A stretch of 40,965 nt of DNA from Bacteroidota bacterium. Lineage in GTDB: Bacteria; Bacteroidota; Bacteroidia; Bacteroidales; VadinHA17. The position numbers were made by a program, and so were the translations under genes. The DNA lies in NCBI GenBank assembly GCA_030706785.1, contig JAUZNW010000009.1, positions 1-40,965 on the forward strand, given 5' to 3'. Shown piece by piece: positions 1 through 40,965 of this stretch. Numbering within the stretch: position 1 is the first letter of the stretch; the number at the start of each line of letters is the position of its first letter. Under the pieces are notes generated by a model. That model saw only the letters and a list, made by a program, of their open reading frames with translations, searched no databases and was not told the origin of the DNA.

Positions 1-221
1 TATCGAAGTTCGGTTTTCATTTTATTGTTTCAGATTGATTCATCAGTTAAAAGCAATATCCTATAAAATATGGATATTAAAAGTAGTCTTACAGTCTTGC
101 AGGCTTAAACCCATTTAACCCATTCAACCCTTTCAACTCTTTACTTACTACTGAGGGCGCACAGTTCTCAGCTTCCTACTTCACACTCCCTACTCCCTGC
201 CCTCCCGTCGCCTGTCGCTTA
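1..221. repeat. Intergenic stretch with short-period word repeats
   Basis: No gene is visible here. Two 8-bp units (cttacagt, cttgcagg; 88-103) run directly into four 9-bp units (cttaaaccc, atttaaccc, attcaaccc, tttcaactc; 104-139). On the minus strand these read gggttgaa(a/t), the same core as the 9-bp minisatellite at 6628-6735. They are followed by a pyrimidine-rich run of overlapping words up to the end of the GH88/105 gene (around 170-215). A 7-bp inverted repeat (AATATCC 55-61, GGATATT 72-78) could form a hairpin. I see no convincing promoter. Confidence 0.6.
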
Positions 222-1373
222 TTACCTGAACGTTCCTTTCTGTGCCATTTTGTACAGCTGCGTCCCGGCCATAAGGAAACCTCCCACGCCGTAGACTTCT
301 GTCATTTCACGGGTAACTGCCCTGGGATCAGCTCCGATAGGCTGAATAAATCCTACCTTGCCATCCGGCCAGACTGATCTTACCATACTTTTCCAACCCT
401 TGACTACCGAAGGCATATAAATTGTTTTCTCCAGGTAACCATTATCTATCCCCCAGGCCAGTCCGAAAACAAAAAAGGCAGTCGCACTCATTTCAGGATT
501 GGGGTAGCTTGCAGGATCCAGGAGACTTGCATGCCATGATCCATCGGGCTGCTGAAGAGTAACAATCTTTGCAGCCATTGTTTTGAACAGGCCGGTGAAA
601 TACAGCCTGTTCTTATAGTCTATTGGAAGCTCCCTTATTATTATTGGAAGGCCAGCAAATACCCAGCCATTTCCCCTACCCCAGAAAACCTTTGAACCAT
701 TTGCTTCCTTCCTGTCAAAATAATTTGAATCCCTGTAATAAAGGTCTTCCAGCTTGTCAAAAAGATAATCAGTGGTTGCCTTGTACTCCTGATACATAAA
801 ATTCAAATATTTCTTCTTCTTTGTCACGTTAGCCATTTTTGCCCATACTGTAGGTCCCATGAAAAGGGCATCACACCATGACCAGCGTTGGGATGACCAG
901 TAAGTATCGGTGTTCACGAATTTCAAATCCCCTTTTGCAGGATTCTTAAGAATTCTGTCCAGGTGTGCCCTGAGAGGGGTTATCATTCTTTTATCCCTGT
1001 ACTTCCTGTAGAGTTCTATATACATCTGACCGACACAATAATCATCTGCATGATAGCTTCGCAGTGGGTTTTCCTGTACATAATAATTCCATTTATTAGC
1101 CTCTCCCTTTTCTTTCAGCCAGCTGATATATGAGTCGTCGCCAGCTATACGGGCCCAGTCTATCATCCCTGCATATAATGCTGCATTAGTCCAGTCTGCC
1201 GGATTATGAGTGAGCGGTGTTTTGATCTGCCAGTCTGCCACGGTTTTCAGGACAGTTTTAATGGCATCAGGCGTCAGGGCATCATTAAAAGCTTGCAGGC
1301 TCTGTTCCTGCGCATGTATCGGGACTGATAAAAAGGTCAGAAGTATATAGGTTAATGCTTTGGTCAGATTCAT
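222..1373 (-). CDS. Secreted GH88/GH105 unsaturated uronyl (rhamnogalacturonyl) hydrolase
   Basis: Family role: hydrolyses the unsaturated uronic acid left at the non-reducing end of oligosaccharides after pectin or polysaccharide lyase cleavage, releasing a 4-deoxy-hexenuronate. The (alpha/alpha)6-barrel hallmarks are visible: HADD at residues 108-111 (probable catalytic Asp), WCDALFM at 166-172 and WGRGNGW at 231-237. The product is 383 aa, normal for the family. The first ~21 residues look like a signal peptide ending near HAQ, so it probably acts in the periplasm. I chose the ATG at 1373. The frame stays open to a TTG at 1439, but a candidate -7 box (1404-1411) lies inside that extension. 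It diverges from the uxaC operon, which fits a supply of uronates from pectin or rhamnogalacturonan. The exact substrate cannot be read from sequence. Confidence 0.9.
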   Translation of the reverse strand: MNLTKALTYILLTFLSVPIHAQEQSLQAFNDALTPDAIKTVLKTVADWQIKTPLTHNPADWTNAALYAGMIDWARIAGDDSYISWLKEKGEANKWNYYVQENPLRSYHADDYCVGQMYIELYRKYRDKRMITPLRAHLDRILKNPAKGDLKFVNTDTYWSSQRWSWCDALFMGPTVWAKMANVTKKKKYLNFMYQEYKATTDYLFDKLEDLYYRDSNYFDRKEANGSKVFWGRGNGWVFAGLPIIIRELPIDYKNRLYFTGLFKTMAAKIVTLQQPDGSWHASLLDPASYPNPEMSATAFFVFGLAWGIDNGYLEKTIYMPSVVKGWKSMVRSVWPDGKVGFIQPIGADPRAVTREMTEVYGVGGFLMAGTQLYKMAQKGTFR

Positions 1374-1403
1374 TGAATTCAGGTTAGTGAATGATTGGAT
1401 GAT

Positions 1404-1411
1404 CAAAAATA
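1404..1411 (-). promoter_or_regulatory. Candidate -7 box for the GH88/105 gene
   Basis: On the minus strand it reads TATTTTTG, an exact fit to the Bacteroidota -7 consensus TAnnTTTG. It would place the transcript start about 24 nt upstream of the ATG at 1373. The -33 element is poor (ATTG at 1429-1432, spacing 17), so this is only a candidate. Confidence 0.35.
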
Positions 1412-1568
1412 CAATCTTTAAATTTAAACAATAGAGCAAGTGGCAACTTTTCAGCTATATTTCATTTTCTGTCTTCAGAAAATTGATTTAAGAGTTGCTG
1501 GTTACTGGTGGAAAGAGCACAGCAATTGCTGTGAACTATGTTGTGCAAGATCCCCGGATTTTAAATTT

Positions 1569-1597
1569 ACGTTATTAATTACGTAATTTATTACGTA
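1569..1597. promoter_or_regulatory. Palindromic ACGT half-site cluster, putative operator
   Basis: TACGTAAT (1580-1587) and ATTACGTA (1590-1597) form a perfect 8-bp inverted repeat around a TT centre. An overlapping imperfect palindrome, ACGTTATTAATTACGT (1569-1584), adds a third half-site. It lies between the divergent GH88/105 and uxaC genes, the expected place for a shared uronate-responsive operator. No regulator gene is present in the window, so its ligand and protein family are unknown. Confidence 0.45.
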
Positions 1598-1861
1598 GAT
1601 CATACTAGTTTCTGGTTACCGGTTACTTTCACTAATTTATTTATTATCTGTAATATATATGTGAATCTGAGTAATCACAATAATAACCTGCAATTTGCAA
1701 CCCGGAACCTGAAACAGTTTGTGGTCCTGAACTTAAGTGACTTCCATTTTTGCTGAATTGATTTACTTTGACCACTTTCTGTTCCGACAATTATTTGTTA
1801 TATTTAGTTTCCTAATTATCAGGAGGTACTTTCGTATCTTCTGATTTTTAAAAGAGAACAG

Positions 1862-3259
1862 ATGAAACCGTTTATAAATGAAGATTTTCTCCTTGAGAAT
1901 AAAACTGCAAGAAGGTTGTATCATGCATTTTCCGAACATCATCCCATTATAGATTTTCATTGTCATCTATCCCCGGCAATGATTGCAGAGGACAGGCAAT
2001 TCAGCGATCTGGGTCAGGCCTGGCTGGAGGGTGATCATTATAAATGGCGGGCTATGAGGACAAATGGTATTGCGGAGAAATATTGCACCGGTGATGCATC
2101 GCCAAAGGAGAAGTTTTCAAAATGGTCAGAAACAGTTCCCGCAACCATCGGAAATCCCCTCTATCACTGGACTCACCTTGAGCTGGCAAGATATTTCGGG
2201 ATTTATGACCTGTTATCACCAGCTACTTCAGATAAAATTTATGACAAAGCCTCATCAATGCTTAGGTCGAAGGATTTCAGCATAAGATCGCTTATCAGAA
2301 GAATGAATGTAGAGGTTATATGCACTACTGATGATCCTATTGATAGTCTTGAGTTTCACCGGAATCTCAAAGAATCATTTGAAGTCAAGGTACTGCCCGG
2401 ATTCCGACCCGACAATGCAATCAGGATTGAAGATCCGTCAAAATTTACTGTCTATCTGGAAAAGCTCGGAGAAGCTTCTGATGTATCTATCAGAGACTTC
2501 AGTTCTTTTATTGAAGCGCTTGATAAAAGGCATGAATATTTTCATAAAAACGGAGGGCGATTGTCTGATCACGGGCTTGACAGGTTTTATTTCACACCAT
2601 TTACGCAGGATGAAACTGACAGAATATTCAGGAACCTGCTAAGCGGCAACGCTCCTGATCCTGATCAATCGGAAAAGTTCAAAACAGCAGTAATGCTGAA
2701 TCTATGCCGGATGAACCACAAAAGGGGCTGGACCCAGCAATTTCATGTCGGAGCCATGAGGAACAACAACTCCCGCATGTTCAGGAAAATGGGCCCTGAT
2801 ACCGGCTGGGATTCCATAGGTATCGGACAGGATGCCATCAAAATGTCAAGCTTCCTTGATACACTTGATAATTCGGACCAGCTAGCAAGGACAATCCTGT
2901 ACAATCTGAATCCCTCTGACAATGAAATAATGATCTCGATGACCGGAAATTTCAACGATGGGACACAAGCCGCAAAGGTGCAGTATGGAGCCGCCTGGTG
3001 GTTTCTTGATCAGAAGGCCGGGATGGAAAAGCACTTCAGGGATCTTGCTTCGCTTGGACTTCTCAGGAGGTTTATTGGCATGGTAACTGATTCACGAAGC
3101 TTCCTTTCATACCCGAGACATGAGTATTTCAGGAGGCTGATATGTAATTTTATCGGGAGCGAAATTGAAAAAGGTCTGATACCTGATGACGATTCGCTCG
3201 TTAAATCCCTGATAGAAGGGATTTCATACAGGAATGCAAAAGAGTATTTCGGATTTTAA
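1862..3259 (+). CDS. uxaC: Glucuronate (uronate) isomerase UxaC
   Basis: Converts D-glucuronate to D-fructuronate and D-galacturonate to D-tagaturonate, the first cytoplasmic step of hexuronate breakdown. The product is 465 aa, the usual length. It has the amidohydrolase-type metal motif DFHCHLS (residues 31-37, His33 and His35), a TTDDP segment near residue 155, and the family C-terminal block containing WWFLDQ, MVTDSRSF and PRHEYFRR. The ATG at 1862 follows a purine-rich stretch. It is the first gene of a plus-strand hexuronate run, with the mannonate oxidoreductase 134 bp downstream and the tagaturonate epimerase further on. Assignment is firm from overall similarity to the family. Confidence 0.96.
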   Translation: MKPFINEDFLLENKTARRLYHAFSEHHPIIDFHCHLSPAMIAEDRQFSDLGQAWLEGDHYKWRAMRTNGIAEKYCTGDASPKEKFSKWSETVPATIGNPLYHWTHLELARYFGIYDLLSPATSDKIYDKASSMLRSKDFSIRSLIRRMNVEVICTTDDPIDSLEFHRNLKESFEVKVLPGFRPDNAIRIEDPSKFTVYLEKLGEASDVSIRDFSSFIEALDKRHEYFHKNGGRLSDHGLDRFYFTPFTQDETDRIFRNLLSGNAPDPDQSEKFKTAVMLNLCRMNHKRGWTQQFHVGAMRNNNSRMFRKMGPDTGWDSIGIGQDAIKMSSFLDTLDNSDQLARTILYNLNPSDNEIMISMTGNFNDGTQAAKVQYGAAWWFLDQKAGMEKHFRDLASLGLLRRFIGMVTDSRSFLSYPRHEYFRRLICNFIGSEIEKGLIPDDDSLVKSLIEGISYRNAKEYFGF

Positions 3260-3288
3260 CTTTAGTCATTGTTGCAGGTTTACCTCCA

Positions 3289-3340
3289 ACGCCCTGAAGG
3301 GGGCTTTTGATGAGTCTGCTTTAGGGTATTCAGGGGTAAA
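3289..3340 (+). terminator. Hairpin-rich repeat after uxaC, possible terminator
   Basis: GCCC (3291-3294) can pair with GGGC (3301-3304), followed by TTTTGA. The downstream ...tttagggtattcagggg part gives the same two-part C-run/G-run look as the elements at 12164-12225 and 21707-21775, but more degenerate. It is followed by a cacagagaatacacagagg word repeat (around 3346-3366). Either a weak terminator or a decayed dispersed repeat. Confidence 0.3.
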
Positions 3341-3393
3341 AATATTCACAGAGAATACACAGAGGGACAAAGAGAAAAAGAATTGTAAAATAA

Positions 3394-4239
3394 ATGAAAG
3401 AATCCATTGATCTTACCGGTAAGGTTGCCGTTATAACAGGAGGTGCAGGAGTGATCTGTTCGGAAATGGCCAGGGCTCTTGCTGCCCATGGCGCCAGGAC
3501 GGTCATCTGCGACCTTAACTTCCAGGCAGCAAGAAAGGTTGCTGATGAAATTAGCCAGGAGTTTGCAGTGGCATCGCTGGGAATTTCCGCGAATGTGCTT
3601 GACAGGGAATCGCTTGAAAGCTCAAAGAAAATAATTAACGAAACATTCGGCAATATAGATATCCTGATAAACGGCGCCGGCGGAAATTCTCCCGCTGCCA
3701 CAACAAAGGTTGAAAAGATGGAAGGCTCGGATGAAGAAAAACCGGAAGACACTTTTTTCGGGCTGAAGCTGGAAGGATTTGATAAGGTTTTTGATCTGAA
3801 TTTTAAAGGTACACTCATACCAACAATGGTTTACAGCACCGACATGGTAAAGCAGAAATCGGGAGTAATATTGAATGTTTCATCGATGAATTCATACCGT
3901 CCCCTTACAAAAATCGCAGCTTATTCCGCCGCCAAGGCTTCTGTTAATAATTTCACACAATGGCTTGCAGTCCATTTTTCAAAAACAGGCATACGGGTAA
4001 ATGCAATAGCACCCGGATTTCTCCTGACAGACCAGAACAGATTTCTCCTGGTCGACGAAAAGACCGGAGAACTGACGCCAAGGAGCAGGAAGATACTTAA
4101 CAGCACGCCTATGGAACGCTTTGGCACACCTGAGGAACTGACAGGAACAATGCTTTATCTTGTCTCAGATCTTTCAAGATTTGTTACAGGTGTAATCATT
4201 CCGGTTGATGGAGGATTCAGTGCGTACAGCGGAGTATGA
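3394..4239 (+). CDS. SDR-family D-mannonate oxidoreductase (fructuronate reductase)
   Basis: Predicted to reduce D-fructuronate to D-mannonate with NAD(P)H, replacing the unrelated mannitol-dehydrogenase-type UxuB of E. coli. The 281-aa protein is a classical short-chain dehydrogenase. It has the cofactor motif TGGAGVIC (15-22), INGAGG (91-96), SSMNS (162-166) and the catalytic pair Tyr176/Lys180 in YSAAK. The INGAGGNSPAATT stretch and the C-terminal VDGGFSAYSGV end match what I remember of the SDR mannonate oxidoreductase subfamily. Its position between uxaC and later uronate genes supports this. An alternative is gluconate 5-dehydrogenase, but the subfamily-specific ends make that less likely. 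Confidence 0.85.
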   Translation: MKESIDLTGKVAVITGGAGVICSEMARALAAHGARTVICDLNFQAARKVADEISQEFAVASLGISANVLDRESLESSKKIINETFGNIDILINGAGGNSPAATTKVEKMEGSDEEKPEDTFFGLKLEGFDKVFDLNFKGTLIPTMVYSTDMVKQKSGVILNVSSMNSYRPLTKIAAYSAAKASVNNFTQWLAVHFSKTGIRVNAIAPGFLLTDQNRFLLVDEKTGELTPRSRKILNSTPMERFGTPEELTGTMLYLVSDLSRFVTGVIIPVDGGFSAYSGV

Positions 4240-4337
4240 GGCAGAGGGCATCCGGCAGCAGGCGACAGGGAGAATGCTGACCGGTTGGCTGTTGCCCGTA
4301 GCCTTTAGCCTTTAATAGTTAGTTGCAAATTTAAATT

Positions 4338-5612
4338 ATGATATACTACAAATCAGGATCGGAATTCTCGGTAATAACCCGCAAGGAGCTGGAATTCGGA
4401 GTGTTAACCGCCCTCAAGACACTTGGTCAAAGAACAAATGTGCTTGTTGTGCCACCCGATTGCACCAGATTCCATTCAAGGGCAGGAGATATAACATCCA
4501 TCATCTACAGCTACTATAAAGAGGGTGTGAAAGATATAATGCCAGCTCTCGGGACCCACTCTCCACTGACTCAGGATCAGATCTCCCTGATGTTTGAAGA
4601 TGTGCCCAAAGAATTATTCAGGATTCATGACTGGCGCAATGATGTTCTTACTGTCGGAACTGTTCCCGGGGAATACATTTCGGAAATAACAGAAGGTAGG
4701 CTGGATTATCAGTGGCCTGCACAGCTAAACAAGCTTGTTTATAACGGAGGGCATGATCTGATCCTCTCAGTAGGTCAGGTTGTTCCACATGAGGTTGTCG
4801 GTATGGCCAATTACAATAAAAACCTTTTTATTGGTACCGGAGGTCCGGAAGGAATAAATAAAAGTCATTTCATCGGGGCAGTATATGGAATGGAGCGGAT
4901 GATGGGCAAGTGTGATACACCTGTCAGGAAGCTTCTTAATTATGCATCAAGGAGTTTTATATCTCATCTTCCTGTAGTTTATATACTGACTGTAATCGGG
5001 CGGAATGAAACCGGACAACTTGTCATAAGGGGACTTTTTATAGGTGATGATGAGGAAGTATTCAAACTTGCTTCAGAGCTTTCAATAAAGGTTAATTTTA
5101 TTGTACTGGACAGACCATTACCTAAAATTGTTGTTTATCTCGATCCCTCAGAATATAAAAGCACATGGCTGGGCAATAAAAGTATTTACAGGACAAGAAT
5201 GGCTATAGCTGACGAAGGTGAACTGATAGTCATTGCCCCGGGAGTGAAGGAGTTTGGGGAAGACAGGGAAATCGACAGGCTCATAAGGAAGTATGGGTAC
5301 TGTGGGACGCCATCGACACTTAAAGCAGTGAAGGAGAATGCGGATCTCACTGACAACCTCAGTGCAGCTGCACATCTGATCCATGGAAGCTCCGAGGGAA
5401 GGTTTTCAATAACGTATTGTCCTGGTCACCTGACACATACTGAAATAGAATCTGTCGGATTCAGATATGGTAATCCAGGCGAAATGATGCTGAAGTATAA
5501 TCCCACAGCACTCAGGGAAGGATTCAACAAACTGCCTGACGGCGAGGAAATATACTATATTTCCAATCCGGCGACTGGATTATGGGCCTCAGGGGAAAGA
5601 CTATCAAACTGA
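4338..5612 (+). CDS. LarA-family nickel-pincer racemase/epimerase homologue (DUF2088)
   Basis: LarA (lactate racemase) uses a covalently bound nickel pincer nucleotide to move hydride at the alpha-carbon of 2-hydroxy acids, and homologues act on other hydroxy acids including sugar acids. This 424-aa protein keeps the key positions: D41-x-T-R44 (compare DxTR in LarA), GTH with His74, and PHEVVG...K...H with His151, Lys161 and His177. The H-to-K gap of 10 and K-to-H gap of 16 equal those of the LarA H174/K184/H200 set, so the cofactor-binding lysine appears intact. It sits between the mannonate oxidoreductase and an oxidoreductase 6 bp downstream. A role as a C2 epimerase of mannonate/gluconate is my inference. 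No larB, larC or larE cofactor genes are in the window. Confidence 0.8.
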   Translation: MIYYKSGSEFSVITRKELEFGVLTALKTLGQRTNVLVVPPDCTRFHSRAGDITSIIYSYYKEGVKDIMPALGTHSPLTQDQISLMFEDVPKELFRIHDWRNDVLTVGTVPGEYISEITEGRLDYQWPAQLNKLVYNGGHDLILSVGQVVPHEVVGMANYNKNLFIGTGGPEGINKSHFIGAVYGMERMMGKCDTPVRKLLNYASRSFISHLPVVYILTVIGRNETGQLVIRGLFIGDDEEVFKLASELSIKVNFIVLDRPLPKIVVYLDPSEYKSTWLGNKSIYRTRMAIADEGELIVIAPGVKEFGEDREIDRLIRKYGYCGTPSTLKAVKENADLTDNLSAAAHLIHGSSEGRFSITYCPGHLTHTEIESVGFRYGNPGEMMLKYNPTALREGFNKLPDGEEIYYISNPATGLWASGERLSN

Positions 5613-5618
5613 CGGCTA

Positions 5619-6614
5619 ATGATTAACTGGGGTATTTTAGGATGCGGCAAAGTAACCGAAATGAAGAGCGGACCGGCCTTTAACAAGGTTGAAGGTTCCC
5701 GGCTGGTTGCGGTAATGAGGAGGAACAGAGAGCTTGCTGAAGATTATGCGAAAAGGCATAATGTACCGAGGTTCTACTCTGGTGCTGATGATCTAATTTA
5801 CGACCCGGATGTAAATGCAGTTTATGTAGCCACTCCGCCGGGAAGTCACGCGGAATACGCCATCAGGACCTTGAAAGCAGGCAAGCCGGTCTATATTGAA
5901 AAACCAATGGCCCTTAATTACAATGAATGCAGGAAGATTAACCAGGCTGCCGCGAAATTTAAGCTGCCGGTCTATGTCGCCTACTACCGCAGGACACTTC
6001 CGGGATTCCTTAAAATAAAGGAACTGGTGGAATCGGGTCAGATCGGCACTCCCAGATTTGCAAAATTTGAAATCTTCAATTATCCATCTAAGGATGAGAA
6101 GTCAGGAAGGCTTCCGTGGAGAGTCATCCCGGAAATTTCAGGTGCGGGACATTTTTTCGATCTTGCTTCGCATCAGCTTGATTATCTCGATTACCTGTTC
6201 GGTCCTGTGCTGAAGGTATCATCAGTTGCCGTAAATCAGGCAAATCTTTACAAAGCTGAAGATTTCGTATCGGCAAGCTTTATTTTCAGGGAGAACATAA
6301 TCGGTACTGGAATATGGTCCTTCAGCGCATCCCCGGAAGCCAACAGGGACGTATTTGAAATCGCAGGGGAAACAGGAATGATAAAAACCTCTACCTTTAC
6401 TTATGAACCGATTGTTCTTATAAATGGTGATGGTCGTCAGGAGTTTGTCAATGAAAGGCCTGAGAATATTCAGTTCTACCTTATTGAACAGATTGTAAAG
6501 GCTTTATCGGGGAAAGGAGAAGCAGTCAGTACCGGCATTACGGCAGCAAGAACAAGCCGGGTGATGGATGAGGTGGTAAGGGAGTATTATAAAGGTGTGA
6601 GGTATGGGGTGTGA
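5619..6614 (+). CDS. Gfo/Idh/MocA family NAD(P)-dependent oxidoreductase
   Basis: A cytoplasmic dehydrogenase of the glucose-fructose oxidoreductase/inositol dehydrogenase fold, 331 aa, normal length. The N-terminal Rossmann motif is GILGCGKV (residues 5-12). The family lysine is in EKPMALN (94-100), and the C-terminal domain has GHFFDLASHQLDY with the usual Asp...His pair. The start lies 6 bp after the LarA homologue, so the two are almost certainly co-transcribed. Substrate is not predictable. In this context a sugar acid or uronate derivative is likely. The stop codon is followed within 15 bp by the 9-bp minisatellite at 6628. Confidence 0.85.
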   Translation: MINWGILGCGKVTEMKSGPAFNKVEGSRLVAVMRRNRELAEDYAKRHNVPRFYSGADDLIYDPDVNAVYVATPPGSHAEYAIRTLKAGKPVYIEKPMALNYNECRKINQAAAKFKLPVYVAYYRRTLPGFLKIKELVESGQIGTPRFAKFEIFNYPSKDEKSGRLPWRVIPEISGAGHFFDLASHQLDYLDYLFGPVLKVSSVAVNQANLYKAEDFVSASFIFRENIIGTGIWSFSASPEANRDVFEIAGETGMIKTSTFTYEPIVLINGDGRQEFVNERPENIQFYLIEQIVKALSGKGEAVSTGITAARTSRVMDEVVREYYKGVRYGV

Positions 6615-6627
6615 GGTGCTGGAAACA

Positions 6628-6735
6628 GGTTGAAGGGGTTGAAGGGGTTGAAGGGGTTGAAAGGGTTGAAGGGGATGAAGGGGTTGAAAGGGTTGAAAAG
6701 GTTGAAAGGGTTGAAGGGGTTGAAGGGGTTGAAGA
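6628..6735 (+). repeat. 9-bp minisatellite, 12 units of ggttga(a/t-type) repeat
   Basis: Twelve consecutive 9-bp units, consensus ggttgaagg, with only a few substitutions (ggttgaaag at units 4, 7 and 9; ggatgaagg at unit 6; ggttgaaaa at unit 8; ggttgaaga at unit 12). It lies between the Gfo/Idh gene and gnd. Because 9 is divisible by 3, it stays open as a Val-Glu-Gly-type repeat on one strand and a Ser/Thr/Pro-type repeat on the other. I do not regard either as a gene. A related 4-unit block on the opposite strand is at 104-139. Confidence 0.95.
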
Positions 6736-6822
6736 TCGCATGACTACAAGACCCCATGACGGTATGGCAACGAGTTGTAACTCTTTGGTTATAAATTGAA
6801 TATAAGCAAATAATACTATACT

Positions 6823-8277
6823 ATGAACATGTTATCAGATATCGGATTAATCGGATTGGCAGTAATGGGTGAAAACCTTGTACTGAACATGGAGAGTAAA
6901 GGATTTCAGGTCTCAGTTTATAACCGAACGACTAAGAAGGTTGATGATTTTCTTGCCGGGAGGGCTAAAGGGAAGAAGATAACCGGCACTCACTCGGTTG
7001 AAGAGCTGGTTAAATCCCTTAAACGCCCGAGGAAGGTTATGATCATGGTGAAGGCGGGAAGCGCTGTGGATGAAATGATCAACACTCTGATCCCCTACCT
7101 TGAGAAGGGCGATGTCATTATCGATGGTGGCAATACACACTTCCCTGATACGAACAGGCGTACAGCTTTTGTTGAAGAGAAGGGACTTTTGTATATCGGC
7201 ACCGGAGTGTCAGGGGGTGAAGAAGGTGCATTGTTAGGTCCTTCAATTATGCCCGGCGGATCGAAAGCTGCATGGCCACTGGTAAAGCCTATATTCCAGG
7301 CTATTGCCGCCAGAGTGGAGGATGGTACACCATGCTGCGACTGGGTCGGTGAAAACGGAGCAGGACACTTCGTGAAAATGGTCCATAACGGTATTGAGTA
7401 TGGTGACATGCAGCTCATTTGCGAGGCCTATCAGACAATGAAGGATCTGCTTAAAATGAGCGCCGATGAGATGCATCTTGTTTTTAAAAAATGGAATGAG
7501 GGAGAGCTTAACAGCTACCTGATTGAAATAACCAGGGATATACTGGCTTATAAGGATACTGATGGCAAGCCGCTGGTAGACAAAATACTTGACACTGCAG
7601 GACAGAAAGGCACCGGGAAATGGACAAGCGTTGCTGCCCTTGATCTGGGCATCCCACTTACACTTATCGGTGAGGCAGTATTCGCCAGGTGTTTGTCGGC
7701 TGTGAAAGAAGAGAGAGTCGAAGCTTCAAAGATACTTTCCGGTCCGGGGACTACATTTAAAGGTGACAGGAATAAGTTAATAATTGATCTTGAGAACGCC
7801 CTTTATGCGTCGAAGATAGTTTCATATGCCCAGGGTTACTCTCTGATGAGGGCAGCAGCAGATGAATTCAAATGGGACCTCAACTACGGCGGCATTGCTC
7901 TCATGTGGAGAGGGGGATGCATAATCAGATCAGCCTTCCTTGGTAAAATAAAGGAGGCATACGAACATAATCCCGGAATAACCAACCTCCTTCTCGATCC
8001 CTTCTTTAAGGATAAAATGGAGAAAGCACAGAAAGGATGGAGAAATGTTGTTGCATCTGCGGTCCGGAATGGGATACCCGTCCCGGCTATCTCCTCAGCC
8101 CTGGGGTATTTTGACGGTTACCGCACTGAGAGGCTTCCTGCAAACCTGCTGCAAGCACAACGAGATTATTTCGGGGCACACACCTATGAAAGGATCGATA
8201 AACCCAGAGGCCAGTTCTTCCACACAAACTGGACCGGGCGCGGAGGCACAACTGCTTCAACGACATACAATGCATGA
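6823..8277 (+). CDS. gnd: 6-phosphogluconate dehydrogenase, decarboxylating
   Basis: Oxidises 6-phosphogluconate to ribulose 5-phosphate and CO2 with NAD(P)+ (oxidative pentose phosphate pathway). At 484 aa it is the long, homodimeric type. Visible are the nucleotide-binding GLIGLAVMG near the N-terminus, the substrate signature GVSGGEEGA with LGPSIMPGG, the catalytic GAGHFVKMVHNGIEY block (Lys and His-Asn) and the C-terminal FFHTNWTGRGG segment. No zwf or pgl partner is nearby. It sits inside the hexuronate run, which suggests its 6-phosphogluconate comes from gluconate rather than from glucose 6-phosphate. Confidence 0.95.
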   Translation: MNMLSDIGLIGLAVMGENLVLNMESKGFQVSVYNRTTKKVDDFLAGRAKGKKITGTHSVEELVKSLKRPRKVMIMVKAGSAVDEMINTLIPYLEKGDVIIDGGNTHFPDTNRRTAFVEEKGLLYIGTGVSGGEEGALLGPSIMPGGSKAAWPLVKPIFQAIAARVEDGTPCCDWVGENGAGHFVKMVHNGIEYGDMQLICEAYQTMKDLLKMSADEMHLVFKKWNEGELNSYLIEITRDILAYKDTDGKPLVDKILDTAGQKGTGKWTSVAALDLGIPLTLIGEAVFARCLSAVKEERVEASKILSGPGTTFKGDRNKLIIDLENALYASKIVSYAQGYSLMRAAADEFKWDLNYGGIALMWRGGCIIRSAFLGKIKEAYEHNPGITNLLLDPFFKDKMEKAQKGWRNVVASAVRNGIPVPAISSALGYFDGYRTERLPANLLQAQRDYFGAHTYERIDKPRGQFFHTNWTGRGGTTASTTYNA

Positions 8278-8314
8278 TTAATGAACGAGTAAAACCTAAA
8301 ACGCCTAACCATTT

Positions 8315-9841
8315 ATGCCGGAATTTCAAAAAACCATCAGCAGGTACAGATGGACGATCTGTGCCCTTTTATTTTTTGCCACCACGGTCAATTATCTCGA
8401 CAGGCAGGTGCTCAGCCTGCTTAAAGGTAATCTTGAGGTACAGTTTACCTGGAGTGACTCCGATTATGCCAATATTGTTTCAGTTTTTCAATTTGTGTAT
8501 GCCATTTCAATGCTCTTTGTCGGCCGAATAATCGACTGGCTCGGAACTAAATTAGGTTTTGCATGGTCGCTGATTGTATGGTCGGTGGCTGCAATGGCAC
8601 ATGCATTGGCAAGGGGAACCGGTGGATTTATAGTTGCCCGCGGTTTGCTTGGTTTTGGTGAATCGGGCTGCTTCCCGGCTGCCAATAAGACAAATGCTGA
8701 ATGGTTCCCGAAGAAAGAACGGGCCCAGTCATTTGGCATTCTAAATTCCGGAACAAATGTCGGAGCGATCCTCGCCCCAATTGTAGTTCCATGGATCGTG
8801 AAACATCTTGGATGGCAGGCAGCTTTTTTAATTGTGGGAGGAATCGGTTTCACCTGGCTCATTTTCTGGCTCTGGCTCTATGAAATCCCTGCAAAGAGCA
8901 AAAGAATCAGTAAAGCCGAATACGACTATATCCACTCCGATGATATTGTCGAACCGGATAGGGAGGTCGCTGAAAAAGATGAGAGAGTACCATGGCTTAA
9001 ACTTCTTCAATATAAACAAACATGGGCGTTCAGCTTCGGGAAATTTATGACCGATGGCGTTTGGTGGTTTTATTTATTCTGGTTGCCTGCATATCTGAAA
9101 GCCCAATACAACATGACTGGTATGCAGGTTGCATTTCCGCTGGCTGTGCTTTATACCCTGTCGACAATTGGCAGTATTTCCGGCGGTACTTTCCCGATGC
9201 TTTTCATAAAAAAAGGATATGATCCCTATGCAGGTCGTATGAAGGCTATGCTCATAATTGCCCTGATTCCCCTGCTCGTGTTGTCTGCCCAATACCTGGG
9301 GAAAATCAGTTACTGGATGCCGGTTATTATTATTGGGATCGGAACGGCAGCTCACCAGGCATGGTCTGCCAATATTTTCACTACAGTATCGGATATGTTT
9401 CCCAAGAAGACAGTGGCCAGTATTACGGGGATCGGAGGTATGGCAGGAGGATTTGGTGGAATTTTGATCAACAAGGCTTCAGGCTGGATCTTTGACGGCT
9501 TCCGCAGCGCGGGTATTGCAAGATCCTGGATTGAAGCACAGGGACATAACCTTGGAGAGTATCTTGATAAGATCAGGTCGATGAACCTGGTGAACCGATA
9601 TAACGATATCATTAATCTTGATAAGGTGGAATTGAGCAATCTTCCAACCGAAATAGTGAAGCAACTCCAGGCAGTTGATACTATTAAGTTTGATCAGCTG
9701 AAAGCTATCCAGATGCCTTTAATACAGCATCATCTGACGACCGGATATACAATTGTCTTTGTTTTCTGTGCTGTTGCATACCTTATTGCATGGATAGTAA
9801 TGCATAACCTGGTACCTAAAATAAAAAAAATTGATCTTTAG
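8315..9841 (+). CDS. MFS transporter, anion:cation symporter type (probable hexuronate importer)
   Basis: An inner-membrane secondary transporter, 508 aa with about 12 hydrophobic segments. The N-terminal NYLDRQ (residues 26-31), the RGLLGFGESGCFPAANK block and the following WFPKKERAQSFG are typical of the ACS family that contains ExuT-like hexuronate permeases. Surroundings (uxaC, uxaE, gnd) support hexuronate or a related sugar acid as substrate. It is longer than E. coli ExuT because of a hydrophilic ~70-80 residue insert at about residues 390-470, before the last membrane segment. The start is 37 bp after gnd, so probably the same transcript. Confidence 0.85.
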   Translation: MPEFQKTISRYRWTICALLFFATTVNYLDRQVLSLLKGNLEVQFTWSDSDYANIVSVFQFVYAISMLFVGRIIDWLGTKLGFAWSLIVWSVAAMAHALARGTGGFIVARGLLGFGESGCFPAANKTNAEWFPKKERAQSFGILNSGTNVGAILAPIVVPWIVKHLGWQAAFLIVGGIGFTWLIFWLWLYEIPAKSKRISKAEYDYIHSDDIVEPDREVAEKDERVPWLKLLQYKQTWAFSFGKFMTDGVWWFYLFWLPAYLKAQYNMTGMQVAFPLAVLYTLSTIGSISGGTFPMLFIKKGYDPYAGRMKAMLIIALIPLLVLSAQYLGKISYWMPVIIIGIGTAAHQAWSANIFTTVSDMFPKKTVASITGIGGMAGGFGGILINKASGWIFDGFRSAGIARSWIEAQGHNLGEYLDKIRSMNLVNRYNDIINLDKVELSNLPTEIVKQLQAVDTIKFDQLKAIQMPLIQHHLTTGYTIVFVFCAVAYLIAWIVMHNLVPKIKKIDL

Positions 9842-9870
9842 AAGGATTTTCAGAATAAATTCACTCAGGA

Positions 9871-11145
9871 ATGAAGAAGTTAGGGAAATATTCAATGGGG
9901 CTCGGTGACAGATTCGGCCATCAGGGCCATGCCCAGCTGAGGGCGATCATTGAAGCCGGCATTCACGGGATTGAGATCACTCCTGTCTGGAACAAATCAA
10001 ACAGGGAGCACATTATCATAGGTACGCAGCCGCAGGATGTGAGGTCAGAAGCTGACACAGTTACCGGGAATGCAGGTTTTAAAAAGCCATATTTCGTTGA
10101 TGCTGATCATATTAATATTGATACTGTCGGCCGTTTTATCGACTGCTCTGATTTTTTTACAATCGATGTTGCATCATACATCGGTAAAAGGGCAGGTGAA
10201 GATAAAATACAGAAATTTCTTGCATCAGCAGGAAAACTATCTGAGGGACTTCATATTGAGGGCATAAAGAAAAGCGTAAAGTGCACAAAAGCCCAGCTCA
10301 GGGATATTGCCGATAAATACATCTTCGCTGCGGAAAAGGCCGGTGAGATCTACAGGATGATTGAAGCAAAGAAAGGCCAGAGGAATTTCATTACGGAGGT
10401 TTCAATGGATGAAGTGGCACAACCTCAGAGCCCCGTGGAACTGCTCTTCATTTTATTCATGCTTGGGGCTGAAAAAATACCGGTTCAGACCATTGCGCCC
10501 AAGTTTACAGGCAGATTTAACAAAGGGGTGGACTATGTCGGTGAACCTGACAGATTCGCTGCCGAGTTTGAAGAGGACCTGATGGTAATTGCTTATGCTG
10601 TTCAGGCTTTCGGGCTGCCTGACAATCTCAAAATCAGCATTCATTCCGGATCGGACAAATTTGCCCTTTATCCTGAAATCAATTCCATAATAAAAAAACA
10701 TGACAAGGGAATACATCTAAAGACTGCCGGAACCACCTGGCTTGAAGAACTAATTGGACTGGCAGAAGCCGGAGGCGAAGCGCTGGATTTTGCAAAGGAG
10801 ATTTATATTAAAGCACTGGGAAAAATAGAAGAACTGTGTGTTCCTTATGCAGACGTCATTGATATCGATGTAAGTTCGCTGCCATCGTCTGATGAAGTCC
10901 TGGTATGGAACAGCAGGAAATTTGCAGCCTCATTGAGGCATGATGAGAGCAATCCTGATTACAATCCTGATATGCGGCAACTGATCCATGTTGCTTACAA
11001 GCTTGCTGCTCAAAAGACGAACGAATACTTCAGCCTTCTGGAGGAACATAAGCAGGTGGTATCAGAATGTGTCTTCGAAAATATTTACCAGAGGCACATA
11101 TTAAGGCTTTTCGGGAAAGAATATAAAAACGCTTTCCTCGCGTGA
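9871..11145 (+). CDS. uxaE: Tagaturonate epimerase UxaE
   Basis: Predicted to epimerise D-tagaturonate to D-fructuronate, merging the galacturonate branch into the glucuronate branch without the tagaturonate reductase/altronate dehydratase route. The 424-aa product has the family's N-terminal GLGDRFGHQGHAQL block (residues 10-23) and conserved stretches such as FITEVSMDE, IAPKFTGRFNKGVDYVG and ISIHSGSDKF, which suggest a metal-dependent barrel enzyme. It follows the MFS gene by 29 bp. Together with uxaC and the SDR reductase it forms a complete galacturonate-to-mannonate sequence. I recall gnd and uxaE also being neighbours in Thermotoga maritima, which supports a functional link. Confidence 0.88.
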   Translation: MKKLGKYSMGLGDRFGHQGHAQLRAIIEAGIHGIEITPVWNKSNREHIIIGTQPQDVRSEADTVTGNAGFKKPYFVDADHINIDTVGRFIDCSDFFTIDVASYIGKRAGEDKIQKFLASAGKLSEGLHIEGIKKSVKCTKAQLRDIADKYIFAAEKAGEIYRMIEAKKGQRNFITEVSMDEVAQPQSPVELLFILFMLGAEKIPVQTIAPKFTGRFNKGVDYVGEPDRFAAEFEEDLMVIAYAVQAFGLPDNLKISIHSGSDKFALYPEINSIIKKHDKGIHLKTAGTTWLEELIGLAEAGGEALDFAKEIYIKALGKIEELCVPYADVIDIDVSSLPSSDEVLVWNSRKFAASLRHDESNPDYNPDMRQLIHVAYKLAAQKTNEYFSLLEEHKQVVSECVFENIYQRHILRLFGKEYKNAFLA

Positions 11146-11258
11146 AAGCAGAATTTCAGTGATGAATAATTTCATACCAAAGATTTGTATTATTTTTATT
11201 TAACGGATTCGCAATATTCAGATTAACCAATTAATTCATAACCATTTCACCCATAACT

Positions 11259-12161
11259 ATGAAAAAGACACAATCAAGAAGAGAGTTCCTGAGGCTGTCA
11301 GCCGCTGGCACCCTTGGAGCATTTGCACTGTCACAGTATGGCTGCATGAAGAAGGTTCCGGACATAGGCCTCCAGTTATATACAATCCGTGATGCCATGG
11401 CGACAGATGTACCGGGATCATTGAAAAAAGTAGCCGATGCCGGATACAAATATCTTGAACTGGCAGGTTATGCCGACGGCAAATTTTACGGATATGAACC
11501 TGCTGATTTCAAAAAGCTGGCAAATGACCTTGGAATGGAGATACTGAGCAGTCATACGCAGGTTGAAGCTCAGGGCATTACCCTGGATAATGCACAGAAA
11601 ATGGCTGAAGATCACGCCAAGCTCGGGGTCAAATATTGTTTACAGCCCTGGGTGGTCGAAGAGGCGCGTACCACGGTAGCCAGCTGGGAGAAAATGGTTG
11701 CCGACTGGAATAAGGTTGGTGAGATCATGAAACAGCATGGTATACAATTTGGCTATCATAACCACAACTTCGAGTTCGCAAATGTGGAAGGCAAGATACC
11801 ATTTTTCGATATAATGATGCCACAGCTTGACAAAAACCTTGTAATCAATGAATTAGATCTTTTCTGGACGACAAAGGCCGGACAGGATCCCGTCGAAATA
11901 ATAAAGAAGTATCCAGGCAGGTTCCAGCTATTCCACATGAAGGACATGTATACAAGGGAAGCACCCTTCTATTCTACTGTCGGGGTAAAGGATTTCGCTC
12001 CTGTCGGAGAAGGTGTGATAGATTTCAAGGCAATCCTGGCTGTGAAGGATATTGCGGGAATGAAATATATGGTTGTTGAGCAGGATCTTTCAAGGGACGG
12101 GGATCCTTTCGGGGATATCAGGAAGAGCTATGTAAATCTTACCACAAAGATTCTGGTTTGA
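11259..12161 (+). CDS. Tat-exported TIM-barrel sugar isomerase/epimerase family protein
   Basis: A xylose-isomerase-like TIM-barrel protein of 300 aa. The N-terminus carries a twin-arginine signal (SRREFLRLSAAG, residues 6-17) and a Cys (QYGC) just after the hydrophobic segment, so it is exported and possibly lipid-anchored, although the lipobox is not canonical. Metal and substrate motifs are HNHNFEF, NELDLFW and HMKDM. Exported members are common near polysaccharide-use genes in Bacteroidota and are often annotated as sugar phosphate isomerases. A sugar phosphate substrate is unlikely outside the cytoplasm, and the true reaction is unknown. It is 113 bp after uxaE, so perhaps separately expressed. 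Confidence 0.85.
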   Translation: MKKTQSRREFLRLSAAGTLGAFALSQYGCMKKVPDIGLQLYTIRDAMATDVPGSLKKVADAGYKYLELAGYADGKFYGYEPADFKKLANDLGMEILSSHTQVEAQGITLDNAQKMAEDHAKLGVKYCLQPWVVEEARTTVASWEKMVADWNKVGEIMKQHGIQFGYHNHNFEFANVEGKIPFFDIMMPQLDKNLVINELDLFWTTKAGQDPVEIIKKYPGRFQLFHMKDMYTREAPFYSTVGVKDFAPVGEGVIDFKAILAVKDIAGMKYMVVEQDLSRDGDPFGDIRKSYVNLTTKILV

Positions 12162-12163
12162 TC

Positions 12164-12225
12164 CACCCCTAAATCCCCCAGGGGGGACTTTTTGTTAGAT
12201 CCCCCCATGGGGAGGAGGGGGTAAT
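12164..12225. repeat. Paired C-run/G-run dispersed element between convergent genes
   Basis: Core taaatccccc-agggggg-act, a short spacer, then gatcccccc...ggggaggagggggtaa. It can form two adjacent hairpins and lies between the convergent TIM-barrel and GH35 genes, so it may act as a bidirectional terminator. The element at 21707-21775 is a second copy in the same orientation. Confidence 0.7.
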
Positions 12226-12233
12226 GTAATGCA

Positions 12234-14048
12234 TTATTCCATCGTTTTGAATCCGAAAACAAGGGTAGAGGTTGTCATATGGAGATCGAAGATTATCATT
12301 TCATTCTGACCTGATCTCAGCCAGGACGCCGGGCAGTATAGTCTTTTCTGAGGGCCGATATTCCAGTACCTGCCTAGATTGTGACCGTTCACCCATACAA
12401 TGCCTTTCTGAAAGTTCGACAGATCAAAAAAGGTATCACCCTGACCCGACAGAAAGAAGTTTGCCTTGAAGAAAATTCCCGGTTTCCCAGGATGTCTTGC
12501 CGATGATCTGAGATTGTACATATACTTTTCATCCATAGGAAGATTATACACCTTCCAATTCATAAGTGTCATCCCGTTAAGCGTCACCCTGTCTGTAATT
12601 CCTTTCCTGTCAATCAGATACTGTGCAAAATTGATGCGCCCCATTCCTTCAACCAGAATCTCAAGCAGAGGCTTTTCTGCTTTGTTCTCAGGAATATCAA
12701 TTGAATTTTTCCCTTCCCTCCTGTCAAGATAGCCGATATATTCACCATTCATGAATACGGTTGCATAATCGTGAAGATCGGTGACTACCAGCCTCCCCTT
12801 TTTATGTCCGATGAGCTCAGTAGCATAGAGTATAAATCCATAATCCTGGTTATAGGCTTCGAATGGCTTTGGCTGGACTGAATTTACCGGTTGCGGCAGG
12901 TTATCCCAGACAGATGTAAACGGGACCATTCCTATTGAAGGAATTTCATATGAAGGTATCGGCTCCGGGACCGGCAGCAGCTTTTTCCCTTTTGGAAGGT
13001 AAGAACCTATAAGCCTGCGCAATGCCATGTATTTTGGAGTTGCTCTCCCCTGCTCCGTGATAGGAGCATCATAATCGTAGCTTGTTACGTCAGGTTCATA
13101 ACCTTTTCCTCCTGAATTTGCCCCGGCAGTAAATCCAAAATTGGTCCCTCCGTGAATGACATACAGGTTGAATGATTTCTTATTGTCCATCAGAAACTTA
13201 ACCTCATTGAGTAATTCCGTTGTGTCAGGTCTTGCCCATTGTTCACCCCAGTGTGTAAGCCAGCCCGGATAGGTCTCGCTGCTGAATACCGGTACTCCCG
13301 GGTTCATTTTGGTTGCAAGCTCAAAATCGGACATGCGGCTTCCTGAATCCAGTCCTACAGCGCATCCGGGCAGGGTTCCGGCTTCAAGCATATAAGTTGT
13401 CGGGCCATCGCCGGTGAAAAAGGGAACATCTATTCCATTCCCGGTCCATATTTCTTTAAGCCTTGCCAGGTAATTCCTGTCATTACCATAGCTGCCATAT
13501 TCATTTTCAATCTGAAACATGAGAATTGGTCCTCCGTTCGTAATCAGGTACGGCTTTAACTCTGCGGCCAGTGCTTTCATATACCTTTCAGCAGCAGCCA
13601 TATACCTGGGATCCATGCATCGTACCTTTATATCCGGAATCCTCAGAAGATAAGGAGGCAGTCCCCCGAATTCCCATTCTGCGCAGACATAAGGCCCGGG
13701 ACGCACAATAAGCCACATATCTTCTTCCTGGACTGCCTTGAAAAAATCGGCCAGATTATGATTCCCGGTGGTGAAGTCGAATACTCCTTCCTGGGATTCA
13801 TAGAAATTCCAGAACAGATATGCACTTATTGTATTGCAGCCCATAGCTTTTGCCATTCTGATCCTGTGGCGCCAGTACTCAGCAGGGATCCTCGCAGGAT
13901 GCATTTCCCCGCTGATGATCTGGAATGGAGCGCCATCAAGCAGGAACTCATTGGGCCCAAGTGTAAAAGTGTGTTTGGCTTTCTGGGCAGAAGCAGGTAA
14001 TGCCAATAAAATAACTGTAAGAATACCAGGAATAAACCTATTGATCAT
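12234..14048 (-). CDS. Secreted GH35 beta-galactosidase
   Basis: Hydrolyses terminal beta-galactose from oligosaccharides such as pectic galactan side chains (the exact linkage is not readable). With the ATG at 14048 the protein is 604 aa, starting with a clear signal peptide (INRFIPGILTVILLALPASA). The family start GEMHPARIP near residue 48, RPGPYVCAEWEFGG (116-129), the acid/base Glu183 in ENEYGSYG and the probable nucleophile Glu258 in SSETYPGW are present, followed by beta-sandwich domains with the VWVNGHNLGRYW segment. The frame is open to a TTG at 14072, but a candidate -7 box overlaps that codon. It is the last minus-strand gene after purB and the ABC exporter. Its role ties better to the uronate region. 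Confidence 0.92.
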   Translation of the reverse strand: MINRFIPGILTVILLALPASAQKAKHTFTLGPNEFLLDGAPFQIISGEMHPARIPAEYWRHRIRMAKAMGCNTISAYLFWNFYESQEGVFDFTTGNHNLADFFKAVQEEDMWLIVRPGPYVCAEWEFGGLPPYLLRIPDIKVRCMDPRYMAAAERYMKALAAELKPYLITNGGPILMFQIENEYGSYGNDRNYLARLKEIWTGNGIDVPFFTGDGPTTYMLEAGTLPGCAVGLDSGSRMSDFELATKMNPGVPVFSSETYPGWLTHWGEQWARPDTTELLNEVKFLMDNKKSFNLYVIHGGTNFGFTAGANSGGKGYEPDVTSYDYDAPITEQGRATPKYMALRRLIGSYLPKGKKLLPVPEPIPSYEIPSIGMVPFTSVWDNLPQPVNSVQPKPFEAYNQDYGFILYATELIGHKKGRLVVTDLHDYATVFMNGEYIGYLDRREGKNSIDIPENKAEKPLLEILVEGMGRINFAQYLIDRKGITDRVTLNGMTLMNWKVYNLPMDEKYMYNLRSSARHPGKPGIFFKANFFLSGQGDTFFDLSNFQKGIVWVNGHNLGRYWNIGPQKRLYCPASWLRSGQNEMIIFDLHMTTSTLVFGFKTME

Positions 14049-14069
14049 TATATTAAACGAATTAATCTT

Positions 14070-14077
14070 CAAAATTA
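14070..14077 (-). promoter_or_regulatory. Candidate -7 box for the GH35 gene
   Basis: Reads TAATTTTG on the minus strand, matching TAnnTTTG, about 22 bp upstream of the ATG at 14048. No TTTG is seen at the expected -33 spacing. If real, GH35 is transcribed independently of the ABC exporter, and the TTG start at 14072 is excluded. Confidence 0.28.
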
Positions 14078-15895
14078 AATAGCCTGATAGCTGTGAAGCT
14101 TTCTGTAATATCCTTCATCCCTCTCCATCAACTCCGTGTGAGTGCCGGTTTCAACAATCCTCCCGTCATCAATAACAACTATCATATCTGCATTCTGGAT
14201 AGTTGAGAGCCTGTGGGCAATCACTATTGATGTCCTGTTCTTCATGAGCTTCAGTATTGCGTCCTGAACAAGCCTTTCGGATTCGGTATCTAGAGCAGAT
14301 GTCGCTTCATCAAGTATGAGTATCGGAGGGTTGGCCATGATCGCGCGGGCAATGCTGACCCGTTGTCTCTGCCCTCCGCTCAGTTTGTTTCCCGATTCTC
14401 CCACACTATTCTCGTACCCAAGCTCAGTTTCCATGATGAACTCATGCGCGTTTGCAATATGGGCAGCGTTTTCAACTCTGTCATGTTCCGGGTAATCGAC
14501 GCCAAATGAAATATTCTCCATGAACGTTGTGTTGAACAGTATTGGCTGCTGGCTCACAATGCCCATAAGATTCCTGAGATCCTTTATCCTGAGGTCGCGG
14601 ATATCAATTCCATCGATAAGAATCCGGCCCTGATCCACATCCATAAATCTTGGCAGAAGATCTGCCAGTGTCGATTTTCCTGCACCCGATTTTCCGACAA
14701 TGGCCAGAGTCTGGCCTTTCTTTATCTTCAGGTTTATATCTTTAAGTATCGGTTCATCATTATAACCGTACCAGACTCCCCTGTATTCTATTGAATCTCT
14801 GAATCCTGCAATCGGAATTGCATCATGTTTCTCATAAATTTTTTCTTCAGCTTCAAGCACCTGATCAATTCTGTCGATTGATGCCATCCCCTTCTGAATG
14901 CTGAACCATGCAGTTGTAATGTTCTTGGCCGGCTGTATTATTTGTGAGAAGATAACGAGAAAAGCTATCAGCTTCTCCTGGTCCAGGTTACCGACACTTC
15001 GCAGGGCTAGCGAACTGCCAAAATACATAACAATCATCAGTACAATGGTCGCGAGTAATTCGCTTATAGGTGAAGCCAGGTAGGCTTTTCGTGTAACTCT
15101 CTTGAAAATCTTGGAATAACGCTCGTTTGTTTCCGAAAATTGTTTTTTCATCCTCTCTTCAGCATTGAATCCCTTGACAATCCTAAGTCCTGCCAGGGTT
15201 TCTTCCACAACTGAAAGAAGTTTCCCGAGATTTTGCTGTCCGGCCAGGGATGAAGACCTCAGCGTGCGGCTTGCCCTTCCGATCAGCCACCCGCTTAGAG
15301 GAAGGAGAATAAGGGCGAAAAGAGTAAGTTGCGGGCTTGCAACGAAAAGATAAATCACAAAGAGCAGTATATACAACGGATCCCTGAAGAGCATTGTAAG
15401 AGATGCCATTACAGACAACTCAATCTCCTGGACATCATTCGATATCCGTGTCATAATATCCCCCTTACGGGCATCTGTAAAATAAGAGAGCGGCAGCCTG
15501 AGTACCTTATGATATAACTTCTGCCTGAGATCCCTGACTGTACAGGCTCTAATGTAAGCCATGCTGTTGTTGGCAAGAAAAATAAAACCGTTCTTTAGCA
15601 GGCTCGCAATTATTACTATGACACATACCAGCAGAAGTGCTCCGATTTCACCGTTTTTGTCAATGAATACCGAAAGGTAGTACCTGCTTGCAGCTCCGAG
15701 ATACTCCGAGGAAAAATGGAATTCGCCGGGATTTGGAGGTGCCCCTACGCGGTTAAAAAGTATTTTAAGGAAGGGTATTACAAGAGTATAAGAAAATAGT
15801 GCAAACAGGGCGCTCAGGAGATTGTACCCTATGTTCTTTACTGCCGACCACCTGTATGGCTTAATGTATTTAAGAAGAAGCCTGGCTTTGTTCAT
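14075..15895 (-). CDS. MsbA-like ABC exporter, fused permease and ATPase
   Basis: A 606-aa half-transporter that would work as an inner-membrane homodimer, flipping or exporting lipids or other hydrophobic substrates. Membrane domain about residues 15-330 with six hydrophobic segments. ATPase domain with Walker A GKSGAGKST (401-409), signature LSGGQRQR (505-512), Walker B ILILDE (525-530) and the switch His561. Lipid A flippase is the likely role given overall similarity to MsbA-type exporters, but ABC exporters of this shape are hard to separate by sequence. It follows purB by 15 bp on the same strand and is probably co-transcribed. Confidence 0.9.
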   Translation of the reverse strand: MNKARLLLKYIKPYRWSAVKNIGYNLLSALFALFSYTLVIPFLKILFNRVGAPPNPGEFHFSSEYLGAASRYYLSVFIDKNGEIGALLLVCVIVIIASLLKNGFIFLANNSMAYIRACTVRDLRQKLYHKVLRLPLSYFTDARKGDIMTRISNDVQEIELSVMASLTMLFRDPLYILLFVIYLFVASPQLTLFALILLPLSGWLIGRASRTLRSSSLAGQQNLGKLLSVVEETLAGLRIVKGFNAEERMKKQFSETNERYSKIFKRVTRKAYLASPISELLATIVLMIVMYFGSSLALRSVGNLDQEKLIAFLVIFSQIIQPAKNITTAWFSIQKGMASIDRIDQVLEAEEKIYEKHDAIPIAGFRDSIEYRGVWYGYNDEPILKDINLKIKKGQTLAIVGKSGAGKSTLADLLPRFMDVDQGRILIDGIDIRDLRIKDLRNLMGIVSQQPILFNTTFMENISFGVDYPEHDRVENAAHIANAHEFIMETELGYENSVGESGNKLSGGQRQRVSIARAIMANPPILILDEATSALDTESERLVQDAILKLMKNRTSIVIAHRLSTIQNADMIVVIDDGRIVETGTHTELMERDEGYYRKLHSYQAI

Positions 15896-15910
15896 AGATC
15901 TCCTGAACCA

Positions 15911-17254
15911 TTAAAAGCCCGTATAATTGAAAGGAGTGATCCCTTTCAGTTCTTCTTTCAGGGCATCGCTGACATCGAGGCTTTCTATAAAGCTAATCAT
16001 TGACTCCTTTGTTATTTTCTGGTTAGTTCTGGTCAGTTCCAGCAGTGATTCGTATGGCTTATGGAAACCTTCACGGCGAAGGATCGTCTGAATTGCTTCA
16101 CCTACCACAGCCCAGTTGTTCTCAAGATCACTGTTGATCTTATCGACATTAACGATCAGCTTATTCAGTCCTTTGAGAAGGGAATTGAAAGCGATGATTG
16201 TGTGCCCGATCGGGATCCCGATATTCCTGAGAACTGTTGAATCGGTCAAATCACGCTGAAGCCTTGATATTGGTAACTTCTCCGACAGATGACCAAATAT
16301 CGCGTTTGCATATCCCAGGTTGCCCTCCCCATTCTCAAAATCGATAGGATTCACCTTGTGCGGCATAGCAGATGAACCTATCTCCCCTTTCTTTATCTTT
16401 TGCCTGAAATAATCAATTGAGATATATGACCAAATATCACGCGCCAGATCGATAAGTACTGTATTGATCCTTCTCATGTTATCAAAAAGCGCGGCTAGAT
16501 TGTCGTAATGTTCTATCTGTGTGGTTGGAGAAGATCGCTGAAGGCCGAGGACCTCATTTACAAAATTGTCTGCAAACGCTACCCAGTCAATCTCCGGGAA
16601 AGCCACCTTGTGTGCGTTCAGGTTCCCTGTTGCTCCGCCGAACTTTGCAGAAAAAGGTATCTGTCCGAAATATTTCGACTGCTCATCAATTCTTGCAATA
16701 AATACTGAAATTTCCTTCCCGAGCCGCGTTGGAGTAGCGGGTTGTCCGTGGGTCCTCGCCAGCATTGGTATGTCTTTCCATTCCTCAGCAAAGCCGGCGA
16801 GAGTTTCCCTTAGTTCGAGAAGAAAGGGGAAATAGACATCGGTCATGGCATCTTTCAGGGAAAGAGGAACGGCAGTATTATTAATATCCTGGGATGTTAA
16901 TCCGAAATGAACAAACTCCGACCATTTTCCCCAGCCTGCCTTGAAGAACTTTTCCTTGAGATAATACTCGACTGCCTTAACATCATGATTGGTGGTCTTT
17001 TCAGTCTCCTTGATCTTTGCTGCCTCTTCAAGGTTGAAATTATCATAAAGCTCACGGAGCACTGAATAATTCTCCTTATGGAAATCTGACAACTGCGGAA
17101 GCGGAAGATCGCACAATGCGAGGAAATACTCTATCTCCACCAGCAAACGGTATTTAATGAGCCCGAACTCTGAGAAATACACATCAAGCTGCTCAGCTTT
17201 CTGCCTGTATCTGCCGTCCAGCGGGGAAATTGCGGTCAGATTATTTAAGTCCAT
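15911..17254 (-). CDS. purB: Adenylosuccinate lyase
   Basis: Cytoplasmic purine-biosynthesis enzyme that cleaves SAICAR to AICAR plus fumarate and adenylosuccinate to AMP plus fumarate. The protein is 447 aa, of the E. coli-like long class. Motifs: N-terminal SPLDGRY (10-16), HFGLTSQDI (117-125), ARTHGQPATP (166-175, His169) and the superfamily loop GSSAMPHKVNP (293-303) with the catalytic serines 294/295. The ATG at 17254 is preceded by a candidate -7 element. It is followed closely by the ABC exporter, a non-functional pairing that probably only shares a transcript. Confidence 0.96.
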   Translation of the reverse strand: MDLNNLTAISPLDGRYRQKAEQLDVYFSEFGLIKYRLLVEIEYFLALCDLPLPQLSDFHKENYSVLRELYDNFNLEEAAKIKETEKTTNHDVKAVEYYLKEKFFKAGWGKWSEFVHFGLTSQDINNTAVPLSLKDAMTDVYFPFLLELRETLAGFAEEWKDIPMLARTHGQPATPTRLGKEISVFIARIDEQSKYFGQIPFSAKFGGATGNLNAHKVAFPEIDWVAFADNFVNEVLGLQRSSPTTQIEHYDNLAALFDNMRRINTVLIDLARDIWSYISIDYFRQKIKKGEIGSSAMPHKVNPIDFENGEGNLGYANAIFGHLSEKLPISRLQRDLTDSTVLRNIGIPIGHTIIAFNSLLKGLNKLIVNVDKINSDLENNWAVVGEAIQTILRREGFHKPYESLLELTRTNQKITKESMISFIESLDVSDALKEELKGITPFNYTGF

Positions 17255-17295
17255 CGGTTATTTTTTTGTGTTTTTGTTTGTCAACAGTGTATGCA

Positions 17296-17303
17296 CAAAT
17301 GTA
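17296..17303 (-). promoter_or_regulatory. Candidate -7 box for purB
   Basis: Minus-strand TACATTTG fits TAnnTTTG and would give a leader of about 35 nt before the purB ATG. The -33 position holds only an A-run (AAAA for CAAA on the plus strand), so support is partial. Confidence 0.3.
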
Positions 17304-17330
17304 GTATTTTAGAGGCACTAAAAAAATTGT

Positions 17331-18089
17331 ATGGACAAAATCAGGGTTTCAGCCGTAAGATATGCGAACACATTTCCATTCATTTACGGATTGACCGAAT
17401 CGGGCTTCGACAGGAAGGTGATTCTTGAAACCGATCATCCGGCTGATTGCGCAGCCAAATTATTGAGTGGAAAGGCAGATCTCGGACTTATACCTGTAGC
17501 TGTTATACCACTTCTGAAGGAATCATTTATAATCGGAAATTACTGCATCGGTGCCAACGACAGGGTGAGGACTGTTCAGATGATGAGCAATACTGAATTT
17601 GACAGGATCGATACCGTTTATCTCGATTACAGATCCAGGACCTCTGTCAATCTTGTGAAAGTCCTTGCCAGGAACAAATGGAAGACTCCCATGAGGTGGG
17701 TAAATACTTCCGAGGGATTTGATTTCAAGGGAATCACGGGAAATGAGGCGGTCGTTCTTATAGGAGATCAGTGTTTTGAGTTTGAGAAGGAATTCAGGGA
17801 AAAGATCGATCTCGCAAAGGAATGGAAAGACTTTACAGGCCTGCCGTTTGTGTTTGCTTGCTGGACATCGAACAGGCTGATGTGTAAGGGCTTTATCAAA
17901 GAGTTCAATTCAGCCCTCGAACTTGGAGTAAGGAATATAGATTCGGTTGTTGAAAAATTCGGGAATAGCGGAACCATAACCGGAAAGGAACTCAAAACCT
18001 ACCTTACTGAAAACATTGATTTTGAGTTCAATGATGAAAAGAAAAAAGGAATGAACCTGTTTTTTGAATTCCTTGGCCAGCTGCAGTAA
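17331..18089 (+). CDS. mqnA: Chorismate dehydratase MqnA, futalosine menaquinone pathway
   Basis: Predicted to dehydrate chorismate to 3-enolpyruvyl-benzoate, the first step of futalosine-dependent menaquinone synthesis. The 252-aa protein has the MqnA/MqnD periplasmic-binding-protein-like fold. Family features are the start KIRVSAVRYANTFPF (residues 3-17), the GKADLGLIPVAVIP segment near 48, IDTVYLDYRSRTS around 97, and PFVFACWTSNR. MqnD is a related family, but the N-terminal block fits MqnA better. The other mqn genes are not in the window. A menaquinone pathway is relevant to the quinone-linked QmoC-like protein at 38944-40092. It diverges from purB. Confidence 0.85.
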   Translation: MDKIRVSAVRYANTFPFIYGLTESGFDRKVILETDHPADCAAKLLSGKADLGLIPVAVIPLLKESFIIGNYCIGANDRVRTVQMMSNTEFDRIDTVYLDYRSRTSVNLVKVLARNKWKTPMRWVNTSEGFDFKGITGNEAVVLIGDQCFEFEKEFREKIDLAKEWKDFTGLPFVFACWTSNRLMCKGFIKEFNSALELGVRNIDSVVEKFGNSGTITGKELKTYLTENIDFEFNDEKKKGMNLFFEFLGQLQ

Positions 18090-18193
18090 AAGATGTGCCT
18101 TCCCCGAAAAGATTTTTCACTGTGGGTTATTATGATTAACTTTGGAGAACGGTAAAAATTCCGATGTGGATATAAACTTAAAAACTTTGTATC

Positions 18194-18439
18194 ATGGCAA
18201 AAACAATCACATTCAATGAGCTCCGGAAGATAAAAGATCAGTTGCCCTCCGGTAGTATGAAAAAAATAGCTGAGAAGCTTGATCTGAATGAAGAGACTGT
18301 CAGGAATTACTTCGGGGGAAGGAATTTTGAAAAGGGACAGACTGTAGGGATTCACTATGAACAGGGACCGGGAGGCGGAATTGTGACCATTGATGATACA
18401 ACGATACTTGAGATGGCAGAAAAGATGATCAAAGACTGA
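18194..18439 (+). CDS. Small HTH DNA-binding protein
   Basis: An 81-aa protein with a probable helix-turn-helix at residues about 18-42 (GSMKKIAEKLDLNEETVRNY), followed by a short Gly-rich beta segment (GPGGGIVTIDDTTI) and a C-terminal helix. Similar small proteins are common and conserved in Bacteroidota, without a known target as far as I know. It stands alone, 104 bp after mqnA, and ends just before a strong intrinsic terminator, which implies it is well expressed. A nucleoid-associated or housekeeping regulator is a guess only. Confidence 0.75.
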   Translation: MAKTITFNELRKIKDQLPSGSMKKIAEKLDLNEETVRNYFGGRNFEKGQTVGIHYEQGPGGGIVTIDDTTILEMAEKMIKD

Positions 18440-18460
18440 AACCTCATTTTTAGCCTGTTA

Positions 18461-18495
18461 AAAAGCAAAAGCAGGTCTTTTGCTTTTTTTATTTT
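18461..18495 (+). terminator. Rho-independent terminator
   Basis: A perfect 11-bp stem AAAAGCAAAAG (18461-18471) / CTTTTGCTTTT (18477-18487) with a 5-nt loop CAGGT, running into a T-rich tail. It ends the small HTH gene 21 bp after its stop codon. The AT-rich symmetric stem could also work on the other strand. Confidence 0.8.
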
Positions 18496-18501
18496 TACCG
18501 G

Positions 18502-19350
18502 ATGATTACAGAAGCAGCTATACTGATTGCAGAGAAAAAATACAGAAGTATTCTTGAGGAGTTTTTTCTTGATACCTGGAGTGAAACCAATCTGACATCC
18601 CATGGTATTGACCACCACCGCAGGGTGTGGAACCATGCCAGGAATCTCCTTCCAGAAATACCTAACGACAGGCCCGCTACCGAACCTTCTTTACCAGACA
18701 AGCTGATCATTGCCAGTTACCTTCATGATCTGGGCATGGCTGCTGATCCTGGTTTCAGGCATGGCAAGCATGGAGTGTACCTTTGCAGGCAGTTCCTTGT
18801 CAAAAACCGGCTTAACGTGAACGATTATACTGATGTTCTGCATGCAATTGAAAATCATGACGATAAGGAATATATTAATACGGCTCCAGAATACTCTCTA
18901 CTTTCTCTACTTTCAGTTGCTGATGATCTGGATGCTTTCGGCTACATAGGAATATACCGCTATTCAGAGATTTACATCACGAGGGGCATACCCGGACATT
19001 TGCTCGGTTACAGGATCAGGGAAAATGCTGAAAAAAGGTTTATGAATTTTCTGTCACTGTTTGGTTTCAATGCAGAACTGGCTGACAGGCACAGAAATAG
19101 GTTTCTGATCCTTGACACATTTTTTGATAATTACAACCAGGAATCTGGCAGTTCTGCTTTAAATAATCATGAATCTTCTGGCTATTCGGGTGTTATAAAG
19201 ATCATTTCTGGAATGATCAAGGATAATGTTTCTCTTAATAAGATCCTGTCAGGCCCGGGAAGGTTTTCGAAGGATCCGGTCATCAGCGGTTTTATAAAAG
19301 GCCTTGCAAGTGAATTAAAGGAATCACCCTTCCCCATGAAGGGAGTTTGA
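18502..19350 (+). CDS. HD-domain hydrolase
   Basis: A 282-aa metal-dependent phosphohydrolase-type protein. The HD superfamily pattern is visible: His34 and His38-39 in HGIDHHRRVWNHA, the HD pair His75-Asp76 in SYLHDLG, His87/His90, HD at 119-120 in IENHDD, and Asp141-Asp142 in SVADDLDAF. No second domain is evident. Substrate unknown; family members act on nucleotides, cyclic nucleotides or other phosphate compounds. The last few residues (SPFPMKGV) are encoded by DNA that looks like the dispersed C-run/G-run repeat, so the original C-terminus may have been shorter or different. It starts just behind the terminator at 18461. Confidence 0.8.
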   Translation: MITEAAILIAEKKYRSILEEFFLDTWSETNLTSHGIDHHRRVWNHARNLLPEIPNDRPATEPSLPDKLIIASYLHDLGMAADPGFRHGKHGVYLCRQFLVKNRLNVNDYTDVLHAIENHDDKEYINTAPEYSLLSLLSVADDLDAFGYIGIYRYSEIYITRGIPGHLLGYRIRENAEKRFMNFLSLFGFNAELADRHRNRFLILDTFFDNYNQESGSSALNNHESSGYSGVIKIISGMIKDNVSLNKILSGPGRFSKDPVISGFIKGLASELKESPFPMKGV

Positions 19351-19376
19351 TAAAGCCCCTCCCTTGAATGGGCAGC
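19325..19376. repeat. Repeat-like C-run/G-run segment overlapping a gene end
   Basis: The stretch cacccttccccatgaaggg...gcccctcccttgaatgggc has the two-hairpin layout of the elements at 12164 and 21707 but diverged sequence. It covers the last codons and the stop (19348-19350) of the HD-domain gene and could act as its terminator. Confidence 0.4.
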
Positions 19377-19445
19377 TATGAACAAATTCATTTTGAAATG
19401 TCTTATAGTAAAAGAATTGGTTGAATTATAAAGATCAGGCTTTTT

Positions 19446-20216
19446 ATGAACACGAATATCCCGGATAAGAAAAGAGTTGAATCAGCTGTCAGAAAGCTGT
19501 TCAGGGTACTCTTCCCATTTAATGATAAGATAACCAGCCCGGAAATTGAGTTTAGCGGAACCGGGATACAGGACCGTTTTGAAAGGATTTTCCAGGAGCT
19601 GGTATCTGACTATAAAAAGGTAAAGGGGCAGTTCTTCAATAGCTTGACCGGTATTAAAATAGCGCTGTCAAAAGATGCCCAGTTCATACTTGAATCAGAT
19701 CCTGCTGCAAAGGACCTGGTTGAAGTGATCGCTGTTTATCCCGGTTTTTTTGCCATATACTGCTACAGGATAGCACATGCAATTGACCTGCTTTCGGTTA
19801 AACTCCTGCCGCGCATGATAACCGAATATGCCCATAAGCTTACGGGGATTGATATCCATCCCGGTGCAAGGATCGGTATTCCCCTGTCGATCGATCATGG
19901 AACTGGGATTGTAATAGGTGAAACAACCGAGATCGGTAACAATGTAAAGCTCTACCAGGGTGTTACTCTTGGCGCTTTGAGCGTGGATAAAAGCAAGGCC
20001 TCAAAAAAGAGGCATCCCACAATCGGTGATAATGTGATAATTTATGCAGGAAGCACAATCCTGGGCGGGGAAACCGTCGTGGGGAGGAACAGCATTATAG
20101 GAGGGAATGTATGGCTTACCGAAAGCGTTGCACCATTTTCTGTCGTATATCATAAGAGTGAGGTAATAGTCAGGGATTCAAATAAATTCCAGGAACCAAT
20201 CAACTTCATTATCTGA
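19446..20216 (+). CDS. cysE: Serine O-acetyltransferase
   Basis: Makes O-acetylserine from serine and acetyl-CoA, the acceptor for cysteine synthesis. The 256-aa protein has an N-terminal helical domain (about 1-130) and a C-terminal left-handed beta-helix of hexapeptide repeats (about 135-245). The catalytic region is DIHPGARIG (136-144), [16 protein letters not shown] (149-164, with Asp150-His151) and QGVTLGA. It belongs to the longer, EpsC/SAT-like Bacteroidota type rather than E. coli CysE. The cysteine synthase gene begins 19 bp downstream, which makes a clear two-gene cysteine operon. Confidence 0.92.
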
Positions 20217-20235
20217 ATTATCAAACCCGTTAAAT

Positions 20236-21147
20236 ATGAAAGGAAATTCAATTCTTGACCTGATAGGCAACACTCCCCATGTACGGATCAATCATCTTTT
20301 TTCTCCTGAATTCGAAGTCTGGATGAAGCTCGAAAAGTTTAATCCAGGGGCCAGTATCAAAGACCGTATTGCCCTGGCGATGGTAGAAGATGCTGAAAAA
20401 AAAGGACTACTTAATACAGGCAGTGTCATAATCGAACCCACCTCAGGGAACACAGGTATCGGACTTGCCATGGTAGCTGCGGTCCGAAGGTACAGACTGA
20501 TCCTGGTAATGCCTGAATCGATGTCTCCTGAACGAAGAAAGATTATGGAAGCCTATGGAGCCGAAGTTGTTCTTACTCCGCGCGAGGAAGGCATGAAAGG
20601 AGCAATTGAAATGGCAGACAGGCTGAAATCTAAAATTGCAGATTCATGGATACCCGCTCAGTTCGATAATCCGGCAAATCCGGAAGCGCACAGAAATACT
20701 ACCGCCAAAGAAATACTAAGTGATTTTCCTGAAGGGATCGACTACCTGTTCGCAGGTGTTGGTACCGGCGGGCACATCACAGCATGTGCTGAAGTGTTGA
20801 AACGCATCTACCACGATATTAAGGTTCTTGCTGTGGAACCTGAGTCATCACCTGTGCTTAGCGGAGGGAAACCTGGTCCACACTCCCTGCAGGGTATCGG
20901 CGCCGGATTCATTCCTTCAATAATGGATACAAGTCTCATCGATGAAGTGGTAAGGGTCGGGAAGGATGAATCATATTCCTTCGTTAAACGGGCAGCCAGA
21001 GAGGAAGGACTATTTATCGGGATATCATCCGGAGCGGTCCTGGCAGCATTGAATAAAAAGATTGGTGATCTGAGAACAGGAACGAGGATTATGACGTTTT
21101 GTTACGATACGGGTGAGAGATACCTTTCGACGGAAGGCTTATTCTGA
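20236..21147 (+). CDS. Cysteine synthase (O-acetylserine sulfhydrylase), CysM/CysK family
   Basis: A PLP enzyme making cysteine from O-acetylserine and sulfide. The 303-aa product shows the PLP-lysine motif SIKDR (Lys42), the substrate loop [12 protein letters not shown] (about 68-79), the phosphate-binding loop GVGTGGH (about 174-180) and a C-terminal [10 protein letters not shown]. CysK and CysM are hard to tell apart here. The 303-aa length and the TSGNTG loop fit both. Paired with the serine acetyltransferase upstream. No frame damage seen. Confidence 0.93.
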
Positions 21148-21175
21148 ATGACAAAATCTTTGCTATCAGAGCAGA

Positions 21176-21207
21176 TTTGTATTGAATAAGCGAAATAATT
21201 ACATTTG
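21176..21207 (+). promoter_or_regulatory. Bacteroidota-type promoter of the metal-efflux cluster
   Basis: TTTG at 21176-21179, exactly 20 bp, then TACATTTG at 21200-21207: an exact match to the -33 TTTG / -7 TAnnTTTG consensus. Transcription would begin around 21214, about 28 nt before the ATG at 21242. This also argues against the upstream in-frame TTG at 21182 being a start. Confidence 0.65.
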
Positions 21208-21241
21208 CAAACATAAATGCTGTGCGGCTGTTTATTACGAA

Positions 21242-21658
21242 ATGAGAAGACTGATCTCAATACCGCTACTGATTTTAATCTCATTCTCCGGGATCAGGAT
21301 AAGCATTGCATATCACTTCTGCGGCGGGAAACAGGTTGCTGCAAGAATATCCCTCGCGGACAAACTCGCTTCCTGCGGGATGGAAGATATCGAATATCCA
21401 ACATCGCCGGAAACTTCAATTAACACCCATTGCTGTAATAACGTACTTTCAGAATACACTTTCTGTGATAATTATCTACCAGTCACTCATGTAATTAACT
21501 TAACAGCCTTTAAAACAATTGATCATCAGGTATCCGGTTCAATATCAGAAATAAGTATTAACCGATTATTTTTATTTCCGCAGCATCACCTGGAACCACC
21601 CGGTACAGGCAGTCAGAACACTGACTTGCAGTCAGTCCTGTGTGTATTCAGGATCTGA
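21242..21658 (+). CDS. HYC_CC_PP family small exported/anchored protein
   Basis: A 138-aa protein with an N-terminal hydrophobic segment (residues 4-22), probably a signal peptide or anchor. It matches the Bacteroidota family named for its H-x-C, CC and PP motifs: His25-Phe-Cys27-Gly-Gly, Cys45, Cys64-Cys65 and Pro119-Pro120. The Cys/His pattern and its position as the first gene before a heavy-metal pump suggest metal binding in the envelope, though I know of no proven function. It has its own well-formed promoter just upstream. Confidence 0.75.
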   Translation: MRRLISIPLLILISFSGIRISIAYHFCGGKQVAARISLADKLASCGMEDIEYPTSPETSINTHCCNNVLSEYTFCDNYLPVTHVINLTAFKTIDHQVSGSISEISINRLFLFPQHHLEPPGTGSQNTDLQSVLCVFRI

Positions 21659-21706
21659 TTCCATATCCTGTAAATAGGAATTTACTTCATTTGTAGACCC
21701 GCAGAC

Positions 21707-21775
21707 CCTAAATCCCCCAAAGGGGGACTTCAATTTGTGAACCTATTGAAGCCCCCCTTCGGGGGGATGGGGGTA
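21707..21775. repeat. Paired C-run/G-run dispersed element, second copy
   Basis: taaatcccccaaagggggact (taaat 21709-21713 with the C-run after it), spacer, then gaagccccccttcggggggatgggggtaa. Same order and orientation as 12164-12225. It lies between the HYC_CC_PP gene and the HMA gene, and its two hairpins could attenuate transcription into the efflux genes. Confidence 0.75.
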
Positions 21776-21833
21776 AGCCTGCGGCTAATGCAACAATTTC
21801 ATTTTTAGTTAATCAATTAAACCTTAGTAAAGT

Positions 21834-22196
21834 ATGAAAACACTTAAAGTTCTATTGGCAGTATTATTACTCACAGCGTTTGGGTCTGCAGCCACGGTAA
21901 CAGCACAGGTCAGTTCACAAACTTCAACGAAGAAGACAGAAACATTCAAGGTCTGGGGTAATTGCAGCATGTGCAAGGACCGTATTGAAAAAGCAGTAAA
22001 AGAGGAAGGGGCAACAGAAGCATCATGGAATCAAAAAACAAAGATGCTTACGGTCACTTTTGATCCGTCAAAGACAAATAAGGATGTGTTGAGCAAAAAA
22101 CTTGCATCAGTTGGTCATGACACTGAAAAGTACAAAGCCCCGGATGATGTGTATGAAAAGCTACCGTCGTGCTGTCATTATGAAAGGAGCAAATAA
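21834..22196 (+). CDS. Secreted heavy-metal-associated (HMA) domain protein
   Basis: A 120-aa copper-chaperone-like protein. Residues 1-25 are a signal peptide, so it acts in the periplasm, unlike cytoplasmic CopZ. The ferredoxin-like HMA domain spans about 36-100 with the metal site CSMC (Cys44, Cys47). A C-terminal SCCHY motif (Cys113-Cys114-His115) gives a second possible metal ligand group. The cusA-type gene starts 34 bp downstream, so it probably passes Cu(I)/Ag(I) or a similar soft metal to the pump complex. Small HMA proteins with this CC-H tail are common in Bacteroidota. Confidence 0.85.
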   Translation: MKTLKVLLAVLLLTAFGSAATVTAQVSSQTSTKKTETFKVWGNCSMCKDRIEKAVKEEGATEASWNQKTKMLTVTFDPSKTNKDVLSKKLASVGHDTEKYKAPDDVYEKLPSCCHYERSK

Positions 22197-22230
22197 ATCT
22201 TGAATGTTTCGAACATAAATTATCTCCTCA

Positions 22231-25200
22231 ATGCTAAACCGCCTGGTTAAATATTTCCTTGAGAACCGTCTGGTAACATTTATCCTGCTGTTTGTTTTCA
22301 TTATTGGTGGAATAGTTACTGCCCCATTCAACTGGAAAACCGGATTGCTTCCTCGTAATCCGGTTCCGGTTGATGCAATTCCCGACATAGGTGATAATCA
22401 GCAGATTGTTGCCACGGAGTGGATGGGCCGTTCACCAAAAGATATTCAGGATCAGATCACTTATCCACTTACGACAGCCCTACTTGGTATTCCGGGCGTT
22501 AAAACTATCAGAAGCACATCCATGTTCGGCATGTCGTTCGTGTATATAATCTTTAACGATAATATTGATTTCTACTGGAGCCGTTCGAGAATTCTCGAAA
22601 AACTGAATTCGCTTCCGGCGGGTACATTGCCGCAGGGAGTTCAGCCTTCCCTGGGACCCGATGCCACTGCCCTCGGGCAAATATTCTGGTATACCCTTGA
22701 AGGAAGAGATCCGAAAACAGGTCAGCCAAACGGAGGATGGGATCCTCAGGAACTAAGGACAATCCAGGATTTTTATGTAAAGTACGGATTATCGACTGCT
22801 GAAGGAGTTTCTGAGGTGGCATCGGTCGGAGGATTCGTGAAGGAGTACCAGGTCGACCTCAATCCTGAAGCCCTGAAAGCATACAATGTTTCCACAATGG
22901 ATGTGATGAACGCAGTCCGTAAGAGTAATCTTGATATAGGTGCAGAAACCATCGAATTAAACAATGTAGAATATATTATCAGAGGTCTGGGCTATATAAA
23001 GACCCTGGACGACGTTGACTATTCGGTAGTTGCAGTCAGGAATAATATACCGGTAAGGATAAAGGATGTCGCAAATGTTACCTACGGGCCTGCAACCAGG
23101 CGCGGCGGGCTCGATAAATCAGGTTCCGAAGCCGTAGGTGCAGTTGTTGTCGCCCGTTACGGATCCAATCCTCTGGAAGTAATTAATAACGTAAAGGAGA
23201 AAATAAATGAAATTAATGCAGGCTTGCCTCAGAAAACCCTGGCCGACGGTTCTGTATCCAAAGTAACTATTGTTCCGTTTTACGACCGGACCGGACTTAT
23301 CAGGGAGACTATTGGAACGCTTGAATCAGCTCTGTCGCATGAAATCCTGATCAGCATAATTGTTATCATAGTGCTTGTCATAAACCTGCGGGCATCAATT
23401 ATTATTTCCGGATTGCTGCCTGTGGCCGTGCTGATGACTTTTATCGTGATGAAGTTCTTCAGGGTGGACGCAAATATCGTTGCTCTTTCGGGAATTGCTA
23501 TTGCAATAGGAGTAATGGTCGATATCGGGATTATTTATGTTGAAAATATAATAAGGCACCTGGAAATGCCCGGGAACCATAATTCCCGTGGCAAACCGTT
23601 GCTTCAGCTGATACAAAAGGCCACCTTTGAAGTATCGCCAGCCGTTTCAACAGCGCTGGCGACCACAGTGGTGAGCTTTCTTCCTGTGTTCGCCATGCAG
23701 GCAGCGGAAGGGAAACTCTTCCGGCCTCTGGCTTTCACAAAAACATTTGCCCTTGTATCGTCATTGCTGCTCGGGATCATCGTACTCCCGACTCTTGCTC
23801 ATATCATTTTCAACATAAACTTTGATGCAAGAAAGGTCAGGAAGATCTGGAATGGTAGCCTGATAACTGCAGGCCTTCTGTTCACTATTATCTGGGGCAC
23901 ATGGCCTGCACTGGCATTGACTGCAATCGGGATAAATAATCTTCTTGATTCTCGCTGGAGTAAAAGCCGGAGGGAATACCCAAACTATATCAGCATCGGG
24001 ATTACAGTCCTCGTTGCAACCTATTATCTCTCTGTCGAATGGTTACCCCTGGGTGCCCGGAACAGTACCCTGGCAAACTTCCTGTTTGTAGCCGCAATCG
24101 TTGCCGTCATCCTGAGTGCACTTCTGCTTATGGTGCACAATTATGAACAAATAATAAGATGGTGTCTTGCCAATAAATGGAAATTTCTGCTTATTCCTGC
24201 ATTTACACTATTTTTTGGTGTACTGGTATGGCAGGGTTCCCTTAAAATGTTCGGGTTCGTGGCTACGGGATTTGAAAAGATCGGTTGGAAACATTTCCGG
24301 GAGACATCTTTATGGGAGGGAGTTACAAAAACATTTCCTGGGACCGGCAAGGAGTTTATGCCATCACTTAACGAGGGCTCATTCCTGCTTATGCCCACCA
24401 GCATGCCCCATTCGAGTATTGAAAAGAACATTCAGTATGTGGAAATACTCGATAAAAGACTTTCTCTGATACCGGAGGTAGAAGTAGCTGCTGGCAAGTG
24501 GGGCAGGGTTAATTCAGCTCTGGATCCCGCCCCGGTTCAGATGTTTGAAAATACAATCAACTACCGCCCTGAATATATCCTGGATGAAAACGGACACAGG
24601 ATACGTTTTAAAGTTGATAAGGAGGATCGTTTTATCCTCACAGGAAACAGGACATACGATCCACGGAAAGAAAACTTCCGGATCATTCCGGTTGACAGCC
24701 TTGTCCCGGATAAACGCGGCGAATATTTCAGGCAGTGGAGACCGCAGATTAAAAGACCGATAGATATCTGGAACGAAATTGTTAAAGTCACCAATATCCC
24801 GGGGCTGACATCAGCCCCAAAATTACAGCCCATTGAGGCCCGGCTCATAATGCTGTCGACAGGAATGCGTGCCCCGATGGGACTGAAGGTATATGGTCCG
24901 GATCTGGCGACAATTGAACAGGCAGGGATGCAATTTGAGCGAGCGTTGAAGGATGTTCCTTCAGTCAAGGCATCATCTGTTTTCTATGACCGGGCAGTCG
25001 GGGCACCTTATATCGAGATCAAACTCAACCGGGAAGCAATGGCAAGGTATGGGATGACTATCGGTGACGTACAGGAAATCCTCCAGGTTGCGGTCGGCGG
25101 AATGTCGCTCAGCACCTCGGTAGAGGGCAGGGAACGCTTCTCAATAAGGGTCAGGTACGCACGGGAGCTCAGGGATAATCCCGAAGAATTGAAGCAGATT

Positions 25201-26064
25201 CTCGTGCCTGCCATGAACGGTGTACAGGTTCCACTTGGTGAGATTGCCGAGATTAATTATACCCGTGGAGCCCAGATGATCCGTAGTGAGAATACCTTTC
25301 TTGTCGGTTACGTGATCTTTGACAAACAGGAAGACAGGGCTGAAGTTGATGTAGTGAAGGATGCCTACGAAATCCTGAAACAGGAGATCGGATCGGGCAA
25401 AATAGTGTTGCCGGCAGGAGTGACCTACAAATTCGCTGGTAACTACGAGCAGCAATTAAGAGCCACTAAAAGACTGGCGGTCGTGATACCAATAAGCCTC
25501 ATAACGATATTCCTCCTCCTTTATTTCCAGTTCCGGACGGTCACTGCATCCTTTATTCATTTCTCAGGTGTCTTTGTTGCATTTGCCGGGGGATTTATAA
25601 TGCTCTGGCTTTACGGACAGGGATGGTTCTTCAATTTTTCGGTAGGAGGGATCAATATGCGTGATCTTTTCCAGATGCATACTATAAATCTGAGTGTTGC
25701 CGTGTGGGTTGGCTTCATTGCTCTCTTTGGCATTGCTACAAATGATGGGGTAATAATGGGAACTTATATACACCAGGTTTTTGAGGAGAGGCACCCTGCA
25801 ACTGTCCATGACGTAAGGGAGGCAGTGGTGACAGCGGGAAAGAAACGTGTGCGGCCGGCAATGATGACAACGGCTGTCGCTGTGATCGCACTGCTTCCGG
25901 TACTTACTTCCACGGGAAAAGGTGCGGATATAATGGTACCCATGGCTATACCGGCATTCGGAGGCATGATCATCCAGGTAATGACGGTATTTGTAGTACC
26001 ACTTTTCCAGGCAATATGGCGTGAGGGACATGTGAAACGTCTTGCACAGGAACATGACGGTTAA
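22231..26064 (+). CDS. CusA/CzcA-type heavy-metal efflux RND pump
   Basis: Inner-membrane proton-driven pump of a tripartite metal efflux system. The 1277-aa protein is about 230 residues longer than E. coli CusA (1047). The RND fold is clear: N-terminal TM1, periplasmic porter domains, TM4 with Asp431 in AIAIGVMVDIGIIYVEN (the proton-relay acid of HME pumps), and the second half with RLIMLSTGMRAPMGLKV (871-887). Extra length comes from a membrane-associated insert at about 540-640 with two or three added hydrophobic segments and a periplasmic insert at about 778-845. Several Met residues near 721-726 and 874-883 fit Cu(I)/Ag(I) rather than zinc. It precedes TolC- and CusB-like genes in one operon. 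Confidence 0.92.
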   Translation: MLNRLVKYFLENRLVTFILLFVFIIGGIVTAPFNWKTGLLPRNPVPVDAIPDIGDNQQIVATEWMGRSPKDIQDQITYPLTTALLGIPGVKTIRSTSMFGMSFVYIIFNDNIDFYWSRSRILEKLNSLPAGTLPQGVQPSLGPDATALGQIFWYTLEGRDPKTGQPNGGWDPQELRTIQDFYVKYGLSTAEGVSEVASVGGFVKEYQVDLNPEALKAYNVSTMDVMNAVRKSNLDIGAETIELNNVEYIIRGLGYIKTLDDVDYSVVAVRNNIPVRIKDVANVTYGPATRRGGLDKSGSEAVGAVVVARYGSNPLEVINNVKEKINEINAGLPQKTLADGSVSKVTIVPFYDRTGLIRETIGTLESALSHEILISIIVIIVLVINLRASIIISGLLPVAVLMTFIVMKFFRVDANIVALSGIAIAIGVMVDIGIIYVENIIRHLEMPGNHNSRGKPLLQLIQKATFEVSPAVSTALATTVVSFLPVFAMQAAEGKLFRPLAFTKTFALVSSLLLGIIVLPTLAHIIFNINFDARKVRKIWNGSLITAGLLFTIIWGTWPALALTAIGINNLLDSRWSKSRREYPNYISIGITVLVATYYLSVEWLPLGARNSTLANFLFVAAIVAVILSALLLMVHNYEQIIRWCLANKWKFLLIPAFTLFFGVLVWQGSLKMFGFVATGFEKIGWKHFRETSLWEGVTKTFPGTGKEFMPSLNEGSFLLMPTSMPHSSIEKNIQYVEILDKRLSLIPEVEVAAGKWGRVNSALDPAPVQMFENTINYRPEYILDENGHRIRFKVDKEDRFILTGNRTYDPRKENFRIIPVDSLVPDKRGEYFRQWRPQIKRPIDIWNEIVKVTNIPGLTSAPKLQPIEARLIMLSTGMRAPMGLKVYGPDLATIEQAGMQFERALKDVPSVKASSVFYDRAVGAPYIEIKLNREAMARYGMTIGDVQEILQVAVGGMSLSTSVEGRERFSIRVRYARELRDNPEELKQILVPAMNGVQVPLGEIAEINYTRGAQMIRSENTFLVGYVIFDKQEDRAEVDVVKDAYEILKQEIGSGKIVLPAGVTYKFAGNYEQQLRATKRLAVVIPISLITIFLLLYFQFRTVTASFIHFSGVFVAFAGGFIMLWLYGQGWFFNFSVGGINMRDLFQMHTINLSVAVWVGFIALFGIATNDGVIMGTYIHQVFEERHPATVHDVREAVVTAGKKRVRPAMMTTAVAVIALLPVLTSTGKGADIMVPMAIPAFGGMIIQVMTVFVVPLFQAIWREGHVKRLAQEHDG

Positions 26065-26085
26065 CAATGAAATTAAGTGATCAAG

Positions 26086-27537
26086 ATGAAGTCAGTTAAG
26101 TACTTTATAATACTAAGCATACTCTTTAGTGTGCCTCGCTGGAACAACGCTCAGGACACAGGTAATCTGACAGATTCATTGTACTATTACCTGGAACTGG
26201 CCGCTAAGAATAATCCGACAGTTCTTCAGAGGTACAATGAATATCTGGCGGCATTGCAGAAGGTGCCACAGGTTGGCAGCCTGCCGGATCCGGAGTTCAC
26301 CTTGGGTGTGTTTCTGAAACCCATGGAACTTGTGGAGGGAAGTCAGGCTGCCGATATCAGGCTTATGCAGATGTTCCCGTGGTTCGGTACGCTAAGGGCT
26401 GCCAAGGATGAAATGAGCCTGATGGCAAGGGCAAAATACGAATCATTCCGGGATGCGAAACAGCAGGTATACTTCGATGTTCAAAGTACATGGTTTGACA
26501 TCTATAAACTTCATCAGAATTTAAAGATCTCTGAAAGAAACATTCAGATCCTTAAAACTATCGAACGTCTTGCACTGGTGCGTTTCAGAACTACGACAAC
26601 CGGTGCAGGAGGTGCATCTTCCTCGGTAATGAATTCAGCCAGCACTATGCAATCACAGGTACCGCCAACTGTTTCATCCGGAATGCAAGGGATGTCCTCA
26701 GTTAATCAGGAAGCAACTTACCGTCAGGCACCTGCTACTTCCACTATGCAAGGTAATCAGATGGGAGCCTTCTTGGGAGGTTACGGACTGGCTGACCTTT
26801 ACCGGATACAAATTGAAATTGCGGATCTTCAAAATAATATCGCCCTGTTGAAAAATGAACAGAATACAGCAACTGCAAAATTCAACAGCTATTTAAACAG
26901 GCCGATTCAATTAAGGGTAAGTGTCGCTGATACTCTGATCGCCGACACCCTGAAAGTACCGGTTTTAGCCGTAACTGACAGCATCATGAAAAAGAATCCA
27001 ATGCTGGGGATGCTCGAATATGAACAGCAATCCCTTGATGCAAAAAAGAGGATGGTCACAAAGATGGGTTATCCGATGGTAGGTCTCGGGATCAATTATT
27101 CACTGATAACCAAAAGTGAAATGTCTACTTCTTCCATGAACGGGAATGATATGATCATGCCAATGATTTCAGCAACTATTCCGATTTACCGCAAAAAATA
27201 CAGGGCGATGAAAAGCGAAGTGGAGCTCCTTAAAACATCCACTATCAATAACTACAATGCAATAGCCAACAACCTTCAGGTTGAGTATTACCAGGCACTT
27301 CAGCTTTATCAGGATGCAGCCCGAAGGATGAGGTTATTTTCGGACCAGTATAACCTTGCCAGGAACTCCCTGGATATCAAACTGGCCGGCTTTTCAGCCG
27401 GAAATTATGATCTTACGGATATTCTGCTCATACATCAGCAGGTACTTGACTTTGAACTCAGGCAGATAGAAGCTGTTTCTGATTACAATACTTCTATCGC
27501 GTGGTTAAATAAACTTATGGCAAATTCTCATTTCTGA
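26086..27537 (+). CDS. TolC/CusC-type outer membrane efflux protein with Met-rich insert
   Basis: Outer-membrane channel of the tripartite pump, 483 aa, with a signal peptide in the first ~23 residues (ends near NNAQ) and the usual long helical repeats. At 169-233 there is an unusual Gly/Ser/Thr/Gln insert containing six Met residues (182, 188, 200, 203, 221, 226) between two coiled-coil helices. The position suggests it sits in the periplasmic helical barrel. I chose the ATG at 26086 over a GTG at 26077 because it begins a standard signal peptide. It lies 21 bp after the pump gene and 5 bp before the adaptor gene. Confidence 0.88.
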   Translation: MKSVKYFIILSILFSVPRWNNAQDTGNLTDSLYYYLELAAKNNPTVLQRYNEYLAALQKVPQVGSLPDPEFTLGVFLKPMELVEGSQAADIRLMQMFPWFGTLRAAKDEMSLMARAKYESFRDAKQQVYFDVQSTWFDIYKLHQNLKISERNIQILKTIERLALVRFRTTTTGAGGASSSVMNSASTMQSQVPPTVSSGMQGMSSVNQEATYRQAPATSTMQGNQMGAFLGGYGLADLYRIQIEIADLQNNIALLKNEQNTATAKFNSYLNRPIQLRVSVADTLIADTLKVPVLAVTDSIMKKNPMLGMLEYEQQSLDAKKRMVTKMGYPMVGLGINYSLITKSEMSTSSMNGNDMIMPMISATIPIYRKKYRAMKSEVELLKTSTINNYNAIANNLQVEYYQALQLYQDAARRMRLFSDQYNLARNSLDIKLAGFSAGNYDLTDILLIHQQVLDFELRQIEAVSDYNTSIAWLNKLMANSHF

Positions 27538-27542
27538 AAATT

Positions 27543-29381
27543 ATGAAAATCAAGATTATCAATATTGTGTCCTCGAATAAGTATTTCCGATATGTACTCT
27601 TTGCAATCGTAGGCTTTTTTTTGGGATGGATTTTTTTCCATCATCCCCAAAAGACCGAGGTCAGCAATCAAAATACAGAACAGTCTGAAAGAGCGATAAT
27701 ATGGACATGTGCTATGCACCCTCAGATAAGGATGAATCATCCCGGCAAATGCCCGATATGCGGTATGGATTTAATCCCCTTGAACCAGGGTCCATCTTCC
27801 ACACCTACAGATCCAAACGCCATTCAGCTTACCAAAGAAGCTGCTCAACTGGCGAATGTCCTGACCTCGACTGTAACGAAGCAGAAACCTGTAAAAGAGG
27901 TCCGGCTTTATGGCAGGGTCCAGGCAGATGAAAGACTGCTTCAAAGCCAGGTGTCGCATATGCCCGGGCGGATTGAGAAACTTTTGGCAAACTTCACCGG
28001 AGAAACGGTAAATAAAGGACAGCCCCTGGCGATCATTTACTCGCCTGACCTGATCACTGCCCAACAGGAACTTCTTGAAGCAGCAAAAATGAAACAGTCC
28101 CAACCCGAAATATATGAGGCAGCGAAAGATAAACTCAGGCAGTGGAAACTTACGGATAATCAGATTTCTGAAATAGAAAATTCAGGTAAAGTGACTGACA
28201 ATTTTGAGATTTATTCAAATACCGATGGTGTTATTATTTCCATGAGGGTCAATAATGGGGATCATGTCGATCAGGGGACAGTCTTGTTTGATGTTGCTGA
28301 CCTGTCGGATATCTGGGTGATGTTTGATGCCTATGAATCTGACCTGCCCTTCCTAAACAACGGGGACCAGTTAACATTTACGGTACAGGCTCTTCCTGGC
28401 AGGAACTTTACAGGCACGATATCATTCATTGATCCGGTCATCAATTCTGTAACCAGGGTGGCAAAGGTAAGAGTGGAAATAAATAATTCTGCCCGCAGGC
28501 TTAAGCCTGAAATGTTTGCTTCCGGCATTGTTAAAGCAGATCTGAACAAGTATGCTGACAAACTTATTATTCCCCGCTCCTCGGTTCTCTGGACAGGCAC
28601 ACGTTCAATTGTTTATGTCAGGGAACCCGGTTCATCAGAACCTGTATTCAGGATGAGGGAGATCGAACTAGGACCTTCTCTTGGTAATAGTTACGTTGTC
28701 ATGAGCGGGCTTAACGATGGGGATGAGATTGTTACGAGTGGAACTTATAGTATCGATGCTTCCGCCCAGCTTGAGGGTAAACCGAGTATGATGAATCCCG
28801 GGGGAGAGAAGGTGGCAACCGGTCATGCCGGTATGGAGATGCCACGAATGGAACCAGCAGGGCGACAGACTGCTGAAAAAAAAGAAACTACGCCGGGAAT
28901 GGTGACTCCCGGAAATTCTCAGTCAAAAGTCAGCATGAATTTTATCATGCAGCTTAACGATGTTTATGACAAGTACATTGAGCTAAAAAATGCCCTTGTT
29001 GATGACAATTCTGTAAAAGCGGGAGAAGCGTCAAAAAGCTTAAAAGAAGAACTCGGCAGAGTCGATATGAAACTACTTGGCGGAGATGCGCACATGAAAT
29101 GGATGGAAATTTTGAACGGTTTAAATAAAGAAGCAGCATCAATTATTTCAGAAAGCAAAATTGATAGCCAGCGCTCTGCATTTTCAGTATTGAGTAACCT
29201 TATGTATGAAGCTGTCAGGACATTCGGTTTGATGGGCAAAACTGTTTATTACCAGTTCTGTCCGATGTTCAATAATGGTACAGGGGCATACTGGCTGAGC
29301 GAGATAAAAGAAATTAAAAATCCATATTATGGGAAGAAAATGATTGATTGCGGAGAAATAAGGGAAACTCTGAATTTTTGA
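27543..29381 (+). CDS. CusB-like periplasmic adaptor with HMBD and DUF3347 domains
   Basis: Membrane-fusion protein that links the RND pump to the outer-membrane channel. 612 aa, with an N-terminal membrane anchor (about 17-32) and a heavy-metal-binding domain at 54-80 (CAMHP...KCPICGMDL, with Cys56, Met58, His59, Cys70, Cys73 and Met75). These are followed by the lipoyl/barrel adaptor core (about 110-405), a Met-rich linker (about 412-464) and a C-terminal DUF3347 domain (465-612) ending in CPMFNNGTGAYW...NPYYGKKM..CGEI. The gene order cusA-tolC-cusB and the Met/Cys ligands favour Cu(I)/Ag(I). The DUF3347 domain is repeated as a separate protein downstream. Confidence 0.92.
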   Translation: MKIKIINIVSSNKYFRYVLFAIVGFFLGWIFFHHPQKTEVSNQNTEQSERAIIWTCAMHPQIRMNHPGKCPICGMDLIPLNQGPSSTPTDPNAIQLTKEAAQLANVLTSTVTKQKPVKEVRLYGRVQADERLLQSQVSHMPGRIEKLLANFTGETVNKGQPLAIIYSPDLITAQQELLEAAKMKQSQPEIYEAAKDKLRQWKLTDNQISEIENSGKVTDNFEIYSNTDGVIISMRVNNGDHVDQGTVLFDVADLSDIWVMFDAYESDLPFLNNGDQLTFTVQALPGRNFTGTISFIDPVINSVTRVAKVRVEINNSARRLKPEMFASGIVKADLNKYADKLIIPRSSVLWTGTRSIVYVREPGSSEPVFRMREIELGPSLGNSYVVMSGLNDGDEIVTSGTYSIDASAQLEGKPSMMNPGGEKVATGHAGMEMPRMEPAGRQTAEKKETTPGMVTPGNSQSKVSMNFIMQLNDVYDKYIELKNALVDDNSVKAGEASKSLKEELGRVDMKLLGGDAHMKWMEILNGLNKEAASIISESKIDSQRSAFSVLSNLMYEAVRTFGLMGKTVYYQFCPMFNNGTGAYWLSEIKEIKNPYYGKKMIDCGEIRETLNF

Positions 29382-29492
29382 AATGTAAAACGACTTTCTT
29401 TTATTAGGAAATAATCCTGAATTTATAAAATGACATATATTGATCTTAATTGTTAATATTTCAGCGTAAGCCATAGCATTGGAGAGTAAATT

Positions 29493-30029
29493 ATGACCTT
29501 AACGAATATGAAAAGAATAATAATTCTTATGATTGCAATTGCAGCCGTTCAGGTGGCTGCAGATGCCAGCTTCGGTCCTGTTCCCCAGCATACAGGTACG
29601 ACTAAAGAAATTACTAATGCATACCTTAAATTAAAAAATGCCCTTGTTAAGGATAATTCCTCTGAAGCAGCTGAAATGGGGAAGGCAGTGGAAACTGCAT
29701 TGAAAAGTTTTGATAATACTCATTTGAACATTGAGCAGAAGAAACTATTCGACGATGTAAAAAGTGATGCATTGGAAAATGCAGAGCATATAGGAGAAAG
29801 CAGTGGGAATATCGTACATCAAAGGGAACATTTCGAGCTGTTAAGCAAGGATATCTATGACCTTGTAAAGAAAGTCGGAAGCGGACAATTACTTTACTGG
29901 GTTTTGTGTCCTACATATAACAGCGGCAAAGGGGCTTACTGGATAAGTGAAGTCAAAGAAATTCAAAATCCATATCTTGGTAAATCCATGCCGACCTGCG
30001 GAACGATTAAAGAGGAGATCAAGCCATGA
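29493..30029 (+). CDS. Exported DUF3347 domain protein
   Basis: A 178-aa protein with a signal peptide (about residues 6-25) and one DUF3347 domain. The domain shares the block CPTYNSGKGAYWISEVKEI, NPYLGKSM and CGTI with the C-terminus of the upstream CusB-like adaptor, so the two arose by duplication. The function of DUF3347 is not established to my knowledge. The paired Cys residues and association with CusB suggest metal handling in the periplasm. A GGAG lies 9 bases upstream of the ATG at 29493, which supports that start; an alternative ATG at 29508 would give a tighter signal peptide. It follows cusB by 111 bp. Confidence 0.82.
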   Translation: MTLTNMKRIIILMIAIAAVQVAADASFGPVPQHTGTTKEITNAYLKLKNALVKDNSSEAAEMGKAVETALKSFDNTHLNIEQKKLFDDVKSDALENAEHIGESSGNIVHQREHFELLSKDIYDLVKKVGSGQLLYWVLCPTYNSGKGAYWISEVKEIQNPYLGKSMPTCGTIKEEIKP

Positions 30030-30157
30030 CCACTCCTGTTGGAGGTTACGCGTAAATTGCACTGGTCATTCCTGACGATAGAAATATTGAAGATAACATT
30101 ACCAGAATTCATTTTTAAAAAATCATTACCGGGTACGTGATAATTAAAGTGTTAAGC

Positions 30158-30165
30158 TAAATTTG
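30158..30165 (+). promoter_or_regulatory. Candidate -7 box for the haem-binding-domain gene
   Basis: TAAATTTG matches TAnnTTTG but is only 13 bp from the ATG at 30179, giving a very short leader, and no TTTG is seen at the -33 spacing. Weak candidate. Confidence 0.2.
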
Positions 30166-30178
30166 ACAAACTTTTCAT

Positions 30179-30634
30179 ATGAAAAAAACCCTCCTTCTGG
30201 TCATCATTATTTTGGTGGCCATTCAGTTTATTCAGCCTTCGCGGAATAAAAGTGAAACTGATCCGAAAGCTGATATATCAGCAGTGCTGGCGGTTCCAGA
30301 CAGTGTCAGGTATATTCTGAAGAATGCCTGCTACGATTGCCACAGCAATAATACGAGATACCCATGGTATTCTTATATCCAGCCCGTAGGCTGGTGGCTG
30401 GCAGGCCATATAAAGGATGGTAAGAACAATTTGAATTTCAATGAGTTCGGATCGTATTCGCAAAGGAGGCAGAAAGGGAAGCTCGACGGGATCGTCAATG
30501 TCATCAGGGATGATGTAATGCCGTTGAAATCCTACAGGCTTATCCACAAGGATGCCCGGCTTGGTGATGGCGAGAAATCACTGCTGATGAAATGGGCTGA
30601 AAGTTCAACAGGTACCATACCTGCAGATCAATAA
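30179..30634 (+). CDS. Haem-binding domain (CxxCH) protein
   Basis: A 151-aa protein with an N-terminal hydrophobic anchor or signal (residues 4-19) and a single c-type haem motif Cys51-x-x-Cys54-His55 in NACYDCHSNNTRYPWYSYIQP, typical of the haem-binding domain family of Bacteroidota. Conserved Trp/Tyr residues follow, and DDVMPLKSYRLIH near residue 118 may supply a Met axial ligand. It is probably periplasmic and redox-active. It follows the copper-efflux genes in the same direction after a 149-bp gap. Whether it belongs to that operon is unclear. It converges with dinB. Confidence 0.82.
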   Translation: MKKTLLLVIIILVAIQFIQPSRNKSETDPKADISAVLAVPDSVRYILKNACYDCHSNNTRYPWYSYIQPVGWWLAGHIKDGKNNLNFNEFGSYSQRRQKGKLDGIVNVIRDDVMPLKSYRLIHKDARLGDGEKSLLMKWAESSTGTIPADQ

Positions 30635-30646
30635 TAGCATCCAGAT

Positions 30647-31711
30647 CTATTCCTCGAAAAGATGCAGCTGGCCGTCAGAATGATCTTCTGATTCAAAATG
30701 GGAAATGCTGATACCCAGCAAACGGATCTTTGTTCCTTCGAGATCGATTGATTTTCTGACAGCTGTAACGGCTTTATGCAATGTGTCGAAATCACCTATG
30801 TAAGTCTGCGCAGTTCTGCTCCTTGTTATCTGTCTGAAATCGGCAAATTTTATCTTTATTGTAATTGTTTTTCCCCTGGCACCCGAGCTGTTCATTCTTT
30901 CCATCAGTTCCTGTTCGAGCTTGTAAAGTTCGGCTATGATCTCGAAGCTTGTTGTAAGATCCTTTTCATAGGTGACTTCCGTGCCGATTGATTTGCGTTC
31001 CCATTCAGTCTCAACCGGGCGGTCATCAATTCCTCTTACAATATCGTAATAGAACTTGCCGGTCTTTCCAAAATTCTTTATGAGTGTAACAAGGTCAAGC
31101 TTCTTAAGGTCAGAGCCCTTATGGATACCAAGCCTGTGCATCCTATCTGCAGTGACCTTTCCTATCCCGTAGAATTTCTCAACCGGCAGATCTTCGATAA
31201 ATTTCTCAGCATCTTCAGGACAGATCACAAACAATCCGTCAGGTTTTTTTATGTCTGAAGCGATCTTTGCGAGGAATTTGTTGTACGATATACCGGCTGA
31301 AGCCGTAAGTCCAGTTCTTTTCTTTATTTCCTCCTTAACAGCTCTGGCTATAAGTGTTGCTGACCGGATGTTCTTTTTGTCAAAGGTCACATCAAGAAAG
31401 GCCTCATCTATTGAAAGAGGTTCAACAAGATCGGCGTACTCTCTGAGAATCCCCAAAACCTGCTCAGATATTTCCTCATATCTTTCAAACCTGTGTCTTA
31501 CGAAGATCAGGTCGGGACAAAGCTTTCTGGCAGTTACAGAGGGCATAGCCGAATGAACACCGAATTTCCTTGCTTCATAGCTGGCAGCGGCAACAACATG
31601 TCTCTGTCCGCTTCCACCCACGGCAACAGGCTTACCTCTGAGCTCCGGATTGTCGAGCTGTTCCACCGATGCGAAAAAGGCATCCATGTCGATATGGATG
31701 ATCTTCCTCAT
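30647..31711 (-). CDS. dinB: DNA polymerase IV (Y family)
   Basis: Error-prone translesion polymerase, 354 aa, normal length. Catalytic acids are Asp8 (HIDMDAFF) and Asp102-Glu103 in SIDEAFLDVT. The thumb/HhH region (PVEKFYGIGKVTADRMHRLG) and little-finger domain are present. The end reads DGQLHLFEE, and the QLHLF stretch fits the QLxLF-type beta-clamp binding motif. It ends 12 bp from the convergent haem-domain gene and starts 17 bp after the 154-aa protein upstream, so those two are likely co-transcribed. No LexA box is obvious. Confidence 0.95.
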   Translation of the reverse strand: MRKIIHIDMDAFFASVEQLDNPELRGKPVAVGGSGQRHVVAAASYEARKFGVHSAMPSVTARKLCPDLIFVRHRFERYEEISEQVLGILREYADLVEPLSIDEAFLDVTFDKKNIRSATLIARAVKEEIKKRTGLTASAGISYNKFLAKIASDIKKPDGLFVICPEDAEKFIEDLPVEKFYGIGKVTADRMHRLGIHKGSDLKKLDLVTLIKNFGKTGKFYYDIVRGIDDRPVETEWERKSIGTEVTYEKDLTTSFEIIAELYKLEQELMERMNSSGARGKTITIKIKFADFRQITRSRTAQTYIGDFDTLHKAVTAVRKSIDLEGTKIRLLGISISHFESEDHSDGQLHLFEE

Positions 31712-31728
31712 GAGGCAAAAGAGAATTT

Positions 31729-32193
31729 TTACGATGCTGCCGCAGTAGCCGCCGCTCTTTGCTTAAGATAATTCCTGATGAAGAATCCTGTAAGGATCAG
31801 AACCTCATCATCGGTATACGAATCTATTGTGCCTTTGAAGCACCGGGAGTGATACCTGATCAGTACCCCGTTTTCATTGCCGAGACTCCATCTTGTCCCG
31901 AAGAGGTTGTCATACAGCCAGTAATATTCCTTATCATTGTATGTGATCGTGGATTTACATCTCCACAAATAATAACTGATTGTTCCGGTGATGCCGGATG
32001 TGTCAGAATCAATTATCGTTGTTTCATTCCCGAAGAATCCCTTTGTTAGGAAAGTGATCTTCCTTGTGTTGAACCATCCGGTAGTTTTTCGTGAAAAGCT
32101 TTCCTTCCTGAGCTGGCCGACCTTTATCTCATTCTTAAGGATTTCAAAAGTTCTCCTGAATGCTTTTGTTTTCCAGGTTAAATGTAATTCCAT
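31729..32193 (-). CDS. Hypothetical protein, beta-rich, upstream of dinB
   Basis: I do not recognise this 154-aa protein with certainty. It lacks a signal peptide, is rich in aromatic and beta-branched residues with repeated short strands (KITFLTKGFFGN, TGTISYYLWR, YYWLYDNLFGTRWSLGN), and ends in a helix LILTGFFIRNYLKQR plus an Ala-rich tail (AAATAAAS). The strand-turn-strand pattern with a final hydrophobic helix recalls tubby/LURP-one-like folds, but this is only an impression. It is very likely the first gene of a two-gene transcript with dinB. Confidence 0.65.
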   Translation of the reverse strand: MELHLTWKTKAFRRTFEILKNEIKVGQLRKESFSRKTTGWFNTRKITFLTKGFFGNETTIIDSDTSGITGTISYYLWRCKSTITYNDKEYYWLYDNLFGTRWSLGNENGVLIRYHSRCFKGTIDSYTDDEVLILTGFFIRNYLKQRAAATAAAS

Positions 32194-32374
32194 AATTCTT
32201 TAATGTCTTGCAGTCATGCAGTCTTGCGGTTAAAACAATGAATCTCAACTGTATTTCAATATATTTCAACGTATTTCCACCCTTTTTCTCATCACCCTTC
32301 ACTTCGTTCAGGGCAGGCGGCGATCAAGGAACACAGCGCTACTGCCAAATGCCAACTGCCTATTGCCAACTTGC
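32194..32374. repeat. Word-like short-period repeats between two minus-strand genes
   Basis: Three 8-bp units (cttgcagt, catgcagt, cttgcggt; 32207-32230) are followed by ~10-bp steps of (t/a)gtatttcaa type (around 32248-32270), then overlapping gccaa/ctgcc words (around 32341-32375) running into the nitrilase stop codon. No gene or clear promoter. The cttgcag word is shared with 88-103. Confidence 0.6.
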
Positions 32375-33334
32375 CTACTGAATTCCGCCTTCACTCATCC
32401 AAGCAACCTTCTGCACCGGTTTATGCTCCTTCCCTATTATATCTCTGTAAAGTTCTGGTTTCCTTGCCATTGTATACCTGTAGCCTCCTGACTTCCCGAT
32501 CTTGTCTTCCGAGATAGTCGTTGTAACAAATTCATCACCCAGCGATCTGCATTCAGCCATTATGTCCCCGAAGGGATCGATCGTCATTGAGCAGCCGTTC
32601 TTCAGCTGATCATCGTCCATTCCTATCGGATTTGAGAACACTACATAGATACCGTTATCATGAGCTCTTGCCGGAAGCCATTTCATCAGCCATTCCCTGC
32701 CTTTCGGGCCATCGAATTCTTTTCTTAGCAAATCGGGATTGTCATGCTTCTTGTTCCAGAGCTGTGAGTCTACAAATCCGGAACCTGGTCTTGGGGAGGG
32801 AGTGCACATCGTAACATGCGGCATAAAAATTACCTGTGCGCCAAGCAGCGCTGTTGCCCTGACGTTCTCAACCACATTGTTATCGTAGCATATAAGTATC
32901 CCGCATTTCCATCCACCCAGTTCAAAGACCGTATATTTGTCTCCCGGTGTAATGGCAGGATGAATGAACGGATGAAGCTTCCTGTGCTTTGCTACCAGCC
33001 CGTTCCCGTCCACACAGACATATGTTTTATAGATTCTCTTTTTATTGTCTTTTTCAAAAAGTCCGGCCAGTATTGCCATATTTAGTCTCCCGGCTATTTC
33101 AATAAGCTTACGGGTGCTAACTCCATCCGGAACATACTCAGCCAGGCTCAGAAGCTGTTGCCTGGTTAATTTCCGCGCATGAGTATACCCAGTGATTGAA
33201 CACTCATGGAACGCTATTGCGTCCGAACCTTCTGCAGCGGCTTTTTCCGCCATTGATTCCATTACAGACAGGTTATACTTCTTGTCACTGCTTTTATTCT
33301 CAAACTGGGCTGTTGATATTCTCAGGTCCTTCAT
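32375..33334 (-). CDS. Carbon-nitrogen hydrolase (nitrilase superfamily amidohydrolase)
   Basis: A cytoplasmic C-N bond hydrolase of 319 aa. The catalytic triad is visible: Glu44 in FHECSITGY, Lys119 in KHRKLHPF and Cys149 in GILICYDNN. The HVTMCTPSPRPGSGFV stretch and a C-terminal TMARKPELYRDIIG are seen in the N-carbamoylputrescine amidase/aliphatic-amidase-like branch, but the substrate cannot be fixed. It stands alone between a repeat-rich gap and the hydrogenase terminator. The stop codon abuts short repeats that may have replaced the original flank. Confidence 0.85.
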   Translation of the reverse strand: MKDLRISTAQFENKSSDKKYNLSVMESMAEKAAAEGSDAIAFHECSITGYTHARKLTRQQLLSLAEYVPDGVSTRKLIEIAGRLNMAILAGLFEKDNKKRIYKTYVCVDGNGLVAKHRKLHPFIHPAITPGDKYTVFELGGWKCGILICYDNNVVENVRATALLGAQVIFMPHVTMCTPSPRPGSGFVDSQLWNKKHDNPDLLRKEFDGPKGREWLMKWLPARAHDNGIYVVFSNPIGMDDDQLKNGCSMTIDPFGDIMAECRSLGDEFVTTTISEDKIGKSGGYRYTMARKPELYRDIIGKEHKPVQKVAWMSEGGIQ

Positions 33335-33348
33335 TATTATAAAATTAA

Positions 33349-33430
33349 AAGAGGCTGTCTCAAAAGCTCACCAGCTCCTCCCGCCGTTGGCGGGATGGGG
33401 TGGTTTTACTTCCTATTGAGAGAGCCTCTT
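33349..33430 (-). terminator. Two-level hairpin downstream of hydA (terminator or MITE-like repeat)
   Basis: Outer arms AAGAGGCTGTCTCAA (33349-33363) and TTGAGAGAGCCTCTT (33416-33430) pair at 14 of 15 positions. Inside are CACC/GGTG (33369-33372, 33399-33402) and CCCGCC-gtt-GGCGGG (33380-33394). On the minus strand the outer arm runs into TTTTAATTTT, so it can terminate the hyd transcript 19 bp after the hydA stop. The gaggctgtctcaaaag arm also resembles insertion-sequence ends seen in Bacteroidota. Confidence 0.6.
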
Positions 33431-33448
33431 AAGATACTCAATTATTTT

Positions 33449-35230
33449 CTAATAACCTTCCCTTTCAACGTAATGGGTATGAAGGAGCTCGTGTGATTTA
33501 TGGCTGTTCGGCTTATCTAGGAACTCCTTGTATATAGCCATCACATCGGGATTTTCATGTGATTTTCTGAGGACCATGTGTTCATCCTCAGAATAAATAG
33601 CCTTCATTCGGTTCTCACGGATCTCCATGCTGGTCGGTATGGGTTGTCCTCCGCCCCCGATACATCCTCCCGGGCAAGCCATTACTTCAATGAAGTGATA
33701 ATTTGCTTTCCCTTCCTTTACCCGCTTCATTATCTTATTGGCATTCGAAAGTCCGTGAGCAATAGCGACCTTAAGCTCAACGCCTTCAAGGAATTTCCAG
33801 TCATTTGTACAGCCTTCGATCTTGACTGAGGCTTCCTTGACACCATCCATACCGCGAACTGGCGTTATGTTCAGGTTTGTAAATGGTACCTCCCGTCCGG
33901 TAACAATCTCATAGGCTGTTCTCAGGGCAGCTTCCATCACGCCTCCGGTTGCACCAAAAATAACACCTGCGCCGGTCGATTCACCCATAATCGAGTCGTA
34001 ACCTGAAGGTTTAAGCACCCTGAAGTCTATTCCTGCCTGCTTTATCATCACAGCAAGCTCCCTGGTCGTAAGAACAAAATCGATGTCCTTGTACCCGCTG
34101 GCACGCATCTCGGGTCTGTCTGCCTCAAATTTCTTAGCCGTGCATGGCATAACCGAAACTGAAACCATCTTAGAAGGATCGATATTCCGCATCTTGGCAA
34201 AATAGGTTTTCGCGAGAGCACCGAACATCTGCTGAGGTGATTTGCACGTTGAAAGGTTTGGCAGGAACTCGGGATACTTATGCTCCATAAATTTAATCCA
34301 TCCAGGTGAGCAGGAGGTAAACATCGGGATCTTCGTTTTCTTATCACCTTCCACAAGGATCTTTTTAAGCCTTGTAAGCAATTCTGTGCCCTCCTCCATT
34401 ATAGTAAGGTCAGCGCTGAAATCGGTATCAAGAACTGAATCAAAACCTACCTGCTTCAGGGCGGTGACCATTTTGCCGGTAACCCTTTCACCCGGATCAT
34501 ATCCCAGATCTTCACCAAGGGCAACCCTTACTGCCGGTGCAGTCTGGACTACTACATGTTTATCCGGGTCATAGATTGCATCCCATACCTGGTCGATGTA
34601 AGTTTTCTCAACAAGTGCTCCGGTTGGGCAGCGGTTGACACACTGTCCGCAGTTGGTGCAGACCACATGGCTCATCGGCTTGTTATGGAATGATGATATT
34701 TTCTGATGAGCACCCTTGTTCGCAACAGCAATAGCTGAAATGTATTGAAGTTCTGAACACGTTCTCACGCAGCGCTGGCACCTTATGCACTTGCTATCGT
34801 CCTTAATAAATGAAGGGGATGATCTGTCAATTGTATGAGGATGATCTTCAACGAGGTCCAGGAAAATTGTATCTCCGAATGCGAACTCATTGGCAAGAGC
34901 CTGAAGCTCGCATTTCTGGTTCTTGTAACATTTCGTGCAATCGGACCTGTGCTCGGAAAGCAAAAGCTCAACAATGTGCTTCCTTGCATTTCTTACCTTG
35001 AGAGTATTGGTATGTATATCCATCCCTTCGGAAACCGGTGTTGCACATGATGCAATAAGAGTACGTTCGCCTTTCTGCTCAACAACGCATACCCTGCAGT
35101 TACCAGCTACACAAAGATCCGGGTGATTACAAAGGGTTGGTATGTTGATCTTCAGCTTCTGAGCAGCAGCAAGAACTGTGGTCCCTGCAGGTACTGATAC
35201 AAACTGGTCATTTATAGTCAGATTTATCAT
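33449..35230 (-). CDS. hydA: [FeFe] hydrogenase catalytic subunit HydA, NADH-linked trimeric type
   Basis: Catalyses reversible H2 formation. With the ATG at 35230 it has 593 aa: an N-terminal [2Fe-2S] domain (Cys34, 45, 48, 62), a His-Cys3 [4Fe-4S] site (His94, Cys98, 101, 107), two [4Fe-4S] motifs (Cys148/151/154/158 and 191/194/197/201), and the H-cluster domain with TSCSPGW (305-311), MPCTAKK (361-367) and MACPGGCIGGGGQP (517-530). The first motif has Ser where many group-A enzymes have a second Cys. It lies downstream of hydC and hydB. The frame is open to a TTG at 35287 inside hydB, but the MINLT start begins the ferredoxin fold. Probably cytoplasmic. Maturases HydEFG are not in the window. 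Confidence 0.94.
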   Translation of the reverse strand: MINLTINDQFVSVPAGTTVLAAAQKLKINIPTLCNHPDLCVAGNCRVCVVEQKGERTLIASCATPVSEGMDIHTNTLKVRNARKHIVELLLSEHRSDCTKCYKNQKCELQALANEFAFGDTIFLDLVEDHPHTIDRSSPSFIKDDSKCIRCQRCVRTCSELQYISAIAVANKGAHQKISSFHNKPMSHVVCTNCGQCVNRCPTGALVEKTYIDQVWDAIYDPDKHVVVQTAPAVRVALGEDLGYDPGERVTGKMVTALKQVGFDSVLDTDFSADLTIMEEGTELLTRLKKILVEGDKKTKIPMFTSCSPGWIKFMEHKYPEFLPNLSTCKSPQQMFGALAKTYFAKMRNIDPSKMVSVSVMPCTAKKFEADRPEMRASGYKDIDFVLTTRELAVMIKQAGIDFRVLKPSGYDSIMGESTGAGVIFGATGGVMEAALRTAYEIVTGREVPFTNLNITPVRGMDGVKEASVKIEGCTNDWKFLEGVELKVAIAHGLSNANKIMKRVKEGKANYHFIEVMACPGGCIGGGGQPIPTSMEIRENRMKAIYSEDEHMVLRKSHENPDVMAIYKEFLDKPNSHKSHELLHTHYVEREGY

Positions 35231-35255
35231 AGCTTTTCTTTTTTTCATGTATTGG

Positions 35256-36416
35256 TTAATAAATGATCTCTTCCCTGAAATTCTCAACTATTGTTCTGAA
35301 TGCATTGCCCACAGACTGCCCCAGGCCGCATTTGGAAGCTATTTTCATGGTATCGGCAAGCTTGACAAGCTCATTCAGGTAGGTTGATTTAACCTCACCT
35401 TTCTTGACCTTTTCGACACCTTTAAGGAGCTGCTGGCATCCTACCCTGCACGGCGTGCATTGTCCGCAGGACTCTTCAGTGAAGAAATCGAGATAGTTGT
35501 GAAGTACATTGTACATTGAGCGGGAGCTGTTGAAGAGCTTCATCGACCCTCCTGTCGGGACCCCCTCAAAGCCTATTATTGTATCATTGAATTTTTTCCT
35601 TGGTACACAGAAACCTGATGCGCCTCCTACCTGAACAGCCTTTGTATCCCCGTCACCGAATTCATTGACGAACTGCTGTACAGTCATTCCCAGCTCAAGC
35701 TCGAAGATCCCTGGTGTTGGTGTGTCACCGGATACAGAGAACACTTTCGATCCTCTTGAGTCTTTTGTCCCAAGCTGAGTGTATTCTTCCGGTCCATGCT
35801 TGAGGATCATCACTACGGTTACGAGTGTCTCAACGTTATTGATTGAAGTGGGTTTATAAAATACACCTGATGTAGTCGGGTACGGAGGTTTGTTGCGGGG
35901 TTCACCGCGATCGCCCTGGATCGATTCGAACAATGCGCTCTCCTCTCCGCAGATATAAGCACCACTGCCCAGACAGTACCGTATCCTGAATTTGTAACCT
36001 ATTTCATCAATCAGCTTATGGAATGCATCCAGATCCTTCATCAGCTGCGGAAGGAGGAATTTGTATTCACCCCTGAGGTAAACGATGCCCTGCTGGGCCC
36101 CTATTGCTTTTGCGGCAATTACCATACCTCCGTATACCTTGTATGCAACCCTGTCTAGTATCTCACGGTCCTTGAAAGTTCCGGGTTCGCCTTCATCGGC
36201 ATTGCATACTATATATTTCTCAGGGTCTTTTTCTGCAGCTGTATATTTCCATTTCAGTCCGGTAGGGAATCCGGCACCGCCCCTTCCCTTGAGTCCCGAT
36301 TCAAGAACCTGCTTAATGATCTCATCGCTGGTCATTTTGTAGGCCTTGGTCAGAACTTCTTTCAGATCGACTTTCTCTAATATTAGATCAACCTTATTTA
36401 GCCCTTTGATTTTCAT
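35256..36416 (-). CDS. hydB: NuoF-like FMN/NADH subunit HydB of the [FeFe] hydrogenase, short form
   Basis: NADH-binding flavoprotein subunit. The NuoF core is intact: GRGGAGFPTG (44-53, NADH/FMN), CNADEGEPGTFKDR (71-84), GAYICGEESALFESIQG (152-168) and the [4Fe-4S] ligands Cys317, 320, 323 and 363. It is only 386 aa. Bifurcating HydB proteins are usually near 600 aa, with an extra N-terminal [2Fe-2S] domain and a C-terminal 2[4Fe-4S] ferredoxin domain, and both are absent here. This favours a ferredoxin-independent NADH-dependent hydrogenase, as an inference. It sits 14 bp after hydC and 25 bp before hydA. Confidence 0.92.
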   Translation of the reverse strand: MKIKGLNKVDLILEKVDLKEVLTKAYKMTSDEIIKQVLESGLKGRGGAGFPTGLKWKYTAAEKDPEKYIVCNADEGEPGTFKDREILDRVAYKVYGGMVIAAKAIGAQQGIVYLRGEYKFLLPQLMKDLDAFHKLIDEIGYKFRIRYCLGSGAYICGEESALFESIQGDRGEPRNKPPYPTTSGVFYKPTSINNVETLVTVVMILKHGPEEYTQLGTKDSRGSKVFSVSGDTPTPGIFELELGMTVQQFVNEFGDGDTKAVQVGGASGFCVPRKKFNDTIIGFEGVPTGGSMKLFNSSRSMYNVLHNYLDFFTEESCGQCTPCRVGCQQLLKGVEKVKKGEVKSTYLNELVKLADTMKIASKCGLGQSVGNAFRTIVENFREEIIY

Positions 36417-36430
36417 GATTCACCGGATAT

Positions 36431-36895
36431 TTATTTTTGCATGTAACCTTTAATAATCTCCACCATTTTTTCAGGAGTAAGCTCAGTATAAGGCATCTCG
36501 TTTATCAGTATAGCCGGGGCCTTATGGCACCATCCGATGCAGTTTGTTTCGATCAGACTGAACTGATTGTCTGAGGTTGTTTCACCAACCTTTATCTTGA
36601 GCATATCTTCAAGAGTCTGTATTATTTCATTTTTCCCCTTCATCGAGCAGGTAATGGTCTTGCATATCCTGATAACATATTTACCTCTCTCCTGGGTATC
36701 AAGGAAAGTATAGAAGGAAGCAGTTCCGTAGACCTCGGCTGCAGATATTTCAAGCTCCTTTGCCACTTCAACCATTGCCTCATCAGTCAGGTAGTTGTAT
36801 TTCTCAACAATTCCCTGAAGAATAGGCATAAGGCTGTTCCTTGCCCGTCCGTGTTTGTCTGCCAATTTCTTAACCAGATTTCCAGTTTGGTACAT
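36431..36895 (-). CDS. hydC: NuoE-like [2Fe-2S] subunit HydC of the hydrogenase
   Basis: Thioredoxin-like [2Fe-2S] protein that passes electrons between HydB and HydA. 154 aa, with a three-helix N-terminal part and ligands Cys78, Cys83 (CKTITC) and Cys119, Cys123 (CIGWC), in the NuoE spacing. VYGTASFYTFL (55-65) is typical of the family. First gene of the hydC-hydB-hydA set. The 282-bp gap upstream separates it from the hdrA-like gene on the same strand, so it may have its own promoter, though I found no consensus match. Confidence 0.93.
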   Translation of the reverse strand: MYQTGNLVKKLADKHGRARNSLMPILQGIVEKYNYLTDEAMVEVAKELEISAAEVYGTASFYTFLDTQERGKYVIRICKTITCSMKGKNEIIQTLEDMLKIKVGETTSDNQFSLIETNCIGWCHKAPAILINEMPYTELTPEKMVEIIKGYMQK

Positions 36896-37177
36896 AACGT
36901 ATTTATTTTTAACTACATATAAAATATCTAATCGATGATTTTCTCCAGAAAGATGGGCTGTTAAAATAATAACAATCCTTGTAATAAAAACTTATATTGG
37001 TCATTAAATTGAGATCCTGCGATAATATTCATTTTAAATTCACGAAATTTTCGCGCCCGAAGATAATGATTCTTATTTCTTCTGCAAATCGGTTTTGTCA
37101 TTTTAAAATAACCAATAGCAGGTAAGGACTGCAAAATCAGCCCTAATAAATTTCTCACTTTAATGTTTTACAAGGAG
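36896..37177. other. 282-bp gap between hydC and the hdrA-like gene
   Basis: AT-rich, no credible gene. I searched for CAAAnnTA (the minus-strand -7 box) and found no match. The segment ttcacgaaattttcgcg (around 37037-37053) has loose dyad symmetry but does not fit a Rex-type site. Promoter or leader functions for the hyd genes are plausible but not shown. Confidence 0.4.
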
Positions 37178-38938
37178 TTACTTTACCTCTTCAACCGTAT
37201 TGAATAAAGCATCGACCTGTGCAAGAATCTGTTGATCGGTAAAATGTCTGCCTTTTATTGCTGATGAGGGACAGGCAGCAACACATACACCACAACCTTT
37301 GCATAGAGCGCTTATGACGTGACTTCGTTTTTTCTCTTCATCAAATTCAATGGCGCTGAACGGGCAAAGCTGATTACAGAAACGACAACCGGAGCACAGG
37401 TCTTCATTGACTTCCGAATAAAGAGCATCAACCTCAATTTTACCCTTGGCTATACGGGCAAGAATTCGTGCGGCTGCCGCTCTTGCCTGGGCCACAGTGT
37501 CGGGAATGTCCTTCGGAGCAACACATGTTCCGGCAATAAAGACTCCGTCTGTGGTGGTGGCAACAGGTTCGAGTTTGGGATGACTTTCTATGAACCACCC
37601 ATCCTTATCATGGCTTATATTAACAATGCGTGCGATTTCGTGAGCATCATCGCAGGCTTCCATACCAACCATCAGGACAACAAGGTCAGCAGGGATTTCG
37701 ATCTGTTCGCCTGAAAGCTTTTCATTTACTTCAAGGAACATTTCACAGTCATCATTGGGAGAGGCTTTATGAATGACAGGCTTATCATTCTTTTCATACA
37801 TAAGGAACAGGGTTTTGGCCTCAGATGATCTGCGATAAAACTCCTCATGCCCTTTACCAAATGCATGCATATCAATGTAAATATCAGAAATATAGCATGA
37901 AGGATGGGCTGACTTAATTTCATGCGCATATTTCAGGGCAGTCATGCAGCATACCCTTGAACAATAAGTATGGAATTCTTTGCTCCTGCTTCCCACACAA
38001 TGGATGATGGCCACATATTTAGGAGCTTTACCCTCCTTTGTTTCAATGCGTCCGGAGCGAATCATCTTTTCAAGTTCAAAGGAGGTAATTACGTTCGGCA
38101 ATTTACCATAACCATAGTGGACAATCCTTGAAGCATCGAATTCCTTGTATCCTGTGCAGACAATCACATTTCCTATATCCACTTTGACAGTCTTATCGTC
38201 TGTGACCGATTTACCGTTAAAATGCTTTATGGTAGCAGAGAAGTTCCCAATATACCCGCTAAGCTCCGTTACCTTCGAATCAAGATACACATGAATTTGT
38301 TTGTGGTCCCTGACGCGCGTGACACGTTCAGTCAGCAAATCTCTTGCAGAGTAAAGATATGGTGCTGTAAGGTCTATGCGCAACAGATTGCCTCCCAACT
38401 GGTTATTCTTTTCGACAAGGTGAACATGATAACCAGCATCAGCAAGCTCCAGGGCAGCGGTCATCCCTGCTATGCCTCCTCCGATCACCAGAACATCCGG
38501 AGTCATGTTGACAGACATGCTTTCCAGGGGTTCATGAAGTTCTACCCTGCATACAGCTGCATGGACCAGGCCTTTAGCTTTTTCTGTTGCCTCAACAGAG
38601 TCGTTGTGCACCCAGCTGCATTGCTCCCTGATATTGGCCATTTCGAAAAGATACTGGTTCAGTCCGGCAGATCTGAGAGCGTTACGGAAAGTACGCTCAT
38701 GCATATTTGGACTGCATGCAGCTACCACTACACGATCAAGTTTAAACTGCCTGATATCCTGAATTATCATTTCCTGGCCGGGATTGGAACACATGTATTT
38801 ATATGTCTTTGCAAGAGCGACGTTTGGCAGGCTGGACGCATATCTGGCAACAGCTTCTACATCGACAACTTTGGCGATGTTTGTTCCGCACCAACAGATA
38901 TATACTCCAATTTTGGGCGATTTATTTTTGTCAGCCAT
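37178..38938 (-). CDS. HdrA-like iron-sulfur flavoprotein with C-terminal ferredoxin domain
   Basis: Heterodisulfide reductase subunit A-type protein, 586 aa. It has an HdrA N-terminal domain (about 8-135) with Cys15/17, Cys50 and ACSPNMHERTF, an FAD-binding Rossmann fold starting GGGIAGMTAALEL (153-165), the CSRVCC Fe-S region in the middle, VAGTCVAPKDIPDTVAQARAA, and a 2[4Fe-4S] ferredoxin tail (Cys515/518/521/525 and 546/549/552/556). HdrA-type flavins can bifurcate electrons or serve in Qmo complexes. It starts 5 bp after the QmoC-like gene, so they are co-transcribed. Substrates are unknown. No HdrB or methanogenic partner is present. Confidence 0.9.
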   Translation of the reverse strand: MADKNKSPKIGVYICWCGTNIAKVVDVEAVARYASSLPNVALAKTYKYMCSNPGQEMIIQDIRQFKLDRVVVAACSPNMHERTFRNALRSAGLNQYLFEMANIREQCSWVHNDSVEATEKAKGLVHAAVCRVELHEPLESMSVNMTPDVLVIGGGIAGMTAALELADAGYHVHLVEKNNQLGGNLLRIDLTAPYLYSARDLLTERVTRVRDHKQIHVYLDSKVTELSGYIGNFSATIKHFNGKSVTDDKTVKVDIGNVIVCTGYKEFDASRIVHYGYGKLPNVITSFELEKMIRSGRIETKEGKAPKYVAIIHCVGSRSKEFHTYCSRVCCMTALKYAHEIKSAHPSCYISDIYIDMHAFGKGHEEFYRRSSEAKTLFLMYEKNDKPVIHKASPNDDCEMFLEVNEKLSGEQIEIPADLVVLMVGMEACDDAHEIARIVNISHDKDGWFIESHPKLEPVATTTDGVFIAGTCVAPKDIPDTVAQARAAAARILARIAKGKIEVDALYSEVNEDLCSGCRFCNQLCPFSAIEFDEEKKRSHVISALCKGCGVCVAACPSSAIKGRHFTDQQILAQVDALFNTVEEVK

Positions 38939-38943
38939 CTTGA

Positions 38944-40092
38944 TTATTTTTTATAAATGCTCTCCCTCTTGCCAATCGGAATCGCAGTCTTCCTCAGTTC
39001 GGAAAAATAGACTGCAAAAGGCCTGTATGCAAGATGAGACCATTTTGAAAAAGGTACTTCAATAGCAAGCATTGGCACAAGGACTGCCATATGAATAACG
39101 TAGGAATAATATGTTGCAACCGGCATGCCTTCAATCCTGAAAACATGCAGACGGATCCCTGAAGCTGTAGTCATAAACAAAAGGACGATAAAGATCCAAT
39201 CACTGAAATGTGACAGCTTGAATTTCTGTCCGGCCTTTTTTATCCTTCCCCAGAAGAAGAAAACCAGGCCGATAAACAATCCAAAGGTCGCATAATATCC
39301 AAGGATTCTCTGAGGATGATACCATAAATAGATATTATCAGTCTGGAACCATTTCAGATTCCCGACGATTAGGATAAACATCAGTGTATAACCAGACATT
39401 AATACCCAGTGAAAAATCCAATAGCTCTTGTCCTTGCATTTATTGAACCGTATCTGGGTGGCAAAATGAACAATCAACTGCCAGATCTGCTTAAAATAGG
39501 AGATGAAGGAAATCTTCAGGGATTTATCCTTCAGTATGGTAAAATACCACATCCGGATAATATTGGAAACCAGAAAACTGGCGATTGAAATAAGCATGAT
39601 ATGAGCTCCTATGTTGACCGTCTCGACCGGAAACATCTCATTTACCTTCACACCTCCTTCGGATGTCAAAGAGGTAACAATTCCATGAGGATTGAATACA
39701 GAAAACAACAATGCGATCAGGATACTTATGATGACTATTGCAGCCAGCTCCCACCAGTGTGACGTATAAAACCTCCTTGACAGTCCTGTCCAGTCATAAA
39801 CCGAAGTAAGGTATCTTCTCAGGATCATCATTGTATCACCCGGATCTGCATCGCGCGGACATAAATCGGAGCAGTCACCGCAGTAATAGCAAAGCCACGG
39901 ATCAAGTGAGGTTTCTAGTTTCTTTTCCAGTCCCATCTGGAGTTGCCGTATAGGTCTTCTGGGGAACCTGTTAAATTCATCTGCATGGGGACAAACAGCT
40001 GAACAATCCCCGCACTGATAGCATAACTGTATATTCTCCTTGCCAAAACGGTCAAGAACATCAATAAAGCCAGGATTGACTCTGATAGCCAT
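38944..40092 (-). CDS. QmoC/HdrC-HdrE-like membrane subunit with 2[4Fe-4S]
   Basis: A 382-aa fusion of an HdrC-like ferredoxin domain and a cytochrome b-like membrane domain. Two [4Fe-4S] motifs are at Cys24/27/30/34 and Cys68/71/74/78. About six hydrophobic segments follow (around 115-131, 161-182, 226-244, 262-281, 297-313, 330-347), with His residues such as 164, 229, 259 and 334 that could ligate haem b. This layout matches QmoC of the quinone-interacting oxidoreductase of sulfate reducers. It lies between two HdrA-like genes, the QmoA/QmoB counterparts, which suggests a membrane complex exchanging electrons with menaquinone. Confidence 0.88.
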   Translation of the reverse strand: MAIRVNPGFIDVLDRFGKENIQLCYQCGDCSAVCPHADEFNRFPRRPIRQLQMGLEKKLETSLDPWLCYYCGDCSDLCPRDADPGDTMMILRRYLTSVYDWTGLSRRFYTSHWWELAAIVIISILIALLFSVFNPHGIVTSLTSEGGVKVNEMFPVETVNIGAHIMLISIASFLVSNIIRMWYFTILKDKSLKISFISYFKQIWQLIVHFATQIRFNKCKDKSYWIFHWVLMSGYTLMFILIVGNLKWFQTDNIYLWYHPQRILGYYATFGLFIGLVFFFWGRIKKAGQKFKLSHFSDWIFIVLLFMTTASGIRLHVFRIEGMPVATYYSYVIHMAVLVPMLAIEVPFSKWSHLAYRPFAVYFSELRKTAIPIGKRESIYKK

Positions 40093-40103
40093 AGTTATTC
40101 GTT

Positions 40104-40965
40104 TTATATGGTATGAATAGTTTTAGCCCGCGTCTCAATTTCACTCAGCGGGATACTGCTCATGTGACCAATTCCTTTTTTGCTTGTGAGGCTTTTTAAT
40201 ACACCTGCTGCTACAGCGGAAGCCTGAGCCACTGTATCGGGGATATCCTTCGGCCCCTGGCACATTCCGGCTACGTATATGCCTCCTTTTTCGGTATCTG
40301 TTGGACTACCGTTATAATTCAGCTCTGAAAACCAACCGTCAGGATCCACCGATATATCCAGCATTTTGCTCAGTTCAGTTGTCCCTGCCGATGGAATGAG
40401 ACCAACCGCCAGTACCACCATGTCAGCATTGAATTCGGCCAGTCTGTCGTGGATAATATCCTCGCCCCTGACAACCATCTGGCCATTGTGCATGGACACT
40501 TTAGCCGAATGACCCCGTATTACCATTGTTCCCTCCTCTTTTATACGGTCCGCGAATTCTTCATATCCCTTTCCGAAAGCACGCATATCTATATAAAACT
40601 CGTAAACCGTAACGTCGGGTATCTTCTCCTTGATCAAATGGGCAAATTTCAGTGAATACATACAGCAGACCCGGGAACAGTATGAGTTGTATTTTTTATT
40701 TCTCGATCCTACGCAATGTATTATTGCAACACTTTTCGGCGGTATTCCATCCGGTGAGAAAACCCATTCTTCCTTCCCTGTCTTTTTGTTTAAATGTTTT
40801 GTTTTGGTTACAATCCGTCCACCAGTCGTACCAGATGCATTTGTAAGCCGTTCAAATTCAAGAGAAGTCAGCACATTCGGAAATATTCCATATCCATACT
40901 GTTCTATCTTGCTTACATCAAGTAGTTCATAGCCCGTCGCAAGAATTATATTGCCGACCTCAAGA
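40104..40965 (-). CDS. HdrA/QmoA-like flavoprotein, 5' end outside the window
   Basis: Partial: the frame continues open to the window edge (first visible codons LEVGNIILATGYELLD), leaving at least 286 aa of the C-terminal part. It shares with the neighbouring HdrA-like protein the AIIHCVGSRN, CSRVCC, AFGKGYEEF and AGMCQGPKDIPDTVAQASA blocks, so they are paralogues. It ends at ETRAKTIHTI without a ferredoxin tail, unlike its neighbour, which resembles the QmoA/QmoB difference. It starts upstream of the QmoC-like gene with an 11-bp gap. Whether it has its own N-terminal HdrA domain cannot be seen. Confidence 0.88.
   Translation of the reverse strand, partial: LEVGNIILATGYELLDVSKIEQYGYGIFPNVLTSLEFERLTNASGTTGGRIVTKTKHLNKKTGKEEWVFSPDGIPPKSVAIIHCVGSRNKKYNSYCSRVCCMYSLKFAHLIKEKIPDVTVYEFYIDMRAFGKGYEEFADRIKEEGTMVIRGHSAKVSMHNGQMVVRGEDIIHDRLAEFNADMVVLAVGLIPSAGTTELSKMLDISVDPDGWFSELNYNGSPTDTEKGGIYVAGMCQGPKDIPDTVAQASAVAAGVLKSLTSKKGIGHMSSIPLSEIETRAKTIHTI

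Follow-up and report, generated by a model that had tools for sequence, protein, structure and literature searches.

The window, a 40,965-nt stretch from the genome of a Bacteroidales bacterium, which is uncultured, ends in a set of genes that combines two HdrA-like flavoproteins and a QmoC-like membrane subunit with an [FeFe] hydrogenase, and raises the question of which electron carriers this Qmo-like module connects and whether the neighbouring hydrogenase is its partner. The preliminary description proposed HydABC as that partner, by neighbourhood only. Its six-gene same-strand set was borne out in coordinates and families by gene calls and by profile matches well above chance level, and is followed here beyond the end of the contig.

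Organization of the locus

All six genes lie on the minus strand. The set begins with hdrA1, of which the window holds the C-terminal 286 codons (40104..40964, a QmoA-like flavoprotein truncated by the contig end), followed by a qmoC-like gene coding for an HdrC-type domain and then hydrophobic helices (38944..40092) and by hdrA2, coding for a QmoB-like flavoprotein with an N-terminal cluster and a C-terminal 2[4Fe-4S] ferredoxin (37178..38938). Beyond a gap of 282 bp (36896..37177) follow hydC, for a NuoE-like [2Fe-2S] subunit (36431..36895), hydB, for a NuoF-like FMN/NADH subunit that is short (386 aa) and devoid of extra Fe-S domains (35256..36416), and hydA, for an [FeFe] hydrogenase fitting the group A6 model (33449..35287, with a likely start near 35230).

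The locus is interrupted by the window end, where an exact 141-bp overlap connects it to contig C110, which holds hycI-mvhDGA and the front of the truncated hdrA1. In locus L003, which represents this contig, we find the end of a gene for an LVIVD protein (2-619), hycI (818-1294), mvhD (1376-1939), mvhG (1950-2924), mvhA (2921-4384) and the front 360 codons of hdrA1 (4433-5512), the product of which is 600 aa long once the pieces are merged across the overlap. The C110-C289 join is based on the 141-bp overlap and on synteny rather than on reads; in relatives, hdrA1 is unbroken on single contigs. Here, 48 bp lie between mvhA and hdrA1; across 13 rows, which stand for 12 distinct order-A loci (L055 being the same as L042), this spacing ranges from 26 to 94 bp. 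In our reading, the hdr/qmo genes make up the 3′ portion of a predicted seven-gene unit, hycI-mvhD-mvhG-mvhA-hdrA1-qmoC-hdrA2. It contains no HdrB gene, and on C110 and in the window there is no additional gene between mvhD and hydC. The LVIVD-protein gene and hydC, which flank the unit here, adjoin each other in six relatives. A clear electron partner, MvhDGA, is thus found immediately upstream of hdrA1, past position 40965, in the place where a competing partner was to be looked for, and this speaks against the proposed link with HydABC.

Elsewhere in the window, an mqnA-like gene (17331..18089, plus strand; Pfam menaquinone biosynthesis) supports the presumed existence of a menaquinone pool; of 15 regions from relatives, five likewise have such a gene close to hydCBA.

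Composition of the unit

The C110 genes upstream of hdrA1 fall in the MvhD, VhuG, VhuA and protease families, although MvhA scores 382 bits against the VhuA model, below its cut-off of 800. We assign MvhA to the group 3c pattern because its sequences ICGVCPGCH and AYDPCFSCATH fit the L1 (ICGxCxxxH) and L2 (AYDPCxxCATH) motifs described for Mvh/group 3c large subunits (PMC6085437). Its predicted components make the unit a [NiFe] hydrogenase of group-3c-like type carried by a Qmo-like membrane chassis.

Canonical HdrA proteins (n=15) have 26 common cysteines, each present in 15/15. HdrA1 retains the Cys sets of the inserted ferredoxin and of the flavin side; HdrA2 also retains a flavin-side set, along with the N-terminal set and that of the C-terminal ferredoxin. 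Between them, the two proteins account for all the Cys sets of a canonical HdrA and are, by residue pattern, a split pair. The inserted-arm cysteines are present in 44/44 HdrA1 rows (C303 in 42/44), and those of the C-terminal arm in 46/46 HdrA2 rows; proteins under set lengths or scores were excluded from the alignment sets, and rows L066_4319 (HdrA1), L235_14994 and L066_1416 (both MvhA) were dropped before counting. The HdrA parts match the solved HdrA chains 5odc, 7bkb and 8rvu in a sequence search of structures, and the complete HdrA-like protein, HdrA2, matches the HdrA2 model NF040770 with an E value of 2e-185, under that model's cut-off.

QmoC contains eight cysteines, enough for two [4Fe-4S] clusters, and six hydrophobic helices with four histidines that are b-haem candidates, all of these residues being invariant in 48/48 rows (including duplicate loci such as L034/L088; 46 rows differ). 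Against the qmoC profile NF038018 it yields 195.6 bits, below the cut-off of 300, as do the other QmoC proteins used as queries, three relatives with 188.6-191.4 bits and the 433/644-aa type with 149.6. In a quick tree, the window's QmoC branches off basally on the order-A side (support 96), ahead of a branch of 1.25 and outside all order-A rows, and does not join the QmoC proteins of the closest relatives that carry the module; a single group of window, L054, L055 and L040, named after the identities were known, was rejected (AU p 5.8e-50).

HydABC and its putative control region

HydA scores 887 bits against NF040763, “NADH-dependent [FeFe] hydrogenase, group A6” (cut-off 765), and its start is probably 19 codons downstream of the listed TTG, giving 593 aa, the length found in 10 of 15 relatives' HydA frames. 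Non-bifurcating HydB subunits are described as having T/S and K/S/A near NADH and Y near FMN, no GGPSG and no extra Fe-S domains (PMC7311640); at positions mapped by motif, the window's HydB has T..K, Y and GGASG, with neither GGPSG nor extra Fe-S domains. This residue test discriminates only in part, because a long HydB of 599 aa on contig C104 nearly shares the pattern, with GGASG and S/S, differing by F and an extra Fe-S stretch.

A Rex-like box, TTGTTA-N6-TAACA, is located at 36959..36975 on the minus strand, 80 bp ahead of hydC. With at most one mismatch it precedes hydC in 15/16 loci, including relatives without the module; since the pattern was derived from the same alignment in which it was then counted, with letter shuffles as the control, the count shows conservation more than factor identity. 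The whole window has three such matches compared with a shuffle mean of 0.87, and none was found on C110 within two mismatches, where 1.73 would be expected by chance. A sigma-70 scan of the 282-bp gap gave four sites versus a shuffle mean of 2.1. In congeners, hydCBA often lies behind rex and hyp genes. On these features, HydABC would be an independent, NADH-dependent and probably non-bifurcating [FeFe] hydrogenase that is transcribed from a promoter region of its own.

Distribution in relatives

Outside the window, hdrA1 and qmoC occur together in 57 distinct loci (a count that leaves out L041 and L044-L053, which have no 600-aa HdrA1), of which 12 show order A and 31 order B, while 14 are not orderable. 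A Crp/Fnr-type gene (Pfam) is found ahead of the order-B units of L233 and L245. Within the order sample, 26 of 393 genomes, the window's included, carry the module, with near-full-length module proteins scoring 809-1181 bits and one truncated by a contig scoring 762. In the phylum sample, 100 of 395 genomes pass E 1e-150, yet the window's genome is the only one exceeding 605 bits; the frames of the other 99 (604-752 aa, nearly all at least 657) are canonical-HdrA-like, as judged by score and frame length only. The module as a general Bacteroidota trait is therefore not supported. The preliminary description was right in presenting a Qmo-like module tied to H2 and flavins, which is rare in the phylum sample.

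Could HydABC and the HdrA/QmoC proteins nevertheless form a single complex that directly links NADH, H2, flavin and menaquinone? The genes share one strand, and no terminator-like site was found in the 282-bp gap, so read-through from hdrA2 to hydC is possible. There is also a genomic precedent built from other subunits: in congener G029 (locus L041), the gene neighbours of QmoC code for a NuoE-like protein whose front part is of FAD type, a NuoF-like protein of 627 aa, an HdrA of 1090 aa with a front part of [2Fe-2S] type, MvhD and an MvhG-like protein. However, the two halves are found apart in relatives. Behind hdrA2, hydCBA appears in none of the 11 other order-A units with enough 3′ sequence; the 16 hydCBA regions that were fetched from other genomes all lack the module; HydB is present in 31 of 35 congeners, as against module loci in five; and in G015, G016, G028, G029 and G057 hydCBA lies on other contigs. 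The conserved Rex-like box before hydC and the provision of an H2 site by MvhAG further argue against such a complex, which we regard as very improbable and have rejected as the main reading. What survives of the idea of an NADH-HdrA-QmoC connection is that NADH-linked Qmo variants may exist, as the gene content of G029 hints, built from subunits other than those of HydABC.

A different partner, APS reductase, would make the unit a remnant of sulfate respiration, in which a Qmo complex was formerly paired with AprAB. The Qmo-like chassis fits such an origin, and in G049, of the same order, aprB was recognised adjoining QmoABC (L050). Nonetheless, aprA is over its cut-off nowhere in the window's genome (best 52 bits vs 641.75), nor in 14 control genomes, which therefore offer no positive control; this agrees with the preliminary description, which saw no dissimilatory sulfate gene, and mvhA accompanies the unit on the fetched stretch in 43 of the 57 other loci. 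We rejected this partner, and consider a sulfate-respiring past extremely improbable.

Proposed function and energetics

The reading we favour, with a probability of about 0.68, is that the Mvh-Qmo unit forms a membrane complex exchanging electrons between H2 and menaquinone, with the split HdrA flavin pair between them. MvhAG would activate H2, MvhD would hand electrons to the HdrA1/HdrA2 pair, and QmoC, as an HdrC-cytochrome b protein, would trade electrons with menaquinone. Because the flavins separate the quinone arm from the ferredoxin arms, the complex is likely to catalyse a bifurcating reaction, which would run in either direction: 2 H2 + menaquinone + ferredoxin <-> menaquinol + reduced ferredoxin. 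What is shown is the island position, the cluster ligands, the conservation and the gene content; assembly of the complex, its quinone partner, ferredoxin as the second partner and the direction are inferred, ferredoxin being a probable partner going only by the retained ferredoxin domains. Calculated with textbook potentials, the break-even point of the bifurcating reaction lies near 5 Pa H2, and higher pressures make it exergonic; electron transfer from H2 to menaquinone releases 37 to 66 kJ per 2 e (-37 to -66 kJ) and is strongly exergonic at all H2 pressures computed.

The unit might also be a plain uptake (or evolving) [NiFe] hydrogenase that passes electrons from H2 to menaquinone without ferredoxin, its flavins being ordinary relays. 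We think this unlikely, even though the strongly exergonic simple reaction would allow it and the fate of reduced ferredoxin counts in its favour, since RnfC over cut-off is lacking in the window's genome, as in G015 and G029 (it is present in G016, G021, G028 and G057). Against it, both HdrA ferredoxin arms are retained, shared between HdrA1 and HdrA2; MvhD may need one of them, in which case only the second arm argues for ferredoxin. As to the neighbourhood, the module would have been inserted into, or retained in, HydABC's hydrogenase island, and there is an even chance that the adjacency has no functional meaning beyond a common island with hyp maturation genes, so that H2 from HydABC escapes from the cell while Mvh-Qmo is used under a different condition. 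The window's genome is the only one to show the combination among the loci examined, a [NiFe] hydrogenase module naturally sits by hyp genes, and the missing Rex-like box on C110 suggests that the two units are differently regulated. Both kinds of hydrogenase are nevertheless near each other in L080, L084, L245 and L249, where an [FeFe] hydrogenase frame is convergent with the module.

The hydrogenase-island neighbourhood suggests, short of proof, internal H2 recycling, in which the Mvh-Qmo unit and HydABC may be joined only via H2. In this tentative and rather unlikely scheme, Rex-controlled HydABC would make H2 from NADH at pressures from a few Pa up to tens of Pa; Mvh-Qmo would take it up to reduce menaquinone and ferredoxin, free H2 standing in for protein contact in a two-enzyme “NADH:menaquinone/ferredoxin” bifurcation. 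Reversed, the loop would make H2 from menaquinol and ferredoxin, for syntrophic growth below ~5 Pa H2.

Relation to known systems

An Mvh-Qmo-Hdr cluster has been described in the Archaeoglobi Ca. Methanoglobus hypatiae and Ca. Methanoglobus nevadensis, where its authors hypothesise that electrons from H2 are bifurcated between menaquinone and ferredoxin, and that the H2 may come from a second hydrogenase in the cell, one linked to NADPH (PMC10945360). In gene content as described there, that cluster resembles C110 plus the window in combining MvhA, MvhG, MvhD, two HdrA and a QmoC-HdrC fusion, a combination that relatives carry on single contigs; it belongs to an archaeal methanogen, whereas here the unit is found in Bacteroidales and other bacteria, in two gene orders, and with HydABC in the island. 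No bacterial report of an Mvh-Qmo cluster was found in the literature searched. The cluster type is already published for Archaeoglobi, and the H2-linked coupling of HydABC and Mvh-Qmo may be a novel reading.

QmoABC of sulfate reducers likewise has two HdrA-like flavoproteins and an HdrC-cytochrome b subunit, and the Cys split between HdrA1 and HdrA2 is nearly that of QmoA/QmoB in L050 (beside aprB), apart from single cysteines, although the QmoB-like proteins of L047, L051 and L036 differ in Cys pattern; unlike QmoABC, the present unit has no aprA over cut-off, a separate MvhD, added MvhG and MvhA, and a QmoC under the curated cut-off. MvhADG-HdrABC shares the HdrA parts by sequence search and MvhD, MvhG and MvhA by family, but here HdrA is in two genes, HdrB is missing and HdrC is fused with a membrane cytochrome b. 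HydABC, for its part, resembles the group A6 enzymes of Syntrophomonas wolfei and Syntrophus aciditrophicus, as described in PMC7311640, in a HydA over cut-off and a HydB of non-bifurcating pattern, differing in its Bacteroidales host.

In a single order, the Qmo chassis is found with MvhGA, with a GltD-like NAD(P)H part, with NuoE/NuoF-like genes and with aprB, partner variants that make Qmo resemble a plug-in chassis. If our reading is true, a bacterial Mvh-Qmo unit would connect a cytoplasm-facing hydrogenase to menaquinone by way of a pair of HdrA flavins, fermenting or syntrophic Bacteroidota could exchange electrons among H2, ferredoxin and menaquinone, and a route would be at hand by which these cells might respire H2 or expel menaquinol electrons as H2.

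Genes at the contig end and their continuation

The six minus-strand genes listed in the preliminary description (HdrA-like, QmoC-like, HdrA-like, hydC, hydB and hydA) were all found where it had placed them. By Pfam and NCBIfam they encode two HdrA-like flavoproteins, a QmoC-like protein, a NuoE-like HydC and a 386-aa NuoF-like HydB, while HydA scores 887 bits on the NCBIfam group A6 model, whose cut-off is 765. The window spans the entire contig C289 of a 3.65-Mb assembly (299 contigs, 97% complete, 6.5% contaminated), and the first HdrA-like gene, hdrA1, is truncated by the contig end. When the genome was searched with the 7.5-kb stretch, the final 141 bp of the window proved identical to the end of a second contig, C110, which was the sole other match; no longer end overlap was found on trying up to 400 bp. 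Read in the same direction, C110 holds the tail of an LVIVD-repeat protein gene, then hycI (hydrogenase maturation protease), mvhD, mvhG and mvhA, and lastly hdrA as far as codon 360. Fused across the 141-bp overlap, hdrA1 becomes a 600-codon open frame with 78-84% identity to its counterparts in five unbroken relatives with the layout mvhDGA-hdrA1-qmoC-hdrA2 (order A), and the mvhA-hdrA1 spacing of 48 bp lies within the 26-94 bp seen across 13 rows, which represent 12 distinct loci. Overlap and synteny support the view that C110 and C289 adjoin in the genome. The LVIVD gene with which C110 starts shares 76% identity with the gene preceding hydC in another hydCBA region (L164) and is the only match to it in the window's genome, which places the Mvh-Qmo unit exactly between the LVIVD gene and hydC; these two are neighbors in relatives, so that the join is supported from both sides.

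Elsewhere in the window, positions 21834-30029 have the look of a heavy-metal efflux cluster (names by eye) with a DUF3347 protein, and are ordinary. The same genome also contains, on contig C104 (L254), a second HydA-like gene together with a HydB of 599 aa, and, on contig C265 (L253), an HdrA of 667 aa accompanied by HdrC-like and MvhD genes.

HydABC and the Mvh-Qmo unit as separate elements

It had been proposed that HydABC, encoded by hydCBA (33449-36895, minus strand), might form one complex with the Hdr and Qmo proteins encoded 282 bp away. Reading beyond the window's end did reveal an electron partner, namely mvhDGA with hycI on C110, and this, rather than HydABC, probably occupies the place of the hydrogenase partner; the expected conservation of gene order did not hold. 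None of the 11 order-A units with at least 5 kb past hdrA1 (of 12) has hydCBA behind it, and none of the 16 hydCBA regions fetched from elsewhere, 13 in congeners and 3 in others, contains module genes within the fetched stretch. Short-type HydB occurs at 82-89% identity in 31 of the 35 congeners, three times as partial frames, with G007, G010, G021 and G031 having HydB at 40-42% only, among the matches listed. Module loci are found in five of the 35 (G015, G016, G021, G028 and G029), G028 being counted from qmoC-hdrA2 alone on a 4-kb contig and G029 without the mvhA start; in G015, G016, G028, G029 and the further genome G057, hydB and the module lie on separate contigs.

As to the surroundings of hydCBA, hyp genes lie upstream in 10 of the 16 regions (families by Pfam), headed by rex in six, and an LVIVD gene lies upstream of hydC in seven. 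It adjoins hydC in six of them, once with a 95-aa frame between, and is separated from it by a 1162-aa frame in L155; two of the six (G028 and G029) carry the module elsewhere. Downstream of hydCBA (15 regions) we found dinB in eight, mqnA in five, purB in four and a nitrilase gene in two. Judged from gene neighborhoods, HydABC is an element separate from the Mvh-Qmo unit.

The promoter region agrees with this picture. The window has, 80 bp upstream of hydC, the sequence TTGTTA-N6-TAACA, which resembles a Rex box. Within 300 bp before hydC it is exact in eight of 16 loci (the window and 15 others) and present with at most one mismatch in 15, although the pattern was derived from the alignment in which it was later counted; 200 letter shuffles averaged 0.385 at one mismatch or fewer and never exceeded 3. 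Its position is -80 to -85 in 11 of the 16, and Pfam identifies a rex gene in the hydrogenase islands of congeners. Since the box was kept despite the module now upstream, hydCBA can be transcribed alone. A search of the hdrA2-hydC gap turned up no terminator-like site, so read-through from the module is possible as well.

Conservation and spread of the Mvh-Qmo unit

A scan with the HdrA1 alignment, one genome per GTDB species, was followed for the best 80 of at least 582 relatives, with loci from further genomes added. In this set, hdrA1 and qmoC occur together in at least 57 distinct loci besides the window: 12 in order A, 31 in the order hdrA1-qmoC-hdrA2-mvhDGA (order B), and 14 that could not be ordered, mostly because of contig ends. 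By their labels, hosts among the best 80 belong to Bacteroidales, other Bacteroidota, Aminicenantes, Acidobacteriota/Holophagae and Actinomycetota, with one host each labelled Chrysiogenales and Deltaproteobacteria. Below about 46% identity, most listed matches represent the familiar hdrC..hdrA-mvhDGA layout. Within the order, the HdrA1 of the unit is present in 26 of 393 sampled genomes, the window's included (20 of 206 genera), and in a phylum sample of 395 genomes none other than the window's scores in the range of the unit's HdrA1. G057 carries one unit of each order, arranged head to tail.

Any HydA, HydB or HydC match occurs in the fetched stretch of only six of the at least 57 loci, and none is arranged as in the window. 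An [FeFe] hydrogenase frame is convergent with Mvh-Qmo in L080:17942-21256, L084:17937-21251, L245:2-2797 and L249:1-2799; that of L080 (1104 aa) begins with a NAD-epimerase domain followed by a middle part unassigned by Pfam, that of L084 is of like length, and the other two are cut by the stretch. In L235:11878-16445, HydB-, HydA-, MvhG- and MvhA-like genes stand in a row a few kb 3′ of an order-B unit, and perhaps constitute a HydABCSL-like [NiFe] set.

Order-A units L042, L043 and L227 are flanked by two-component genes. TTGTGA-N6-TCACAA palindromes precede mvhD in two order-A loci (L059:6844 and L076:2623), and Crp/Fnr-type genes lie immediately before hdrA1 in two order-B loci (L233:8211-8915 and L245:11162-11872), hinting at anaerobic control.

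The history of QmoC seems to differ from that of the rest of the unit. In trees, the window's HdrA1, HdrA2 and MvhA cluster with order-A relatives (supports 95, 97 and 95), whereas QmoC (38944-40092) does not; constraining it to join the QmoC of L054, L055 and L040 lowers the log-likelihood by 165 units (AU p 5.8e-50). It is 41-45% identical to order-A QmoC and 49-57% to many of order B, but other QmoC whose order is B or unknown (e.g. L069, L072, L074, L075, L232 and L235) reach just 36-41%; in the QmoC tree it falls between both sides. Either a replacement of the membrane subunit or the retention of an old copy may explain this.

Proposed mechanism and variants of the chassis

Canonical HdrA proteins from the fetched loci (n=15) have 26 cysteines in common. 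HdrA1 retains C183/C186 plus eight in the inserted ferredoxin and four on the flavin side, and two more N-terminal cysteines align in the window's HdrA1, though these are not conserved in the family; HdrA2 retains four of the N-terminal cluster, four on the flavin side and eight of the C-terminal ferredoxin. The FAD motif is present in both. QmoC has eight cysteines and four histidines (H228, H295, H334 and H353) in all 48 rows, and six hydrophobic helices, and MvhA carries the L1 and L2 motifs. From these ligand sets, motifs and helices we infer that electrons would pass from MvhAG through MvhD and the HdrA2/HdrA1 flavin pair to QmoC and menaquinone; the spare ferredoxin arm would serve ferredoxin. 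No RnfC over the cut-off was found in the window's genome.

QmoA and QmoB beside aprB (L050) divide the cysteines nearly as HdrA1 and HdrA2 do, whereas part of the inserted set persists in the QmoB-like proteins of L047, L051 and L036. In L050:1-6836, from G049 of the same order, aprB scores over the cut-off beside QmoABC and an MvhD part is fused to QmoB, which marks G049 as a sulfur-respiring candidate. A further QmoA-like type, 904-921 aa long, occurs at L036:13537-16251 and L045:4811-7561 and, judged by length, at L046:3719-6484, in clusters that also hold QmoB-like, QmoC and MvhD genes; in L036 and L045 a complete GltD-like part (Fer4_20 and Pyr_redox_2, approximately residues 157-548) lies inside the HdrA fold. 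These clusters may represent an NAD(P)H-fed relative built on the same chassis.

The idea of NADH linked to HdrA and QmoC may be realized in G029. Next to a QmoC (41% identical), its contig C217 (L041:96-12710) encodes a 289-aa protein that joins a NuoE domain to an FAD front part, a NuoF-like protein of 627 aa carrying additional Fe-S domains, and a 1090-aa protein with an HdrA rear behind a [2Fe-2S] front; MvhD, an MvhG-like protein and regulatory genes with CBS, DRTGG, PHP and HATPase domains belong to this neighborhood as well. It is a possible NADH-HdrA-QmoC set, but its NuoE/F-like genes differ from HydBC of the window. C217 ends in an mvhA piece (90%) whose sequence recurs unchanged over at least 141 bp at the end of C109, where the module of G029 lies, and this piece may therefore be an assembly effect.

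Energetics and relation to described systems

With free energies computed from textbook potentials, 2 H2 + MK + Fd -> MKH2 + Fdred yields -49 kJ at 1 bar and about -10 kJ at 40 Pa, reaching zero at 5 Pa, and NADH at -320 mV would allow H2 production up to 66 Pa. For a non-bifurcating NADH-dependent hydrogenase, the abstract of PMC7311640 gives 2.2-40.2 Pa. The working H2 ranges of HydABC and Mvh-Qmo meet, which is a requirement of an H2 loop rather than evidence of one.

Passages of PMC10945360 describe a highly expressed Archaeoglobi cluster in which MvhAGD is combined with two HdrA and a QmoC-HdrC fusion and which is hypothesized to bifurcate H2 to menaquinone and ferredoxin, and a QmoC/HdrA/Mvh complex is mentioned as others' proposal in a passage of PMC12008871. 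No report of a bacterial Mvh-Qmo unit was found in the excerpts of open-licence PMC literature on Mvh-Qmo, qmoC-mvhA or QmoABC-MvhADG, and, to the extent of these excerpts, we regard the present unit as a bacterial form of a described kind of cluster. It differs from Archaeoglobi Mvh-Qmo in its bacterial host and in the presence of an [FeFe] hydrogenase in the same island, and the new element is this [FeFe] hydrogenase sharing an island with a bacterial Mvh-Qmo unit.
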